Assembly (NCBI RefSeq): GCF_946151045.1
Contig: NZ_OX267714.1
Span: forward strand, 2,084,001-2,148,000
Reading direction: 5' to 3'
DNA: 64,000 nt
Source: Mammaliicoccus sp. Marseille-Q6498
GTDB lineage: Bacteria > Bacillota > Bacilli > Staphylococcales > Staphylococcaceae
In this document: positions 1 to 64,000 of the stretch, piece by piece
Layout of the letters: every line of letters starts with the position of its first letter
Position numbering within the stretch: position 1 is the stretch's first letter
Position numbers and translations under genes: made by a program
Notes under the pieces: model-generated
The model's input: only the letters and a program-made list of their open reading frames with translations
The model's database searches: none
What the model was told of the DNA's origin: nothing

Positions 1-838
1 TAGCAATATAGAGAGGGTCTAAGTTGCTAGATTGTTGATTTTAGCAATATAGAGAGGGTCTAAGTTGCTAGATTGGTGATTCTAGCAATATAGAGAGGGT
101 CTAAGTTGCTAGATTGTTGATTTTAGCAATATAGAGAGGGTCTAAGTTGCTAGATTGTTGATTTTAGCAATATAGAGAGGGTCTAAGTTGCTAGATTGGT
201 GATTTTAGCAATATAGAGAGGGTCTAAGTTGCTAGATTGTTGATTTTAGCAATATAGAGAGGGTCTAAGTTGCTAGATTGGTGATTTTAGCAATATAGGG
301 AGGCGCTAAGTTGCTAGATTGTTGATTTTAGCAATATAGAGAGGGTCTAAGTTGCTAGATTGTTGATTTTAGCAATATAGAGAGGGTCTAAGTTGCTAGA
401 TTGTTGATTTTAGCAATATAGGAAGGCGCTAAGTTGCTAGATTGTTGATTTTAGCAATATAGAGAGGGTCTAAGTTGCAAGTCAGGCCCCACATGCAATA
501 TAGGAAGGCGCTAAGTTGCTAGACTGGTGATTTTAGCAATATAGAGAGGGTCTAAGTTGCAAGTCAGTCCCCACATGCAATATAGAAGTCGTGTAAGTTG
601 CAAGTCAGGCCCCACATGCAATATAGAAGTCGTGTAAGTTGCAAGTCAGGCCCGACATGCAATATAGAAGTCGTGTAAGTTGCAAGTCAGGCCCCACATG
701 CAATATAGAAGTCGTGTAAGTTGCAAGTGAAGCCTGACATGCAATATAGAAGTCGTGTAAGTTGCAAGTCAGGCCCCACATGCAATATAGAAGCTGTGTA
801 AGTTGCAAGTGAAGCCTGACATGCAATATAGAGAGCAC
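1..838. repeat. 41-bp tandem repeat array, two subtypes
   Basis: About twenty copies of a 41-bp unit follow each other with exact 41-bp phasing (1, 42, 83, 124 and so on to about 821). The first eleven or so units are of one subtype, with arms TAGCAA and TTGCTA. From about 575 the units are of a second subtype with arms TGCAA and TTGCA around a GAAGTCGTGTAAG loop and the linker AGTCAGGCCCCACA. Units between 450 and 575 are hybrids of both. Each unit can form a short hairpin, and the arm changes between subtypes keep the pairing. The array runs off the left edge of the window, so its full length is unknown. Open frames on either strand here are repeat artefacts. Confidence 0.95.
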
Positions 839-846
839 AAATAAAT

Positions 847-874
847 AAAAACCAGCAAAAATTTGCTGGTTTTA
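847..874 (-). terminator. Intrinsic terminator
   Basis: Arms AACCAGCAAA and TTTGCTGGTT close a short loop. On the minus strand the stem is followed by TTTTTATTTAT. It could end transcripts from the small minus-strand gene at 1053-1232 and separates that gene from the 41-bp array. Confidence 0.7.
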
Positions 875-890
875 TCCTATTCTTCTTTTC

Positions 891-925
891 TAACGACCAT
901 TATTCAGAATTGTGACTGTTAGCGG
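891..925. repeat. Single 39-bp-type hairpin repeat unit
   Basis: The stretch TAACGACCATTATTCAGAA followed by TTGTGACTGTTAGCGGG is a solitary copy of the unit tandemly repeated at 29835-29960. The arms CTAACG and GTTAG can pair. It lies directly beside a terminator hairpin, as the arrays elsewhere in the window do. Confidence 0.8.
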
Positions 926-926
926 G

Positions 927-992
927 TCCAAATCCAGAACCAAATCCAAATCCAGAACCAAACCCAGAACCAAATCTAGATCCAAATCCAGA
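927..992. repeat. Minisatellite of CCAAATCCAGAA-type units
   Basis: Six- and twelve-base units (CCAAAT, CCAGAA) alternate over about 66 bp. On the minus strand one frame would read a Ser-Gly-Phe-Gly repeat ending in a stop, but that frame has an in-frame TGA just upstream and no start codon. I therefore call it a repeat, possibly the worn end of a former gene. Confidence 0.7.
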
Positions 993-1052
993 ATAGACGA
1001 CTCACAAAATCCTAAGTCCATTCCACAATTCAGACTCTATTTTCCTACTTCA

Positions 1053-1232
1053 TTACTTTTTCTTCATTCTAGTCATGACTTTTAATCCGTATGCAAATAT
1101 ACTGTATCCAATTAATGAACTTGGTAACCAAGATTTTGTTATTTGGATGTCTTTGTTTTTATTGAGTAATGTATACGGTACTAACGTTGAAATGAAGTAT
1201 AGTAATAGTACTTTTTGATAACGTTTGTTCAT
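1053..1232 (-). CDS. Small hypothetical membrane protein (59 aa)
   Basis: I do not recognise this protein. It is basic at both ends and has two hydrophobic stretches, roughly residues 8-22 and 38-52, so a small two-span membrane protein is plausible. The longest frame begins nine bases further upstream at a GTG. I chose the ATG at 1232 because GAGGTG sits six bases before it. The gene stands alone: a repeat and terminator lie downstream, and the nitroreductase gene ends upstream on the same strand about 80 bases away. It is short and AT-rich, so coding status is only moderately sure. Confidence 0.5.
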   Translation of the reverse strand: MNKRYQKVLLLYFISTLVPYTLLNKNKDIQITKSWLPSSLIGYSIFAYGLKVMTRMKKK

Positions 1233-1315
1233 TTTGCACACCTCACTTTGTTAGTTTTATTATAATCCTCATTTCACCAGTAGAATTATAATTTTTTTAC
1301 AAAGTTGGGGCGATT

Positions 1316-1918
1316 TTATTCGAATTTTGTGAATGATGATGCGTCGTGTCGTGATGCTCTTTCGTTTGTCATTTCGCCTTTACCAATAGTCAATAACATT
1401 GCTGGTACGAGGTTGTCTTCAATGTTGAATGCTTCTTTAACAGCTTCTTTATCAAAGCCTATCATTGGGCATGTTGCATATCCTTCGTCTTCGCTTAATA
1501 ACATTAAGTTCATAGCGAATAATGATGCGCCACGTACTGCTTCGTCTCTTTTGTTTGTTTCATCTTCAAAGAATGTATTAACGCTTGTAATTAAGCCTTC
1601 GCGTTTATCACTTGGTATGTGTTTATGTTCAATCCAGTCGTCTGCAATGTCTTCAATTGTGTGATGTGCGTTTAAATCACCTAAAATGATTAAAGTAGCG
1701 CTTGCGTCTTTAATTTTAATTTGTTTATTTGCAGCTTGGTATAATTTTTCTTTTGCTTCATCTGTATCGACAACGATCACTTTCCATTGTTGTAAATTCC
1801 AAGCAGAAGGTGATAAAGCTGCTTTGTTTAAAAGGTTTGTAATTGTTTCTCTATCCATTTCATAATGATTATAATTTTTCACTGAACGTCTTTGTTCGAT
1901 TACTTTTGATAATTCCAT
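1316..1918 (-). CDS. Nitroreductase family protein (FMN, NAD(P)H)
   Basis: The protein has 200 residues, the usual length for the nitroreductase fold. The N-terminal RRSVKNY motif (about residues 10-16) and the SPSAWNLQQW segment (about 36-45) are the family's FMN-binding signatures. A Gly-rich helix-strand region around residues 130-156 with CPMIGFD is also typical. The family reduces quinones, nitro compounds or related electrophiles with NAD(P)H; the substrate cannot be read from sequence. It stands alone as a cytosolic enzyme. A long inverted repeat (1938-1979) lies just upstream of the start and suggests control by a repressor, as is common for MhqN/YdfN-like nitroreductases in Firmicutes. 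Confidence 0.85.
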   Translation of the reverse strand: MELSKVIEQRRSVKNYNHYEMDRETITNLLNKAALSPSAWNLQQWKVIVVDTDEAKEKLYQAANKQIKIKDASATLIILGDLNAHHTIEDIADDWIEHKHIPSDKREGLITSVNTFFEDETNKRDEAVRGASLFAMNLMLLSEDEGYATCPMIGFDKEAVKEAFNIEDNLVPAMLLTIGKGEMTNERASRHDASSFTKFE

Positions 1919-1937
1919 TTATGTCCACTCCTCAACT

Positions 1938-1979
1938 ATTGATAAATATATGGTGATATAATGTCGTGTATTTATCAAT
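1938..1979. promoter_or_regulatory. Candidate operator: 11-bp inverted repeat upstream of nitroreductase
   Basis: ATTGATAAATA at 1938-1948 and TATTTATCAAT at 1969-1979 are perfect inverted repeats with a 20-base spacer. The site lies 20-60 bases before the nitroreductase start, where its promoter would be. No T-tract follows, so it is not a terminator. Binding of a dimeric repressor is an inference. Confidence 0.5.
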
Positions 1980-2111
1980 TTATTTGCTTAATCACTTTCA
2001 CACGAAAAGAAAACCTTTTTAATATAAATCATAAACGTTTATTTGTTACAATAAGGGTAATAAGATGATTTTAGTGTTATGACAGTTGATTGACAAAAGG
2101 GAGCGATGGAC

Positions 2112-2828
2112 ATGATAGATATTCACAATCATTTACTTTATGGCGTTGACGATGGACCATTAGACGCTGAAAGCATGCTTGAATTGGCAAGAGAAGCTGA
2201 AAAGATAGGTATTACTGACTTAGTAGCAACGCCACATTATATTGAGCATCGATTTAAAAACAACGCTCAAATAGTAAAAGATAGAACAGCAGATGTTCAA
2301 TCTATTTTAGATGAAAATGGTATTAAGATAAAAGTCTATCCTAGTCAAGAAATTCATATGTTTGGTAAAGAACTTGAAGGTTTAGAGTCAGGTGAACTCA
2401 TTCCTATTACAGAAGGATCTAGATATGTATTAATTGAATTTCCATTCTTTAGCGTTCCTGATTTTGCTGATGATACGTTTAACAAGTTGTTTGATGCTGG
2501 ATATAGACCGTTATTAGCTCATCCAGAACGTATTATTCCAATACAAGATAATCCTCAAATACTATTTGATTTAATTAAAAGAGGTGCACTTTGCCAAGTA
2601 ACTGCAGGATCATTAGTTAATAAATATGGTGAAGATGCAAAAGTAGCGGCAGATTATTTGTTAGATCAAGATGCAATTCACATTATTGGAAGTGATGCAC
2701 ATAATACAAGTAATCGAAATTTCCATTTACAAGAAGCATACGATTATATAGAAAAAACTAAAGGCATCGATAAAGTTAATGAATTAAAAGAAAACGCTAG
2801 AAAAATATTAAATAACGAAGAAATTTAA
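2112..2828 (+). CDS. PHP-family tyrosine-protein phosphatase (CpsB/CapC type)
   Basis: The start reads MIDIHNHLLYGVDDG, matching the metal-binding beginning of CpsB/CapC/YwqE phosphatases. Further metal ligands are visible in ATPHYIEHR (His42), the HPER motif and the GSDAHN motif near residue 195. These manganese-dependent enzymes dephosphorylate the tyrosine kinase that controls capsule or exopolysaccharide synthesis. At 238 residues the length fits the family. I chose the ATG at 2112 over 2106 because AGGGAG lies eight bases upstream of it. No capsule, Wzz or BY-kinase gene is nearby, so the phosphatase is an orphan here. A strong terminator follows directly. Confidence 0.85.
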   Translation: MIDIHNHLLYGVDDGPLDAESMLELAREAEKIGITDLVATPHYIEHRFKNNAQIVKDRTADVQSILDENGIKIKVYPSQEIHMFGKELEGLESGELIPITEGSRYVLIEFPFFSVPDFADDTFNKLFDAGYRPLLAHPERIIPIQDNPQILFDLIKRGALCQVTAGSLVNKYGEDAKVAADYLLDQDAIHIIGSDAHNTSNRNFHLQEAYDYIEKTKGIDKVNELKENARKILNNEEI

Positions 2829-2833
2829 ACTTT

Positions 2834-2877
2834 AAAAGCAAGAATAGTTAATGTACATTTGCTATTCTTGCTTTTTT
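2834..2877 (+). terminator. Intrinsic terminator
   Basis: The arms AAGCAAGAATAG and CTATTCTTGCTT enclose a 14-base loop and are followed by a T run. It ends the phosphatase transcript. Confidence 0.9.
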
Positions 2878-2991
2878 CTATATAATAAAAAACTAAAATT
2901 ATGACGCAAATAATTGTATTTTAACACTACTAACTTTAAAATAAAGAAGAGAAATAAAGTTTCATTAATAGAATATCGGGGAGCGTTATAT

Positions 2992-3837
2992 ATGAAATTA
3001 GGAGATCGTGTAAAACAACGAAGGATAGATTTAAAACTATCTCAACAAGCATTAGCTAAGGGAATAGCAACGCAAAGTCAAATTTCTAAAATTGAAAAAA
3101 ATGAATTGCAACCGGGATCGCAACTTCTTTTTAATATTTCTAGAAGATTGAAATGTAGTATGGACTTTTTATACATTGGAGACGAGTTGGATACACAACT
3201 TGAACAAAAATTAAAAGTAATCGAAAGACTATTAGAAGACCGCGATTATGATGCACTTATGCCAATAATTGATGGTCATTATTTATCAAACGGGACAACT
3301 GATGAAATCGCCGCTTCAAAATGGGTAAGGTCTATTATTACTTTTTATAAATTTGAAGATGTAGAAGAGGCAACTCAATTAATCGAAGAAGCATTTAAAT
3401 TAATCGATAATAATATGTATGAGAAATTACAAGTATCAATTTGTAATACAAGAGCAATCATTTACTATAAACAAAATGAAAATGAAATAGCTAAACTATC
3501 ATTAGAAAAAGGATTGCAAATTGCTGAGCGATTCAATGTAGAAGATAGTTATAAAATAAAATTGTTAAGCACTTTATCTAATATTTACTATAGCGAATCA
3601 GATTTTGATCGTTGTTTAGCATATGCACAATCAGCATTAGACAAAACTGTTAAATCAAATCGCTATATGCTTTATAGTGAATTAGTTTACAATATCGTAC
3701 AATCTAGAAAAGAAATGAAAATTGTTGATAACTCAGACATAAAACAACTTGAAGTTGCGCTATACTTGAGTGAATTATCTAAAAAACATACACTTTCATT
3801 TTTAATTAGAGACTTAATGAAATCTTTAAAAGAATAA
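2992..3837 (+). CDS. XRE-family regulator with TPR-like C-terminal domain
   Basis: Residues 6-60 form a classic helix-turn-helix (RVKQRRIDLKLSQQALAKG, then SQISKIEKNE). The rest, about residues 75-281, is all-helical with tetratricopeptide-like spacing, including a segment with ICNTRAIIYYKQNENEIAKL. This is the layout of PlcR/Rgg-type regulators, in which the TPR part senses a peptide; whether this one does is unknown. The open frame extends 26 codons upstream, but the ATG at 2992 has GGGGAGCG before it and begins at the expected helix. It is monocistronic, with terminators on both sides. Confidence 0.85.
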   Translation: MKLGDRVKQRRIDLKLSQQALAKGIATQSQISKIEKNELQPGSQLLFNISRRLKCSMDFLYIGDELDTQLEQKLKVIERLLEDRDYDALMPIIDGHYLSNGTTDEIAASKWVRSIITFYKFEDVEEATQLIEEAFKLIDNNMYEKLQVSICNTRAIIYYKQNENEIAKLSLEKGLQIAERFNVEDSYKIKLLSTLSNIYYSESDFDRCLAYAQSALDKTVKSNRYMLYSELVYNIVQSRKEMKIVDNSDIKQLEVALYLSELSKKHTLSFLIRDLMKSLKE

Positions 3838-3847
3838 AACAAAAAAT

Positions 3848-3885
3848 AAACAAAGGCTGGGGCATAAATGTCCTAGCCTTTGTTT
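3848..3885. terminator. Bidirectional intrinsic terminator
   Basis: AAACAAAGGCTGGGGCA and TGTCCTAGCCTTTGTTT pair almost fully and carry A and T runs on the two sides. The site lies between two convergent genes. Its right arm overlaps the last codons of the 3873-4553 gene. Confidence 0.85.
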
Positions 3886-4553
3886 CCTACGATTTCATCA
3901 ATTATATTGATATGTCGTTTGTCTTTTAATAAGTTGATTAAATTTTCAGTAGTGTATTGTGTACTTAGTTTGTTTTCAATATTTTTAATGATATTAAAAT
4001 TGTTATTCTGTTTGAATGGGTAAGTCACGTTTGTTTCATTCATAATATGTAATATGATCGCTTCTTCTAGTAATGTGCTAGAGGGGTGATCTTGTGTATA
4101 TTCATTGTTATGACGAGTTGTTTGATTCAGTACCGTTTGGATATAAAGCTTGGTGAAGTAGTATGCGACTATTTCATATAGTTGATCTGCGTGTTTGCAT
4201 AATGCTTCTATAAAGAAATATAAACGTGGTTGAGTATCCATTTGAATAACTGCTTCTTCTTCATAATTTGCTATTAATAAAAAAATTTCAGGTTGTAAGT
4301 ATGTATGATATTGCTTTAAAAAAGTTAATCTCACGTCAAAGATAATATGGACGAGCTTAGTATTTATTTTTAAGATAGTTGAGATATCTGTTTCTAATTT
4401 AGTAATGGTGTTTGGCAAATGATGAATCATCGTTTTATTGTTAAGTCCAGCGTCACTGAATTCTTCATAATATTTTTCGTAATAAAGTTCTGATGATTGA
4501 ACTGTTAATTGAAAGTTATTTACAAAGTCATTCACTGTATTGCTAATCATCAT
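3873..4553 (-). CDS. Hypothetical protein, unknown function (226 aa)
   Basis: I do not recognise a family. The protein is mostly helical by eye, soluble, and has no signal peptide or membrane span. It is rich in Asn, Thr and Ile. It has several Tyr/Phe-rich helices around residues 95-145 (YEEEAVIQMDTQPRLYFFIE). The start is well supported: GGAG sits seven bases before the ATG. It is convergent with the XRE/TPR regulator and divergent from the NhaC gene. A cytosolic or regulatory role is possible but not supported by any motif. Confidence 0.6.
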   Translation of the reverse strand: MMISNTVNDFVNNFQLTVQSSELYYEKYYEEFSDAGLNNKTMIHHLPNTITKLETDISTILKINTKLVHIIFDVRLTFLKQYHTYLQPEIFLLIANYEEEAVIQMDTQPRLYFFIEALCKHADQLYEIVAYYFTKLYIQTVLNQTTRHNNEYTQDHPSSTLLEEAIILHIMNETNVTYPFKQNNNFNIIKNIENKLSTQYTTENLINLLKDKRHINIIDEIVGNKG

Positions 4554-4701
4554 TTTAAATCTCCTTCAAACATATTTATTATCTATTATATATGATATGA
4601 CCTAAAATAAATATTGTTATCATTAACAAAAATGATTTGACGAAGTGTTTGATGTCATGTACCCTTTTTAAGTATTGAAGATATCAATTAAGGAGATTCT
4701 A

Positions 4702-6000
4702 ATGGAACAAAATAATAAAATAACGTCATTTTGGGCTTTGTCACCGTTAATCGTGTTTGTAGTTCTATTTATTGGAACAGGTATTTCAACAGGCAATTTT
4801 GAATTTTTACCATTAAATGTAGCGATATTAATTGCTGCAATTTTTGCTTGTGCGATGTATCCTAAAACATCATTAACGAAAAAATTAGATATATTTACAA
4901 AAGGTGCAGGTCATCCGAATATATTATTAATGGTTTTTGTATTTTTATTAGCAGGTGCGTTTAGTGAAACGGCTAAAGGTATGGGCGCTGTCAGTTCAAC
5001 TGTTAATTTAAGTTTATCATTAATACCTGGACAGTTTTTATTAGCTGGGTTATTCGTAGTGGGTGCATTTATTTCTGTAGCGATGGGTACATCAATGGGT
5101 ACGGTCGCTGCACTAGCTCCTGTAGGTGTCGGTATTTCAGAAGCGACTGATATTTCGTTAACTTTAACAATTGCCACTGTAGTAGGTGGTGCAATGTTTG
5201 GTGATAATTTATCTATGATTTCTGACACTACAATTGCTGCAGTTAGAACACAAAAAACAAAAATGAGCGATAAATTTAAGATGAACTTCTTAATTGTATT
5301 ACCAGGTGCGCTTATCACGATTGTGATATTGTGGTTTTTAACTAAAGATATGGGTACGGCTGATGCGAGCCATGGTAGTTATTCACTGATCAAAGTCGTA
5401 CCATATTTATTTGTTCTAATAGCTGCATTATGTGGCATGAACGTGCTCATGGTGCTTGTGAGTGGTATCATCATTGCAAGTGTTATTGGATTATTAGATG
5501 GGTCTTATACAATAAGTGAAAATCTAAAAGCGATATCTGATGGATTAATAGGTATGCAAGATATCTCCATGATTGCATTGTTTATAGGCGGTATGATAGG
5601 CGTTATAGAATACTTTGGAGGTATAAGATGGTTGTTAAACGCCACTACAAGTCGAATTAAGACTAAAAAAGGCGCTGAGTTTGGTATAGCAAGTTTAGTC
5701 AGTGTAACCAATCTTGCAACAGCTAATAATACAATTTCCATTATTACTGCTGGACCTTTAGCAAAAGAAATAGCAGATGATTATGAAATTGACTTAAGAA
5801 AATCTGCCAGTATTCTAGATATATTTGCAAGCACGATACAAGGTATTATACCTTATGGTGCACAAGTATTAGCCGCAACAAGTGTAGCGGGTATATCAAC
5901 TGTTTCTTTATTACCGTATACATTTTATCCTTACTTATTAGGTATAAGTGGTATTGTATCTATTTTAATTGGATACCCACGCAAGAAAAAGCGTGTATAA
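4702..6000 (+). CDS. NhaC-family Na+/H+ antiporter
   Basis: The protein has 432 residues and about eleven hydrophobic spans. The motif FGDNLSMISDTTIAAVRTQ, about a third of the way along, is diagnostic of the NhaC (ion transporter) family, whose members exchange Na+ or organic acids for protons. A second conserved stretch, NLATANNTISIITAGP, lies near residue 345. A TTG nine codons upstream gives a longer frame. I start at the ATG at 4702 because AAGGAG lies six bases before it. A second NhaC member sits at 32004-33398. The transported organic ion is not predictable. Confidence 0.85.
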   Translation: MEQNNKITSFWALSPLIVFVVLFIGTGISTGNFEFLPLNVAILIAAIFACAMYPKTSLTKKLDIFTKGAGHPNILLMVFVFLLAGAFSETAKGMGAVSSTVNLSLSLIPGQFLLAGLFVVGAFISVAMGTSMGTVAALAPVGVGISEATDISLTLTIATVVGGAMFGDNLSMISDTTIAAVRTQKTKMSDKFKMNFLIVLPGALITIVILWFLTKDMGTADASHGSYSLIKVVPYLFVLIAALCGMNVLMVLVSGIIIASVIGLLDGSYTISENLKAISDGLIGMQDISMIALFIGGMIGVIEYFGGIRWLLNATTSRIKTKKGAEFGIASLVSVTNLATANNTISIITAGPLAKEIADDYEIDLRKSASILDIFASTIQGIIPYGAQVLAATSVAGISTVSLLPYTFYPYLLGISGIVSILIGYPRKKKRV

Positions 6001-6021
6001 CGCGTAGATGTATATTCAATC

Positions 6022-6066
6022 AAAAAAGCGTAAATTCTTTAAAATGAAGAATTTATGCTTTTTTTT
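6022..6066 (+). terminator. Intrinsic terminator
   Basis: AAAAAGCGTAAATTCTT pairs with AAGAATTTATGCTTTTT and is followed by Ts. It ends the NhaC transcript. Confidence 0.9.
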
Positions 6067-6141
6067 ATCAATTTTCCAGTGAGGGCGCTAAGTTTACACA
6101 TAAATTCATTAGCGTATAATGTAACGAAAGGAGGTCATTTT

Positions 6142-7566
6142 ATGAATAAATTATTTATAAATGGTCAATTTGTAGAAAGTAATTCTACAAATCAATTAGA
6201 AGTTATCAATCCGGTTAACGAAGAAGTTATTGATACAGTTACGTTGGCAAATGAGGAAGATACTGAAAAAGCAATAAAAGGTGCTAAAGAAGCACAGTTA
6301 AAATGGGAAAAAATAAATATTATAAAAAGAGCGCAAATCGTAGAAGATTTAGCTGAACAATTAGAAAAAAATAAAGATGAATTAGCTAAAATATATGTCG
6401 AAGAACAAGGTAAACCTCTATTTGCAGCAATAGGTGAAATAGATAAATCTATAGAGTATATTCATTATATGTGTAGCTTAGCTAGAAAGAATAATGGAGA
6501 AGTTTTACAAAGTGAAGTAGAAAACGAAACCATTATACTCACAAAAAAACCAGTAGGAACGACTGCAGGTATTATTCCTTGGAACGCACCTATATTCGTA
6601 TTAATGAGAAAATTAATTCCAGCTTTAGTTACAGGTTGTTCCATTGTGATTAAACCGAGTGAAGAAACGCCTTTTGGAGCTTTTAAAATTGCTGAATATA
6701 TTCAAGAAACAAAAATACCTAATGGATTAGTACAAATTATAACAGGTACTGGCTCTGAAGTAGGTAACTTATTATCACAAAGTAAGGATATTGATCTTGT
6801 TTCAATTACTGGTAGTACCGGTGCAGGAAGATCAGTTATGGAAAGTGCAGCTCAAAACGTAAAAGGTGTAAACCTAGAATTAGGTGGTAAAGCACCTGCT
6901 ATTGTTACAAAAAATGCTGATATTGAAAAAGCAGCTAATTATATTGTACAAGCAAGAATTAATAATAGTGGACAAGTATGTACATGCCCTGAACGTATCT
7001 ATGTAGACAAAGATGTCTTTGATGAATTTTTATCAATCGTTAAAGATAAAATGAGCAAAGTTAAAGCTGGAGAACCATTTGACGAAGAAACAACGATGGG
7101 ATCCATCATTAACAAAAAACAATTAGAATCTATAGATAATAAAGTGAAATCCGCAGTTCAAGAAGGTGCTACATTAGAATTAGGCGGCAACATCATCGAT
7201 AGAAAAGGTTACTTCTATGAACCAACAATTTTAACAAATCTTTCTAATGATTCTGAAGTAATGAAAGAAGAAATTTTCGGTCCAGTACTTCCAATTGTCA
7301 GTTATGAAAATTTTGAAGAAGTTTTAGACGAAGCAAACAACTCTGATTACGGACTATCTTCATATATCTTTACTGAAAATCTAAAAGAAGCAATGTTAGC
7401 AAGTGAAAGATTGAAATTCGGTGAAGTTTACGTTAACTGTGAAGCTGAAGAAGCTATTGTAGGTTACCATGCTGGTTGGAGACAATCAGGACTTGGTGGC
7501 GCTGATGGTGTAAATGGCTTTGATGAATATTTAAACACAACTGTAACTTACTTGCGTTATGAATAA
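6142..7566 (+). CDS. aldA: Aldehyde dehydrogenase AldA-like
   Basis: This is a 474-residue NAD(P)-dependent aldehyde dehydrogenase. Catalytic residues are visible: Asn148 (PWNAP), Glu247 (LELGGK) and Cys280 (SGQVCTC). The SITGSTGAGR segment binds the cofactor. The C-terminal pattern GYHAGWRQSGLGGADG, together with GQVCTCPERIYV, matches the lactaldehyde/glycolaldehyde dehydrogenase AldA rather than betaine aldehyde dehydrogenases. It oxidises small hydroxy-aldehydes to acids in the cytosol. The open frame reaches back into the preceding terminator, but AAAGGAGG before the ATG at 6142 fixes the start. It is monocistronic, with a terminator right after the stop. Confidence 0.85.
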   Translation: MNKLFINGQFVESNSTNQLEVINPVNEEVIDTVTLANEEDTEKAIKGAKEAQLKWEKINIIKRAQIVEDLAEQLEKNKDELAKIYVEEQGKPLFAAIGEIDKSIEYIHYMCSLARKNNGEVLQSEVENETIILTKKPVGTTAGIIPWNAPIFVLMRKLIPALVTGCSIVIKPSEETPFGAFKIAEYIQETKIPNGLVQIITGTGSEVGNLLSQSKDIDLVSITGSTGAGRSVMESAAQNVKGVNLELGGKAPAIVTKNADIEKAANYIVQARINNSGQVCTCPERIYVDKDVFDEFLSIVKDKMSKVKAGEPFDEETTMGSIINKKQLESIDNKVKSAVQEGATLELGGNIIDRKGYFYEPTILTNLSNDSEVMKEEIFGPVLPIVSYENFEEVLDEANNSDYGLSSYIFTENLKEAMLASERLKFGEVYVNCEAEEAIVGYHAGWRQSGLGGADGVNGFDEYLNTTVTYLRYE

Positions 7567-7583
7567 AAGATTTTAAAGCATAT

Positions 7584-7627
7584 AAAAAGAACGCATCATT
7601 AGGCACAGCCTAGTGATGCGTTCTTTT
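7584..7627 (+). terminator. Intrinsic terminator (left twin, locus B)
   Basis: AGAACGCATCATTAGGC pairs with GCCTAGTGATGCGTTCT, followed by TTTT. The same sequence, with a three-base loop change and in direct orientation, recurs at 8127-8170. It terminates aldA. Confidence 0.9.
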
Positions 7628-7645
7628 GTTGTGTAGATAAAATTC

Positions 7646-7735
7646 ACCGATTAAAAACTCGCTTGCCTAGGGTACAGTCTCAGCCTGTAGTCTTCGACTT
7701 GTACTATTCCCTCAGGCGTCTCGTTTTTAATCGGT
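7646..7735. repeat. Q element, subtype I
   Basis: A 90-bp element bounded by ACCGATTAAAAAC and GTTTTTAATCGGT. Inside, GCCTAGGG can pair with CCCTCAGGC (one bulged C). Two small hairpins (TACAG/CTGTA and AGTC/GACT around TTC) lie between them. Copies occur at 14953, 22458 and 27701, all in this orientation. It is followed directly by a 130-bp hairpin array. Confidence 0.9.
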
Positions 7736-7742
7736 TTTTGTG

Positions 7743-8079
7743 TTCTAACGTGAAAGACTGAGAAAACAATCCCCTTAGAAATTCTAACGTGAAAGAAATC
7801 TGAAACAATCCCGTTAGAGCAATTTTAGTTATATAAAAGTGTAATACTACATCTAAAATAGGTCTTTTTCAGTTCTAACGTGAAAGAATGAAAAAACAAT
7901 CCCCTTAGAAATTCTAACGTGAAAGAAATCTGAAACAATCCCGTTAGAGCAATTTTAGCTACTAAAAAGTGTAATATCACATTTCAAACAGGTATTTTTT
8001 AGCTCTAAAGGGAAAGAATCAGAAAACAATCCCCTTAGAATTTCTAACGTGAAAGAATCTTAAAACAATCCCGTTAGAA
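7743..8079. repeat. 130-bp-period hairpin array (locus B)
   Basis: About 2.6 units with starts at 7746, 7876 and 8006. Each unit holds two ~38-base palindromes (TCTAAC.TGA...CCCCTTAGA and TCTAACG.GA...TCCCGTTAGA) and a linker containing AAAGTGTAATA.CACAT. The array fills the space between convergent aldA and amt. Confidence 0.95.
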
Positions 8080-8083
8080 CAAA

Positions 8084-8120
8084 AAACTGCCAACAATTTC
8101 ACTTTATGTGACTTTGTCGA
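8084..8120. repeat. Right-end tail repeat of array (locus B)
   Basis: AAACTGCCAACAATTTCACT, then TTATGTGACTTTGTCGA. A similar tail closes the arrays at 13048-13072 and 22902-22930. It contains a TCAC/GTGA inverted repeat. Confidence 0.65.
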
Positions 8121-8126
8121 CAGTCT

Positions 8127-8170
8127 AAAAAGAACGCATCATTAGGCTATGCCTAGTGATGCGTTCTTTT
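8127..8170 (-). terminator. Intrinsic terminator (right twin, locus B)
   Basis: The same stem as 7584-7627, with loop TAT instead of ACA. It serves the minus-strand amt gene, whose stop is at 8186. Confidence 0.9.
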
Positions 8171-8185
8171 GTTTAATTTTTATGT

Positions 8186-9427
8186 TTATACTGTTTTTTC
8201 TTTTGGTTCTACGTCGTATCCGTATGCAGTTTCGCCGTGGAATACTACGTCTAATCCTTCTAGTTCTGATTTTTCATCTGTTCTAAGTGTAGTGAAGATG
8301 CCGATTGCTTTAGCGATAATATAAGTCATAATACCACTAAATGCAATTGTAACGATTACAGCTACTATTTGAATTAAGACTGGCATGAATCCACCACCGA
8401 AGAATAATCCGTCTGAAATAGTTGAGTTAACTCCTGAATTTTGGAATAATCCAGTACCGATTGCACCAACAACACCACCGAATCCGTGTAATCCGAAAGC
8501 ATCTAATGCATCGTCATAGTTAAGTAATACTTTTAAGTGTGTAATAACGTAATAACATACAAGTCCACCAAGTATACCTAAAATCATTGAGCTACCATAC
8601 CCTACAAATCCTGCTGCTGGTGTGATTGTAACTAAACCTGCAAGCATACCTGATAAAGTACCGATTAATGTAACTTTTTTCTTTTGAATATATTCGAATA
8701 GACACCAACCTGCGATTCCCGCGCAAGATGCTAAAATTGTATTTACGAAAGCCAACATCGCAACTGAATCGAAAGTTAAAGCAGATCCAGTGTTAAATCC
8801 GAACCAACCAAACCAAACGAGTATACCACCGATTAGTGTGATAACGAGGTTATGTGGTGGTTTTTTATTACTAGGTTTTCTTGATCCGAGTAGAAGGGCA
8901 AGTACAAGACCTGATACACCGGAAGAAATATGTACAACGGTACCACCGGCAAAGTCAATTGCGCCTAATTTGTGGATCCAACCTCCGCCCCATACCCAAT
9001 GTGCTACTGGACTATAAACTAATACAACCCATAAAGCCATGAATATTAAGAAAGGTCCGAATTTCATTCTTTCAGCTACTGAACCAGTTAAAATTGAAAC
9101 AGCTATCGTACAAAATGTTAATTGGAAAAGCATAAATAATGCAAAAGGTACTGTTTCACTGAAAGCTGGGTTAGGACTAAAACCTACACCATTTAATAAA
9201 GCGTGTGAAAAGTCACCAATAAGTAAGTTGCTTCCTCCAAAACTAATTGAAAATCCTAATAATACCCAAGTGAACGTTACGACTACAATTGCTGAGATAC
9301 TATGCATAGAAGTATTTAAAACATTTTTCGATTGAACTAATCCACCATAGAATAATGCTAAACCAGGTGTCATTAACCATACCAACAATGTACATCCGAA
9401 TAATAAAAGTGTATCTGTCTGACTCAT
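8186..9427 (-). CDS. amt: Ammonium transporter (Amt family)
   Basis: This is a 413-residue membrane protein with eleven spans that fits AmtB/NrgA channels. The two pore histidines are present: His166 in GGTVVHISSG and His314 in FGLHGFGGVVGA. GFNTGSALTFDSVAM and AGLVTITPAAGFV are further family signatures. It conducts ammonium or ammonia across the cytoplasmic membrane. No GlnK/PII gene is adjacent, as is usual in staphylococci. AAGGAG lies ten bases before the ATG. The gene is transcribed towards aldA, and the hairpin array lies between their 3' ends. Confidence 0.95.
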   Translation of the reverse strand: MSQTDTLLLFGCTLLVWLMTPGLALFYGGLVQSKNVLNTSMHSISAIVVVTFTWVLLGFSISFGGSNLLIGDFSHALLNGVGFSPNPAFSETVPFALFMLFQLTFCTIAVSILTGSVAERMKFGPFLIFMALWVVLVYSPVAHWVWGGGWIHKLGAIDFAGGTVVHISSGVSGLVLALLLGSRKPSNKKPPHNLVITLIGGILVWFGWFGFNTGSALTFDSVAMLAFVNTILASCAGIAGWCLFEYIQKKKVTLIGTLSGMLAGLVTITPAAGFVGYGSSMILGILGGLVCYYVITHLKVLLNYDDALDAFGLHGFGGVVGAIGTGLFQNSGVNSTISDGLFFGGGFMPVLIQIVAVIVTIAFSGIMTYIIAKAIGIFTTLRTDEKSELEGLDVVFHGETAYGYDVEPKEKTV

Positions 9428-9544
9428 CTTCCTTCAACTCCTTATTTTTTTTAAAGTATATGATATAAAAAAGGAAAATAGAAATATGAGTCACGTAAAT
9501 TTACACAATATGTTAGCTATCGTTACACCTCTGGAAGAAAATGA

Positions 9545-10735
9545 CTATTTTATATTTAAATAATCGAATGTAACTGCAGCAACTGATTTAGCTGCTACGA
9601 GTAATGCGCCTTCATCTATATCGAATTTAGGATGATGGTGAGGATATGTTTCTTTGTCTTTAGGACTAGCCCCCACATAGAAGAATGTGCATGGTAATAT
9701 TTTCGCATAATACGCAAAATCTTCTGAAGGTGGTTGTGGTTCGCAACGTTCAACACCTTTTATTTCTGGAATGTTTGCGGATTCTATTGCTTTTGAAACT
9801 TGTTTTGTTAATTCTGGGTCATTGTAAAGTACAGGATAGTCATGAATATATTCCAAATCACATTTAACGCCATACATTTTTTCTAGACCTTTAGATAGAC
9901 GTTTAATTTCTTTTTCAATTAAATTTAAAGTAGGTTCGTTCATTCCTCTAACGTCACCTTCAAGTTCTACTTCATTTTTAATGATATTAAATTGTCCTTT
10001 TCCGTCGAAGGAACCGATTGAAACAACACCCATATCAAAAGGATTAAGTCTTCTTGAAATAACGGTTTGAATCGACATAACAAAACTACTTGCTGCGACG
10101 ATTGGATCATTTGTTAAATGAGGTGATGAACCGTGACCACCTTGACCAGTTATTTTTAACTTGAATATGTTTCGGCCAGATTGGACATTTCCTTCTCTAT
10201 AATAAACATAGTTACGATCCATGTTACTCATTACATGTACCCCAATGACATTATCTACACCATCAAGAATACCATCTTTAATTAAATATTGAGATCCACC
10301 AGGCGGTTTTTCTTCAGCAGGTTGATGTATGATTACGATTTTTCCTTTTAAAGATTCTTTTTCTTCTATAAAAGTTTCTGCAAGCACCATTAAATAAGCT
10401 GTATGTGCATCATGACCACACGCATGCATCACACCTTCATTTTGAGAACTAAATGGTAACCCAGTATCTTCTTTAATAGGAAGCGCATCGAAATCTGCTC
10501 TAAGTGCTAAAGTTTTTCCAGGCTTTCCTGAGTCAATCGTAACTTTAATGCCATAAATACCATCGCCACCTATATGTGTTTCAAGCTTAACATCTTTATC
10601 TTTATAAAAATTCTCTATGTATTGAGCGGTTTCTTTTTCTTCAAAAGATAATTCAGGATGCGCATGTAAATATCTTCTGATTTCTATCATTTTTTCTTCT
10701 TTTTCGGATAGTTTATCCAAGAAATGTTGTAACAA
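9545..10735 (-). CDS. M20 family amidohydrolase (N-acyl-amino acid/hippurate hydrolase type)
   Basis: The protein has 396 residues with the M20D layout. Metal and catalytic residues are visible: HACGHDAHT (Cys106, His108, His111), QPAEEKPPGG (Glu141, Glu142), GVHVMS (His167) and a C-terminal HHHPKFDID. Such enzymes remove acyl groups from amino acids or peptides in the cytosol using two metal ions. The natural substrate is unknown. The start is a TTG at 10735 with GAGGAG nine bases upstream; the next Met in frame (residue 16) has no clear binding site. The gene is divergent from the marR/MFS operon, whose operator lies about 120 bases away. Confidence 0.85.
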   Translation of the reverse strand: MLQHFLDKLSEKEEKMIEIRRYLHAHPELSFEEKETAQYIENFYKDKDVKLETHIGGDGIYGIKVTIDSGKPGKTLALRADFDALPIKEDTGLPFSSQNEGVMHACGHDAHTAYLMVLAETFIEEKESLKGKIVIIHQPAEEKPPGGSQYLIKDGILDGVDNVIGVHVMSNMDRNYVYYREGNVQSGRNIFKLKITGQGGHGSSPHLTNDPIVAASSFVMSIQTVISRRLNPFDMGVVSIGSFDGKGQFNIIKNEVELEGDVRGMNEPTLNLIEKEIKRLSKGLEKMYGVKCDLEYIHDYPVLYNDPELTKQVSKAIESANIPEIKGVERCEPQPPSEDFAYYAKILPCTFFYVGASPKDKETYPHHHPKFDIDEGALLVAAKSVAAVTFDYLNIK

Positions 10736-10815
10736 ATATCATCACTCCTCGACATATTTACTTTCATTATAGTAGAAAAGGGGCTCTCTGTATTGTATTA
10801 AGTAATAAAATGTTG

Positions 10816-10844
10816 TTGACAGAGAAATAAAAGGGGAGTAGAAT
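10816..10844 (+). promoter_or_regulatory. Sigma-A promoter of marR-MFS operon
   Basis: TTGACA at 10816-10821, a 17-base spacer, and TAGAAT at 10839-10844. The start of transcription would fall inside or just before the palindrome at 10856-10872. Confidence 0.8.
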
Positions 10845-10855
10845 GAATTGGTATT

Positions 10856-10872
10856 AGTTAGCAAAGCTAACT
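10856..10872. promoter_or_regulatory. Candidate MarR operator palindrome
   Basis: AGTTAGC-AAA-GCTAACT is a perfect 7+7 palindrome, flanked by further A/T complementarity. It sits immediately after the -10 box. Size and symmetry fit a MarR dimer site, so autorepression of this operon is likely (inference). Confidence 0.7.
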
Positions 10873-10903
10873 TTATTTTTATGGGGAAAAGGTGAAATCA
10901 TAA

Positions 10904-11335
10904 ATGAGTAATTTTTTAAATGCTTATACAAATGCTTATAGACCGTATATTTATCATATCAATTTAATTTTAGAACCTTACGAATTATACGCAGCGCAAT
11001 ATAAAGTGCTACGAGATATCGTTGATCATCAACCAACAACTTTGGTACAAGTATCTAAACGTTCATTTATTGAAAAACCTACAGCTCGTAAAATAATAAA
11101 AAAGCTTATCGAATATGATTTTGTTCAAGCAGTTAACAGTAAAGAAGACAAGCGCGAAAAATTTCTTACATTAACTGATGCCGGGAGTCAGAAATTTGAA
11201 GAAATTCATCAAAAAATTCAATCATTCCAAAACAAGTGTTATGAAGCAATGGAAGCTGATGAACAAGAGCTTGAACAAGCACAGGCGTTATTAGAAAAAC
11301 TAAGAACACATTTAATCAAGGAGGCAACAGAATAA
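10904..11335 (+). CDS. MarR family transcriptional regulator
   Basis: A 143-residue protein with the MarR winged-helix layout. The recognition helix region includes VSKRSFIEKPTARKIIKKL (about residues 48-66). The wing includes SKEDKREKFLTLTDAG (about 80-95). An amphipathic C-terminal helix for dimerisation follows. Its stop codon overlaps the start of the MFS gene by one base (TAATG), so they form one operon. The palindrome beside the promoter is the probable target. The inducing ligand is unknown; an exported drug or metabolite is the usual case. Confidence 0.88.
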   Translation: MSNFLNAYTNAYRPYIYHINLILEPYELYAAQYKVLRDIVDHQPTTLVQVSKRSFIEKPTARKIIKKLIEYDFVQAVNSKEDKREKFLTLTDAGSQKFEEIHQKIQSFQNKCYEAMEADEQELEQAQALLEKLRTHLIKEATE

Positions 11336-12522
11336 TGGATAACCAAGTTAAGAAGCCGATTTGGACAAAAGATTTTATTTTCAACTTTGTCATCAGCTTT
11401 TTTATATTTTTATCAATGTACTTATTGTTAGTAACAGTAGGTGGGTATAGTAAAGAAACATTCGGAGTTTCTGATAGCTTAGCAGGACTAGCGTCAGGGC
11501 TTTTTATTGTTGGATCACTTTTAGGTAGATTTTTAACAGGTAAATATATTAATACACTAGGAACGAAAAAAATACTCATCATCGGTGGTATTTTACTCGT
11601 TGTGACAAATGGACTTTATTTAGTATCAGCTTCATCATTTGCTTTATTACTTATCGTTCGTGTTATAAACGGTGCAGCAAGTGGTATCGCAAGTACAGCT
11701 ACTGGTACAATAGCAGCATTTATAACACCTGCAGAACGACGCAGTGAAGGTATTAGTATGTACAGTTTAAGTATGGTTCTAGGAACAGCGTTTGGACCAT
11801 TTATAGGATTAATACTGTATCAACATATGCCAATGGCCGGATTATTCGCTATTTGTACAGTGCTTATCATTGTAGCATTTGTAATGTCTATATTTATGAA
11901 AGTTAAAACACCAGTTATGGCAAGTACAGAAACGAAAAAAGGATTTAAACTATCTAACTTCTTCTCAGTACACGCATTACCAATTGCTGCAGTTGTCGTT
12001 ATCGTAAGTATTGCATACTCATCTGTACTTTCATTTATACAATTCTTCGCACAACAAAATCACTTAGTAGATGCAGCAAGTTTCTTCTTTGTCGTTTATG
12101 CAATCGCGGTATTGTTAACAAGACCATTTACAGGTAGAATCATGGACCAACATGGAGAGAATATCGTTACAATTCCAGCATTTATATGTCTTGTAATAGG
12201 ATTATTCTTAATCAGCATAGCAAGTAATGGCGTTGTATTACTCGTAGCAGGGGCATTCGTTGGATTAGGATTTGGTAACTTACAATCTATATTCCAAGCA
12301 CTCGCTATAAAAGTATCCCCAGTTGAAAAAATGGGATTAGCAACATCAACTTACTTTATCGCATTAGACTTTGGATTAGGCTTTGGACCGTATGTATTAG
12401 GTAACTTCACACATTCAATAGGTTACTCAGGATTATACTTCGATATGTCAATCGTCGCACTAGTCGGTTTAGTAGCATTTTATTTCTTACACATGATAAA
12501 AGCTAAAAAAGCAGTATATTAA
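11335..12522 (+). CDS. MFS transporter
   Basis: This is a 395-residue major facilitator protein with twelve hydrophobic spans. The loop after span two (GRFLTGKYINTLGTKK) and the GRIMDQHG loop in the second half are the conserved MFS signature loops. It starts on the last base of the marR stop, so expression is coupled. An efflux role is inferred from the MarR partner. The substrate is unknown. The C-terminus is basic (KAKKAVY). A terminator and a 130-bp hairpin array follow. Confidence 0.85.
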   Translation: MDNQVKKPIWTKDFIFNFVISFFIFLSMYLLLVTVGGYSKETFGVSDSLAGLASGLFIVGSLLGRFLTGKYINTLGTKKILIIGGILLVVTNGLYLVSASSFALLLIVRVINGAASGIASTATGTIAAFITPAERRSEGISMYSLSMVLGTAFGPFIGLILYQHMPMAGLFAICTVLIIVAFVMSIFMKVKTPVMASTETKKGFKLSNFFSVHALPIAAVVVIVSIAYSSVLSFIQFFAQQNHLVDAASFFFVVYAIAVLLTRPFTGRIMDQHGENIVTIPAFICLVIGLFLISIASNGVVLLVAGAFVGLGFGNLQSIFQALAIKVSPVEKMGLATSTYFIALDFGLGFGPYVLGNFTHSIGYSGLYFDMSIVALVGLVAFYFLHMIKAKKAVY

Positions 12523-12539
12523 TTTAGAATAAGATATAG

Positions 12540-12574
12540 AAAAGAGCTTGCCGCATTTGCGGTAAGCTCTTTTT
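12540..12574 (+). terminator. Intrinsic terminator (left twin, locus C)
   Basis: AGAGCTTGCCGCA pairs with TGCGGTAAGCTCT around a TT loop, followed by Ts. It resembles the stem at 13090-13124 with four base differences over the 24-base core. Confidence 0.9.
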
Positions 12575-12578
12575 GTGT

Positions 12579-13045
12579 TGTAACGTGAAAGATTGAGAAA
12601 ACAATCTCCTTAGAAATTCTAACGGGAAAGAAATTTGAAACAATCCCGTTAGAGCTATTTTGGCTACTAAAAAGTGTAATATCACATATAAAACAGGTCT
12701 TTTTCAGCTCTAACGTGAAAGACTGAGAAAACAATCCCCTTAGAAATTCTAACGAGAAAGAATTTAAAAACAATCCCGTTAGAGCTATTTCGGTTATAAA
12801 AAAGTGTAATATCACATATAAAACAGGTCTTTTTTAGCTCTAACGTGAAAGACTGAGAAAACAATCCCCTTAGAAATTCTAACGAGAAAGAATTTAAAAA
12901 CAATCCCGTTAGAGCTATTTTGGCTACTAAAAAGTGTAATATCACATATAAAACAGGTCTTTTTCAGCTCTAACGTGAAAGACTGAGAAAACAATCCCCT
13001 TAGAAATTCTAACGGGAAAGAAATCTCAAACAATCCCGTTAGAGC
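12579..13045. repeat. 130-bp-period hairpin array (locus C)
   Basis: About 3.6 units with exact 130-base spacing (TAACG at 12711, 12841 and 12971). The palindromes are the same type as at 7743. The array lies between the convergent MFS and katA genes. No Q element precedes this array. Minus-strand frames of 73-98 codons here are copies of the repeat, not genes. Confidence 0.95.
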
Positions 13046-13047
13046 AA

Positions 13048-13072
13048 AAAACTGCCAATAAGTTCACTTTAA
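13048..13072. repeat. Right-end tail repeat of array (locus C)
   Basis: AAACTGCCAATAAGTTCACT followed by TTAAC. It matches the start of the tail at 8084 and the core of the tail at 22902, but the GTGACTTTG half is degraded. Confidence 0.5.
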
Positions 13073-13089
13073 CTGTTTGTATATCAATC

Positions 13090-13124
13090 AAAAAAAGCTT
13101 ATCGCGTTTGCGATAAGCTTTTTC
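13090..13124 (-). terminator. Intrinsic terminator (right twin, locus C)
   Basis: AAAGCTTATCGCG pairs with CGATAAGCTTT around the loop TTTG and has runs of A and T on both sides. It serves katA on the minus strand. Confidence 0.88.
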
Positions 13125-13134
13125 TATACATCAA

Positions 13135-14607
13135 TTATCCTTCTAAATCTACTGAATTAATATCAATGCCTAATGCGTCTGCTACGCCTTTACCATATGC
13201 TGGATCAGCTTTGTAACAGTTGCGGATGTGACGGTGTTTTACTTCGTCAGTTGTGCCTTGCATTTCGTTTGCTGTGTTTTGGAATATACGTTGTTGTGCT
13301 TCTGGTGATTGTAGACGGAATAAGTTACCTGGTTGTTCGTAGTAATTATCGTCATCTTCACGGAAGTCATGTTCATATAAATCGCCTTCTACTTCTAGTG
13401 CAGGTTTTTTATATTCTGGTTGTGATTCGTGTGCTTCGTAACTATTTGGATAATAGTTGATACCAGCGCCGTCGTTACCGTCAACTCTCATTTGTCCATC
13501 TCTAGAGAATGGGCATACGTTTGTAGCTGCTTTTGGAGAGTTAACTGGAATTTGCCAATGGTTAACACCTAAGCGGTAACGTTGTGCATCTCCGTATGAG
13601 AATAGACGACCTTGTAACATTTTATCAGGTGAGAAGTCTATACCAGGAATGATGTTTGTTGGAGCGAATGCTGCTTGCTCTACATCTTGGAAATAGTTCT
13701 CTGGGTTACGATTTAATTCGAATTCACCTACAGGGATTAATGGATAGTCACCTTTAGGCCAAACCTTTGTTAAATCAAATGGATTATCTTTATGATTTTT
13801 CGCTTGTTCTTCAGTCATAACTTGAATGTACATTTTCCATTTAGGGAAATTGCCTTCTTCAATTGCGTTGAATAAGTCTCTTTGACTTGATTCACGGTCT
13901 TTAGCAATCACTTGTTCAGCTTCATCAGCTGAGAAGTTTTCAATGCCTTGTTGTGTTCTGAAGTGGAATTTAACCCATACACGTTCGCCAGCATCGTTAT
14001 ACATTGAATAAGTATGTGAACCGAAACCGTGCATGTTACGGAAACCTTTTGGAATACCTCTATCAGACATTAAAATTGTTACTTGGTGTAATGCTTCTGG
14101 TAAAAGTGTCCAGAAATCCCAGTTTGATTGAGGGTTGTGCATGTTTGTTTTAGGGTCACGTTTAACAACATGGTTTAAACTTGCGAATAATTTTGGATCA
14201 CGGAAGAAGAATACTGGTGTGTTGTTACCAACTAAGTCCCAGTTACCATCTTCAGTGTAGAATTTAAGCGCAAATCCACGAATATCACGTTCAGCTTCAG
14301 CAGCACCACGTTCACCGGCTACTGTAGAGAAACGCGCGAACATTTCTGTTTGTTTACCAACTTCAGAGAAAATTTTCGCATTTGTATATTGAGTAATATC
14401 ATGTGTTACTGTAAATGTCCCGAAAGCACCTGAACCTTTAGCGTGCATACGACGTTCAGGAATAACTTCTCTATCAAAATGAGCCATTTGTTCTAAGAAA
14501 TAAATATCTTGCATTGAAACTGGGCCACGACGACCAGCAGTCATTGTATTTTCACGATCGGATACTGGTGCACCGAAAAGTCCTGTAAGTTTTGATTTGT
14601 TAGTCAT
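13135..14607 (-). CDS. katA: Catalase KatA (heme, clade 3)
   Basis: A 490-residue monofunctional heme catalase. His55 ([13 protein letters not shown]) and the Asn of [12 protein letters not shown] are the distal residues. The Tyr of [14 protein letters not shown] is the proximal heme ligand. It dismutates hydrogen peroxide in the cytosol. The start is firm, with GGAGG seven bases before the ATG. A PerR box lies 27-41 bases upstream of the start, so peroxide and iron control like S. aureus katA is expected. It is monocistronic and convergent with the MFS gene. Confidence 0.97.
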
Positions 14608-14633
14608 TAATTATCCTCCTTAAGAATACTTAA

Positions 14634-14648
14634 TTATAATAATTCTAA
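14634..14648 (-). promoter_or_regulatory. PerR box upstream of katA
   Basis: On the minus strand the site reads TTAGAATTATTATAA. It matches the PerR consensus TTATAATTATTATAA at 14 of 15 positions. Its place just before katA supports peroxide-responsive control. Confidence 0.75.
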
Positions 14649-14892
14649 TTTCATACTAATTATAATTTAAACTGAGCAAAGTGACAAGTAAAAGAATTAA
14701 TAAAAAAGCTATATACACTATGAGATATAAGTCGATACGTCTGTATAATAGCCGATTAGTGTTTTTAATAAACATTTTACAATGTTATAAAGGCGTTTAT
14801 TGCGATTGTTATTCGCTCAAAGTCTTAATAACAATTATATTGTATAAATCTGAAATGAGAATTTTCTTTATTAATTGATTATAAGAAGTTTA

Positions 14893-14927
14893 AATAAATA
14901 AAAATAGAACACTAAAATGAGTGTTCT
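14893..14927 (-). terminator. Intrinsic terminator, minus strand
   Basis: AGAACACT and AGTGTTCT form a perfect 8-bp stem. On the minus strand it is followed by ATTTTTATTTATTT. It would end the YdcZ/NUDIX transcript after it has crossed the 39-bp array and the Q element. The stretch 14649-14892 shows no convincing gene. Confidence 0.75.
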
Positions 14928-14952
14928 ACTTAAGTATATTGATAAACTTAAT

Positions 14953-15038
14953 GATTAAAAACTCGCTTGCCTAGGGTACAGTCTCAGCCTGTAGTCTTCG
15001 ACTCGTACTAAACGCTTAGGCGTCTTCGTTTTTAATCG
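14953..15038. repeat. Q element, subtype II
   Basis: The same framework as 7646-7735, but the right arm is ACGCTTAGGCGTCTTCG. GCCTAGG pairs with GCTTAGGC, a different but still complementary arm. It is followed at once by a 39-bp array. Confidence 0.9.
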
Positions 15039-15045
15039 GGGTATA

Positions 15046-15160
15046 TTCTAACGAGCATTTCTCAGAATTCTGCTCCTTACAGCATTCTAACGAGCATTAT
15101 TCAGAATTCTGCTCCTTACAGAGTTCTAACGAGCATTTCTCAGAATTCTGCTCCTTAGAA
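15046..15160. repeat. 39-bp hairpin array, 3 units (locus D)
   Basis: Three units of TTCTAACGAGCATT...CAGAATTCTGCTCCTTA. Each contains a central 10-bp palindrome with an EcoRI site. The array starts with TTCTAACG and ends with CCTTAGAA, so the whole array is itself bounded by complementary ends. Confidence 0.95.
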
Positions 15161-15207
15161 TGTGTTCATTATTCATAAACACTCTCTGAATATCTACTTA
15201 ATAATGA

Positions 15208-15672
15208 CTATTGTTTAGAATTATCTCTATCAATAAATAAAGGTTGAATATCGATTCTTCTTAATATAATTTCTTTTACTTTTTCAGGTAATAAATGAAT
15301 TTGAGGTATGTCTTCAAGTTTTACACATACGTAATCAACTTTTGAATCAGGGATTACATTTAAATTTTTGAATGAATCTTGAATTGTAACATTGTAAATA
15401 AATAATATTTCATGCATTGAAGTGCCTTGGTATTCATAAAAATTTTGTATAGTCGTAAGGAAATGAATATTATCACATTCTATACCAAGTTCTTCTTTAA
15501 TTTCACGTTTAATAGCTGAATCAGAACTTTCGTAATATTTAATTCTACCGCCAATTAAAGCGTGAAATTGATGCTTTTTATCGAAGTGAAAACAGTAGCC
15601 ATCATTTGATTTAATGATCGCGCCAACTCTTATATTTACCATGCCTTCTTCAGATTTAAGTGTAAGATCCAT
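15208..15672 (-). CDS. NUDIX hydrolase
   Basis: A 154-residue protein with a full Nudix box at residues 42-64: Gly42, Glu48 and REIKEELGI at 56-64. This matches GX5EX7REUXEEXGU. It hydrolyses a nucleoside diphosphate linked to another moiety; the substrate is not predictable. GAGGGGG lies seven bases before the ATG. The YdcZ-type transporter gene ends 26 bases upstream on the same strand, so they probably share a transcript. The C-terminus is charged and lacks known extra domains. Confidence 0.9.
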   Translation of the reverse strand: MDLTLKSEEGMVNIRVGAIIKSNDGYCFHFDKKHQFHALIGGRIKYYESSDSAIKREIKEELGIECDNIHFLTTIQNFYEYQGTSMHEILFIYNVTIQDSFKNLNVIPDSKVDYVCVKLEDIPQIHLLPEKVKEIILRRIDIQPLFIDRDNSKQ

Positions 15673-15698
15673 AGTAATGCCCCCTCATATTTACTATT

Positions 15699-16631
15699 TT
15701 AAAATGATTTCAATATGACAATACCGATAAATACTAAAATTGCGCCAACTAAGCGTCTCGTCGTAATTTTATATTTTGGTGTGTTAAACAGACCGAAGTG
15801 ATCAATGATAAGACCCATTAACATTTGGCCTAATATAACGACCATTAATGTCAGTGCTGCACCTAGTTCAGGCATAAGTAATATGTTAGTTGTAACAAAG
15901 ATAGCACCTAAAGGACCACCTATGAAATAAATCGGTTTGATTTTACCTTGTTCAGGTTGCGTTAAACTGAATCGAATTCTTCTTACGATGATAAGAGATA
16001 ATATAAATAATGCAGTTGTTCCTATCGCGAATGAAATAAGTGCTGATAAATAATATGATTGAACTTCATATCTCAGTGCACTATTTACTGCAGTTTGAAT
16101 AGGTGGTAAACAACCAGTGAATACGCCTAAAATAATCCAGAAATTTGTATGTGTTGATTCGTTCGTTATAATTCGAGCGGATTTCTTTTTATAGTTCATT
16201 AATAATATGCCAAATAACATAACGATGACACCAGCAATTTTACTAACATTGATTGGGTGAATATCTGCATTAAATAAACCGAACTGATCTATAATTAATC
16301 CCATGATTATTTGTCCGGAAACAGTCATCACAACAGTTAATGCAGCACCGATTCTTGGTAATAGTAATAAATTCCCCGTTAAAAATACAACACCTAATAG
16401 TCCACCAGTAAACCATACATATGAAAAATCATGATGCATAATGAAAGATGGCGTTAACTTTTCAGGGTTCATCATTAAATTAAGAACGATCAGTACAATT
16501 GTACCGATTAAAAATGAATAAAAAGACGCGAGAATAGGAGATTTAGTATAACTGCCTAATCTTGTATTGATTGATGTTTGCAATGGTACACATAAACCAG
16601 CCAGAACACCTAAAATGATAAGTAATATCAA
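15699..16631 (-). CDS. DMT transporter, duplicated YdcZ (DUF606) type
   Basis: The protein is made of two homologous halves of about 150 residues. Each half has about five hydrophobic spans and begins with a GxxxGLCVPLQTSIN-like or GCLPPIQTAVN motif, then GGLLGVVFLTGNLLL or GGPLGAIFVTTNILL. This is the YdcZ family of the drug/metabolite transporter superfamily, here as a tandem fusion. The open frame extends to 16679, but AAAAGGAG nine bases before the TTG at 16631 indicates a TTG start. That gives 310 residues with the first span at the N-terminus. The substrate is unknown. It is upstream of, and probably cotranscribed with, the NUDIX gene. Confidence 0.8.
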   Translation of the reverse strand: MILLIILGVLAGLCVPLQTSINTRLGSYTKSPILASFYSFLIGTIVLIVLNLMMNPEKLTPSFIMHHDFSYVWFTGGLLGVVFLTGNLLLLPRIGAALTVVMTVSGQIIMGLIIDQFGLFNADIHPINVSKIAGVIVMLFGILLMNYKKKSARIITNESTHTNFWIILGVFTGCLPPIQTAVNSALRYEVQSYYLSALISFAIGTTALFILSLIIVRRIRFSLTQPEQGKIKPIYFIGGPLGAIFVTTNILLMPELGAALTLMVVILGQMLMGLIIDHFGLFNTPKYKITTRRLVGAILVFIGIVILKSF

Positions 16632-16874
16632 TTTTAATGACTCCTTTTTTGTAAAATATCTATTAACAATATCATACAACTATCCGATGTTTATAGATAG
16701 TTATTCATTTGAAAATATAATAATCGTTAATAATCAAAAATAATGAAAACGTTAACTATTATTTGCAAATGTAATATTACAAAATTATAATCAGAAGTAA
16801 GTCATAGATTGTAGATGCTATACTTTTATTAAGTATGACTTTTATGGGCAAAATTTAATAAAGGGGGAATTAAT

Positions 16875-19814
16875 ATGCAAGAGCATCAAGTATTAACCAT
16901 TGATGGGACAGACTATCTTGTAGAAGAAGGAATGGGGTTATTAGACTTCATTAAATCCGAGAAAATTTCTTTTGTTCCGTCAATTTGTTATAACGAATCA
17001 TTAGGACCTATTGAAACGTGTGATTCATGTATTGTTGAAGTAAATGGACAGCTTCAGCGCTCATGTAGCACGATGATTGAAAATGGCATGGTCGTGAATA
17101 CTCAAATTGAAAAAGTGAAATCTGCACAAAAACAAGCGTTGGACAGAGTGCTTGAACACCATGAGTTATATTGTACAGTTTGTGATTATAACAATGGTAA
17201 TTGCGAAATTCACAATACAATGGGTGAGTTTGGACTAGAACATCAATCCGTACCTTTTAAATCTAAAGGTTATGAGAAAGATTATGGGGCATTTTATAGA
17301 TATGATCCGGACCAATGTATTTTATGTGGTAGATGTGTGGAAGTATGTCAAGACGTTCAAGTGAACGAGACTTTGACAATTGATTGGAAACGACAAGAAC
17401 CAAGAGTGATTTGGGATAACGATAAAGCAATTGATGAATCAAGTTGTGTTAATTGCGGGCAGTGTGTCACTGTTTGTCCTTGTAATGCTTTAATGGAAAA
17501 TAACATGTTAGGTAAAGCAGGTTATATGACGGATCAAAAACCTGGTTTATTACGTTCAATGATTGAACTCACTAAAAAAGCAGAAACAGGTTATGGACCG
17601 TTATTTGCAATTTCTGATTCTGAAGCGGCAATGAGAGAGCAGACGATTAAGAAGACTAAAACAGTATGTACATATTGTGGCGTAGGCTGTTCTTTTGATG
17701 TTTGGACGAAAGATAGAGAAATTTTAAGAGTCTTACCACATGAAGATTCTCCAGCAAATCACATCTCGTCATGTGTTAAAGGAAAATTTGCATGGGATTA
17801 TGTTAATTCGAAAGAACGTTTATTAAAACCACTTGTTAGAAAAGAGGGCTATTTCCAAGAAGTAGAATGGGAAGAAGCGATTAAAGTCATACGTGATAAA
17901 TTTACTGAAATAAAAAATGAACATGGAAAAGACGCTTTAGCATTTATTTCATCTTCTAAATGTACAAATGAAGAATCTTATTTAATGCAAAAACTATCTA
18001 GACAAGTTATTGGCACACATAACGTAGATAACTGTTCAAGATATTGTCAATCACCCGCAACACAAGGATTATTTAGAACAGTTGGTTACGGTGGAGATTC
18101 AGGTTCAATTGATGATTTAGAAAAAGCAGAAATGGTTATCACAATCGGAACGAATACAGCTGAAGCGCATCCTGTTATCGCCAGTAAAATTAAAAGAGCG
18201 CACAAATTATTAGGACAAAAATTATATGTATTCGATATAAGAAAGCATGAAATGGCAGAACGTGCAGATCAATTTTATTTACCGACACCTGGGACAGATT
18301 TAGTTTGGCTGTCAGCAGTCACAAAGTATATTATCGATCAAAATTGGCACAATGAAGCTTTTATTAATCAATACGTAAATGATTTTGATAAGTATTATGA
18401 AAGTTTAAAACCATTTACATTAGAATATGCAGAAGAAAAAACAGGCATCAGTAAATCAGAACTTCAACATATCGCCAAACAAATTCATGAAGTAGAATCA
18501 TTATCTATTTGTTGGGCAATGGGTGTTACGCAACATAGAGTTGGAAGTGACACGAGTACAGCTATCTCAAATCTTCTATTAGTAACAGGTAACTATATGA
18601 GACCTGGTACCGGAGCTTATCCACTACGCGGGCATAATAACGTACAAGGTTGTAGTGATATGGGAAGTATGCCAAATACATTCCCAGGATATCAAGATGT
18701 GTCAGATGATGAAATACGTCATAAATTTGAAGAAGCGTGGAATGTCACTTTAGATAGCGAGCGTGGTTTAGATAATCACCAAATGATAGATAAAATTCAC
18801 GAAGGCGAGTTACATTCTTTATACATTAAAGGTGAAGATACAGGCGTTGTAGATGCGAATATCAACTATGTGAGATCTGCATTTGAAAAAATAGATTTCT
18901 TAGTTGTACAAGATTTATTCTTATCTAAAACAGCAGAATTTGCTGACGTTGTATTACCAGCATCACCTTCATTAGAAAAGGATGGTACTTTTACAAATAC
19001 AGAACGACGCATTCAAAGAATAAATAAAGCGCTAGAGCCTTTAGGAGATTCTAAACCAGACTGGGAAATCATACAAACAATTGCGCAGTCACTCGGTGCA
19101 GATTGGAATTATAAACATCCTAGTGAGATATGGTATGAAGCACAATCATTAATGCCGCTTGTTAAAGGTGTTACGTATGACAGACTTGAAGGATATAACA
19201 GCTTACAATGGCCGATGAATGATGACGGCACTGATACACCATTGTTATATACAGAACGATTCCATTTTCCTGATGGTAAAGCAAGATTATATCCATTAGC
19301 GTTTAACGTTGAATCGAAAAAGACAAAAGAAATGTCATTGCATGTTAACAATGGTCGTGTGTTAGAACATTTCCACGAAGGCAATATGACGTATCAAGTT
19401 CCTGGATTAGCTTATAAAATGCCAAATAACTTTTGTGAAATTTCGAAAGAATTGGCAGAAGAGCACGGTATAGAAGATGGAGCAAAAGTTAAAATCACTT
19501 CAAAAGTCGGTTCGACAGAAGTACACGTACAAGTGACCGATAGAGTGACAGGTCATTACATTTATATACCGTTAAATGACCAAAATGAAGGTGCACCAAA
19601 CTTTATTACAGATAGCGATGTAGATAAAGATACGAACACACCAGCATATAAAGACAATTATGCTAAATTGGAAGTGATCACGAAAAAAGGTAAGTCTCCT
19701 ATACCAAAACATAATTCAAGGAATGGTAATCGACAGCCACAAATTAGCGTGAGAGTTCAAGATAAATGGGATAAACCAGAGTATACCTTCCCGAGTAAAG
19801 GTGGCGATAAATAA
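16875..19814 (+). CDS. fdhA: Formate dehydrogenase alpha subunit (molybdopterin, FdhA/YrhE type)
   Basis: A 979-residue oxidoreductase with several cofactor domains. The N-terminal [2Fe-2S] ferredoxin domain has Cys38, Cys49, Cys52 and Cys64. A His/Cys cluster region follows ([11 protein letters not shown]). Two 4Fe-4S motifs come next ([11 protein letters not shown] and [13 protein letters not shown]). The molybdopterin domain starts with CTYCGVGC near residue 265. The catalytic position is Cys in [13 protein letters not shown], so it is not a selenoprotein. [13 protein letters not shown] is a typical formate dehydrogenase motif. It oxidises formate to CO2 in the cytosol. The next gene overlaps by one base and encodes the DUF1641 partner. 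GGGGG precedes the ATG by about seven bases. Confidence 0.92.
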
Positions 19815-20281
19815 TGGCTGAAAGAATTAAAGTAATAAGAAAGTTTCAAGAAACTAAAGAATATAAAATAGAACAGAACTTAAAAGACATTCAAGGTCGA
19901 CTGAGCGACCATAAAATCGCTATAGAAAAAGGCATAGACATACTAGACGCATTAGAAGAGGCACAAGCGTTAGACGCCTTTCATGCAGCGATTGTACAGC
20001 GAAAAGTCATTACGGGTAACCTTGTATCTGAACTTAATAAAGAACAATATGAAGGTGTTTTAGGAAATTTAGGACAATTACTATTTTTATTAGGCGATGT
20101 AGACTTAGAAGAAGCTTCTACTTTTATTAAAAAAATTAATAACGGTATGAAAGTTGCCAATAGAGCAAATTCTAACAAAAAGACATCTATGACAGATTTA
20201 CTCGGAGCATTGAAAGACCCTGAAATCAATCAAAGCGTTACAATGCTACTAAACTTCTTAAGAGGAATGAGTAGAGAATAG
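19814..20281 (+). CDS. DUF1641 protein, partner of formate dehydrogenase (YrhD type)
   Basis: A 155-residue helical protein with the DUF1641 pattern near its C-terminus (SMTDLLGALKDPEINQSVTMLLNFLRGMS). It starts on the last base of the fdhA stop. The fdhA/DUF1641 pair is conserved in staphylococci and bacilli (yrhE/yrhD). DUF1641 proteins are thought to be accessory or small subunits of the enzyme; the exact role is not known. A strong terminator follows. Confidence 0.85.
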   Translation: MAERIKVIRKFQETKEYKIEQNLKDIQGRLSDHKIAIEKGIDILDALEEAQALDAFHAAIVQRKVITGNLVSELNKEQYEGVLGNLGQLLFLLGDVDLEEASTFIKKINNGMKVANRANSNKKTSMTDLLGALKDPEINQSVTMLLNFLRGMSRE

Positions 20282-20287
20282 GGCGTG

Positions 20288-20323
20288 CCTGAGAATCAGT
20301 TGCTGATTCTCAGGTCTTTTTTT
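20288..20323 (+). terminator. Intrinsic terminator
   Basis: CCTGAGAATCAG and CTGATTCTCAGG form a perfect 12-bp stem with a 3-base loop and a T run. It ends the fdhA operon. Confidence 0.95.
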
Positions 20324-20406
20324 GCTTTAACACACGATATAATTGAAATTTAAAGATATTTAAGATAAGTTAAAACAGTAGAATTGCATATACAAAAAGA
20401 AAAGGT

Positions 20407-21192
20407 GTGAGCGCAATTAATTTCATCAAGGAAAGATTTGCCTTAATATTAGGAATCACTATTATATTAATTTTTATAGTATTACTCATTATATTTGAAT
20501 CACCATTCTTTAAGCATCATCAAACACATTCATATGACGAAGCGTTAAATATTCAAATGAAGAGTGATGCACCAGCTGTTACTCAAAAAGATAATAAATT
20601 TGTTTATGCTAATAAAAAAGAAGTCGATAAATACATGGATGTCGAAAAAAGTGAAACAGATATGCAATTTATGGATATCTCAAAAAAAGTCGATATTTCT
20701 GAAAAACAAGTTAAAGAAATATTGAAAGATAAAGGTATACTTAAAGGACAAGAAAAAGCATTTTTAAAAGCTCAAGAAAAATATGACATCAATATTATCT
20801 ACTTGATAAGTCATGCTTTTATTGAAACTGGAAATGGTAAATCAGAATTAGCAAAAGGTGTTAAAATGTCTAATGGAAAGACGTTTTATAACTTTTATGG
20901 CATTGGCGCATTCGACCAAGATGCAGTACAAACAGGGAGTAGCTATGCTCGTAAAAAAGGATGGACCAAACCTGAGAAAGCAATCGATGGTGGTGCGGAA
21001 TTTGTTAAGAACGATTATTTAGAAAATGATCAAAACACATTATACAAAATGAGATGGAATCCATATAACCCAGGACAACACTTATATGCTACTGATGTAA
21101 GTTGGGCTTCAAGTATTGGTAGCATTATGGAAAAATATTATCAAGAACACAAATTAAAAAAAGCAGATATTAATAAAGATTATTACAAATAA
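20407..21192 (+). CDS. Membrane-anchored glucosaminidase (SagB/SagA-like)
   Basis: The protein has 261 residues. An N-terminal membrane anchor spans about residues 10-32. A linker follows, then a glucosaminidase domain at about 100-255 with the catalytic Glu140 in SHAFIETGNGKSELAKG and a YNFYGIGA motif. It should cleave glycan strands of peptidoglycan outside the membrane, trimming nascent chains as SagB does in S. aureus. The start is uncertain. The frame opens at a GTG at 20407 with AAAAGG only one base away, while an in-frame ATT nine bases later is better spaced from AAGGTG. It lies between the fdhA operon and an FAD monooxygenase. Confidence 0.85.
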   Translation: MSAINFIKERFALILGITIILIFIVLLIIFESPFFKHHQTHSYDEALNIQMKSDAPAVTQKDNKFVYANKKEVDKYMDVEKSETDMQFMDISKKVDISEKQVKEILKDKGILKGQEKAFLKAQEKYDINIIYLISHAFIETGNGKSELAKGVKMSNGKTFYNFYGIGAFDQDAVQTGSSYARKKGWTKPEKAIDGGAEFVKNDYLENDQNTLYKMRWNPYNPGQHLYATDVSWASSIGSIMEKYYQEHKLKKADINKDYYK

Positions 21193-21273
21193 TCATCAAA
21201 CCTCATTCATGTTAAAATATAATATATACATGTAAGTAATAAACTTTTTATAATGAAGGAAGTAGTGAACAAA

Positions 21274-22401
21274 ATGAAAATTGCAGTAATTGGTGGAGGT
21301 ATAGGCGGATTAACAACTGCTGGATTACTTTATCAAACGGGTCACGATGTACAACTATATGAAAAACGAAATGATTTAATTCAAACTGGTGCAGGTTTAG
21401 GCATTGGTAGCAATGTTTTAAAAGCACTTAAACAATATAAAATGGCATATGCTATAGAACAAGAAGGACAATCATTAAAAAATATAGAAATCAGATCTAA
21501 CCTTAACGAATATTTAAATACTTTAAAAATGAGCGAAGATAAAGAAGCAAATATTACGATTCATAGAAATGTATTACATGAAATTTTAAAAACACAAGTA
21601 CCAGCTGAACGTATACATCTCGATCATAAATTAAAAGAATTTAAACAAAATGCAGATTCAGTTAGACTATATTTCGAAAATGGCGTTCAAGATCAATTTG
21701 ATTTAGTTATAGCAGCAGACGGATTAAACTCAGAAATAAGACAACAACTATTCCCTAAATCAGCACCTAGATATGCTGGGTATACTTGTTTTAGAGGTGT
21801 CGTTAAAGAACATTTCGACATGAAAAGCGACGTAGCTCTTGAATACTGGGGCCATAAAGGACGCTTTGGAATTGTACCTTTAAAAGATGATGAATGGTAT
21901 TGGTTCTGTACAATGAACGCAAAAGAAAAAGACTTACAATATAAATCATTCGAAAAACCACATTTACAAGCATACTTCAATCAATTTCCAGATGAAGTAA
22001 GACAAATACTAGACGCTCAAGAAGAAACAGGCATTCTACATCATGATATGTATGACTTAGTACCACTTAAATCATTCTATTCAGGAAGAGTCATTTTATT
22101 AGGAGATGCTGCACACGCAACAACACCTAATATGGGGCAAGGAGCAGGGCAAGCAATTGAAGATGCTGTAACGATAGCTAATTTACTAAAAGAAAGAGAT
22201 ATCGAATCAGCGCTTAATCGATATAACAAATTAAGAGTGAAACATACGAAGAAAGTAATCTTGAAATCTAGAAAAATTGGTAAAGCAGGTCAAACTTCAA
22301 GTACATTTAAAATAAAAATAAGAAATAGAGTACTCAAAACAAAATCATCAAAATCTTTAAGTAAAAAAGTGAAATTTCTTCAAAAAGCCAAATTAAAATA
22401 A
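21274..22401 (+). CDS. FAD-dependent monooxygenase
   Basis: A 375-residue flavoprotein of the PHBH-like class. The FAD-binding GGGIGG motif is at the start (IAVIGGGIGGLTTAGLL). The DG motif region is around residue 150 (VIAADGLNS). The GD motif is near residue 275 (LLGDAAHATTPNMGQGAG). It would hydroxylate an unknown substrate with NAD(P)H and oxygen. The frame opens seven codons upstream, but that ATG has no binding site. GAAGG lies before the ATG at 21274, which also begins right at the first strand of the Rossmann fold. The last 40 residues are very basic (many Lys/Arg). Confidence 0.88.
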   Translation: MKIAVIGGGIGGLTTAGLLYQTGHDVQLYEKRNDLIQTGAGLGIGSNVLKALKQYKMAYAIEQEGQSLKNIEIRSNLNEYLNTLKMSEDKEANITIHRNVLHEILKTQVPAERIHLDHKLKEFKQNADSVRLYFENGVQDQFDLVIAADGLNSEIRQQLFPKSAPRYAGYTCFRGVVKEHFDMKSDVALEYWGHKGRFGIVPLKDDEWYWFCTMNAKEKDLQYKSFEKPHLQAYFNQFPDEVRQILDAQEETGILHHDMYDLVPLKSFYSGRVILLGDAAHATTPNMGQGAGQAIEDAVTIANLLKERDIESALNRYNKLRVKHTKKVILKSRKIGKAGQTSSTFKIKIRNRVLKTKSSKSLSKKVKFLQKAKLK

Positions 22402-22405
22402 CAAT

Positions 22406-22446
22406 AAAACCCACACATCCGAATGTGAGCGGATGTGTGGGTTTTG
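22406..22446 (+). terminator. Intrinsic terminator (left twin, locus E)
   Basis: AAAACCCACACATCCG pairs with CGGATGTGTGGGTTTT. The identical stem recurs in direct orientation at 22931-22971, with one loop base changed. Confidence 0.95.
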
Positions 22447-22457
22447 TATAAATCTAT

Positions 22458-22546
22458 CCGATTAAAAACTCGCTTGCCTAGGGTACAGTCTCAGCCTGTA
22501 GTCTTCGACTCGTACTAAACGCTTAGGCGTCTTCGTTTTTAATCGG
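22458..22546. repeat. Q element, subtype II
   Basis: Nearly identical to 14953-15038, with the CGATTAAAAAC and GTTTTTAATCGG ends intact. It is followed directly by a 39-bp array. Confidence 0.9.
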
Positions 22547-22555
22547 TTAGGAATA

Positions 22556-22865
22556 TTCTAACGAGCATTTCTCGGAATTCTGCTCCTTAGAGAGTTCTAA
22601 CGAGCATTATTCGGAATTCTGCTCCTTACAGGATTCTAACGAGCATTATTCGGAATTCTGATCCTTATAGGGTTCTAACGAGCATTATTCAGAATTCTGC
22701 TCCTTACAGGATTCTAACGAGCATTATTCAGAATTCTGCTCCTTAGAGGATTCTAACGAGCATTATTCGGAATTCTGCTCCTTAGAGGATTCTAATGAGC
22801 ATTTCTCGGAATTTTGCTCCTTACAGGATTCTAACGAGCATTATTCAGAATTCTGCTCCTTAGAA
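22556..22865. repeat. 39-bp hairpin array, 8 units (locus E)
   Basis: Eight units of the TTCTAACGAGCATTATTC type. Most carry the EcoRI-centred palindrome or a close variant. The array lies between the convergent FAD monooxygenase and ActP-type symporter genes. It ends in CCTTAGAATGTGTTCAT, the same exit sequence as locus D. Confidence 0.95.
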
Positions 22866-22901
22866 TGTGTTCATCATCATTTATAAATTCTCGCTCTTAT
22901 A

Positions 22902-22930
22902 ACAAGTTCACTTTAAGTGACTTTGGCGAT
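22902..22930. repeat. Right-end tail repeat of array (locus E)
   Basis: ACAAGTTCACTTTAAGTGAC followed by TTTGGCGAT. It contains CACTTTAAGTG, an inverted repeat, and matches the tail of locus B. Confidence 0.65.
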
Positions 22931-22971
22931 AAAACCCACACATCCGAAAGTGAGCGGATGTGTGGGTTTTT
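22931..22971 (-). terminator. Intrinsic terminator (right twin, locus E)
   Basis: The same stem as 22406-22446. It ends the minus-strand symporter operon. Confidence 0.95.
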
Positions 22972-22982
22972 CATTCTTATAT

Positions 22983-24530
22983 TTAATGTGATATATCTGA
23001 TGTTGAAATGCCAGTTGCTGATTTTACTTGTACTTCTTTAAATTTGTCTTTTGATTCTGATTTTCCTAAGAATGTTCCTAAAAATGCTGCTATAAATCCA
23101 GCTGGTACTGAAATAATTGCTGGATTAGATAACGGGAATATAGGTGCCATTTTAATAAATGCTGTGCCTGCAGGGTTCATAACGTTAGGGCTTAGAATAA
23201 CGAGTGTAAGTGAAACAATTAAACCAACAGTTATGCCTGTTATGGCACCATGTGTGTTAAATCTCTTCCAAAATATCGTGAATACAATAACTGGTAGGTT
23301 TGCACTTGCAGCTACACAGAATGCTAATGATACAAGGAATGCTACGTTCATGTTTTGTGCAAATAATGCTAGTACTATAGATAACACTGAAACTGCTAAT
23401 GAAGCTAATTTTGCTGCTTTCATTTGTTCTTTTTCAGTAACGTTGCCTTTTTTAATGACTTGTCCGTAAATATCATGTGCAAATGCTGATGCACCAGTTA
23501 GTACTAGACCTGCTACTACAGCTAGTATTGTAGCGAATGCCACGGCTGCTACAAATGACATGAGAAAATCTCCGCCTAATTTTGCTGCTAACAGTGGGGC
23601 AGCCATATTACCAGCTGGGTTAGCTGAAATAATTTCTTCACGCGTTAATAACGCTGCTGCACCAAATCCTAAGAAGATTGTTAATATATAAAATATGCCG
23701 ATAATCCAAGTTGCCCACATAACTGAAGATCTTGCTGTTTTAGCATCTTTAACTGTGAAAAATCTCATAAGTATATGTGGTAAGCCTGCTGTACCGAACA
23801 ATAATGCAACGATAAGTGAAATATTATCTAAAGGTGATTTTCCTTGAGAACCAGGATTAATAAATTCACTTTTAAGTTCTGGTGCTTTAATATCATGCAT
23901 TGCACCAAACATTGACGAAATATTAAAATTAAAATGTAGTAAAACTAAAAATGTAATAATAACCGTACCAATCATAAGCAGTACAGCTTTTACCATTTGT
24001 ACCCAACTTGTTGCTGTCATGCCTCCGAATAAAACATAAATTGTCATCATAATACCAACTAAAATAACAGCAAGTGTATATGGTATGCCGAACAATAGTT
24101 GAATGAGTGCACCAGCACCGACTAATTGAGCAAGCATATAAAATATAACAATTGTGATAGATGAAACAGCAGCCATTGCACGTACTTTTTTAAGTTCAAA
24201 TCTTGCTGCAATCATATCAGCTAAAGTATATTTACCTAAGTTTCTTAAAGGTTCTGCCACAATGTAAAGCACGATTAGATAAGCTGTTAAATATCCAATA
24301 CTATAGAAAAAGCCATCAAACCCCCATAATGCAATCGCGCCTGCAATACCTAAAAATGAAGCGGCCGATAAATAGTCACCAGCAATAGCTAAACCATTTT
24401 GCCAACCTGTTAAGCCTCCTCCAGCAGTATAAAAGTCATTTGCCGATTGAGTCCTTTTAGATGCAAAATATGTAATAAGCAAAGTAATGCTGACAAAAAA
24501 TAAAAACATAATGACAACAATCATATTCAT
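22983..24530 (-). CDS. Sodium:solute symporter, ActP (acetate permease) type
   Basis: A 515-residue SSS-family transporter with about thirteen spans. Typical segments are DYLSAASFLGIAG near residue 50, YVLFGGMTATSWVQMVKA near 170, and LPHILMRFFTVKDAKTARSS near 250. These are hallmarks of the ActP/YwcA group, which imports acetate or other short carboxylates with Na+. It overlaps the DUF485 gene by four bases (ATGA). The DUF485-ActP order is the standard yjcH-actP arrangement. The exact substrate is inferred from that context. Confidence 0.87.
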   Translation of the reverse strand: MNMIVVIMFLFFVSITLLITYFASKRTQSANDFYTAGGGLTGWQNGLAIAGDYLSAASFLGIAGAIALWGFDGFFYSIGYLTAYLIVLYIVAEPLRNLGKYTLADMIAARFELKKVRAMAAVSSITIVIFYMLAQLVGAGALIQLLFGIPYTLAVILVGIMMTIYVLFGGMTATSWVQMVKAVLLMIGTVIITFLVLLHFNFNISSMFGAMHDIKAPELKSEFINPGSQGKSPLDNISLIVALLFGTAGLPHILMRFFTVKDAKTARSSVMWATWIIGIFYILTIFLGFGAAALLTREEIISANPAGNMAAPLLAAKLGGDFLMSFVAAVAFATILAVVAGLVLTGASAFAHDIYGQVIKKGNVTEKEQMKAAKLASLAVSVLSIVLALFAQNMNVAFLVSLAFCVAASANLPVIVFTIFWKRFNTHGAITGITVGLIVSLTLVILSPNVMNPAGTAFIKMAPIFPLSNPAIISVPAGFIAAFLGTFLGKSESKDKFKEVQVKSATGISTSDISH

Positions 24531-24838
24531 CTTTGTTGCTCCTCTCTATATGTTTTTAATAATTCATCAGAAGCAATATCAAAAGATTTTGCCTTGCTCA
24601 TATACACGGTTACGAGTGTCCATACCATTACAAATAATAAAAATGCATAAATCCAAGCCCAAGATATGTTCCAAAACGCAATATTATTCAAAATTGTCGT
24701 ATACCCTGTTAATACAGGGAAAAGCAAAGTTGCAATAATGAAGAAGACAGTGATAGGAAAAATAAACCTATTACGACTCCTTACAAGTTCCTTAAACTTT
24801 GGATCTTCTGCTATACGCATGTAGTCATGTTCCCTCAT
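24527..24838 (-). CDS. DUF485 membrane protein (YjcH type)
   Basis: A 103-residue protein with two spans (about residues 27-50 and 60-85). It has the DUF485 features RSRNRFIFPITVFFIIATLL and WTLVTVYMSKAKSFD. DUF485 proteins accompany acetate-type SSS symporters and are thought to help or modulate them. It is the first gene of the pair and ends in the four-base overlap with the symporter. GGGGGG precedes the ATG. Confidence 0.88.
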   Translation of the reverse strand: MREHDYMRIAEDPKFKELVRSRNRFIFPITVFFIIATLLFPVLTGYTTILNNIAFWNISWAWIYAFLLFVMVWTLVTVYMSKAKSFDIASDELLKTYREEQQR

Positions 24839-25022
24839 AAAAATCCCCCCCTTAGTAAGTTGTAAATATACAACTTAGTGTTATTTTATAAATTCGTCAC
24901 GAAATTGTCAATAAAAAATGGTAGCGCTTACATAATTATTTTGGTATATTCGATATTTTTACGTATTTTTTGTAGTGAAAGTGACTTTAAATCAAAATAT
25001 TTAGAAAATTTAATATTTGGTG

Positions 25023-25051
25023 TTGACGGTAGCGTGAAACATCAATATAAT
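25023..25051 (+). promoter_or_regulatory. Sigma-A promoter of the metNIQ operon
   Basis: TTGACG at 25023-25028, a 17-base spacer, and TATAAT at 25046-25051. It lies 40 bases before the metN start. No S-box or T-box leader is visible in the short leader. Confidence 0.75.
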
Positions 25052-25072
25052 TCTTATCATATTAATAAGAAT
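25050..25072. promoter_or_regulatory. Inverted repeat overlapping the metNIQ promoter
   Basis: ATTCTTAT and ATAAGAAT are perfect inverted arms with a 7-base spacer. The site begins at the end of the -10 box and covers the likely transcription start. A repressor site is a reasonable guess; the protein is unknown. Confidence 0.5.
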
Positions 25073-25090
25073 TCAGAAGGGATACATAAT

Positions 25091-26110
25091 ATGATTGAAT
25101 TTAAAAAAGTAAATAAAATTTTCCAACAAAAGAATTCTAAGATTCAAGCATTAGAAGATGTAAGTTTTAAAGTCGAAGCTCAAGATATTTTTGGTGTTAT
25201 TGGCTATAGTGGTGCTGGTAAGAGTACATTAATAAGACTCGTTAATGTGTTAGAAGAAAAAACCTCGGGAGAAATTATTGTAGACGGGCATGATGTTAAT
25301 CAATATTCTAAGAAGCAACTTCAAGACGTTAAGAAGAATATAGGGATGATATTTCAACACTTTAATTTATTGAATTCAAAAACAGTTTTTAATAATGTGG
25401 CGATGCCATTAATTTTACAAGGAACAAGCAAAGCAAAAGTAAAATCTAAAGTAAATGAATTACTAGAATTCGTTGGATTAGAAGATAAAGGGAAACAATA
25501 TCCAAATGAATTATCGGGCGGTCAGAAACAAAGAGTAGCAATAGCAAGAGCACTAGTAACAGATCCGAAAATATTATTATGTGATGAAGCGACAAGTGCA
25601 CTGGATCCTGCTACAACAGACTCAATTTTAAGACTATTGAAGAGAGTTAATGAGCAATTCGGTGTCACAATTTTATTAATTACTCACGAAATGAGCGTTA
25701 TTCAAAAAATATGTAATAAAGTTGCTGTTATGGAGAATGGTAAAGTGATTGAAATTGGTCCAGTATTAGACGTATTTAGTCATCCACAAACAGTTACTGC
25801 TAAAAATTTCGTATCTACTGTTATTACAACAGACATTTCTTCTAATTTAAAAAAATTAATACGTGAAGATAAAAATGCTACGGATATTAAATTATACATA
25901 GACGGGGAACAAGTTACACAGTCAATTGTTTATGACTTAATCACTAAGTATAACGTACAAATTAATATACTTTTTGCTTCTATGTCAGACATACAAGGTA
26001 CACCAGTTGGTTACTTAACATTACGATTAAATGGAAATAAAGAAGCGATACAAAATAGTTTTCAATATTTATCAGAATTAAATATTGAGTTTGAGGAGGT
26101 AGATGCATAA
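25091..26110 (+). CDS. metN: Methionine ABC transporter ATP-binding protein
   Basis: A 339-residue ATPase. Walker A is at about residues 38-46 (GYSGAGKST), the signature is LSGGQKQR, and Walker B is ILLCDEAT. After residue 260 comes the NIL domain that senses methionine in MetN proteins, ending NIEFEEVDA. It powers import of methionine or Gly-Met-like peptides together with the next two genes. The open frame extends 71 codons upstream across the promoter, but AGAAGGG before the ATG at 25091 fixes the start. The stop overlaps metI by one base. Confidence 0.93.
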   Translation: MIEFKKVNKIFQQKNSKIQALEDVSFKVEAQDIFGVIGYSGAGKSTLIRLVNVLEEKTSGEIIVDGHDVNQYSKKQLQDVKKNIGMIFQHFNLLNSKTVFNNVAMPLILQGTSKAKVKSKVNELLEFVGLEDKGKQYPNELSGGQKQRVAIARALVTDPKILLCDEATSALDPATTDSILRLLKRVNEQFGVTILLITHEMSVIQKICNKVAVMENGKVIEIGPVLDVFSHPQTVTAKNFVSTVITTDISSNLKKLIREDKNATDIKLYIDGEQVTQSIVYDLITKYNVQINILFASMSDIQGTPVGYLTLRLNGNKEAIQNSFQYLSELNIEFEEVDA

Positions 26111-26769
26111 TGTTTGGATCATCATTAGATTCATCGCAATTATTCGATTCCATATATCAAACGTTATATATGGTAACTGTCTCATTAATCATCGGCGCAT
26201 TAATCGGTATACCATTAGGCATTTTATTAGTTATAACGAGAAAAAATGGCATATGGCCTAATAGTTTCATATATCACGTGCTTAATCCGATTATAAATAT
26301 TTTAAGATCATTACCATTTATTATTTTACTTATAGCGATTGTGCCTTTTACAAAATTAATTGTAGGGACATCAATAGGTACTTCTGCAGCAATCGTACCT
26401 TTAACAGTTTATGTAGCACCATACATAGGTAGGTTAGTTGAGAACTCATTATTAGAAGTAAATTCAGGCGTAATTGAAGCGGCACATGCAATGGGTGCTT
26501 CACCATTTCAAATTATACGTCACTTCTTATTACCAGAAGCTTTAGGCTCATTAATACTAGCTTTAACAACAGCAATTATAGGTTTGATTGGTGCAACAGC
26601 AATGGCAGGAGCTGTTGGCGGTGGCGGTATAGGTGACTTAGCACTTGCATACGGTTACCAACGATTCGATACAATCGTCATCATCATCACGGTCATCATA
26701 TTAGTTATAATGGTTCAATTAATACAAACATTAGGCAACGTTTTATCAAAAATGGTTAGAAGAAGTTAA
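26110..26769 (+). CDS. metI: Methionine ABC transporter permease
   Basis: A 219-residue permease with five spans. The EAA-type loop is VIEAAHAMGASPFQIIRHFLLPEAL (cytoplasmic contact with MetN). The N-terminal TLYMVTVSLIIGALIGIPLG and the late AGAVGGGGIGDLA are MetI signatures. It forms the membrane channel of the importer. It starts on the last base of the metN stop. Confidence 0.93.
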   Translation: MFGSSLDSSQLFDSIYQTLYMVTVSLIIGALIGIPLGILLVITRKNGIWPNSFIYHVLNPIINILRSLPFIILLIAIVPFTKLIVGTSIGTSAAIVPLTVYVAPYIGRLVENSLLEVNSGVIEAAHAMGASPFQIIRHFLLPEALGSLILALTTAIIGLIGATAMAGAVGGGGIGDLALAYGYQRFDTIVIIITVIILVIMVQLIQTLGNVLSKMVRRS

Positions 26770-26807
26770 AAATATTTTAATAATAATACATAAAAGGAGA
26801 GATACGA

Positions 26808-27650
26808 ATGAAAAAGGTTTTAACATTATTAGTAGCATTAGTTTTAGTATTAGCAGCATGTGGTGGTAAGAATGATAACAAAAAGGTAACAATAGGTATT
26901 GCCTCAAATGATACTGCAGTTTGGGATAAAGTGAAGGAATTAGCTAAAAAGGACGGTATTGATGTAGAAATTAAACAATTCTCTGATTATAACGTTCCTA
27001 ACAAAGCTTTATCAGATGGAGATATAGATTTAAATTCATTCCAACACTTTGCTTTCTTAGATCAATTTGAAAAAGCAAACAAAGGCACAGATATTACGCC
27101 TATTAGAACAACAGTATTTGCACCATTAGGCATTTATTCTAAAAAAATAAAAGATATTAAGAAATTAAAAAATGGTGCGAAAGTGATCATTCCAAATGAT
27201 GTATCTAACCAAGCGAGAGCACTTAAATTACTAGAAAAAGCTGGTTATATTAAATTAGATAAAAACTTTGGTTTAAGTGGCGGTCCGAAAGATATCGTAG
27301 AAAATAAAAAGAATTTAAAAATTAAAGCAGTAGATGCTCAACAAACAGCAAGAGCATTAGACGAAGTCGATATTTCAATCATTAATAACGGTGTTGCATC
27401 AAAAGCAGGACTTAATCCTAAAAAAGACCCAATCTATCAAGAAAATCCAGACGCTAATGCTGCAAAACCATATATCAACTTTATAGCAGCAAATACAAAA
27501 GATAAAGATAATAAAACGTATAAAAAAATTGCGGAATTATATCATTCAGCTGAAGCAAAAGATGCTTTAAAAGAAGATACTAAAGATGGCGAAATCGTAG
27601 TAGATTTAAAACAAGATGAAATTAAGAAAATTCAAGATTCATTGAAATAA
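26808..27650 (+). CDS. metQ: Methionine-binding lipoprotein
   Basis: A 280-residue NlpA/MetQ lipoprotein. The lipobox LVLAAC has its Cys at residue 18. NSFQHFAFLDQF and VDAQQTARALDEVDISIINN match the binding cleft of MetQ/GmpC proteins. It captures methionine or small methionine peptides outside the membrane and delivers them to MetI. AAAAGGAGAG precedes the ATG. It is the last gene of the operon, directly followed by a terminator. Confidence 0.93.
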   Translation: MKKVLTLLVALVLVLAACGGKNDNKKVTIGIASNDTAVWDKVKELAKKDGIDVEIKQFSDYNVPNKALSDGDIDLNSFQHFAFLDQFEKANKGTDITPIRTTVFAPLGIYSKKIKDIKKLKNGAKVIIPNDVSNQARALKLLEKAGYIKLDKNFGLSGGPKDIVENKKNLKIKAVDAQQTARALDEVDISIINNGVASKAGLNPKKDPIYQENPDANAAKPYINFIAANTKDKDNKTYKKIAELYHSAEAKDALKEDTKDGEIVVDLKQDEIKKIQDSLK

Positions 27651-27651
27651 T

Positions 27652-27681
27652 AAAAAAGATTCGGCGACGAGCCGAATCTTT
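27652..27681 (+). terminator. Intrinsic terminator (left twin, locus F)
   Basis: AAAGATTCGGC and GCCGAATCTTT around GACGA. The same stem in direct orientation is at 28269-28303. It ends metNIQ. Confidence 0.93.
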
Positions 27682-27700
27682 CAGTTTGTATATAAACATA

Positions 27701-27790
27701 ACCGATTAAAAACTCGCTTGCCTAGGGTACAGTCTCAGCCTGTAGTCTTCGACTCGTACTAGTCCCTCAGGCGTCTCGTTTTTAATCGGT
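27701..27790. repeat. Q element, subtype I
   Basis: The same as 7646-7735 except for a few bases (CTAGTCCCTCAGGCGTCTCG right arm). It is followed directly by a 130-bp array, as at locus B. Confidence 0.9.
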
Positions 27791-27797
27791 TTTTTGT

Positions 27798-28265
27798 GTT
27801 CTAACGTGTAAGACTGAGAAAACAATCCCCTTAGAATTTCTAACGGGAAAGAAATCTGAAACAATCCCGTTAGAGCAATTTTGAGTATAAAAAAGTGTAA
27901 TATAACATCTAAATCAGGTCTTTTTCAGCTCTAAGGGGAAAGACTGAGAAAACAATCCCCTTAGAATTTCTAACGTGAAAGAATTTTAAAACAATCCCGT
28001 TAGAGCGATTTCGAGTATAGAAAAGTGTAATATCACATCTAAATCAGGTCTTTTTCAGCTCTAAGGGGAAAGACTGAGAAAACAATCCCCTTAGAAATTC
28101 TAACGGGAAAGAAATCTGAAACAATCCCGTTAGAGCTATTTTGAGTATAGAAAAGTGTAATATCACATCTAAATCAGGTCTTTTTCAGCTCTAAGGGGAA
28201 AGACTGAGAAAACAATCCCCTTAGAAATTCTAACGGGAAAGAAATCTGAAACAATCCCGTTAGAG
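27798..28265. repeat. 130-bp-period hairpin array (locus F)
   Basis: About 3.6 units with starts at 27802, 27932, 28062 and 28192 (exact 130-base spacing). The first palindrome of units two to four has perfect arms TCTAAGGGGA and TCCCCTTAGA. The second has TCTAACGGGA and TCCCGTTAGA. The two differ by a swapped G:C pair. Confidence 0.95.
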
Positions 28266-28268
28266 TAT

Positions 28269-28303
28269 AAAAAAAGATTCGGCGACGAGCCGAATCTTTT
28301 TTT
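28269..28303 (-). terminator. Intrinsic terminator (right twin, locus F)
   Basis: The same stem and loop as 27652-27681. It serves the minus-strand symporter, whose stop codon it touches. Confidence 0.93.
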
Positions 28304-29606
28304 ATGCTTTCTTAATACTTTTTAAATAATTTTGACCTTTTTCGTAATCATAATTATTTTCCCATTTAGCGATAACGACTGTAGATAGTGCGTTACCAAC
28401 TACATTCACACATGTTCTCATCATATCTAATATTCTATCAATACCAATAATTAACGCTAATCCTTCTGGGTTTAAGCCCATAGAACCTAAAGTTGTAATA
28501 AGTACAACGATAGATGTTCCTGGAACGGCAGCCATACCTTTTGATGTAATCATTAAAGTAAATATAAGTATAAACTGTTCTACTACTGATAAATGAACAC
28601 CGTACATTTGTGCTACAAACAATGCAGCAATAGATTGATACAATGCTGAACCATCTAAGTTAAATGTATAACCTGTTGGTATTACAAAAGAAACGACGTC
28701 TTTAGGTGTACCGAATTTTTCCATTTTCTCCATGATTGAAGGTAGTACAGTTTCTGAACTTGCTGTTGAGAACGCCAGTAATAATTCTTCTTTTAATATG
28801 CGGATAATTGAAAATACGTTAATTCCACAAATCTTAGCAACTATACCTAAAACAACAACAATAAAGAATGCCATAGCGAACATAACGACTAATACAAGCT
28901 TCCCTAAAGGTATTAATGCTGATAAACCGAAAGTCATGATTGTTACACAAATAAAAGCAAATACCCCAATAGGAGCTAAAGCTAAAATTCTATGTATCAT
29001 CCAGAAGACAGCTTCTAGAACACCATTTAAAATTTCTTTGACAGGTTCTCCTTTTTTTCCAATAGCAGCAAGCGCTAATCCGAAGAATACTGCAAAGAAT
29101 ATAATAGGAAGTAATTCTCCAGTTGTTAAAGCTTTAAATATATTCGTAGGGATAATATGAACAATTGTATCAATCAAGTGGTTACCATATGTAGTTGTCT
29201 TATCCGTAGCACTCGCAGTTTGTTCATATTTAGAAATGTCCCCTTTAGGTAATTTTGTAGGATCTAATCCAGAACCAGGCTTAAATATATTACCTAATAA
29301 TACACCTAGTGCAATCGCAATAGTCGTAATGATTTCAAAATATAATATCGTTTTCCAACCATATCTACCAACAGTATGCGTATTACCAACATTTGAAATA
29401 GATAGAGCTAAAGAACAAAATACGATAGGTATAACGATCATTTTAATTAAATTTAAAAATACGTCACCAAACGGCTTAATAAATTTAGTTAAATGCGTTT
29501 GACCATGTAAAAAATAACCTACAATTACACCTAAAACTAAAGCAATTAAAATTTGAGTAGGCAAGCTAATTTTTCTTGTTCTAGGCTTTTTTAAGTTTTC
29601 TTTCAA
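28302..29606 (-). CDS. Dicarboxylate/amino acid:cation symporter (GltP/GltT type)
   Basis: A 434-residue DAACS-family transporter. Signature segments are AFSTASSETVLPSIM (serine-rich hairpin), GYTFNLDGSALYQSIAALF and the last-third RILDMMRTCVNVVGNAL. It imports glutamate, aspartate or a dicarboxylate with Na+ or H+. The longest frame begins 16 codons upstream, but GGAGG seven bases before the TTG at 29606 shows a TTG start, giving MKENLKKPRTRK. It is convergent with metQ. Confidence 0.9.
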   Translation of the reverse strand: MKENLKKPRTRKISLPTQILIALVLGVIVGYFLHGQTHLTKFIKPFGDVFLNLIKMIVIPIVFCSLALSISNVGNTHTVGRYGWKTILYFEIITTIAIALGVLLGNIFKPGSGLDPTKLPKGDISKYEQTASATDKTTTYGNHLIDTIVHIIPTNIFKALTTGELLPIIFFAVFFGLALAAIGKKGEPVKEILNGVLEAVFWMIHRILALAPIGVFAFICVTIMTFGLSALIPLGKLVLVVMFAMAFFIVVVLGIVAKICGINVFSIIRILKEELLLAFSTASSETVLPSIMEKMEKFGTPKDVVSFVIPTGYTFNLDGSALYQSIAALFVAQMYGVHLSVVEQFILIFTLMITSKGMAAVPGTSIVVLITTLGSMGLNPEGLALIIGIDRILDMMRTCVNVVGNALSTVVIAKWENNYDYEKGQNYLKSIKKA

Positions 29607-29792
29607 ATTAATTCCTCCTTTAAAGTATATAAAATGCAACACAAAAAAATTCATGCCTTTCCATATCGGAACTGCATAAATAATGTGTTAAAAGGGGATG
29701 TCTACATAAAAAATGTAAATTATTGGTATAAGGGTAAAAATATTTTAGCATGATTTTTTTAAAAGGTAACGTATATCTTTTTCTATAAAATA

Positions 29793-29830
29793 GAAAAAAT
29801 ACACCTTTTCATAGAAAAAGTGTATTTTAG
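29793..29830 (-). terminator. Intrinsic terminator (left twin, locus G)
   Basis: AAAATACAC and GTGTATTTT stem with a 15-base loop. Its twin is at 29973-30009. The sequence from 29607 to 29792 upstream of the symporter shows no gene. Confidence 0.75.
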
Positions 29831-29834
29831 ACTT

Positions 29835-29960
29835 GTGACCGTTAGCGGATTCTAACGACCATTATTCGGAATTGTGACCGTTAGCGGGTTCTAACGACCA
29901 TTATTCGAAATTCTGACCGTTAGCGGATTCTAACGACCATTATTCGGAATTGTGACCGTA
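29835..29960. repeat. 39-bp hairpin array, GACC variant (locus G)
   Basis: About three and a quarter units of TTCTAACGACCATTATTCGG, then AATTGTGACCGTTAGCGGA, with 39-base spacing. The arms CTAACG and CGTTAG pair. It is the same family as the GAGC arrays but with another stem sequence. It lies between two minus-strand genes. Confidence 0.93.
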
Positions 29961-29972
29961 AAGTTTAACAAC

Positions 29973-30009
29973 AAAAAAACACACTTTTATTATCAAAAAG
30001 TGTGTTTTA
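29973..30009 (-). terminator. Intrinsic terminator (right twin, locus G)
   Basis: AAAACACACTTTT and AAAAGTGTGTTTT stem, just after the DUF4870 stop at 30017 on the minus strand. Confidence 0.85.
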
Positions 30010-30016
30010 GAAACTA

Positions 30017-30415
30017 TTATTTGAAGAAACGGATTGATAATGGTGGTAAGTATGTTTCTCCGTTATATGCTTTTACAGCGCCTATAATTGTAAATACTAT
30101 TAATAATATAACTAAAATAGGAATAATTAACAATCCGATTAAAACGATACAAAGCAGTCCAGCAATGAATGACCATATTGTATAAGAAATATAGAAGTTT
30201 AAAAAGTCTTTACCAATTTTATCGACAAATGAAGAATTTTCCCTTTTAATTAACCATATAATTAATGGTGCAACTAAATAAGTAAAAAAGCTAGTTAAAT
30301 AAATCAACATGCCGAATAATCTTTCATCGTCTGTAGTGGATCCGTTATTGTTAATATTTTTATTTTCGTGATTAAGTGTTGATTCTTGAAATGGATTTTG
30401 TTCATTATTATCCAT
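30017..30415 (-). CDS. DUF4870 domain membrane protein
   Basis: A 132-residue protein. The first 30 residues are polar and Asn-rich. From residue 32 onward come three to four hydrophobic spans with the DUF4870 pattern (ERLFGMLIYLTSFFTYLVAP, then the basic loop WLIKREN, VDKIGKDFLNF). DUF4870 (TMEM/YtzE-like small membrane) proteins have no settled function. AAGGAGG precedes the ATG. It stands between two hairpin arrays. Confidence 0.8.
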   Translation of the reverse strand: MDNNEQNPFQESTLNHENKNINNNGSTTDDERLFGMLIYLTSFFTYLVAPLIIWLIKRENSSFVDKIGKDFLNFYISYTIWSFIAGLLCIVLIGLLIIPILVILLIVFTIIGAVKAYNGETYLPPLSIRFFK

Positions 30416-30524
30416 AAATAAACCTCCTTAAGTGATACTTATAGTCATTATACAATTTATGATAGTATTAACCAATAGAAAATATGAAATTTAAATAATA
30501 TAAAATTTGTAAATAAACTTACCA

Positions 30525-30545
30525 GATTAAAAAAGGCTAGGGAGG
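30525..30545. repeat. Possible degenerate Q element remnant
   Basis: CCAGATTAAAAAAGGCTAGG resembles the left end of Q (CCGATTAAAAACTCGCTTGCC). It sits where Q sits in loci B, D, E and F, directly before the array. The rest of Q is missing. Confidence 0.35.
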
Positions 30546-31011
30546 TTCTAACGAGCATTATTCAGAATTCTGATCCTTACAGCGTTCTAACGAGCATTAT
30601 TCAGAATTCTGATCCTTACAAGATTCTAACGAGCATTATTCAGAATTCTGCTCCTTACAGCATTCTAACGAGCATTTCTCAGAATTCTGATCCTTACAGC
30701 ATTCTAACGAGCATTATTCAGAATTCTGCTCCTTACAGGATTCTAACGAGCATTTCTCAGAATTCTGCTCCTTACAGCGTTCTAACGAGCATTATTCAGA
30801 ATTCTGCTCCTTACAGCATTCTAACGAGCATTATTCGGAATTCTGCTCCTTACAGAGTTCTAACGAGCATTATTCAGAATTCTGATCCTTAAAGCATTCT
30901 AACGAGCATTTCTCAGAATTCTGCTCCTTAAAGCGTTCTAACGAGCATTATTCAGAATTATGCTCCTTACAGCATTCTAACGAGCATTTCTCAGAATTCT
31001 GATCCTTAGAA
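30546..31011. repeat. 39-bp hairpin array, 12 units (locus H)
   Basis: Twelve GAGC-type units with exact 39-base spacing, the longest such array in the window. Two alternating sub-variants (CATTATTCAGAA and CATTTCTCAGAA; CTGCTCC and CTGATCC) are mixed, which suggests units move or convert within the array. It ends CCTTAGAACACATC. Confidence 0.95.
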
Positions 31012-31045
31012 CACATCCCATCATATATAAACTAGATGTGCACAT

Positions 31046-31080
31046 AAAAAAAGAGAGCAATCGGCTGATTGCTCTCTTTT
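31046..31080 (-). terminator. Intrinsic terminator downstream of CHAP gene
   Basis: AGAGAGCAATCGGCTGATTG then CTCTCT form a strong hairpin. A shorter copy of the same hairpin is at 33397-33430 after the paralogous ssaA-like gene. Confidence 0.9.
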
Positions 31081-31091
31081 ATATATATTTC

Positions 31092-31655
31092 TTAGTGAAT
31101 GTAGTTGTATGATCCAGCTTCTGAAGCTGAGATTGTACGGTTTGAAACGACACCTTCACCTTGGTAGTTCATTTCTGAAACTTCGATACTACCGTCTGAG
31201 TTTACGTTTTCAACATATGCAACATGTCCGTAAGCGCCAGCTGATGATTGTAGAATTGAACCTTTTTTAGGTGTATTGTCTACTGTGTGTCCGTCAGCTG
31301 CTGCGTTTGAAGCCCATTGGTTAGCATTTCCCCAAGTTGAACTGATTGGGTCTCCATCTTGCATTTTTTTATCAAATACATAGTAAGTACATTGTCCAGC
31401 TGTGTATAAGTTAGCTGAAGATGAGCTAGTTGTTTGTGTTGCTGTTTGACTTACTGATGTAGTATTTGTTTGATTCATGTTTGAAGTGTTGAAATTTTGG
31501 CTATAGTTATTAGTATAGTTAAAGTTTTGAGATTGTGTTTGCGTCTGTTGAGGAGCTTGGTTTTGATTGAAAGTATCAGCAGATGCTTCACCGTTTCCTA
31601 TAATAGTTGTTGCTAATCCCGTAGTTAAAAGTGCTACTGTAGTAATTTTTTTCAT
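31092..31655 (-). CDS. Secreted CHAP-domain protein (SsaA-like)
   Basis: A 187-residue exported protein. The signal peptide is residues 1-26 (ending GEASA). A Gln/Asn/Thr-rich linker spans 27-80. A CHAP domain follows at 81-187 with catalytic Cys89 (GQCTYYVF) and His144 (YGHVAYVE). CHAP proteins of this type are amidases or endopeptidases that cut staphylococcal peptidoglycan. It is a shorter paralogue of the gene at 33441, and both end in the same SEMNY...YNYIH C-terminus. GGAGG precedes the ATG. A WalR-like site lies upstream. Confidence 0.9.
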
Positions 31656-31903
31656 TTTAAATATTCCTCCGTATTTTTTCGTATATGTTTTAGATTTTAT
31701 AGTTTTGAATTTTGTCTATCGTTTTCCGACGACAAATAATACTTTAACAGATGAATTTAGGTTTGTGTTCATTTTCATCTAGTTGTTACTTAATCATAAT
31801 CCTTTACAATCTTTTAGTAATATTTCATTAAAAATATGACAATCAGTAATATCGACTATAGCCCATTAATACTGGATTATAATGCAAATTGTGAGAATAT
31901 TTA

Positions 31904-31920
31904 TGTCATTTTTTTGTAAT
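31904..31920 (+). promoter_or_regulatory. Candidate WalR box (one mismatch)
   Basis: TGTCAT-N5-TGTAAT fits TGTWAH-N5-TGTWAH with one mismatch. It lies about 250 bases upstream of the CHAP gene at 31092-31655 and 84 bases before the NhaC gene. The remaining DNA of 31656-32003 shows no gene. Confidence 0.35.
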
Positions 31921-32003
31921 AATCCTTTTACATAATTAATAAAACGATATAGGGTAGTTGGCTTTAATGCAACTACTCTTATTTTATAAATAGGGGTGGT
32001 TTT

Positions 32004-33398
32004 ATGAAGAGGTTGCCTACACTTTTAGAAGCAATTTCTACCATTGTCGTAATGGGGTTAATTGTTTTAATCGGTTTTGGTATATTGCAATTTCCGATTC
32101 AACCGCTATTAATCTTGGCAGCAGTTTACGCAAGTTTTATCGCTTTAAGAGTAGGGTTAACATGGGAAGACTTACAAGATGGCATTACAAAAAGATTAGC
32201 TACGGCGATGCCCGCTATATACATAATATTTGCTGTAGGTATATTAATAGGAACTTGGATGTTTTCAGGAACGGTTCCTGCATTAATATATTACGGTTTA
32301 GAATTAATCAACCCTACATATTTTTTAGTCACTGCATTTTTAATTACAGCAGTGACTTCTGTCGCAACAGGTACCGCTTGGGGATCGGTAGGAACAGCGG
32401 GTATTGCTTTAATGGCTATTGCTAATGAAATGAATATTCCAATGGGGATGGTTGCAGGCGTTGTTATAGCTGGTGGTGTTTTTGGAGATAAAATGTCTCC
32501 TTTATCCGACACAACAAATTTAGCGGCACTTGTAACAAAAGTGAATATTTTTGATCACATTAAGCATATGATGTGGACGACGATTCCAGCATCTATTATA
32601 GGATTAATTGTTTGGTTCTTTGCAGGTTTACAATTTGGTTCTGAAAATGTTGAAAGTAAAAGAATTAATACATTATTAAATAATATTGATTCTGCTTTTA
32701 ATTTAAACTTTTGGGTCTGGTTACCCGTTATTGTAATAGTTGCTGGTATTAGTATTGGAAAACCAACCGTACCTATGATGCTATTATCAAGTTTAACTGC
32801 AATGTTTGTTGGTGTTTTGAGTAACGGTTTTGATATTGTAGATGCTTTTAACGTTACAATGAACGGTTTTGACATTAGTATGACTAATTTATCAAGTAAC
32901 GATGCATCAAATTCAATGGTTGACCTTGTTAAACGCGGTGGCATAATGAGTATGACTGAAATAGTAGTAACAATATTTTGTGGATATGCATTTGCTGGTA
33001 TTGTCGAAGTATCGGGAAGTTTAAAAGTCATTTTATCAACGATATCCAGTAAAGTGACGAAAGATTCACATCTTATACTCGTTACAATCGTAGGTAGCTT
33101 AATCTTAGTATTTGCTGCAGGAGTAGCTTCAGTTGTTATAATTATGATTGGTGTATTATTGATGGAAATGTACAATGAAAGAAAATTAGATCGTGTTAAT
33201 TTATCACGAACTTTAGAAGATTGTGGAACAATGGTTTTACCATTTATTCCATGGGGAACTTCAGGAATTTATTATAGAGATTTACTACATGTATCATTAG
33301 GAGATTTCTTCTGGTGGGCAGTGCCTTGTTATTTATGTGTGATATTCGCAGCATTTTATGGAATAACAGGGATAGGTATAAAAAAAGTAAAAGCATAA
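32004..33398 (+). CDS. NhaC-family Na+/H+ antiporter (second copy)
   Basis: A 464-residue antiporter with about twelve spans. GDKMSPLSDTTNLAALVTKV is the NhaC signature. ATGTAWGSVGTAGIALMAI and the late LPFIPWGTSGIYY are conserved in the MleN/NhaC branch. It exchanges Na+ or malate/lactate-type solutes for H+. It differs strongly from the NhaC protein at 4702-6000, so they are distinct subfamilies. It lies between two ssaA-like genes, an order I also recall from S. aureus. GGGGTGG precedes the ATG at 32004. Confidence 0.87.
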   Translation: MKRLPTLLEAISTIVVMGLIVLIGFGILQFPIQPLLILAAVYASFIALRVGLTWEDLQDGITKRLATAMPAIYIIFAVGILIGTWMFSGTVPALIYYGLELINPTYFLVTAFLITAVTSVATGTAWGSVGTAGIALMAIANEMNIPMGMVAGVVIAGGVFGDKMSPLSDTTNLAALVTKVNIFDHIKHMMWTTIPASIIGLIVWFFAGLQFGSENVESKRINTLLNNIDSAFNLNFWVWLPVIVIVAGISIGKPTVPMMLLSSLTAMFVGVLSNGFDIVDAFNVTMNGFDISMTNLSSNDASNSMVDLVKRGGIMSMTEIVVTIFCGYAFAGIVEVSGSLKVILSTISSKVTKDSHLILVTIVGSLILVFAAGVASVVIIMIGVLLMEMYNERKLDRVNLSRTLEDCGTMVLPFIPWGTSGIYYRDLLHVSLGDFFWWAVPCYLCVIFAAFYGITGIGIKKVKA

Positions 33399-33430
33399 AA
33401 AAAGAGCAATCGGCTGATTGCTCTTTTTTA
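33397..33430. terminator. Bidirectional intrinsic terminator
   Basis: AAAAGAGCAATCGGC and TGATTGCTCTTTT stem with A and T runs on both sides, between the convergent NhaC and ssaA-like genes. It is near-identical in its core to 31046-31080. Confidence 0.9.
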
Positions 33431-33440
33431 TATATATTTC

Positions 33441-34223
33441 TTAGTGAATGTAGTTGTATGAACCAGCTGCTGAAGCTGAGATAGTACGAGTTGATACAAC
33501 GCCTACACCTTTATAGTTCATTTCTGAAACTTGGATTGAACCGTCAGAGTTAACTTTGTCAACGTATGCTACGTGACCATAACCACCAGCTGTTGATTGT
33601 AAAATTGAACCTGATGATGGGTTATTGTTTACTGTATAACCTGATTGTGCTGCTGCACTAGCCCAGTTATTTGCATTTCCCCAAGTGCTACCTAAGTCAG
33701 AACGTTTGCTGAATGCATAGTAAGTACATTGTCCAGCAGTGTATAAGTTAGCTCCGCCGCCACTTGCTTTATGAGTTGAAGTAGCTGAAGTGTTAACATC
33801 AGAACTTGTGTTAGTAGCTGTGCTTGAAACTTTTACATTGTTTTGGTTAGAAGATGTAGTTTGAGCATCTCCTGATCCACCGCCATTTGGAGAAGCGTTG
33901 AATGCTGGTTGTGAATAATTTGAGTTTGAAGCTGTTTGATTATTATTTGAAGCAGCTTGGTTATTGTTAGAAGCTACTTGATTATTTGAAGTTGTGTTAT
34001 TTGATACTTGTTGTTGAGCTTGGTTACCATATTGTGTTGATGGATTCCAGTTACCTTCCCAAGTATAGTGATATCCACCTTGTTGGTCGATTGTGTAACT
34101 ATATGAATATGAATAAGGATCGTTTGCATTGTATCCTTGTGTATTTTCTGCTGCGTCTGCGTCATGTGCCATATAAGTTGCGATTCCTGCCGTTGCGATT
34201 GCTGCTGTTGCTAATTTTTTCAT
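33441..34223 (-). CDS. ssaA: Secreted CHAP-domain protein SsaA
   Basis: A 260-residue exported protein. The signal peptide is residues 1-24 (ending ADA). A Tyr-rich segment with [20 protein letters not shown] matches the N-terminal part of S. aureus SsaA. An Asn/Gln/Ser linker with the micro-repeat ASNNNQ spans 75-105. The CHAP domain is at 158-260 with Cys166 and His217. It should cleave peptidoglycan outside the cell during wall growth. Two perfect WalR-type direct repeats lie upstream, matching the known WalKR control of ssaA in S. aureus. The start has AGGAGG before it. Confidence 0.93.
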
Positions 34224-34348
34224 AATTTGAAAATCCTCCTAGATAATTTAAAAATATTTTTTCGTATATGTTTTATTTGTTTATAGTTTTTCTTTGCTGT
34301 TTAATCAACAAAATCTACTTTATCAGAAAAGGTATAGTTTGTGTTGAA

Positions 34349-34365
34349 TGTTAAAGCTTTGTAAT
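34349..34365 (+). promoter_or_regulatory. WalR box (ssaA upstream, proximal)
   Basis: TGTTAA-AGCTT-TGTAAT matches TGTWAH-N5-TGTWAH exactly. It lies about 130 bases before the ssaA start, on the strand opposite to the gene. Confidence 0.6.
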
Positions 34366-34477
34366 TCAATTTAAATATCTTTAGATTTAATGTAATAATT
34401 CTGAACATCTTAATTGCTATGAAAAATATTGTTAAACCGGCAAAAAGTAGTTGTTTTCCAACTATTAAAAAAATTAT

Positions 34478-34494
34478 TGTTACACAGTTGTAAT
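34478..34494 (+). promoter_or_regulatory. WalR box (ssaA/rsp intergenic, distal)
   Basis: TGTTAC-ACAGT-TGTAAT matches TGTWAH-N5-TGTWAH exactly. It lies between divergent ssaA and rsp-like genes, just before the possible rsp promoter. No gene is visible in 34224-34702. Confidence 0.6.
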
Positions 34495-34515
34495 ATTTAA
34501 GACATAAAAAAATAT

Positions 34516-34544
34516 TTGACTTTAAACTTTTTAACAGTTGTTAT
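34516..34544 (+). promoter_or_regulatory. Possible promoter of rsp-like gene
   Basis: TTGACT, 17 bases, TGTTAT. The -10 box is poor, so this is tentative. Confidence 0.3.
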
Positions 34545-34702
34545 GACGTGTTATTTCCCAATAAATAGAGTTGAGGGAAAATAAATAAGTACAAAAATTC
34601 ATAATAAAAAGTCAAGAATAAAGTATTTTTATTAATATTTATTGATTTATAATTATCCATATTTATTAATTAAGAGGTTCAAGTTGAATAGAGGTGTTGT
34701 TA

Positions 34703-36724
34703 ATGCTTTATGACTGTAATTTAAAAATTTATCGTTCATTAAATATTAAATCAGAGTTTAATATTGGGATTATGATTTTATACATAATTAAGGGGAAAAC
34801 AAAAATTTCAATAAACGGGATTAGAAAAGATTACGAAACTGATGATGTAGTTTTGATAAATGATTTTGAACGATACAGTATTTTATCTCAAGAAAGAGCA
34901 GTAATTGCGATTTTGTATTTATCTAGAGCTGAATTAGATCATATGTTCCATTTTGATAAGAAATATTTTATAAATACTAATGGTCTAGATTTTAGTTTAT
35001 TGAAAACGAGAATGTTAAAAATTATTTCTTTGTATATAAGTAGACACCATGAACAACCACGCGTAATTTATGATTTTATTCATGAACTCGTTACGATGCT
35101 ACGTACTCATACAATTAGTGATAGAAATATAACGGATAAAAGTCAAAGCAGAGATCATAAGGAGATTTTTAAAGCAACCAATTTTATGTATGAAAACTGC
35201 AAAAAGAAAATTTGTTTAGCAGATGTAGCAAGAAACTGTACACTTACTCAAAGAAAATTATCTAACAAAATGAAAGTAATAACGGGGATGAAGTATTTAG
35301 ATTTGCTGAAACGCATAAGGTTAACGCATTGTACTTATGATTTAATTTATACATTTAAAGGGCTAGCTCAAATTGCTATAGATAATGGCTATCCAAATGA
35401 AAGTACATTAATAGATACTTTTAGAAATAGTTACAAAATCACGCCGGGTAGATTCAGAAAACAAATGAGGTACGACGAATATCTTTCATTTCATAATAAT
35501 GGGACAAAATTATTAAAAGATTATAAGGATATTAAGGACGATGTTTATCAGTTAGCGAATAATAATATAGATAATGACATTCTTGATGTAGATTTGGAAG
35601 GCAAATCAGATTCCATTATTATTCCACCGGATTTGCTCATTTACATAACGAATATAGAAACACTAACGAATCATTTCCAACAATTAAAATTATTGTCTAT
35701 GAGAAGGGAGTCAGGACAATATGGTTTGTTATTCTCACATAAATTGATATGTGATTTATACAATAATGAATTTGAAAAAAATAAACTTATAGATCAGATG
35801 TTTTCTTTTTCTTTAGAGCATCAATTTGATATATCTTTTGAAATAAAGATTAAAGAAGAAACAAACATCAGTGAGTTTGTAATGAATTTTGAGAGGTTAT
35901 TAATTTATTTAACAGATTGTACGTATTTTTATGGACAAAGAAAGTTTAAGTTTTATATTGATGCATCATATCAAGAATTTGATATATTAACTAAAATTGT
36001 AAATCAATACTTGAAAGAGACTGAGTTGATATTAATTGTAGATCCTCAAAATGTTTATTTAACAAAAAGGATGTCGCATAAACTAATTGAAAATAAAACT
36101 CTATCGTATAAAGTAAAAAATGAAACAGACTTCAATACTGGTTTAACATCGATATTAAATATTAATCCTTCTTTAAATATCTTATACCAACCTAATATCC
36201 CTAACAAAATTGAATCGCTTCTTTCTATATTTAAATTAAGTATAGAATATAGCCAAAAGTTTATGATTATCATCGATGATAATTGGTTGGATAGTATGAT
36301 TCCTTCTCAAAGTAGTCATCTTATTATTAAAGAAAAGCAGCTAAATTTGGAAAGCCAATATCAGTTATTCGAATTAATTTTGACAATCAAACGATTACGA
36401 GGAGAAATAGTTTATAAAAATGAATGTTTTTTAGTAACGCATTACTTTTACGAGTATCAATTAATCGTTTTTCCTAGTAAAGAAGCTTTTAAAATAATGC
36501 ATCAAACAATAAATATGAATCATTTTAATTTTGGGGAATCGGAAATTAGACATAATGATATTAATATAAAAAGTAACGCTCTTAAAAAAATAGATGCTCA
36601 TGGGTTAGAGAGAACTCATTTTCAAGAACTGGGTATTATTACAGAATCCAAAAAATTAATATTACAATTTTATATTACGCCAAGAGTAATAAGGCACATA
36701 TATATAAAGAAGAAATTTAATTAA
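34703..36724 (+). CDS. rsp: Large AraC-family regulator, Rsp-like
   Basis: A 673-residue protein with a cupin-like N-terminus (about 1-110). Two AraC helix-turn-helix motifs lie at about 155-255 (ICLADVARNCTLTQRKLSNK and IAIDNGYPNESTLIDTFRNS). A long C-terminal region of about 400 residues follows. This extended layout is found in staphylococcal Rsp and Rbf, which control surface proteins, agr and biofilm. Its place beside ssaA and Sar-family genes favours Rsp (inference from remembered synteny). I start at the ATG at 34703 because GAGGTG lies six bases before it. A Sar-family gene follows by 13 bases, so they may be cotranscribed. Confidence 0.75.
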   Translation: MLYDCNLKIYRSLNIKSEFNIGIMILYIIKGKTKISINGIRKDYETDDVVLINDFERYSILSQERAVIAILYLSRAELDHMFHFDKKYFINTNGLDFSLLKTRMLKIISLYISRHHEQPRVIYDFIHELVTMLRTHTISDRNITDKSQSRDHKEIFKATNFMYENCKKKICLADVARNCTLTQRKLSNKMKVITGMKYLDLLKRIRLTHCTYDLIYTFKGLAQIAIDNGYPNESTLIDTFRNSYKITPGRFRKQMRYDEYLSFHNNGTKLLKDYKDIKDDVYQLANNNIDNDILDVDLEGKSDSIIIPPDLLIYITNIETLTNHFQQLKLLSMRRESGQYGLLFSHKLICDLYNNEFEKNKLIDQMFSFSLEHQFDISFEIKIKEETNISEFVMNFERLLIYLTDCTYFYGQRKFKFYIDASYQEFDILTKIVNQYLKETELILIVDPQNVYLTKRMSHKLIENKTLSYKVKNETDFNTGLTSILNINPSLNILYQPNIPNKIESLLSIFKLSIEYSQKFMIIIDDNWLDSMIPSQSSHLIIKEKQLNLESQYQLFELILTIKRLRGEIVYKNECFLVTHYFYEYQLIVFPSKEAFKIMHQTINMNHFNFGESEIRHNDINIKSNALKKIDAHGLERTHFQELGIITESKKLILQFYITPRVIRHIYIKKKFN

Positions 36725-36737
36725 GGTGGGGAAAAGC

Positions 36738-37484
36738 ATGGATAAACTAATAAAAGAAATACTAAATTTAAACTATATTAACGAAGAAATTAGAAAATGC
36801 TTAAGAAATAAATATACTTTAAACATTCATCAATTGAAAATTTTAAAGTATATCAATGACCACATGGATCGAACTAATTTTACTGTATCTGAGTTTAATG
36901 ACATACTTGAATATAACTATAGTATATTAACGAATGTTGTGACGTATTTGCAAGATTTCAATTACATTAAAAAAGAGAGGTCAGAAATGGATGAAAGAAA
37001 AGTCCTTTTAATAGTAGAAACTCGTCACAAAATGAAAATTAGTGAATTAATATGTGATATTACAAATGATCTTGAAAGTAATATGAATGATTTAAAAGCA
37101 CCCTTCACTTATGAAGATTACTTAGATGGATTTTTTAAATTAAACGGTCTCTGTATGAATATTAAAGATTTTGTTAGCCAAAAACATAAATTGAATATGA
37201 ATCAATTTATATTATTAATGCTATTCCACCAATTTCCAAATGAAGTTTATACTATTAATGATATAAATACAAAATTAAATTGGGGTATGGTTAGAATAAA
37301 TAAGACTATTAAAGCACTAGTTAATCTGAATTATATTGTAAAATTGAGAAATAAATACGATGAAAGGATAGTGAATATCACTATAAATAAAGATGGTGAA
37401 AATAAAGTAAACAAAATTATTAAAGACTTGTTTCTTATGCGTACTGTAATTTATGGTGATAAAAACCTTGCTATGGTAGAATAA
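36738..37484 (+). CDS. Two-domain SarA-family regulator (SarY/SarS-like)
   Basis: A 248-residue protein made of two tandem winged-helix domains (about 1-120 and 125-248). Each ends with the Sar-family DER motif (SEMDERKVLLIV and NKYDERIVNITI). The second half begins KHKLNMNQFILLMLF, the usual LNxxE/Q-type helix. Two-domain Sar proteins (SarS, SarU, SarY) act as DNA-binding monomers that regulate virulence and wall genes. SarY is the likeliest counterpart given rsp on one side. The ATG at 36738 has GGTGGGG before it; an earlier GTG has no site. Confidence 0.78.
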   Translation: MDKLIKEILNLNYINEEIRKCLRNKYTLNIHQLKILKYINDHMDRTNFTVSEFNDILEYNYSILTNVVTYLQDFNYIKKERSEMDERKVLLIVETRHKMKISELICDITNDLESNMNDLKAPFTYEDYLDGFFKLNGLCMNIKDFVSQKHKLNMNQFILLMLFHQFPNEVYTINDINTKLNWGMVRINKTIKALVNLNYIVKLRNKYDERIVNITINKDGENKVNKIIKDLFLMRTVIYGDKNLAMVE

Positions 37485-37518
37485 GCTTAATAAATAAGTA
37501 TATTCTAGGAGGCAAATT

Positions 37519-38067
37519 ATGGCCCAATATCACTTTAAAGAAAACTTTTTTGGTTCATCAACTAAGCCGATAGAAATTTTTAATGAACGTGAACAACCCG
37601 TTTTCAATTTAAGTTTATATTTCACATCAGGTAGACAAGAGGCATTTGCATTGTTAGGCCGAAAAAAACATAATTTTAAAATTGAATTTGATGGAGGTTC
37701 ATATTCTGTTTTACAGGAACGTTCAATAGAAGGAAAAATAAAAACACCATTTAAAACGGTGTGGGAAGTTTTTAAAGATGATAATAAAATAGGTACTTTT
37801 GAAACGAAATTTAGCTGGAAACCTAAAATTGTTTTTAAAGGAATTAAAAATGATGAGTTAATATTTGAATCAGGATTTATTTCAAGATCGGTACGCGTTA
37901 CGGATTTACAAAATCAATCTATAATGGAAACAAAGTCTGAAAGGTTCAAAATTGCTTCTAATCATCAAATTGATATTCTAACGGATCAATACCATCCAGC
38001 TATGTTAATTATGCTATTTCAAGTATTCTTTGAATATCAGGAATATCAAAGAAGTAAATCAAATTAA
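37519..38067 (+). CDS. Tubby/LURP-one-like C-terminal domain protein (putative)
   Basis: A 182-residue protein, all beta by eye, with repeated short strands such as YHFKENFFGSS, FKIEFDGGSYSVLQ and TVWEVFKDDNKIGTFETKFS. This looks like the tubby C-like/LURP-one fold (scramblase-related) seen in small staphylococcal proteins. There is no signal peptide or membrane span. AGGAGG precedes the ATG. It follows the Sar-family gene by 34 bases and precedes a 123-residue hypothetical gene by 29, so the three may be an operon. Function is unknown; the fold call is tentative. Confidence 0.55.
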   Translation: MAQYHFKENFFGSSTKPIEIFNEREQPVFNLSLYFTSGRQEAFALLGRKKHNFKIEFDGGSYSVLQERSIEGKIKTPFKTVWEVFKDDNKIGTFETKFSWKPKIVFKGIKNDELIFESGFISRSVRVTDLQNQSIMETKSERFKIASNHQIDILTDQYHPAMLIMLFQVFFEYQEYQRSKSN

Positions 38068-38096
38068 TCATTCGCACGTAAAGGAAGTCGTTAAAC

Positions 38097-38468
38097 ATGT
38101 TGAAATTTTTTAAGAAAAATCGTCAAAAAGCATCAGAAACAATAGAAGACAAAACAATTGTTGAAATAAACGGGATGACGATTGTTGATGCCTATTACGT
38201 GCAAAATGATCAAGTTGAGAAATATATAAAGGATAGAGAAAGATATAGCGATGCATTGATTTATGTTTTGAAACAACATTATGAATCAGTGGAAAGATTA
38301 TTTGAAGGAACTGACGATGGTGAAGCTATTGTAGCTTTTCAAAATGAAGCACCAGTAAAGTGCATATATTTAAATCCTGAAACAATTGATCGATTAAGAG
38401 AATTAGAAACGACTTTAACTTTGAAACAGTCTATTATTGAAATTTGTGAACTTAATAATGAAAGTTAG
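38097..38468 (+). CDS. Hypothetical protein (123 aa)
   Basis: I do not recognise this protein. It has a basic start (MLKFFKKNRQK) and no membrane span. An acidic middle (FEGTDDGEAIVAF) and a helical C-terminus (DRLRELETTLTLKQSIIEIC) follow. AAGGAAG before the ATG and the close spacing to the previous gene support expression. It ends shortly before a strong terminator, so it closes the rsp-sar group. Confidence 0.6.
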   Translation: MLKFFKKNRQKASETIEDKTIVEINGMTIVDAYYVQNDQVEKYIKDRERYSDALIYVLKQHYESVERLFEGTDDGEAIVAFQNEAPVKCIYLNPETIDRLRELETTLTLKQSIIEICELNNES

Positions 38469-38477
38469 CCTTATTAT

Positions 38478-38518
38478 AGAAGGAACTAGGACAAAAATGT
38501 CTTAGTTCCTATTTTTTT
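38478..38518 (+). terminator. Intrinsic terminator
   Basis: AGGAACTAGGACA and TGTCTTAGTTCCT stem plus T run. The core resembles the stems at 3848, 45778 and 62862, a common staphylococcal terminator style. Confidence 0.92.
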
Positions 38519-38528
38519 GTCATTAATG

Positions 38529-38556
38529 TTGACATTTTTCAAATTAGTATTATAAT
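38529..38556 (+). promoter_or_regulatory. Sigma-A promoter of LLM oxidoreductase operon
   Basis: TTGACA at 38529-38534, a 16-base spacer, and TATAAT at 38551-38556. Both hexamers match the consensus perfectly. It lies 36 bases before the ATG. Confidence 0.8.
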
Positions 38557-38591
38557 TATATCTAGTATAAATAGTATATCGAGGTGAAAAC

Positions 38592-39644
38592 ATGAAATTT
38601 GAATTAGGCTTAACTTCATTTGCTGAAATAACACCTGTAGATGGTATCAATCAACCTTTTACTGCGCATGAAAGAATAAATCAAATCGTAGAAGAAATAA
38701 AGTTGGCGGATAAAGTAGGTTTAGATATATATGGTCTAGGCGAACATCATAGAGAAGATTACGCTGTATCTGATCCAGTATCAGTATTATCTGCAGCAGC
38801 GCCTCAAACGAAACATATAAGATTATCTTCTGCTGTTACGGTTTTGTCTTCTGATGATCCGGTAAGAGTATATCAAAGATTTGCAACTTTAGATGCATTA
38901 AGTAATGGTAGAGCTGAGATCATGGCAGGAAGAGGCTCATTTATAGAATCGTTTCCATTGTTTGGATATGATTTAGACGATTATGATTTATTGTATAAAG
39001 AAAAATTGGATTTGTTACTAAAAATCAATGAAGATGAAACGGTTAACTGGAGTGGTAAAACGAGAGCTGCGATTGAAAATTTAAAAGTATTTCCGAGAGC
39101 AGTGCAAGAAAAATTACCAATTTGGTTAGCAACTGGAGGTAATCCAGAATCCTCTATGAGAGCAGGCGAATTGGGATTACCCATAACTTATGCTATCATT
39201 GGGGGTGCGCCAAGTCGGTTTAAACGTAACATTGCGATGTATAAAGCTGTGGCCGAATCAAATGGATTTGACGCTTCAGAATTATCAATCGCGACACATT
39301 CGTGGGGTTATATAGCAGAAACTGATGAAATTGCTAAACAAGAATATTATCCTTCTAGTTCTTATTCTATTAACCAACTAGGATTAGAACGAGGATGGCC
39401 AATGTATTCATTTGAAAAATTTGAACAAGAAATTGTTCACGGCGCACTGTTTGTAGGTAGTCCTGAAACAGTTGCTGCTAAAATTATTAAACTTTATGAA
39501 GATCTTGGCATTAACAGATTTATGCTACATTTACCAGTTGGATCTATGCCCCATGAAAAAGTAATGAAAGCTATTAAACTGCTAGGTGAGAAAGTAAAAC
39601 CAATAATTGATGATTATATGGAAAACAAGGAGGAAATTAAGTAA
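38592..39644 (+). CDS. LLM-class flavin-dependent oxidoreductase
   Basis: A 350-residue luciferase-like protein. Segments LDIYGLGEHHREDYAVSDP, ATLDALSNGRAEIMAGRGS and IWLATGGNPESSMRAGELG are typical of the bacterial luciferase-like (TIM barrel, FMN) family. Such proteins oxidise small molecules using reduced FMN. The substrate is unknown. GAGGTG lies six bases before the ATG. Its stop overlaps the next gene by one base, so the small membrane protein is coexpressed. Confidence 0.87.
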   Translation: MKFELGLTSFAEITPVDGINQPFTAHERINQIVEEIKLADKVGLDIYGLGEHHREDYAVSDPVSVLSAAAPQTKHIRLSSAVTVLSSDDPVRVYQRFATLDALSNGRAEIMAGRGSFIESFPLFGYDLDDYDLLYKEKLDLLLKINEDETVNWSGKTRAAIENLKVFPRAVQEKLPIWLATGGNPESSMRAGELGLPITYAIIGGAPSRFKRNIAMYKAVAESNGFDASELSIATHSWGYIAETDEIAKQEYYPSSSYSINQLGLERGWPMYSFEKFEQEIVHGALFVGSPETVAAKIIKLYEDLGINRFMLHLPVGSMPHEKVMKAIKLLGEKVKPIIDDYMENKEEIK

Positions 39645-39997
39645 TGTTAAGATATTTATTAAATGTATATGTAGGTAAACAAATGTTTGAAGCAAGTAAA
39701 CCAAAAGTTAAAGATGACGATGGTATGGCACAACAATTTGAAGAAGGATTTGGACTTTCAAGAAATTCTATGAAATTAGCAGGCGGACTTGAAGTAATTG
39801 GTTCAGTATTCTTATTCTTAAGTGCGTTCAGCAAATCATTATCAAGATTAGGATCAGTAGTAACTGGTTCTGTATTAGCAGTAGCTGCATATAAACATTA
39901 TGAAGCTGGTCACGGATACAAAGGTGCTAAACATGCATTAACATTATTAGGTTTATCAGCATTAAGCTTTGTTGATACATTATGTAAGAAAAAATAA
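39644..39997 (+). CDS. Small membrane protein, possibly DoxX-like
   Basis: A 117-residue protein with two to three hydrophobic stretches (about 45-62, 68-85 and 97-110). The segment KLAGGLEVIGSVFLFLSAFSK recalls the first GG-E helix of DoxX-type proteins, but the protein is short, so the assignment is tentative. It starts on the last base of the LLM gene stop and is followed by a strong terminator. Confidence 0.6.
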   Translation: MLRYLLNVYVGKQMFEASKPKVKDDDGMAQQFEEGFGLSRNSMKLAGGLEVIGSVFLFLSAFSKSLSRLGSVVTGSVLAVAAYKHYEAGHGYKGAKHALTLLGLSALSFVDTLCKKK

Positions 39998-40008
39998 AAT
40001 TATAAAAT

Positions 40009-40052
40009 AAAAATGTGAGTACATTGTTAAAAATAATGTACTCACATTTTTT
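40009..40052 (+). terminator. Intrinsic terminator
   Basis: AAAATGTGAGTACATT and AATGTACTCACATTTT stem with a 9-base loop and T run. Confidence 0.95.
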
Positions 40053-40299
40053 ATATTTTGAAAGTAAATATTTTATAAAAATCCAAAAATAACAACATTA
40101 AACAATCGTATGAATTTTGGATTGTATATATTATAAACATTGGTATTACAGCGTTTCAGGAGATGGTTTTGAAATTAAAAAATTGGTTTTTGGAAATTCA
40201 TTGAATGTTTTTAAAACTTATTATAAAATAATAAATATTAAAAATTCATTGTGTTGAAACGGAAAGTTATGCTATAGAAAAGACAGAATGCACAAGGGA

Positions 40300-40315
40300 C
40301 CAATTCAACAATTGG
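40300..40315. promoter_or_regulatory. Palindrome in sarR-like leader
   Basis: CCAATT-CAAC-AATTGG is a perfect inverted repeat 28 bases before the start codon. It may be an operator or an mRNA hairpin. The rest of 40053-40342 holds no gene that I can support. Confidence 0.4.
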
Positions 40316-40342
40316 CTATTTTAATTTGAGGAGTTGTTGATA

Positions 40343-40693
40343 ATGGAAGCAGTTGCAATCAGAAATATTGTAGAATTAGTTAGCGTTAGCAGAAAGTCAA
40401 AAGAACATTTATGTAAAATTAAAAGTGAGTTTAAATTTTCTTTTGAAGAATTGTATATATTAGTTTATATATATAAAGGCGAGAAAAGTTGCTATAATGT
40501 TAAGGACATTATTAAAGATTCAAGGTTCAAACCATATTATATTTCTAAAGCTGTTCAAAGCTTGAAAGATAAAGGGCTTATCTCAAAGAAAAGAAATGAT
40601 ATGGACGAACGTACTGTAGCTATAGAAGTTTCTAAATTACAACATAGAAAAATTAAAACATTACTAATGGATATAGAAACTGAGATATTATAA
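40343..40693 (+). CDS. sarR: SarA-family regulator, SarR-like
   Basis: A 116-residue single-domain Sar protein. FKFSFEELYILVYIY is the SarA/SarR helix. SRFKPYYISKAVQSLKDKG with SKKRNDMDERTV matches SarR more closely than SarA (SarR has FKPYYLTKALQKLKDLKLL). SarR represses sarA and agr promoters in S. aureus by binding as a dimer. The ATG at 40343 has GAGGAG nine bases upstream; the longer frame from a TTG lacks this. It is monocistronic or leads into the C39-like gene 70 bases later. Confidence 0.82.
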   Translation: MEAVAIRNIVELVSVSRKSKEHLCKIKSEFKFSFEELYILVYIYKGEKSCYNVKDIIKDSRFKPYYISKAVQSLKDKGLISKKRNDMDERTVAIEVSKLQHRKIKTLLMDIETEIL

Positions 40694-40763
40694 ATTTACT
40701 AAGTATACCTTTAAGGTACACTTTCATATTTTAAAATAGAAAATGACAAAGGGGTAATTTACG

Positions 40764-41372
40764 ATGAAAGTGTTACTACCTGTAAAACCAAAAAGCCAAT
40801 TATTCCCCGTACCAATGGTTATGGGATGTGAAGGAACAGCCAGTTCAATGTTACTTAATTATTATAATAAAAAAGTAAATGCAACTACGATAATGAAAAA
40901 TTGGCCAACACATTCTAATAATCCTCATAAAGGATATGTAGGTAATCATTTTTTAATCAAATTTGGTTATCATCAAACAATATTCCCAAACGTACTCGCA
41001 AAATTTCTTCAAAAATATGATGAAGATATTGTCGACGGTACAGGTACAACACTTGATGAATTAGAACATATTATAGATAAAGGGAATCCCGTACTTATAT
41101 ATCATACAACTTTAGGACAAAAGCCTATTTGGAAAACTTTTAAAATAGAGAAAAAAAGAAAAAAATTCGTTACAAATATACATGTCACATTATTAGTAGG
41201 CTATGATGAAAATTACTATTTTTATATAGATCCACTATGGAAGCAGTTTAAAAATAAATTGTTTTTCCCTGCTTTATGGCCATCTAAATTTCAAATAATT
41301 AAAATTAAAAAGAATAAAATGAAAGAAAGTTTTAATAAGCCTGGGAAAATGTGCGTTTATAAAAAAAATTGA
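40764..41372 (+). CDS. C39-like (papain-fold) cysteine peptidase family protein
   Basis: A 202-residue protein of the peptidase C39-like/DUF type. The possible catalytic triad is visible: Cys22 in MGCEGTASSML, His140 in TNIHVTLLVGY and Asp156 in FYIDPLW. No signal peptide or membrane span is present, so it is probably cytosolic or leaves by an unknown route. It is highly basic (many Lys). Its neighbours are a SarR-like regulator and, downstream, a membrane protein with an ABC-2 transporter. Substrate and role are unknown. AAAGGGG precedes the ATG. Confidence 0.72.
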   Translation: MKVLLPVKPKSQLFPVPMVMGCEGTASSMLLNYYNKKVNATTIMKNWPTHSNNPHKGYVGNHFLIKFGYHQTIFPNVLAKFLQKYDEDIVDGTGTTLDELEHIIDKGNPVLIYHTTLGQKPIWKTFKIEKKRKKFVTNIHVTLLVGYDENYYFYIDPLWKQFKNKLFFPALWPSKFQIIKIKKNKMKESFNKPGKMCVYKKN

Positions 41373-41389
41373 TTTTTTCATAAATGTTG

Positions 41390-41406
41390 TGTCATATTTC
41401 TGTAAC
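41390..41406 (+). promoter_or_regulatory. Possible WalR-type direct repeat (one mismatch)
   Basis: TGTCAT-ATTTC-TGTAAC, 43 bases before the DUF6583-like gene. It has the same single C mismatch as the site at 31904. Weak evidence. Confidence 0.25.
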
Positions 41407-41448
41407 ATTTGTTATGATAAAAATAACAAAAAATAGAAGAGGTGTAAT

Positions 41449-42948
41449 ATGTCTACTAAAGTAAAAGTGTTAATTATAGGAATTGTCGTAGCTTTCCTAG
41501 CTGTAGTAGGAATAGGTGGAGCAGCAACATACTATTTTCTAACGAATACCCCGAAAAATACATATTTGAAAAGTGAACAGGAATCAGCTAAATCTTGGAA
41601 AGAATATTTCAACAACAGATTTGAAAATGAAACAAAATTCCAAGATAAAATGAAAGATGAATCTTATGTATCAACTATGAAACTTGGTGCTGACGTACCG
41701 GACTCATTATTATCAGCATTGAGCGTGCCTAAATCAGTTGTAGATTCAAGTAATCTTGTCTTCAATATTGGTCATGATCCTAAAGAGAAAAATTCAAAAT
41801 TAGGAATTGAACCAACAATTGCTGATAAGAAAATTGGTAATTTCCAATGGAGTGCAGATAAAAACAATCAATACTTAGAAACACCATTATTCGATAAAAT
41901 CTATAAAGTGAAGAATAATGAAATTAAAAAAGGTATTGAAAAAGCATCAGGTCAATCTCTTGATTCAGGAGATGGACAAGAAGTAACAAATGATTCAATG
42001 AACTTAAATACGATTTTATCTAGTTCTCAAGTTTCTCAAGATGATATAGATAAAATTTCTAAGAGATACAGTGACTTAATTGTTGATAATTTAGATGATG
42101 ATAACTTTAAAAAAGATAAAGAAAAAGTTAAAATTTTCGGAGATGAAAAAGACCTTAAAAAAGTTACAATGAACTTAAGTTCAAAAGATACTAAGAAAAT
42201 TGTAGTAGCAGTTCTTGAACAAGCTAAAAAAGATGAAGATGTAAAAAATATCGCTGAAAAACAAGGAAATGTTAAGTCATACGATAAATCAATTAAAGAC
42301 TTATTGAAAAAAGCGAAAGACAAAAAAGCTTCTGAATATCCAAAAATCAATTCAATTATTTATGTTGATGGAAAACAAATTTTAAAACGTGATTTAACGA
42401 TTACGAACAAAGATAATAAAAAATTAAAATTAGTCGGTACAAATGTTATCGATAAAGGTGTTCAAGTTGATTATAAAGTAACAATGCCTGGTGAAGATGG
42501 TAGTGTAACATTAAAAGGTAAATCAACTGATGGCGATAATATGAGTGATAAATACAATTTAGACATTAAACAAAATGAATATCAAAAGACAAGTATCAAA
42601 TTTGATAATAAATCTAAAGTTGATGGCGATAAGCGAAATGATAAAGGTAAATTTACTTTCAGTGAAGCTTATGGTGATCCAATGGTAGTTAATTATAATC
42701 ATGATTTAACAACTGATACTAAAAACAATCAACAAAAACAAAAACTAGGTATAGACTTTGATGTTAGCGGTGAAAAAGTTAAACTGAACTTAGATGGAAA
42801 AACTGAACTTAAGAAAGACGTTAAGTTCAAAAAAGATGGTGCAGTAGACTTTAATAGCCTATCACAATCTGAAGTAGATGATATATCTAAAGAAATAGAA
42901 GATAAATTAGGGAAAATTGGCGAAGATTTAGCGAAAGAACTTCGTTAA
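41449..42948 (+). CDS. Membrane-anchored extracellular protein (DUF6583-like)
   Basis: A 499-residue protein. One N-terminal span at about residues 6-31 (VLIIGIVVAFLAVVGIGGAA) is followed by a large, Lys/Asp-rich extracellular part without Cys. The layout and the sequence KNTYLKSEQESAKSWKEYFNNR match a staphylococcal family I know as DUF6583; I am not certain of the number. It is the first gene of a probable operon with two ABC-2 permeases and an ATPase (gaps of 18 bases, an overlap, and 11 bases), so it may act with that transporter. AGAGGTG precedes the ATG. Confidence 0.7.
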   Translation: MSTKVKVLIIGIVVAFLAVVGIGGAATYYFLTNTPKNTYLKSEQESAKSWKEYFNNRFENETKFQDKMKDESYVSTMKLGADVPDSLLSALSVPKSVVDSSNLVFNIGHDPKEKNSKLGIEPTIADKKIGNFQWSADKNNQYLETPLFDKIYKVKNNEIKKGIEKASGQSLDSGDGQEVTNDSMNLNTILSSSQVSQDDIDKISKRYSDLIVDNLDDDNFKKDKEKVKIFGDEKDLKKVTMNLSSKDTKKIVVAVLEQAKKDEDVKNIAEKQGNVKSYDKSIKDLLKKAKDKKASEYPKINSIIYVDGKQILKRDLTITNKDNKKLKLVGTNVIDKGVQVDYKVTMPGEDGSVTLKGKSTDGDNMSDKYNLDIKQNEYQKTSIKFDNKSKVDGDKRNDKGKFTFSEAYGDPMVVNYNHDLTTDTKNNQQKQKLGIDFDVSGEKVKLNLDGKTELKKDVKFKKDGAVDFNSLSQSEVDDISKEIEDKLGKIGEDLAKELR

Positions 42949-42966
42949 AATAGAGAGGGTGGTTAT

Positions 42967-44133
42967 ATGTCGACAATAAAATTGTTCAACATATACCACT
43001 CTTTTTTAATTAAAAAGTGGTATTTATTGGTATATATTTTATTATTATTCATAGCACTTTTAGGGATACTAATAGGTGTGGAACATTATAATAATAAAGA
43101 TGACAATTTTACGATAGGTATTGTAGATAAAGATCAATCAAAAGAAACTAAACTTATTTTAAACGCCATTGGTGATGGTGAATCATTAGGTGAAAATTTA
43201 AAATTTAAAAACTATAAAGAACATGAAGCGAAACAAATGTTAGAAAAGCAGAAAATAGATGGGTATTTTATATTTAAAAAAGGCATGACGAAAGCTTTCT
43301 ATAAAAATGGAGAATTGCCTATTTCAGTAAATACTTATGATACACAATCTGTAGAAAGTATCGTTATCTTACAATTAACGGACTCGGTTTATAGTAGACT
43401 GATGCTTTCAATGGGTGGCGCATTGTCATATTCCACGCTATATCCCGCAGCATCTGAAAATGAATTACTTACAATGATGACGGATATGTTATTTACAGGA
43501 TTAAATAGAAGTGGTTCATTTGATGAAGAACCTATAAAAATATTTGATACGACAAGTTATTATGTAGTTGCGTTTTACTTTATATCTATCTTTCTATTTT
43601 TCTTTTCAATTTTTAGCATTTTGAAAATGAATCAAAAAGATGCACTGAAAGAAAGATTAAATATGTTTCATTTCTCATATGAAAAACTAACAATAGTTAG
43701 AGGGATTTTTAGTTTAATCTATACGGTGCTTTGGAGTATATTCGGTCTATGGATGATACTGGCATTTCTTAAACCTGATTTTGAAATGTATAATTTACCG
43801 ACATTAATCATTTATTTATCTTATTATGTATTTACATTGACTTGTTTGTTTATATTAATAGATATTTCAGCAAGGCATTTATTTAACTATTTGTGGAAAA
43901 TTTTATTAACTATCGTTATTCTACTTTTCTCAGGTGCAACAATCCCAATTGTATATTTAAAAGGTGTATTTGGTGGTTTAATTGAAGGATTGCCTTTCAC
44001 AATTGTATTAAATCAATTACTTGAATTGTTATTGAATAATTACATATTAGATACACATCCGATGTTTTATTGGAATCTTGTAATAATGATTATTTTATTG
44101 GTTGTATCTTTAGTTTGGAGGTATCGCCGATGA
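42967..44133 (+). CDS. ABC-2 type permease (first)
   Basis: A 388-residue membrane protein with the ABC-2 layout. One span is near the N-terminus (about 17-35), followed by a large extracellular domain (about 40-195), then five spans to the C-terminus. It has FTIGIVDKDQSKETKLI and late PIVYLKGVFGGLIEGLPF, typical of ABC-2/YhgE-like exporters. It overlaps the second permease by four bases (ATGA). It likely exports an unknown substrate with the ATPase at 45062. AGAGGGTGG precedes the ATG. Confidence 0.82.
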   Translation: MSTIKLFNIYHSFLIKKWYLLVYILLLFIALLGILIGVEHYNNKDDNFTIGIVDKDQSKETKLILNAIGDGESLGENLKFKNYKEHEAKQMLEKQKIDGYFIFKKGMTKAFYKNGELPISVNTYDTQSVESIVILQLTDSVYSRLMLSMGGALSYSTLYPAASENELLTMMTDMLFTGLNRSGSFDEEPIKIFDTTSYYVVAFYFISIFLFFFSIFSILKMNQKDALKERLNMFHFSYEKLTIVRGIFSLIYTVLWSIFGLWMILAFLKPDFEMYNLPTLIIYLSYYVFTLTCLFILIDISARHLFNYLWKILLTIVILLFSGATIPIVYLKGVFGGLIEGLPFTIVLNQLLELLLNNYILDTHPMFYWNLVIMIILLVVSLVWRYRR

Positions 44134-45050
44134 AATCAATTTTCAAATTAGTGTTCATTAAGCAATGGAAGCAATATATCGCATTGTTACTTATTCTAAT
44201 CGCATCATTAAGTATTATATTGTTTATCGAATCAACTTCTAATAAAATTTTTAAAATGCCAATAGCCATACAAGATATGGACCATTCTAAAGAGTCGAAA
44301 ACGTTAATCAATACTTTAGATCATACAAAATTTATAGACGTTATTCATTTATCGAAAGACGAAGCATATATTGAAGATGTGATTAAAAAGAAAGAAGCGA
44401 TAGTCAGTCTGCAAATACCTGATGATTTTAGTAATAAATTAAAGAAAAATGATTTACGGGACGCCATTCCTTTATACTACAGAGATGATTTTGTTGGAGA
44501 GATTGCTTTAGAAGTTACGAGTAAGGCACTGTACAAACAACAAATACCAGTCATCATAAGTAATCATTTAAAAAAATCTAAACAAGATATCAGTTACAAA
44601 AAGATAGTATCAGAATATAAAAAAGATACACCTTCATCAAAAATGGAACAAAATGCTGTTAAGAAAAATTCAGATGTTTCAATCAGTGCAGGTTTAATCG
44701 TTGCATTATTAATTATTGTAAGTTGCAGCCAAATTGTGTTACATCAAAGACTGAAACAAAATGCAGCTCTTGAGAGATTAATGATGTTTAACGGAACTAA
44801 ATTGAAACTTTATATGAACTATATAATAGTCCATACATTATTGTTATGCTTAACCATTTTTGTAATAGGAATGATCCTTTCATGGTCGCTTAGTGCTGTG
44901 TTTTATATAACGACATTGTTTACACTTTTCATATACGAAATTGGAATGAGTATTTTACTGTTTAAAGTAAACACGATGAGTCATAAACTGTTTATGTCAA
45001 TTATTTGGTCGATAGCAATAAGTATTGTATATATTTTCTTACAAATATAG
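44130..45050 (+). CDS. ABC-2 type permease (second)
   Basis: A 307-residue permease with the same plan: an N-terminal span (about 17-35), an extracellular part, then a cluster of spans from residue 195. FKMPIAIQDMDHSKESKTLI parallels the first permease. The two probably form a heterodimer. The open frame extends 20 codons into the previous gene; I start at the ATG at 44130 because GGAGG lies seven bases before it. It is followed by the ATPase gene after 11 bases. Confidence 0.82.
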   Translation: MKSIFKLVFIKQWKQYIALLLILIASLSIILFIESTSNKIFKMPIAIQDMDHSKESKTLINTLDHTKFIDVIHLSKDEAYIEDVIKKKEAIVSLQIPDDFSNKLKKNDLRDAIPLYYRDDFVGEIALEVTSKALYKQQIPVIISNHLKKSKQDISYKKIVSEYKKDTPSSKMEQNAVKKNSDVSISAGLIVALLIIVSCSQIVLHQRLKQNAALERLMMFNGTKLKLYMNYIIVHTLLLCLTIFVIGMILSWSLSAVFYITTLFTLFIYEIGMSILLFKVNTMSHKLFMSIIWSIAISIVYIFLQI

Positions 45051-45061
45051 GTGGTGTCAAA

Positions 45062-45727
45062 ATGATAGAAATAAAAAATTTAAATAAAAATTATAAAGAC
45101 AAACAAATATTTCAGAACTTTAATACGACATTTAAAGATAAAACATTAACCATTTTACTTGGTGAAAATGGAGCCGGAAAATCTACATTGCTTAGAATTA
45201 TTACTGCATTAGAAAAACCTAATAGTGGAACAGTTCATTATTTTGGAAAATCATTAAGCAAAAGAGAAATCAAAGATCAAATAGGTTATATACCACAAGA
45301 AATAGCTTTGTTTGAACATATGACCGTAAATGAAAATATAGAATTCTTTAGAGCGCTATATAAAAAGCCGATATCACCAGAGCTTATATCAACTTATTGC
45401 GAAAAATTAAATTTATTTGAACGAAAAGCAAAAGTTTCTTCATTATCAGGTGGAACAAAACGAAAAGTAAATTTATTAATAGGTTTGCTAGGTAATCCAA
45501 GTATACTTATTCTTGATGAACCCACTGTTGGTATAGATTTAAAATCTAGATATGATATACATCATTTACTTAACAGTTTAAAAACATCGCGCCTCATTAT
45601 ATTGACGACACATCATTTAGATGAAGTTGAAAATTTAGCAGATGAAATAAAACTAATCGGAAAAGACCCATTTTATAGAAATATATTAGAAGAGAAAGAA
45701 TGGGCATTTGAAGATAGTTTGCAATAA
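45062..45727 (+). CDS. ABC transporter ATP-binding protein
   Basis: A 221-residue ATPase with Walker A at residues 34-42 (GENGAGKST), signature LSGGTKRK and Walker B ILILDEPTVG followed by a switch His (LTTHHLDE). It belongs to the CcmA-like group that drives ABC-2 exporters. It partners the two permeases upstream. AGGTGG lies six bases before the ATG at 45062; the longer frame is an extension into the permease gene. A terminator follows after about 50 bases. Confidence 0.9.
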   Translation: MIEIKNLNKNYKDKQIFQNFNTTFKDKTLTILLGENGAGKSTLLRIITALEKPNSGTVHYFGKSLSKREIKDQIGYIPQEIALFEHMTVNENIEFFRALYKKPISPELISTYCEKLNLFERKAKVSSLSGGTKRKVNLLIGLLGNPSILILDEPTVGIDLKSRYDIHHLLNSLKTSRLIILTTHHLDEVENLADEIKLIGKDPFYRNILEEKEWAFEDSLQ

Positions 45728-45777
45728 GGAGAGGGAGTTAGAAATCAGACACCTACTGACTCTTCATACATTTAACG

Positions 45778-45817
45778 AAAAAAGAAACTAGGACATTTTG
45801 TCTTAGTTTCTTTTTTT
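45778..45817 (+). terminator. Intrinsic terminator
   Basis: AAAGAAACTAGGAC and GTCTTAGTTTCTTT stem with a T run. It ends the ABC operon. Confidence 0.92.
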
Positions 45818-45901
45818 ATACAAAAACTTATTGGTTTAATCGGATTAATATTGAAAGGAATTAAGCACAATGATAAAGTATTGTTAAGGAGTGTGACCAC
45901 G

Positions 45902-47065
45902 ATGAGTAGAGATTTATTTATTAAGACAGAATTCCAACAAAAATGGGTTAATAAAATAGAGCGTCATAAAGAAGCGTTACAAAAGAATGCAACGCATAAT
46001 GATTTAAATTCAGAGTTTCCATATGAGAATATTAATTGGTTAATTGAAGAAGGTTATACAAAGATTGTACTTCCTGAATCTTATGGTGGTAGTGGTGCCA
46101 CGCCTGAGGACATCATTTTATTCCAAGAAACGATAGGTAGAATTGACGGAGCTACAGCTTTAGCGATTGGTTGGCATATGGGTGTAGTTGGCCAAATTTA
46201 TCAAGAAAAAATATGGGATCAAGAGATGTTGGATGAATTTGCTGAAGCGGTTGTAAATGGTGCAATTGTGAATAGAGCAGTGAGTGAAGCTGAAACTGGT
46301 AGTCCTACAAGAGGTGCTAGACCTAGTACAAATGCTGAACGACAAGGCGATCATTATGTTATAAACGGCGTAAAAACTTTTACAACAATGAGTCAAAGAT
46401 TAACGCACTTCTTAGTTGGTGCATATGTACCTGAAAAGGAATCACTTGGTTTCTTCTTAATTCCGAGAGCGTCAGAAGGGCTATCTATAGCTGAAAACTG
46501 GAATATGATGGGGATGCGTGCAACTGAAAGTCATGATTTAGTATTGGATAATGTTAAAGTACATGAAAAGTATTTAGTAGAAGTTGCCAATGGACCAAGA
46601 GGTAATAATATAAATCCATGGAACTTGCATATTCCAGCGGTTTATTTAGGTATCGGCCAAGCTGCACGTGACTATGCTGTAGATTTTGCTAATGAATATA
46701 GCCCAGGAAGTGTAGAGGGTGTTATTGCGGATATCCCAGCAGTACAACAAAATATAGGTAATATGGAATTAGAACTGACTACAGCAAGACATTATATTTA
46801 TAGTGTGATTGATAAGTATTTAAACCCACCAATTACCGATGCTCAAATTGATGTAGAGCTAGGAGCAGCTAAACATGTAGTTGTAAACCATTCTATTAAA
46901 ATTATAGATATTGCTATGAGAATAGTTGGGGCTAAAAGTTTACAAATGGAAAGACCGCTACAAAGGTACTATCGAGATATAAGAGCAGGGCTACACAACC
47001 CACCGATGGATGATGTAACCATTACAAAATTAGCTAAAAAAGCGAGAGAAGAAAAAAGTAAATAA
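45902..47065 (+). CDS. Acyl-CoA dehydrogenase family protein
   Basis: A 387-residue flavoprotein. VLPESYGGSGATPEDIILFQE is the N-terminal helical part. NRAVSEAETGSPTRGARPS and GVKTFTTMS are flavin contacts. WNMMGMRATESHDLVLDNV is the central beta domain, and the C-terminal helices contain VGAKSLQMERPLQRYYRD. It oxidises an acyl-CoA or a related compound; the catalytic base cannot be fixed by eye. The start is the ATG at 45902, with AAGGAG upstream. It is monocistronic and convergent with an EamA gene. Confidence 0.87.
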   Translation: MSRDLFIKTEFQQKWVNKIERHKEALQKNATHNDLNSEFPYENINWLIEEGYTKIVLPESYGGSGATPEDIILFQETIGRIDGATALAIGWHMGVVGQIYQEKIWDQEMLDEFAEAVVNGAIVNRAVSEAETGSPTRGARPSTNAERQGDHYVINGVKTFTTMSQRLTHFLVGAYVPEKESLGFFLIPRASEGLSIAENWNMMGMRATESHDLVLDNVKVHEKYLVEVANGPRGNNINPWNLHIPAVYLGIGQAARDYAVDFANEYSPGSVEGVIADIPAVQQNIGNMELELTTARHYIYSVIDKYLNPPITDAQIDVELGAAKHVVVNHSIKIIDIAMRIVGAKSLQMERPLQRYYRDIRAGLHNPPMDDVTITKLAKKAREEKSK

Positions 47066-47073
47066 ATAGAAAT

Positions 47074-47120
47074 AAAACAGGTGGAAATCTAATGCACATT
47101 TTAGATTTCCACCTGTTTTA
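47074..47120. terminator. Bidirectional intrinsic terminator
   Basis: AAAACAGGTGGAAATCTAA and TTAGATTTCCACCTGTTTTA form a very strong stem with an 8-base loop. The right arm contains the stop codon and last codons of the EamA gene. Confidence 0.95.
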
Positions 47121-48027
47121 TTTTCTTACGTCTCGGTTTCATACCGATAGACATATAAAGTACAACGGTTAATATCATAATCATGCCTATAAATTGCCAT
47201 AAACCTAGTGGAGAATTCAGCCAAATTATAGATGAAATGACTGCCGTTACAGGCTCTAGCACACCATATAATGCTGTCTTTTGTGGATTAATATATTTCA
47301 CACTTTCTAAATACATCCAAAAAGCAAACATTGTTCCAAAAGTTATAACAAATATGAAATAAATGACGCCTGTAAAATCTAATAAATACCAAGGAAATGT
47401 GAAGTCGAAATTGATAATAGATAACGCAATGCCACCTATAAACATGGACCAACCGATAATGACAAGAGATGGCCAATTTAAAAATAACTTAACTGCATAA
47501 ACCGTGTAAAACGCTGCAGCGCATGCTGTTAGTAGTCCCATTACAATAGCTGGAGTTGGAACAGACAATTTCGAATAATCACCGTTCGTTAAAAGTAAAC
47601 TTGTGCCAAATAATGAGAACAAGATAATGAGCATATCATTCCATCGAAATTTACTTTTTCTAGTAATAAGTAAAAAGATTAATATAACTACAGGTGCTAA
47701 AAATTGTAATAACGTGGCGATAGCTACATTACCTTTATCAATCGTTGCCATAAAAGTATATTGAACACCTAACATGCCAAATAAAGCATAAATCATTAAT
47801 TGTAAAAATGAATGTTTTACTTTAAAAACTTGCGTTAAAGGGTGTTTTTGAATAAACTTTGCGATTAATAATAAGAAAAACCCACTTAAGGTTAATCTAA
47901 CAGCTACAAATAATGAAACAGGTAAATGGTAGTCTGTAAATAGCTTTTCGGTCACTGTTCCACCGATACCCCAAAACGTAGCGCCAAACATAACTAATAA
48001 GGTACCTTTAAGCTGATTATTTTGCAC
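47101..48027 (-). CDS. EamA/DMT family transporter
   Basis: A 308-residue protein with ten hydrophobic spans in two EamA halves. The first begins GTLLVMFGATFWGIGGTVTE. The second has PAIVMGLLTACAAAFYTVYAVK and ends with LEPVTAVISSIIWLNSPLGLWQ. Members export amino acids or metabolites; the substrate here is unknown. The start codon is GTG at 48027, with GAGGAG six bases upstream. The C-terminus is basic (KPRRKKIKQ) and overlaps the terminator. Confidence 0.88.
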   Translation of the reverse strand: MQNNQLKGTLLVMFGATFWGIGGTVTEKLFTDYHLPVSLFVAVRLTLSGFFLLLIAKFIQKHPLTQVFKVKHSFLQLMIYALFGMLGVQYTFMATIDKGNVAIATLLQFLAPVVILIFLLITRKSKFRWNDMLIILFSLFGTSLLLTNGDYSKLSVPTPAIVMGLLTACAAAFYTVYAVKLFLNWPSLVIIGWSMFIGGIALSIINFDFTFPWYLLDFTGVIYFIFVITFGTMFAFWMYLESVKYINPQKTALYGVLEPVTAVISSIIWLNSPLGLWQFIGMIMILTVVLYMSIGMKPRRKKIKQVEI

Positions 48028-48173
48028 TATGTTCTCCTCAATTCTATTCGTATATTAATAAAATTATTGTAGCATTTGAAGAATTCACTCACAATATGTC
48101 AAGAACTATTGCTTGCAATTTCCTCTTACGGATTCATATAATGAACATAATCATTTCTAAGAGAGGTTTATAC

Positions 48174-48557
48174 ATGAAGTATGTTTTAATGTCGATTGGA
48201 ATCGTTGCAACTATTCTTGGTTTCATTGGTGCAGTATTGCCATTATTACCGACTACGCCATTTATTTTATTGGCAGTAATATGTTTTGCAAAAAGTTCAG
48301 ATCGATTTCATAGTTGGCTCATCAAAACTAAAGTTTATAAAGAATACGTAGAAGACTTCAGAAAATATAGAGGATACACTTTAAAGAAAAAATTTGAATT
48401 ATTAATTAGTGTTTATATAGTAGTTGGATTTTCAATTTGGATGGTTGATCACTTTTATATTAGATTAGGTTTATGTATTATGTTATTTTTCCAAACAGTT
48501 GTATTGTTTACTTTTGTTAAAACATTACCACCCAAAACAAAAAAGGCTCCAAAATAA
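48174..48557 (+). CDS. DUF454 (YbaN family) membrane protein
   Basis: A 127-residue protein with three spans. GFIGAVLPLLPTTPFILLAV and CFAKSSDRFHSWLIKTKVYK are diagnostic of DUF454/YbaN. The function of the family is unknown. The open frame starts 26 codons earlier, but AGAGAGG lies before the ATG at 48174. It stands alone with its own terminator. Confidence 0.88.
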   Translation: MKYVLMSIGIVATILGFIGAVLPLLPTTPFILLAVICFAKSSDRFHSWLIKTKVYKEYVEDFRKYRGYTLKKKFELLISVYIVVGFSIWMVDHFYIRLGLCIMLFFQTVVLFTFVKTLPPKTKKAPK

Positions 48558-48587
48558 AAAAGTCACTTTAATATAGTGGCTTTTTTA
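48556..48587 (+). terminator. Intrinsic terminator
   Basis: AAAAAAGTCACT and AGTGGCTTTTTT stem, loop of seven. Confidence 0.88.
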
Positions 48588-48611
48588 TTTATGTAAAATT
48601 ACAAAAAAGAT

Positions 48612-48641
48612 ATTGCTATATATTAGCAATAGATATATAAT
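48612..48641 (+). promoter_or_regulatory. Promoter of fhuD2 with palindrome over the -35 box
   Basis: TTGCTA at 48613-48618, a 17-base spacer, TATAAT at 48636-48641. The -35 box lies inside a perfect palindrome ATTGCTA-TATAT-TAGCAAT (48612-48630). Confidence 0.65.
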
Positions 48642-48651
48642 AATCTTTGTT

Positions 48652-48670
48652 GTGAATGATATTCATTATC
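48652..48670. promoter_or_regulatory. Fur box upstream of fhuD2
   Basis: GTGAATGATATTCATTATC matches the 19-bp Fur consensus GATAATGATTATCATTATC at 15 positions. It covers the region just after the transcription start and before the binding site AGGAGGG. Confidence 0.8.
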
Positions 48671-48686
48671 AATTAGGAGGGTAAAA

Positions 48687-49616
48687 ATGAAAAGACTTTT
48701 AATGTTAATTATGGCATTAGCTATAATTGTTGCTGCTTGTGGGAACAAAGCAGATAATAAAGAGAAAGATAGTAAATCTAGTAAAGATACAGTAAGCTAT
48801 AAACTAGATAATGGTAAGAAAATTGATATACCTAAAAAACCGAAAAGAATTGTCGTATTAGCACCATCATATGTAGGTGGCTTCTTACATTTAGGCGTTA
48901 AACCAGTAGGGGTTCCATCATCAACAGATCAAACGCCAGTTCTTAAAGATAAAATAAAAGGCATTAAAAAAGTAAGTGAAAATAATGTCGAACAAGTAGC
49001 CGAATTAAAACCAGACTTAATTATTACATACAATAATGATAAAAACCTTAACAAATATAACAAAATCGCACCAACAATACCTTACGATTATGCAAAACAT
49101 AATTACTTAGACATGCAAGTAGAACTAGGTAAATTAGTAGGTAAAGAAGATAAAGCAAAAGAATGGGTTAAAAAATGGAAGAAAGAAACAGCTCAAGATG
49201 GAAAAGAAATTAAAGAAAAGATTGGTGAAAATTCAACCGTTTCTGTAATTGAAGCTTTCCAAAAAGATATTTATACTTATGGGGAAAACTGGGGTAGAGG
49301 TACAGAAGTACTTTACCAAGCATTCGGATTAAAAATGCCTGAAAGTATAAATAAAGATGTTAAGAAAGATGGCTGGAAAAAAATCTCTCAAGAAGAAATC
49401 GAAAAATATTCTGGAGACTATTTATTCTTACCAACAACTAAAGGACAAGCTAAACCAGAATTCACTAAAACAGAATCTTGGAAATCAATTCCTGCAGTTA
49501 AAAATGATAAAGTAATTGAAATGGATGCTCAAACATTCTGGTACAATGATCCTTATTCATTAGAAATACAACGTAAATATTTAAAAGAACAATTATTAAA
49601 CAAAGCAGATAAATAA
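48687..49616 (+). CDS. fhuD2: Ferric hydroxamate-binding lipoprotein FhuD2
   Basis: A 309-residue siderophore-binding lipoprotein. The lipobox is IIVAAC with Cys18. PKRIVVLAPSYVGGFLHLG starts the first lobe. YTYGENWGRGTEVLYQAFGL carries Trp202 and Arg204, which correspond to the Trp/Arg pair that binds hydroxamates in S. aureus FhuD2. WYNDPYSL near the end also matches. It delivers ferrichrome or ferrioxamine type siderophores to the FhuBG permease, which is not in this window. Expression should rise under iron starvation through the Fur box upstream. A strong terminator follows. Confidence 0.93.
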   Translation: MKRLLMLIMALAIIVAACGNKADNKEKDSKSSKDTVSYKLDNGKKIDIPKKPKRIVVLAPSYVGGFLHLGVKPVGVPSSTDQTPVLKDKIKGIKKVSENNVEQVAELKPDLIITYNNDKNLNKYNKIAPTIPYDYAKHNYLDMQVELGKLVGKEDKAKEWVKKWKKETAQDGKEIKEKIGENSTVSVIEAFQKDIYTYGENWGRGTEVLYQAFGLKMPESINKDVKKDGWKKISQEEIEKYSGDYLFLPTTKGQAKPEFTKTESWKSIPAVKNDKVIEMDAQTFWYNDPYSLEIQRKYLKEQLLNKADK

Positions 49617-49628
49617 AATACGATAAAG

Positions 49629-49669
49629 AAACCTCCACTTGCTAAAGTTGAAGCAAGTGGAGGTTTTTT
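49629..49669 (+). terminator. Intrinsic terminator
   Basis: AAACCTCCACTTGC and GCAAGTGGAGGTTT stem, then Ts. It ends fhuD2. Confidence 0.95.
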
Positions 49670-49757
49670 ATTTCAATTAGCTCTGAATTTTTAACATAGG
49701 TAAAAAATAATGTTTGATTTGTAAAAAAGCTGTAGAGCTAACTTGGTATGATTATAT

Positions 49758-49997
49758 ACATAAAGAAAATAATATATTCATGGGATTTTTGAAGATTTAA
49801 TATAAAAACTTGTAATAGTTGTTCTAAATTATATGAATTAAGATCTGAAAGAAAATATGTGTATTCAGTAGTGATGTATATATGGTGGTACAGATTTTAA
49901 AGTATAGATTATTTTTTGAAAAATAAAATATGAATAATTGGAAATACTATTTGACCCCAAAAAGCGATTGTTAAGGAATCTACTTTTTGGGTTTTTT
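49758..49997 (+). ncRNA. Candidate small RNA (promoter and orphan terminator)
   Basis: No open frame of note lies here. An extended -10 box, TTGGTATGAT at 49743-49752, could start a transcript near 49758. A strong terminator ends at 49997. fhuD2 already has its own terminator, so this second one needs another transcript. There is no clear -35 box. The identity of the RNA is unknown. Confidence 0.35.
49956..49997 (+). terminator. Orphan intrinsic terminator
   Basis: CCCAAAAAG and CTTTTTGGG stem, with an inner GATT/AATC stem and TTTTTT. No gene precedes it. The rest of 49998-50321 has only a very short frame at 50185. Confidence 0.85.
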
Positions 49998-50184
49998 ATC
50001 TTTAATTTTAAAGTGTTAAAAGTTTTTGGATAAATAATTTTCCTCTGTATTATCGAACTTTTGATAATGTGTATTATAGTATATTTAATTTGTGCTTTCT
50101 GTTATAATAAATGCAATTAAAATTGCAAAATAATTATTTCTTAATACAAAAAATATAAATAATAATGTTGCAAAGGTGTTGTTA

Positions 50185-50238
50185 ATGGTGAAAGATATAT
50201 CATATCAAGGAGATAGAATATTTGCTGCCAATATATAA
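50185..50238 (+). CDS. Possible 17-codon leader peptide upstream of araC-like gene
   Basis: The frame reads MVKDISYQGDRIFAANI. AAAGGTG lies six bases before the ATG, in the same AGGTGTTGTTAATG context as the rsp-like gene start. It could be a leader peptide or the remnant of an AraC-type gene start. No family support exists. Confidence 0.25.
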   Translation: MVKDISYQGDRIFAANI

Positions 50239-50321
50239 TATGGAAGAGTGAATTTAATTAATGTCTGTAATCCTTGTATGCGTATATTTGTTTAGAAAAA
50301 TATAAATAAGGATGTTGCGTT

Positions 50322-51146
50322 ATGGACTATAAATTTGAAATTTTAGAAAACGACTTTGATATTGAAATGAACTTTAAAGATATCATGGTGTTTTTTGTTT
50401 TAAACGGAAATGTAAAGCTAGACTATAATAAATCGAGTAAGACCTTTAAACAGAATGATTTATTTGTCATTAGGCCTTTTTCATTACCGGTAGTAATTAA
50501 TAATGAAGATGCCAAAGTTATAGTATTAACGATAGATCAATTGAGCTTTAATAGGTTCTCTTTATATAATTTGAACGACTACAATATTAAACATGACGAA
50601 GTAGAAGGATTAGTAAAAAAAGAGTTTTTAAAAACAATTATGTCTATCTACGAAAATGATTTATTTAGTTCTAACATTCATATTATTAAACTGATTAATT
50701 ATATTAATATCGGGAATTATGGGGAAAATACTATGGAATGCCATAATGAATTAGTGATAGATGTGATGGGGTATGTGAATGAACATTATAAAGAACCATT
50801 ATCTGTTACTCAAATTGCTGATCAGTTTTATGTGAATTCTAGTTACTTGTCTAGACTTTTTTCAGAAACATTAAATATTCCGTTGTCTAGCTATATAAGA
50901 AAAGTTAAAATGTATTATTTAGCAGTTGATATTATGGTATTAAATTCAGACAAAGGTTTATGGAAAAAATACGGATATAATTCATATTCCACGTATTTAC
51001 AAAATTTTAAATATATATTTGCGTTGTCACCAACAGAGTTTATAAAAAAATATAAACAAAAACATATCACAAAAAATGAAATTTCTTGTGATATTTATAA
51101 GAGTATAAAGAAGAGTTTAAATCAAATTGAACTAATAGAGAGTTAA
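50322..51146 (+). CDS. AraC-family transcriptional regulator
   Basis: A 274-residue protein with a cupin-like N-terminus (about 1-100) and two AraC helix-turn-helix motifs at about 150-250 (LSVTQIADQFYVNSSYLSRLF and YGYNSYSTYLQNFKYIF, ending LSPTEFIKKYK). Its N-terminal part resembles the start of the Rsp-like protein at 34703, but it lacks the long C-terminus. The giant surface protein gene follows 316 bases later in the same direction, behind a terminator, so it is a candidate local regulator of that adhesin (inference). GGATG before the ATG is a weak site. Confidence 0.82.
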   Translation: MDYKFEILENDFDIEMNFKDIMVFFVLNGNVKLDYNKSSKTFKQNDLFVIRPFSLPVVINNEDAKVIVLTIDQLSFNRFSLYNLNDYNIKHDEVEGLVKKEFLKTIMSIYENDLFSSNIHIIKLINYINIGNYGENTMECHNELVIDVMGYVNEHYKEPLSVTQIADQFYVNSSYLSRLFSETLNIPLSSYIRKVKMYYLAVDIMVLNSDKGLWKKYGYNSYSTYLQNFKYIFALSPTEFIKKYKQKHITKNEISCDIYKSIKKSLNQIELIES

Positions 51147-51164
51147 CAATTTAATTTCAAAATA

Positions 51165-51206
51165 AAAACAGGCGAAGACTACTACGAGGTCTTCGCCTGT
51201 TTTTTG
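51165..51206 (+). terminator. Intrinsic terminator
   Basis: AAAACAGGCGAAGAC and GTCTTCGCCTGTTTT stem, loop of twelve, T run. The DNA from 51207 to 51462 is AT-rich and holds no gene; it should contain the adhesin promoter. Confidence 0.95.
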
Positions 51207-51462
51207 TTTTGGAACATTAAATAATTTTTTACCAATCATCATGCCTTTTATTACTTCTTTTTTTAGATTGAATGAAGAATAGATATTTGTGTATATTGAA
51301 TTTTTTACTTATTTAAATGAGAATTTTACGTGTTGTGTTAAGTGTATTCATTAAATTTAAAGAGGGATGTAAAATAATAATGAATTTTTGGGTTAATTAG
51401 CTTAACTTGAATTTCCCCAAGAATCAAAAATAAAAAATATATGAAAGGAAAATGTTTCTATT

Positions 51463-54400
51463 ATGGAAAAAAGGCAAAACAGGTATGCTATTAGAAAGTT
51501 TACTGTAGGTGTAGGTAGTGTTTTAGTTGGTACTATGATGTTTATGATTCCAGATAAAGCATATGCTGATACAACAACAGTAGATACGGGGATTAAGGAA
51601 GAGCAGTTTAAAGCACCTTTAATAGAGAAAGAAAAAGGTACAGAAATACCAAATCAAGAGTCACAGTTAAAAGAAACAGAAACTTCTCCAGCAGTATCTG
51701 AGACAGAAGAAATAGAAAATAAACAAAATAACGAATCAGAAGTAAAGGAAACAAATACTTCTCAGATAGCTGAGGCTAATGATAAAGATATTTCAAATCA
51801 AGACATAACGCCAAAAGTAGAAGCTAAATCAACTAGTAAAGAAGAAGTTTCTAATGAAAATTCAGAAGAAAATTTAGTAAAAGCAACAGAAAAACAAGAA
51901 GCGGCTCCTAAAGTAGAGGTTGAGAGCAAGTTAAGTGAGCAAGACAAATCAACTGTTGAAAATAATCAAGAAATTACAAATGAAACAACAGAAATAGCAG
52001 AGAAAGATCAAAATTTAAGCACTAATGAAGATATAAATAAAAAGGAAGCTACAACAAAAGCTGAAGATTTACCAAAAGTACAAACAAGATCAGCTGAACA
52101 AGCAGAACCACCTGTTCGAACTAGAAGAGATTTGTTTAGAAACGGAGGGAATGCTGTAGAGTTTGATCCAAAAACAGTTACAGTTAAAGAGGGTGAAGAT
52201 TGGGGTAAAGGTAGGAGACCAGCTACAATTAAAATAATAAAACATATGGCTGGTGATTTGAAATTAGATATTTATAGAATCGAAGGGATTAGTACCAAAC
52301 ATCTAGGAACTCTTGAGAGTACTGGAGTATTTAAAGAGGGTAATAATAACATTGTGGGTTACCAAGAAGGATTAAGTTTAAAAATATCTAATAACTACCT
52401 ACATGGACGCCCTTATATCACTGATTGGAAAAGAAAAGAACGAGAAAGGAAATATCGAGCGGATGTAACTTTAACAGATGATAAAGGAGCAGTGTATGTT
52501 AATTCTGTATATTTAATAATAAAGAGGGATTTAAATGAACATCCTGATATAACAGATGCAGAATATTATAATCCAACACCTACACGCGTTACAAAACCAT
52601 ACGGTCAAGCACCAAGCGAAGATGAAATTAAGCGAGCAGTGCAAGTTCCACCGGAAGCAAATGGAAGTACAATCAAAGTTATAGGGCCAATACCAAATGG
52701 CACTGCGACAGGTGATCATACTGTAACAGCTGAAGTAATATATGAAGATGGGACAAAAGATCGAGTAGAAGTACCAGTTACAATTGGAGCACAACCAGAT
52801 AATGATAAATACCAACCAACACCTACACGTGTTACAAAACCATACGGTCAAGCACCAAGCGAAGATGAAATTAAGCGAGCAGTGCAAGTTCCACCGGAAG
52901 CAAATGGAAGTACAATCGCAGTTGTAGGTCAAATACCAAATGGTAATGCGACAGGTGATCATACTGTAACAGCTGAAGTAACATATGCAGATGGAACAAA
53001 AGACCGAGTAGAAGTACCAGTTACAATTGGAGCACAACCAGAAAACGATAAATATAATCCAACACCTACACGCGTTACAAAACCATACGGTCAAGCACCA
53101 AGCGAAGATGAAATTAAGCGAGCAGTGCAAGTTCCACCGGAAGCAAATGGAAGTACAATCGCAGTTGTAGGTCAAATACCAAATGGTAATGCGACAGGTG
53201 ATCATACTGTAACAGCTGAAGTAACATATGCAGATGGAACAAAAGACCGAGTAGAAGTACCAGTTACAATTGGAGCACAACCAGAAAACGATAAATATAA
53301 TCCAACACCTACACGCGTTACAAAACCATACGGTCAAGCACCAAGCGAAGATGAAATTAAGCGAGCAGTGCAAGTTCCACCGGAAGCAAATGGAAGTACA
53401 ATCGCAGTTGTAGGTCAAATACCAAATGGCAACGCGACAGGTGATCATAATGTACCAGTGGAAGTAACGTATGCAGATGGGACAAAAGATCGAGTAGAAG
53501 TACCAGTTACAATTGGTAAAGCAAGTGATAAATATGAACCAACGGTAGGTAGTGTGAGAAAGCCACATGGTCAAGCACCAAGCGAAGATGAAATTAAGCG
53601 AGCAGTGCAACTTCCACCGGAAGTAAATGGAAGTACAATCGCAGTTGTAGGTCAAATACCAAATGGCAACGCGACAGGAGATCATACTGTACCAGTGGAG
53701 GTAACGTATCCAGATGGGACAAAAGATCGAGTAGCAGTACCAGTTACAATTGGCAAAGCAAGTGATAAATATGAACCAACGGTAGGCAGTGTGAGAAAGC
53801 CACATGGTCAAGCACCAAGCGAAGATGAAATTAAGCGAGCAGTGCAACTTCCACCGGAAGTAAATGGAAGTACAATCGCAGTTGTAGGTCAAATACCAAA
53901 TGGCAACGCGACAGGAGATCATACTGTACCAGTGGAGGTAACGTATCCAGATGGGACAAAAGATCGAGTAGCAGTACCAGTTACAATTGGCAAAGCAAGT
54001 GATAAATATGAACCAACGGTAGGCAGTGTGAGAAAGCCACATGGTCAAGCACCAAGCGAAGATGAAATTAAGCGAGCAGTGCAACTTCCACCGGAAGTAA
54101 ATGGAAGTACAATCGCAGTTGTAGGTCAAATACCAAATGGCAACGCGACAGGAGATCATACTGTACCAGTGGAGGTAACGTATCCAGATGGGACAAAAGA
54201 TCGAGTAGCAGTACCAGTTACAATTGGCAAAGCAAGTGATAAATATGAACCAACGGTAGGCAGTGTGAGAAAGCCACATGGTCAAGCACCAAGCGAAGAT
54301 GAAATTAAGCGAGCAGTGCAACTTCCACCGGAAGTAAATGGAAGTACAATCGCAGTTGTAGGTCAAATACCAAATGGCAACGCGACAGGAGATCATACTG

Positions 54401-57400
54401 TACCAGTGGAGGTAACGTATCCAGATGGGACAAAAGATCGAGTAGCAGTACCAGTTACAATTGGCAAAGCAAGTGATAAATATGAACCAACGGTAGGCAG
54501 TGTGAGAAAGCCACATGGTCAAGCACCAAGCGAAGATGAAATTAAGCGAGCAGTGCAACTTCCACCGGAAGTAAATGGAAGTACAATCGCAGTTGTAGGT
54601 CAAATACCAAATGGCAACGCGACAGGAGATCATACTGTACCAGTGGAGGTAACGTATCCAGATGGGACAAAAGATCGAGTAGCAGTACCAGTTACAATTG
54701 GCAAAGCAAGTGATAAATATGAACCAACGGTAGGCAGTGTGAGAAAGCCACATGGTCAAGCACCAAGCGAAGATGAAATTAAGCGAGCAGTGCAACTTCC
54801 ACCGGAAGTAAATGGAAGTACAATCGCAGTTGTAGGTCAAATACCAAATGGCAACGCGACAGGAGATCATACTGTACCAGTGGAGGTAACGTATCCAGAT
54901 GGGACAAAAGATCGAGTAGCAGTACCAGTTACAATTGGCAAAGCAAGTGATAAATATGAACCAACGGTAGGCAGTGTGAGAAAGCCACATGGTCAAGCAC
55001 CAAGCGAAGATGAAATTAAGCGAGCAGTGCAACTTCCACCGGAAGTAAATGGAAGTACAATCGCAGTTGTAGGTCAAATACCAAATGGCAACGCGACAGG
55101 AGATCATACTGTACCAGTGGAGGTAACGTATCCAGATGGGACAAAAGATCGAGTAGCAGTACCAGTTACAATTGGCAAAGCAAGTGATAAATATGAACCA
55201 ACGGTAGGCAGTGTGAGAAAGCCACATGGTCAAGCACCAAGCGAAGATGAAATTAAGCGAGCAGTGCAAGTTCCACCGGAAGCAAATGGAAGTACAATCA
55301 CAGTTGTAGGTCAAATACCAGATGGTAATGCGACAGGCGATCATACTGTACCAGTGGAGGTAACATATGCAGATGGAACAAAAGATCGAGTAGAAGTACC
55401 AGTTAGAATTGAAGCACAACCAGATAAAGATAAATATGATCCAACACCAACGAGTGTAACAAAGCCGTATGGGGAAACACCAAGTGAAGATGATATTAAA
55501 AATGCGGCAGGTATTCCAGATGGATCAAATGGTGAGGCAACAATAAAAGGTACAATTCCAAAAGGAACAGAACCAGGTAATTATAACGTACCAGTAGAAG
55601 TAAGGTATCCGGATGGAACAACAGACACAGTAGAAGTACCTGTAACAATAGGTAAACAACCAGATAAAGATAAATATGATCCAACACCAACGAGTGTAAC
55701 AAAGCCGTATGGGGAAACACCAAGTGAAGATGATATTAAAAATGCGGCAGGTATTCCAGAAGGATCAAATGGTGAGGCAACAATAAAAGGTACAATTCCA
55801 AAAGGAACAGAACCAGGTAATTATAACGTACCAGTAGAAGTAAGGTATCCGGATGGAACAACAGACACAGTAGAAGTACCTGTAACAATAGGTAAACAAC
55901 CAGATAAAGATAAATATGATCCAACACCAACGAGTGTAACAAAGCCGTATGGGGAAACACCAAGTGAAGATGATATTAAAAATGCGGCAGGTATTCCAGA
56001 AGGATCAAATGGTGAGGCAACAATAAAAGGTACAATTCCAAAAGGAACAGAACCAGGTAATTATAACGTACCAGTAGAAGTAAGGTATCCGGATGGAACA
56101 ACAGACACAGTAGAAGTACCTGTAACAATAGGTAAACAACCAGATAAAGATAAATATGATCCAACACCAACGAGTGTAACAAAGCCGTATGGGGAAACAC
56201 CAAGTGAAGATGATATTAAAAATGCGGCAGGTATTCCAGAAGGATCAAATGGTGAGGCAACAATAAAAGGTACAATTCCAAAAGGAACAGAACCAGGTAA
56301 TTATAACGTACCAGTAGAAGTAAGGTATCCGGATGGAACAACAGACACAGTAGAAGTACCTGTAACAATAGGTAAACAACCAGATAAAGATAAATATGAA
56401 CCAACACCAACGAGTGTAACAAAGCCGTATGGGGAAACACCAAGTGAAGACGAAATTAAAAATGCGGCAGGTATTCCAGAAGGATCAAATGGTGAGGCAA
56501 CAATAAAAGGTACAATTCCAAAAGGAACAGAACCAGGAAATTATAACGTATCAGTAGAAGTAAGGTATCCGGATGGAACAACAGACACAGTAGAAGTACC
56601 TGTAACTATTAAGGAACAAATTCAACCAACTAACCCTGATGACAACAGTAATAGCGGAGATACAACTCCTAATACTGGCGACAACAGTAATGGTGGAGAA
56701 CAACCAACTGATCCAGGCAACAATAGCAATGGAGGAGATACAACTCCTAACACTGGAAACAGCGGTAACGGAGGAGAACAACCAACTGATCCAGGTAACG
56801 CTGGCAATGGAGGAGATACAACTCCTAATACTGGCGACAATGGTAATGGCGGTGAACAACCAACTGATCCAGGCAACACTGGTAATGGCGGAAATCCATC
56901 AACTGATCCAGGTAATACTGGCAACGGCGGAGATACTACTCCTAACCCTGGCGATAACAGTAACAGCGGTGAACAACCAACTGATCCAGGTAACGCTGGA
57001 AACAATGGTAACGACGGAGACAAACCTGTAGACCCATCTAACCCTGGCGACAACAGTAATGGTGGAGAACAACCAACTGACCCAGGTAACACTGACAACG
57101 GTGGAGATACAACTCCAAATACTGGCGACAACGGTAACGGAGGAGACAAACCAGTAGATCCATCTAACCCTGGCGATAACAGTAACGGTGGAGATACAAC
57201 TCCTAACACTGGAAACAGCGGTAATGGTGGAGATAAACCAGTAGATCCATCTAACCCAGGTGACAATAGTAATGGAGGAGACAAACCAGTAGATCCAACT
57301 AACCCTGGTGATAACAGTAATGGTGGTGAACAACCAACTGACCCAGGTAACACTGGCAACGGCGGAGATAATACTCCTAACACTGGTGACAATGGTAACG

Positions 57401-60400
57401 GTGGTGAACAACCAGTAGATCCAACTAACCCTGGTGATAACGCTAATGGCGGAGACACTACTCCTAATACTGGTGACAACGGTAATGGTGGAAATCCATC
57501 AACTGATCCAAGTAATACTGGCAACGGAGGAGATACTACTCCTAACACTGGTGACAACGGTAACGGAGGCGACAAACCAGTAGATCCAACTAACCCTGGC
57601 GATAACAGTAATGGCGGTGAACAACCAACTGATCCTGGAAACAACGGTAATGATGGGGAACAACCAACTGATCCTGGAAACAGCGGTAACGGTGGCGAAC
57701 AACCAACTGATCCAGGTAACACTGGCAACAGCGGTAACGGAGGAGAACAACCAACTGATCCAGGCAACAATAGCAACGGAGGAGATACAACTCCTAATAC
57801 TGGCGACAACGGTAACAACGGTGATAAACCAGTAGATCCAACTAACCCTGGCGATAACAGTAACGGTGAAGAACAACCTACTGATCCAGGTAACGCTGGC
57901 AACGGCGGAGATACAACTCCTAATACTGGTGACAACGGTAATGGTGGTGAACAACCAGTAGATCCAACTAACCCTGGCGACAACAGTAACGGAGGAGAAC
58001 AACCAACTGATCCTGGAAACAGCGGTAATGGCGGAAATCCATCAACTGATCCGGGTAATACTGGCAACGGCGGAGATAATAGTCCTAATCCTGGCGACAA
58101 CAGTAACGGAGGAGAACAACCAACTGTTCCATCTAACCCAGGCGACAACAGCAACGGAGGAGAACAACCTTCTAATCCTGGCGACAACAGTAATGGCGGA
58201 GAACAACCAACTGATCCAGGTAACACTGGCAACGGAGGAGATACAACTCCTAACACTGGAAACAGCGGTAATGGAGGAGATAAACCAGTAGATCCAACTA
58301 ACCCAGGTGACAATAGTAATGGAGGAGAACAACCAACTGATCCAGGTAACACTGGCAACGGTGGAGATACAACTCCTAATACTGGAAACAGCGGTAACGA
58401 CGGAGACAAACCAGTAGATCCAGCTAACCCTGGCGACAACGGTAATGGTGGCGACAAACCAGTAGATCCAGCTAACCCTGGCGATAACAGTAACGGTGGT
58501 GAACAACCAACTGATCCAGGCAACACTGGCAACGGTGGAGATACTACTCCTAATACTGGAGACAACAGCAATGGTGGCGACAAACCAGTAGACCCAACTA
58601 ACCCTGGTGATAACAGTAACGGAGGAGAACAACCAACTGATCCATCTAACCCAGGTAACACTGGCAACGGAGGAGACAAACCAGTAGATCCAACTAACCC
58701 TGGTGATAACAGTAATGGTGGTGAACAACCAACTGATCCAGGCAACACTGGCAACGGTGGAGATAATACTCCTAATACTGGCGACAACGGTAATGGCGGT
58801 GAACAACCTACTGATCCAGGTAACACTGGCAACGGCGGAGATACTACTCCTAATACTGGAGACAACAGCAATGGTGGCGACAAACCAGTAGACCCAACTA
58901 ACCCTGGTGATAACAGTAACGGAGGAGAACAACCAACTGATCCAGGTAACACTGGAAACGGAGGAGACAAACCAGTAGATCCAACTAACCCAGGCGACAA
59001 CGCTAACGGTGGAGACAAACCTGTAGACCCATCTAACCCTGGAGACAACAGTAATGGTGGAGAACAACCATCTGATCCTGGAAACAGTGGTAACGGCGGA
59101 GATAATAGTCCTAATACTGGTGACAACAGTAATGGCGGTGAACAACCAACTGATCCAGGTAACACTGGCAACGGAGGAGAACAACCAACTGATCCAGGTA
59201 ACACTGGAAACGGAGGAGAACAACCAACTGACCCAGGTAACACTGGAAACGGAGGAGAACAACCAACTGACCCAGGTAACACTGGCAACGGTGGAGATAC
59301 AACTCCTAACACTGGAAACAGCGGTAATGGTGGAGATAAACCAGTAGACCCATCTAACCCAGGCGACAATGGTAACGGTGGAGAACAACCAACTGATCCA
59401 GGTAACACTGGCAACGGTGGAGATACAACTCCTAACACTGGAAACAGCGGTAACGGAGGAGAACAACCAACTGATCCAGGAAACAACGGTAACGGAGGAG
59501 AACAACCAACTGATCCAGGTAACACTGGCAACGGCGGAGATACAACTCCTAATACTGGAAACAGCGGTAACGACGGAGACAAACCAGTAGACCCATCTAA
59601 CCCAGGCGACAACAGCAATGGTGGAAATCCATCAACTGATCCGGGTAACACTGGCAACGGAGGAGATACAACTCCTAATACTGGAAACAGCGGTAACGAC
59701 GGAGACAAACCAGTAGATCCAGCTAACCCTGGCGACAACGGTAATGGTGGCGACAAACCAGTAGATCCAGCTAACCCTGGCGATAACAGTAACGGTGGTG
59801 AACAACCAACTGATCCAGGTAACACTGACAACGGTGGAGATACAACTTCAAATACTGGCGACAACGGTAACGGAGGAGACAAACCAGTAGATCCAACTAA
59901 CCCTGGTGATAACAGTAATGGTGGTGAACAACCAACTGACCAAGGTAACACTGGCAACGGCGGAGATAATACTCCTAACACTGGTGACAATGGTAACGGT
60001 GGTGAACAACCAGTAGATCCAACTAACCCTGGTGATAACGCTAATGGCGGAGACACTACTCCTAATACTGGTGACAACGGTAACGGAGGCGACAAACCAG
60101 TAGATCCAACTAACCCTGGCGACAACAGTAATGGTGGTGAACAACCAACTGATCCTGGAAACAACGGTAATGATGGGGAACAACCAACTGATCCTGGTAA
60201 CACTGGCAACGGAGGAGACACTACTCCTAATACTGGCGACAATAGTAATGGAGGAGACAAACCAGTAGATCCAACTAACCCTGGCGATAACAGTAATGGC
60301 GGAAATCCATCAACTGATCCAGGTAACGCTGGAAACAATGGTAACGACGGAGACAATCCAGTAAATCCATCTAATCCTGGTGACAACAGCAACGGAGGAG

Positions 60401-62850
60401 ACACTACTCCTAATACTGGCGACAATAGTAATGGAGGAGACAAACCAGTAGATCCAACTAACCCAGGCGACAACAGTAATGGTGGAGAACAACCAACTGA
60501 CCCAGGTAACACTGGCAACGGTGGAGAACAACCAACTGATCCAGGTAACACTGGCAATGGCGGAGACACAACTCCTAACACTGGAAACAACGGTAACGGA
60601 GGAGATACAACTCCTAACCCAGGCGACAACAGTAATGGTGGAGAACAACCAACTGACCCAGGTAACACTGGCAATGGCGGAGACACAACTCCTAACACTG
60701 GAAACAACGGTAACGGAGGAGACAATCCATCTACTGACAAAGATACAACGCCTCCAGCTAAACCAACAATCACAACTGATTTAACAGGTAAAGTTGGAAC
60801 GAAAGAACCAATTACAGTTGAAGCAGAACCTGGTTCAACAGTGACAGTTGTTGATAAAGACGGTAACCCAATCGGTAGTGCAGTTGCGAATGGAGAAGGT
60901 GTAGCAACAATCACACCAACTAAACCATTACCAGCAGGAACAGTAACAGCTACGGCTAAAGATCCAAGCGGAAATACGTCAGCATCATCTGAACCAATTT
61001 CTGTAACGGATAATACAGCACCAGCTAAACCAACAATCACAACTGATTTAACAGGTAAAGCTGGTACGAAAGAACCAATCACAGTTGAAGCAGAACCAGG
61101 TTCAACAGTTAAAGTTGTAGATAAAGACGGTAACCCAATCGGTAGTGCAGTTGCGAATAATGATGGTGTAGCAACTATTACACCAACTAAACCATTACCA
61201 GCAGGTAATGTAACAGCTACGGCTAAAGATCCAAGCGGAAATACGTCAGCATCATCTGAACCAATATCTGTAACGGATACAACGCCTCCAGCTAAACCAA
61301 CAATCACAACTGATTTAACAGGTAAAGTTGGAACGAAAGAACCAATCACAGTTGAAGCAGAACCAGGTTCAACAGTTACAGTTGTAGATAAAGACGGTAA
61401 CCCAATTGGTAGTGCAGTTGCGAATGGAGATGGTGTAGCAACAATCACACCAACTAAACCATTACCAGCAGGTAACGTAACAGCTACGGCTAAAGATCCA
61501 AGTGGAAATACATCAGCATCATCTGAACCAATTTCTGTAACGGATACAACAGCACCAGCTAAACCAACAATCACAACTGATTTAACAGGTAAAGTTGGTA
61601 CGAAAGAGCCTATCACAGTTGAAGCAGAACCAGGCTCAACAGTTACAGTTGTTGATAAAGACGGTAACCCAATCGGTAGTGCAGTTGCGAATAATGATGG
61701 TGTAGCAACAATTACACCAACGAAACCATTACCAGTAGGTAATGTAACAGCTACGGCTAAAGATCCAAGCGGAAATACGTCAGCATCATCTGAACCAATA
61801 TCTGTAACGGATACAACGCCTCCAGCTAAACCAACAATCACAACTGATTTAACTGATAAAGCTGGTACGAAAGAACCAATCACAGTTGAAGCAGAACCAG
61901 GTTCAACAGTTACAGTTGTAGATAAAGACGGTAACCCAATCGGTAGCGCAGTTGCGAATGGAGAAGGTGTAGCAACAATCACACCAACTAAACCATTACC
62001 AGCAGGTAATGTAACAGCTACGGCTAAGGATCCAAGCGGAAATACGTCAGCTACTTCTGAACCAATTTCTGTAACAGATACAACGCCTCCAGCTAAACCA
62101 ACAATCACGAGTGATTTAACAGATAAAGCTGGTAAGAAAGATCCTATCACAGTTGAAGCAGAACCAGGCTCAACAGTGACAGTTGTTGATAAAGACGGTA
62201 ACCCAATCGGTAGTGCAGTTGCGAATGAAGATGGTATTGCGACAATCACACCAACTAAACCATTACCAGTAGGTAATGTAACAGCTACGGCTAAAGATCC
62301 AAGCGGAAATACATCAGTTACTTCTGAACCAATTTCTGTAACAGATACAACTCCTCCAGCTAAACCAACAATCACGAGTGATTTAACAGATAAAGCTGGT
62401 AAGAAAGATCCTATCACAGTTGAAGCAGAACCAGGCTCAACAGTAGTAATCGTTGATAAAGACGGTAATAAGATTGGTGAAGGTAAAGCGAATGAAGATG
62501 GTGTAGCAACAATCACACCAACTAAACCATTACCAGCAGGAACAATAACAGTTACAGCAACAGATTCTAGTGGTAATATTTCTGAGAAGTCAGAACCTGT
62601 CGAAGTTACAGCTGCTCAAGGTAGCGATTTAACAACTTCAAATACTAATGGTTCTAACCAAGCTTCTAATGTTAATAAAGTTGAAAAATCTGAACAACCA
62701 AGTGCGAAAGATTCTAATGCAAGTAACAAAGCTAAAGAATTACCAGACACTGGTGAGAAAGAAAATGAAACTGCAACATTATTAGGATTAACTTCTCTAT
62801 TTGGTGGTCTAGCATTACTATTCAGACGCAAAAAATCAGAAGATAAGTAA
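51463..62850 (+). CDS. Giant LPXTG-anchored surface protein with Rib-like and Big_6-like repeats
   Basis: A 3795-residue cell-wall protein. A YSIRK-like signal (YAIRKFTVGVGSVLVG, residues 8-23) precedes the signal cleavage after AYA35. Residues 40-220 are Glu/Lys/Asn-rich. Residues 228-365 form a possible folded head domain. Then 17 Rib-like repeats of 79-81 residues follow (about 368-1720): twelve of one type and five of a second. Residues 1722-3092 are an Asn/Gly/Asp/Pro/Thr stalk of short motifs such as NGGEQPTDPGN. Seven Big_6-like Ig repeats of 88 residues follow (3095-3711). The anchor is LPDTG at 3760, then a span and RRKKSEDK. Sortase A should attach it to peptidoglycan. Adhesion or biofilm roles are inferred. 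AAAGG precedes the ATG by about 12 bases. Confidence 0.93.
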   Translation: MEKRQNRYAIRKFTVGVGSVLVGTMMFMIPDKAYADTTTVDTGIKEEQFKAPLIEKEKGTEIPNQESQLKETETSPAVSETEEIENKQNNESEVKETNTSQIAEANDKDISNQDITPKVEAKSTSKEEVSNENSEENLVKATEKQEAAPKVEVESKLSEQDKSTVENNQEITNETTEIAEKDQNLSTNEDINKKEATTKAEDLPKVQTRSAEQAEPPVRTRRDLFRNGGNAVEFDPKTVTVKEGEDWGKGRRPATIKIIKHMAGDLKLDIYRIEGISTKHLGTLESTGVFKEGNNNIVGYQEGLSLKISNNYLHGRPYITDWKRKERERKYRADVTLTDDKGAVYVNSVYLIIKRDLNEHPDITDAEYYNPTPTRVTKPYGQAPSEDEIKRAVQVPPEANGSTIKVIGPIPNGTATGDHTVTAEVIYEDGTKDRVEVPVTIGAQPDNDKYQPTPTRVTKPYGQAPSEDEIKRAVQVPPEANGSTIAVVGQIPNGNATGDHTVTAEVTYADGTKDRVEVPVTIGAQPENDKYNPTPTRVTKPYGQAPSEDEIKRAVQVPPEANGSTIAVVGQIPNGNATGDHTVTAEVTYADGTKDRVEVPVTIGAQPENDKYNPTPTRVTKPYGQAPSEDEIKRAVQVPPEANGSTIAVVGQIPNGNATGDHNVPVEVTYADGTKDRVEVPVTIGKASDKYEPTVGSVRKPHGQAPSEDEIKRAVQLPPEVNGSTIAVVGQIPNGNATGDHTVPVEVTYPDGTKDRVAVPVTIGKASDKYEPTVGSVRKPHGQAPSEDEIKRAVQLPPEVNGSTIAVVGQIPNGNATGDHTVPVEVTYPDGTKDRVAVPVTIGKASDKYEPTVGSVRKPHGQAPSEDEIKRAVQLPPEVNGSTIAVVGQIPNGNATGDHTVPVEVTYPDGTKDRVAVPVTIGKASDKYEPTVGSVRKPHGQAPSEDEIKRAVQLPPEVNGSTIAVVGQIPNGNATGDHTVPVEVTYPDGTKDRVAVPVTIGKASDKYEPTVGSVRKPHGQAPSEDEIKRAVQLPPEVNGSTIAVVGQIPNGNATGDHTVPVEVTYPDGTKDRVAVPVTIGKASDKYEPTVGSVRKPHGQAPSEDEIKRAVQLPPEVNGSTIAVVGQIPNGNATGDHTVPVEVTYPDGTKDRVAVPVTIGKASDKYEPTVGSVRKPHGQAPSEDEIKRAVQLPPEVNGSTIAVVGQIPNGNATGDHTVPVEVTYPDGTKDRVAVPVTIGKASDKYEPTVGSVRKPHGQAPSEDEIKRAVQVPPEANGSTITVVGQIPDGNATGDHTVPVEVTYADGTKDRVEVPVRIEAQPDKDKYDPTPTSVTKPYGETPSEDDIKNAAGIPDGSNGEATIKGTIPKGTEPGNYNVPVEVRYPDGTTDTVEVPVTIGKQPDKDKYDPTPTSVTKPYGETPSEDDIKNAAGIPEGSNGEATIKGTIPKGTEPGNYNVPVEVRYPDGTTDTVEVPVTIGKQPDKDKYDPTPTSVTKPYGETPSEDDIKNAAGIPEGSNGEATIKGTIPKGTEPGNYNVPVEVRYPDGTTDTVEVPVTIGKQPDKDKYDPTPTSVTKPYGETPSEDDIKNAAGIPEGSNGEATIKGTIPKGTEPGNYNVPVEVRYPDGTTDTVEVPVTIGKQPDKDKYEPTPTSVTKPYGETPSEDEIKNAAGIPEGSNGEATIKGTIPKGTEPGNYNVSVEVRYPDGTTDTVEVPVTIKEQIQPTNPDDNSNSGDTTPNTGDNSNGGEQPTDPGNNSNGGDTTPNTGNSGNGGEQPTDPGNAGNGGDTTPNTGDNGNGGEQPTDPGNTGNGGNPSTDPGNTGNGGDTTPNPGDNSNSGEQPTDPGNAGNNGNDGDKPVDPSNPGDNSNGGEQPTDPGNTDNGGDTTPNTGDNGNGGDKPVDPSNPGDNSNGGDTTPNTGNSGNGGDKPVDPSNPGDNSNGGDKPVDPTNPGDNSNGGEQPTDPGNTGNGGDNTPNTGDNGNGGEQPVDPTNPGDNANGGDTTPNTGDNGNGGNPSTDPSNTGNGGDTTPNTGDNGNGGDKPVDPTNPGDNSNGGEQPTDPGNNGNDGEQPTDPGNSGNGGEQPTDPGNTGNSGNGGEQPTDPGNNSNGGDTTPNTGDNGNNGDKPVDPTNPGDNSNGEEQPTDPGNAGNGGDTTPNTGDNGNGGEQPVDPTNPGDNSNGGEQPTDPGNSGNGGNPSTDPGNTGNGGDNSPNPGDNSNGGEQPTVPSNPGDNSNGGEQPSNPGDNSNGGEQPTDPGNTGNGGDTTPNTGNSGNGGDKPVDPTNPGDNSNGGEQPTDPGNTGNGGDTTPNTGNSGNDGDKPVDPANPGDNGNGGDKPVDPANPGDNSNGGEQPTDPGNTGNGGDTTPNTGDNSNGGDKPVDPTNPGDNSNGGEQPTDPSNPGNTGNGGDKPVDPTNPGDNSNGGEQPTDPGNTGNGGDNTPNTGDNGNGGEQPTDPGNTGNGGDTTPNTGDNSNGGDKPVDPTNPGDNSNGGEQPTDPGNTGNGGDKPVDPTNPGDNANGGDKPVDPSNPGDNSNGGEQPSDPGNSGNGGDNSPNTGDNSNGGEQPTDPGNTGNGGEQPTDPGNTGNGGEQPTDPGNTGNGGEQPTDPGNTGNGGDTTPNTGNSGNGGDKPVDPSNPGDNGNGGEQPTDPGNTGNGGDTTPNTGNSGNGGEQPTDPGNNGNGGEQPTDPGNTGNGGDTTPNTGNSGNDGDKPVDPSNPGDNSNGGNPSTDPGNTGNGGDTTPNTGNSGNDGDKPVDPANPGDNGNGGDKPVDPANPGDNSNGGEQPTDPGNTDNGGDTTSNTGDNGNGGDKPVDPTNPGDNSNGGEQPTDQGNTGNGGDNTPNTGDNGNGGEQPVDPTNPGDNANGGDTTPNTGDNGNGGDKPVDPTNPGDNSNGGEQPTDPGNNGNDGEQPTDPGNTGNGGDTTPNTGDNSNGGDKPVDPTNPGDNSNGGNPSTDPGNAGNNGNDGDNPVNPSNPGDNSNGGDTTPNTGDNSNGGDKPVDPTNPGDNSNGGEQPTDPGNTGNGGEQPTDPGNTGNGGDTTPNTGNNGNGGDTTPNPGDNSNGGEQPTDPGNTGNGGDTTPNTGNNGNGGDNPSTDKDTTPPAKPTITTDLTGKVGTKEPITVEAEPGSTVTVVDKDGNPIGSAVANGEGVATITPTKPLPAGTVTATAKDPSGNTSASSEPISVTDNTAPAKPTITTDLTGKAGTKEPITVEAEPGSTVKVVDKDGNPIGSAVANNDGVATITPTKPLPAGNVTATAKDPSGNTSASSEPISVTDTTPPAKPTITTDLTGKVGTKEPITVEAEPGSTVTVVDKDGNPIGSAVANGDGVATITPTKPLPAGNVTATAKDPSGNTSASSEPISVTDTTAPAKPTITTDLTGKVGTKEPITVEAEPGSTVTVVDKDGNPIGSAVANNDGVATITPTKPLPVGNVTATAKDPSGNTSASSEPISVTDTTPPAKPTITTDLTDKAGTKEPITVEAEPGSTVTVVDKDGNPIGSAVANGEGVATITPTKPLPAGNVTATAKDPSGNTSATSEPISVTDTTPPAKPTITSDLTDKAGKKDPITVEAEPGSTVTVVDKDGNPIGSAVANEDGIATITPTKPLPVGNVTATAKDPSGNTSVTSEPISVTDTTPPAKPTITSDLTDKAGKKDPITVEAEPGSTVVIVDKDGNKIGEGKANEDGVATITPTKPLPAGTITVTATDSSGNISEKSEPVEVTAAQGSDLTTSNTNGSNQASNVNKVEKSEQPSAKDSNASNKAKELPDTGEKENETATLLGLTSLFGGLALLFRRKKSEDK
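52570..56620 (+). repeat. Rib-like coding repeats, 17 units of 237-243 bp
   Basis: Units begin at 52570, 52813, 53056 and 53299 (CCAACACCTACACG type). Seven near-identical 237-bp units start at 53536, followed by a variant at 55195. Five 240-bp units of a second type start at 55438. The seven central copies are almost base-identical, which implies recent amplification or homogenisation. Confidence 0.95.
56626..60735 (+). repeat. Low-complexity coding repeats of the Asn/Gly-rich stalk
   Basis: About 4.1 kb of short in-frame blocks that translate as GGEQPTDPGN, GGDTTPNTGD, GGDKPVDPTNPGD and GGNPSTDPGN in varied order. The bases vary at third codon positions (GGA/GGC/GGT, AAC/AAT), so the protein repeat is more regular than the DNA. 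Long antisense open frames across it are artefacts. Confidence 0.95.
60745..62600 (+). repeat. Big_6-like coding repeats, 7 units of 264 bp
   Basis: Each unit begins around CCAGCTAAACCAACAATCAC and codes for about 88 residues with GSTVTVVDKDGNPIGSAVAN. The last two units drift (KKDP in place of TKEP). Confidence 0.95.
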
Positions 62851-62861
62851 ATAATTCTTAA

Positions 62862-62901
62862 GAATCAGGGCTGAGGCATTTATGTCTTAGCTCTGATTTT
62901 T
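62862..62901 (+). terminator. Intrinsic terminator
   Basis: AATCAGGGCTGAGGCA and TGTCTTAGCTCTGATT stem plus Ts. It ends the adhesin gene. Confidence 0.92.
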
Positions 62902-62916
62902 GTTTATAAAATCAAT

Positions 62917-62953
62917 AAAAAACGCGATACCGAATTTGGCATCGCGTTTTTTT
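62917..62953 (-). terminator. Intrinsic terminator (usable on both strands)
   Basis: AAAAAACGCGAT and ATCGCGTTTTTT stem with a 12-base loop. It ends the minus-strand symporter gene. Confidence 0.92.
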
Positions 62954-62959
62954 ATGTTG

Positions 62960-64000
62960 TTATTTTTCTTCTTTTACATATTGATCATTTATCGTAAAGA
63001 TAGTTAAACCAACAATGTTTTTATTAGTTTTAGCGAAAGGTATACTTGCTAAGTAACCAACTACGAATGAAATAAGGAATCCGAATAGTGAAACTGTAAA
63101 TGGTGTAATATCTGTCTTACCGATAAAGTAAGAAGCAATTGCTGCAACAATTAAACCGATAATAACACCGTATGAATTGGCACGTTTAGTGAAGATACCA
63201 ACTGCAAAGACACCTGCAATTGGAACACCGAATAATCCTGTTACGAGTAGGAATAAGTTCCAAGTTTCATTTGTTTCTTGATTAATTAAATATAATGAAG
63301 CAAGTGTACCGAATATTCCTGCTAAGATAATGATCATTCTAGCTAAGAATACATCTTTTGATGAATCATTATTTTTAGAGAATCTTTGTTTCAAGTCGAC
63401 TACTACACAAGCGGAAATTGAATTTAAACTTGATGAAATAGTTGATTGTGCAGCGGCAAAGATTGCTGCGATTAATAGTCCACCAACAAATGGAGGAATC
63501 TCAGTTAATATGAAGTAAGGTACTATAGCTGATGTATTAAATCCTTCTGGTAATGAGTCAACATTATTATAGAAAGAGTACAATACAGTCCCCATACCAT
63601 AGAAGATAGGAATAGTAATAAATGCTAAAATTCCATTAGTCCATAATGATTTGTTAGTTGATGATACTGATCCAGTTGTTTGATAACGTTGAACGATATC
63701 TTGACTGGCAGTATATTGATGTAAGTTATTAAATATTGAACCAATGAATATGATTGGAATGGCTGCAGCTGCAGTACCAAATTTCCAATTATCAATTGAA
63801 ATCAATTTTTTATTTTGTACGGCTTCGTGAGCGATAGTGGAGAAATTACCATTTATTTGGTATGCACCTAAGAATATAACAGCTACTGCACCACCGATTA
63901 AAATAATACCTTGAATAACATCACTCCAGATAACCCCTTCGATACCACCCATGAATGTATAAATCATACATAATAATCCAACTAAACCGGCAATTAAATA
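62960..64000 (-). CDS. Sodium:solute symporter family protein (partial, N-terminus beyond window)
   Basis: The C-terminal 346 residues of an SSS-family transporter are in the window. The frame is open through the last base, so the start lies outside. MIYTFMGGIEGVIWSDVIQG is the conserved SSS segment near span five. TASQDIVQRYQTTGSVSSTNKSLW and AIFAAAQSTISSSLNSISACVV (Na+-site serines) are further hallmarks. Substrates in this family include proline, sialic acid and sugars; a sialic-acid-type transporter is possible but not shown. It is convergent with the adhesin gene. Confidence 0.88.
   Translation of the reverse strand, partial: YLIAGLVGLLCMIYTFMGGIEGVIWSDVIQGIILIGGAVAVIFLGAYQINGNFSTIAHEAVQNKKLISIDNWKFGTAAAAIPIIFIGSIFNNLHQYTASQDIVQRYQTTGSVSSTNKSLWTNGILAFITIPIFYGMGTVLYSFYNNVDSLPEGFNTSAIVPYFILTEIPPFVGGLLIAAIFAAAQSTISSSLNSISACVVVDLKQRFSKNNDSSKDVFLARMIIILAGIFGTLASLYLINQETNETWNLFLLVTGLFGVPIAGVFAVGIFTKRANSYGVIIGLIVAAIASYFIGKTDITPFTVSLFGFLISFVVGYLASIPFAKTNKNIVGLTIFTINDQYVKEEK

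Follow-up and report, generated by a model that had tools for sequence, protein, structure and literature searches.

Two convergent genes of Mammaliicoccus sp. Marseille-Q6498 end in transcription terminators that are nearly identical, and an array of hairpins lies between them. The genes are unrelated, which raises the question of how their terminators came to be so alike. The window analyzed here is a stretch of 64,000 nucleotides of this genome (contig NZ_OX267714.1, positions 2,084,001 to 2,148,000), and coordinates given without a locus or contig label refer to it.

Twin terminators enclose a composite element between aldA and amt

The site (locus B) is the gap between the aldehyde dehydrogenase gene aldA on the plus strand and the ammonium transporter gene amt on the minus strand, a convergent pair whose identities were confirmed by Pfam. 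The left terminator copy, T1 (7583 to 7630, plus strand; palindrome 7585 to 7627, loop ACA), is placed where it could terminate aldA, and the right copy, T2 (8126 to 8173, minus strand; palindrome 8128 to 8170, loop TAT), is placed where it could terminate amt. Next to T1 lies the left end of the element (7628 to 7645, plus strand; GTTGTGTAGATAAAATTC, diverged from the family form CAGTTTGTAGATAAACTTAAC), followed by a hairpin that we call Q (7646 to 7735, minus strand). The hairpin array itself (7735 to 8082, plus strand) has three units at a 130-bp period, starting at 7735, 7865, and 7995, the last of them partial; their identities to the first unit are 100%, 89%, and 64%. A tail hairpin with the right end of the element (8083 to 8126, plus strand; ...GTGACTTTGTCGACAGTCT) completes the order of terminator, Q, array, tail, and terminator that had been proposed in a preliminary description and that the coordinates bear out.

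T1 and T2 form a direct repeat of 48 nucleotides with 45 identical positions (94%). Their 20-base arms are identical, and all three differences fall in the loop (ACA in T1, TAT in T2), as had been described. The pair scored 81 when aligned directly and 71 when inverted. In addition, the same asymmetric T:G position occurs on the same side of both stems, indicating direct copies and upholding the earlier argument from this wobble. Both sequences fold like terminators: T1 on the plus strand, where its arms pair completely (-31.1 kcal/mol), and T2 on the minus strand with one mismatch, since the T:G pair turns into C:A there (-26.7 kcal/mol); none of 200 shuffles did as well in either case.

Twins recur at other copies of the element and not at element-free convergent gaps

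Sixty loci were taken around Q and array matches in the window's genome. The search scored the best 40 of 104 Q candidates and the best 40 of 55 array-unit candidates, so the genome may hold more copies. At each locus the two 450-bp flanks were matched to each other, with a threshold of 37 set at the 99th percentile of 1500 swapped left/right pairs. Locus-specific direct twins scoring at least 37 were found at 30 of the 60 elements (two of the 30, L137 and L118, being doubtful), compared to about 1% of swapped pairs, and in 28 of these 30 the direct score exceeded the inverted one. Locus B, at 81, lies far above the threshold; the maximum among swapped flanks was 127, which probably arises from fetched loci that overlap one another. 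The other 30 elements had no twin at this threshold, although the test overlooked the twins of L120, L134, and L141. The terminator sequence differs from one twin locus to the next, so it does not travel with the element. Furthermore, a hairpin whose 3' foot lies 8 to 36 bp before Q was present at 33 of 53 Q copies, compared to 13 of 362 random positions between reading frames.

As a control unselected for twins, we scored the gaps in 264 kb, comprising the window and 10 stretches. Convergent gaps contained twins in four of six cases with an element and in none of 23 without one (P = 0.0006); for all gaps, the counts were 5 of 13 and 1 of 141, respectively, and the sole element-free gap with a scored pair resembles another hairpin array. 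This control divided one further element, locus C, by a spurious frame and hence missed its twins. Independent look-alike terminators were rejected as an explanation, given that swapped flanks rarely match and that element-free convergent gaps lack twins. The earlier expectation that independent terminators of unrelated genes should not be this alike stands, and twins without an array, which would have spoken against it, did not appear at the 23 element-free convergent gaps.

Within the window, clear twin terminators flank sister elements at 27652 to 28310 (the L172 locus) and at 22401 to 22983, the latter with another array type (V). A third sister array, without Q, lies at 12522 to 13135 between diverged twins; read by hand, two of their stem pairs are altered on both sides with pairing preserved. 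Twins were looked for and not found in the element-bearing gaps 14607 to 15208 and 30415 to 31092, and only a weak pair (score 37) was seen in the gap 29654 to 30017. By eye, array types U, V, W, and X (compared at 22550 to 22865 of the window, L120 positions 1920 to 2120, and L128) have closing TCTAAC/GTTAGA stems in common and differ in their interiors, within the same frame of Q and tail. The window also contains a very long open reading frame (51463 to 62850; 3795 amino acids).

Genomes other than that of the window gave a sparser picture. In 10 random stretches of genome G007, a scored pair occurred in one of eight gaps with related arrays and in 1 of 100 without; both pairs look like array hairpins, so this genome does not show the twin pattern. 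Among 27 Q/U loci of other genomes, picked by the search tool and in some cases overlapping, the scan found twins at only two: L028, which has ends like those of an insertion sequence (IS), and L017, which is less clear.

The element resembles an IS1182-family insertion sequence in its ends and its duplications

The element family is bounded as T1-CAGTTTGTAGATAAAC...Q hairpin...array...GACTTTGTCGACAGTCTG-T2. At intact left ends the terminator foot is followed by CAGTTTGTAGATAAACTTAAC, and at intact right ends GTGACTTTGTCGACAGTCTG is followed by the second terminator. Where both ends were found by pattern, the repeat directly adjoins both in 13 of 20 rows for array elements, a set that includes three chance matches to the pattern, and in all four IS rows. 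Locus B is not among these rows, since its left end is too diverged for the pattern. No right end was recognizable in the tail-less elements L138, L167, and L172.

The window's genome also carries an IS whose 459-amino-acid transposase (P0001) scores 453.3 bits on NCBIfam NF033551, the IS1182 transposase model (cutoff 270), with domains PF05598, PF01609, and PF13751 above cutoff. Its terminal inverted repeats, CAGAGTGTCGACAAA and CAGACTGTGGACAAA, match at 13 of 15 positions (9 of 2000 shuffles as good). The two full copies in this genome (L176 and L177) aligned over 1642 bp with two mismatches and one gap and are flanked by different whole palindromes, AAATGCC...GGCATTT (34 bp) and AAATAAACGG...CCGTTTATTT (36 bp), with the repeats flush to the IS ends CAGAGTGTCGAC...GTCCACAGTCTG. 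A whole palindrome stands on both sides of copies L176, L177, L193, and L202, and stem-loop deletion of the IS1272 type was not encountered there. Genome G005 has two IS copies with internal deletions, L198 and L202. Twins are retained at L202 (25 bp, one mismatch), the right copy is missing at L198, and the IS right end is missing from L197. Two contig ends (G000 C3:1-127 and C2:320766-320892) match IS ends, so that another IS copy is apparently split by a break in the assembly. A second, distant IS1182-like transposase (571-amino-acid frame; G000 C3:1405444-1406961, L179) has several relatives in genome G002.

The ends of the two kinds of element resemble each other. In its family form, the array element's right end agrees with the left end of the IS, taken on the opposite strand, in 17 of 18 bases, a fit equaled by none of 2000 shuffles, and its left end gives a modest match to the IS right end on the opposite strand (14 of 2000 shuffles as good); the left end of locus B itself is more diverged than the family form used here. 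The element's own two ends matched each other no better than shuffles in a local test (922 of 2000), and by eye 11 of 17 positions agree. In addition, Q can be aligned over 43 bases to a hairpin that lies upstream of the transposase gene of the IS. L134 is a chimera between twin terminators, one side having a Q-type left end and the other 369 bp that are 99% identical to the IS. The roughly 1.7 kb between the L134 twins (within positions 1740 to 3540) includes a reading frame whose product, judged by eye, looks like a helix-turn-helix regulator.

Whole-palindrome repeats extend to related copies elsewhere. Of 939 plasmid records that matched the IS, eight copies were read; four have such repeats, in S. 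arlettae (21 bp), S. simulans (27 bp), Macrococcoides canis (22 bp), and Sutcliffiella horikoshii (30 bp), and no twin was found at the other four. L028, a Q-bearing element from another genus of the family, lies between two copies of a palindrome of about 33 bp. Long repeats may be listed for the IS1182 family in ISfinder-type tables.

These observations bear on whether the element could move without a transposase, by homologous recombination or replication slippage between palindromes. L120 (positions 1735 to 2340) has a tandem arrangement of terminator, Q, array, tail, terminator, and partial Q, as if from unequal exchange, which could produce it, or from a second insertion. However, at many loci the fixed ends (CAG...CTG) adjoin palindromes that are unrelated to one another, and similar ends with the same duplication enclose an intact IS1182-family gene. 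We therefore regard movement without a transposase as highly improbable. Instead, the data support the whole unit of left end, Q, array, and tail as what moves, in association with the IS1182-family insertion sequence.

Relatives carry a single terminator at related insertion sites

The preliminary description had looked to relatives for an empty site with a single terminator. One case concerns IS copy L193 in genome G006, a sister species, which has the repeat AAAGAAGCATTACACGTTTGTGTAATGCTTCTTT on both sides. At the corresponding site, G001 has one copy of the palindrome; identity in the flanks is 98% and 95%, and the left and right alignments share exactly 34 bp. This overlap was 35 bp in G002 and 34 bp each in G004 and the window's genome, and one unrelated terminator is present in G003 and G007. 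Two G005 contig ends at this site (C215:3850-4053 and C30:1-300; L273 and L274) would fit a separate IS insertion, oppositely oriented and flanked by a repeat of its own, and this terminator may thus be an insertion hot spot. At the site of L177, the flanks overlap at one hairpin in G005 (31 bp) and G003 (29 bp); G002, G007, and G004 gave no alignment there.

For the array element at 27652 to 28310, all seven genus mates have one terminator, which aligns to both T1 and T2 of this element with overlaps of 32 to 37 bp. Its twins have the loop GACGA in common, and this loop occurs in none of the seven mates, which argues for a duplication within this lineage rather than an ancient pair of terminators. 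Across six insertion sites, no twin pair was found in the 36 stretches covering them in relatives. Locus C, the element at 22401 to 22983, and L139 (7, 6, and 5 stretches of relatives, respectively, without a twin pair) add no empty-site proof, since the terminators there are too diverged to align to T1 or T2. At locus B, aldA and amt are not neighbors in the genus mates, among the matches listed. Eight relative loci beside aldA (L181 and L182) or amt (L183 to L188), read on the side facing the other gene in the window, contained no hairpin like T1 (scores 13 to 17). The expected single terminator was thus seen at related insertions (27652 to 28310 and L193), whereas relatives of locus B show nothing like T1; the contrary outcome, relatives with two terminators, did not occur where tested.

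The preliminary description had also proposed that the copies might be kept alike by conversion. In its full form this explanation holds that two terminators pre-existed, one per gene, and that gene conversion kept them alike while the array grew between them. At locus B, T1 and T2 differ at three of three loop bases, unlike a fresh duplication, and matching stems around a differing loop would fit conversion. Over 26 twin pairs, mismatches were commoner in loops (7 of 124 positions) than in stems (9 of 739; P = 0.004), fitting drift around a homogenized or constrained stem. (The table had 27 pairs; one of them, L157, consists of array hairpins, and its columns were removed by hand before the test.) However, three of the seven loop mismatches come from locus B, the bias is not significant without it (P = 0.11), and selection on the stem explains it equally. 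Conversion also sits poorly with the single terminators in relatives at 27652 to 28310 and at the L193 site and with the absence of twins from both the element-free convergent gaps and the relatives' stretches. Given the one-terminator empty sites, conversion is not needed, and we consider it very unlikely.

A proposed route from one terminator to two

We conclude that the twins of locus B are very probably two copies of one terminator, duplicated when a small nonautonomous transposon, related to a terminator-targeting insertion sequence of the IS1182 family, inserted into it. This reading is supported by the one-terminator empty sites together with whole-palindrome duplication by an intact IS with similar ends. 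It retains the earlier proposal that the array entered a terminator and duplicated it, with the correction that the whole element moved and not the array alone.

The starting site would have been a single bidirectional terminator common to convergent aldA and amt, into which a nonautonomous, miniature inverted-repeat transposable element (MITE)-like element inserted. An IS1182-family DDE transposase would join one element end to each foot of the terminator palindrome, on opposite strands, and gap repair would then copy the entire stem-loop, giving a full terminator on each flank. As a consequence, aldA and amt would each keep a working terminator, and the element would be insulated between the two. 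At the level of sequence comparison, whole-palindrome duplication is established for the IS itself, near-identical empty site included, and whole-terminator duplication for the array element at 27652 to 28310 against seven relatives. Locus B would have followed the same route, strand chemistry included, and the ends and the duplications suggest that this IS mobilizes the array family. Selection may fairly be supposed to have kept both terminators after insertion.

A further explanation concerns the Q hairpin, which is the core of a minus-strand match to the Rfam family tsr24 (RF02577; 7623 to 7875; 64.8 bits, cutoff 50). Matches above the gathering cutoff were found in the window and at all four of the Q-bearing loci of the same genome that were searched. 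The duplication might accordingly be maintained as a regulatory or small-RNA locus, in which a predicted minus-strand tsr24-like RNA would end at T1, insulated by the twins. The tsr24 matches lie on the strand that runs from the array through Q to T1, and Q folds better on that strand (-38.1 compared to -31.3 kcal/mol). However, 20 of 53 Q copies have no detected hairpin at the place of T1, and the Q-like hairpins of IS copies L176 and L193 and of element L028 fall below the tsr24 cutoff, giving no match. This explanation, which we hold to be unlikely, concerns use after insertion and not origin. In genome G012, two tsr24 matches occur in a context unlike that of the window's elements, one of them directly beside an RNAIII match (L013, positions 1488 to 1605 and 1637 to 2142).

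Taken more broadly, duplication by insertion accounts for near-identical terminators at unrelated convergent genes and suggests a way for mobile elements to invade a transcription terminator while costing the adjacent genes little. In addition, matches of an annotated small-RNA family are now located within what appears to be a mobile element. We tentatively offer, as a possibility somewhat short of even, a general picture in which a clade of IS1182-family transposases reads terminator palindromes by shape and cuts at both feet, thereby duplicating the host terminator. By this means an array-bearing nonautonomous family would have reached many gene ends in a single genome, and the twins would keep host genes terminated, insulate the element, and lend a tsr24-like RNA a host terminator, amounting to a terminator-preserving transposon lifestyle.

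Comparison with known systems

The IS1182 family and its targeting of palindromes and terminators are already known; as far as the available parts of the literature cited here show, what is added is the duplication outcome with empty sites and a large array-bearing nonautonomous family. According to the portions of two reports available, IS1272 and TnSha1, IS1182-family elements of Staphylococcus, target inverted repeats, often terminator hairpins, without a sequence consensus, and TnSha1 inserts in both orientations (PMC5678879, PMC4923244). Transposase family and target, a palindrome that is often a terminator, are thus the same as in our elements. The outcome differs: in these accounts IS1272 and TnSha1 delete or replace the stem-loop without target duplication, whereas here the whole stem-loop is duplicated. 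Specifically, the consulted parts of Wan et al. 2017 (PMC5678879) describe replacement of the stem-loop by IS1272 and draw duplication of the whole stem-loop as a hypothetical pathway b, and those of Furi et al. 2016 (PMC4923244) describe targets that are hairpins, in several cases terminators, and that are partly deleted without being duplicated. That hypothetical route of palindrome-targeting transposition now gains empty-site evidence.

For the IS1182 family at large, a 2015 review by Siguier et al., as cited in the accessible text of Wan et al. (PMC5678879), states that some members target palindromes, with no detailed data. P0001 belongs here by its score above the NF033551 cutoff, and its plasmid relatives also show whole-palindrome repeats; in contrast, two other members are tabulated with 4-bp repeats in the excerpts available (PMC3281130, PMC3196728). 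An IS1182 element that duplicates a whole terminator is not reported in the available parts of PMC2873960, PMC2267715, PMC5678879, PMC4923244, and PMC3281130, nor in those of PMC3196728, PMC10383233, PMC10433421, and PMC10969869.

The family tsr24 is known as a small RNA of S. aureus; here it matches one component of the element, the Q hairpin, and not the whole. Target duplication with an empty site, as expected of a MITE-like family, was seen at the sister element at 27652 to 28310; for locus B no empty site was found among the relative loci read. Like bacterial MITEs as they appear in the consulted part of PMC10969869, the elements are short, noncoding, and multicopy, with IS-like ends, target duplication, and structured RNA. 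They differ from the MITEs treated there in their variable internal hairpin arrays and in a duplication of about 20 to 45 bp that is itself a terminator.
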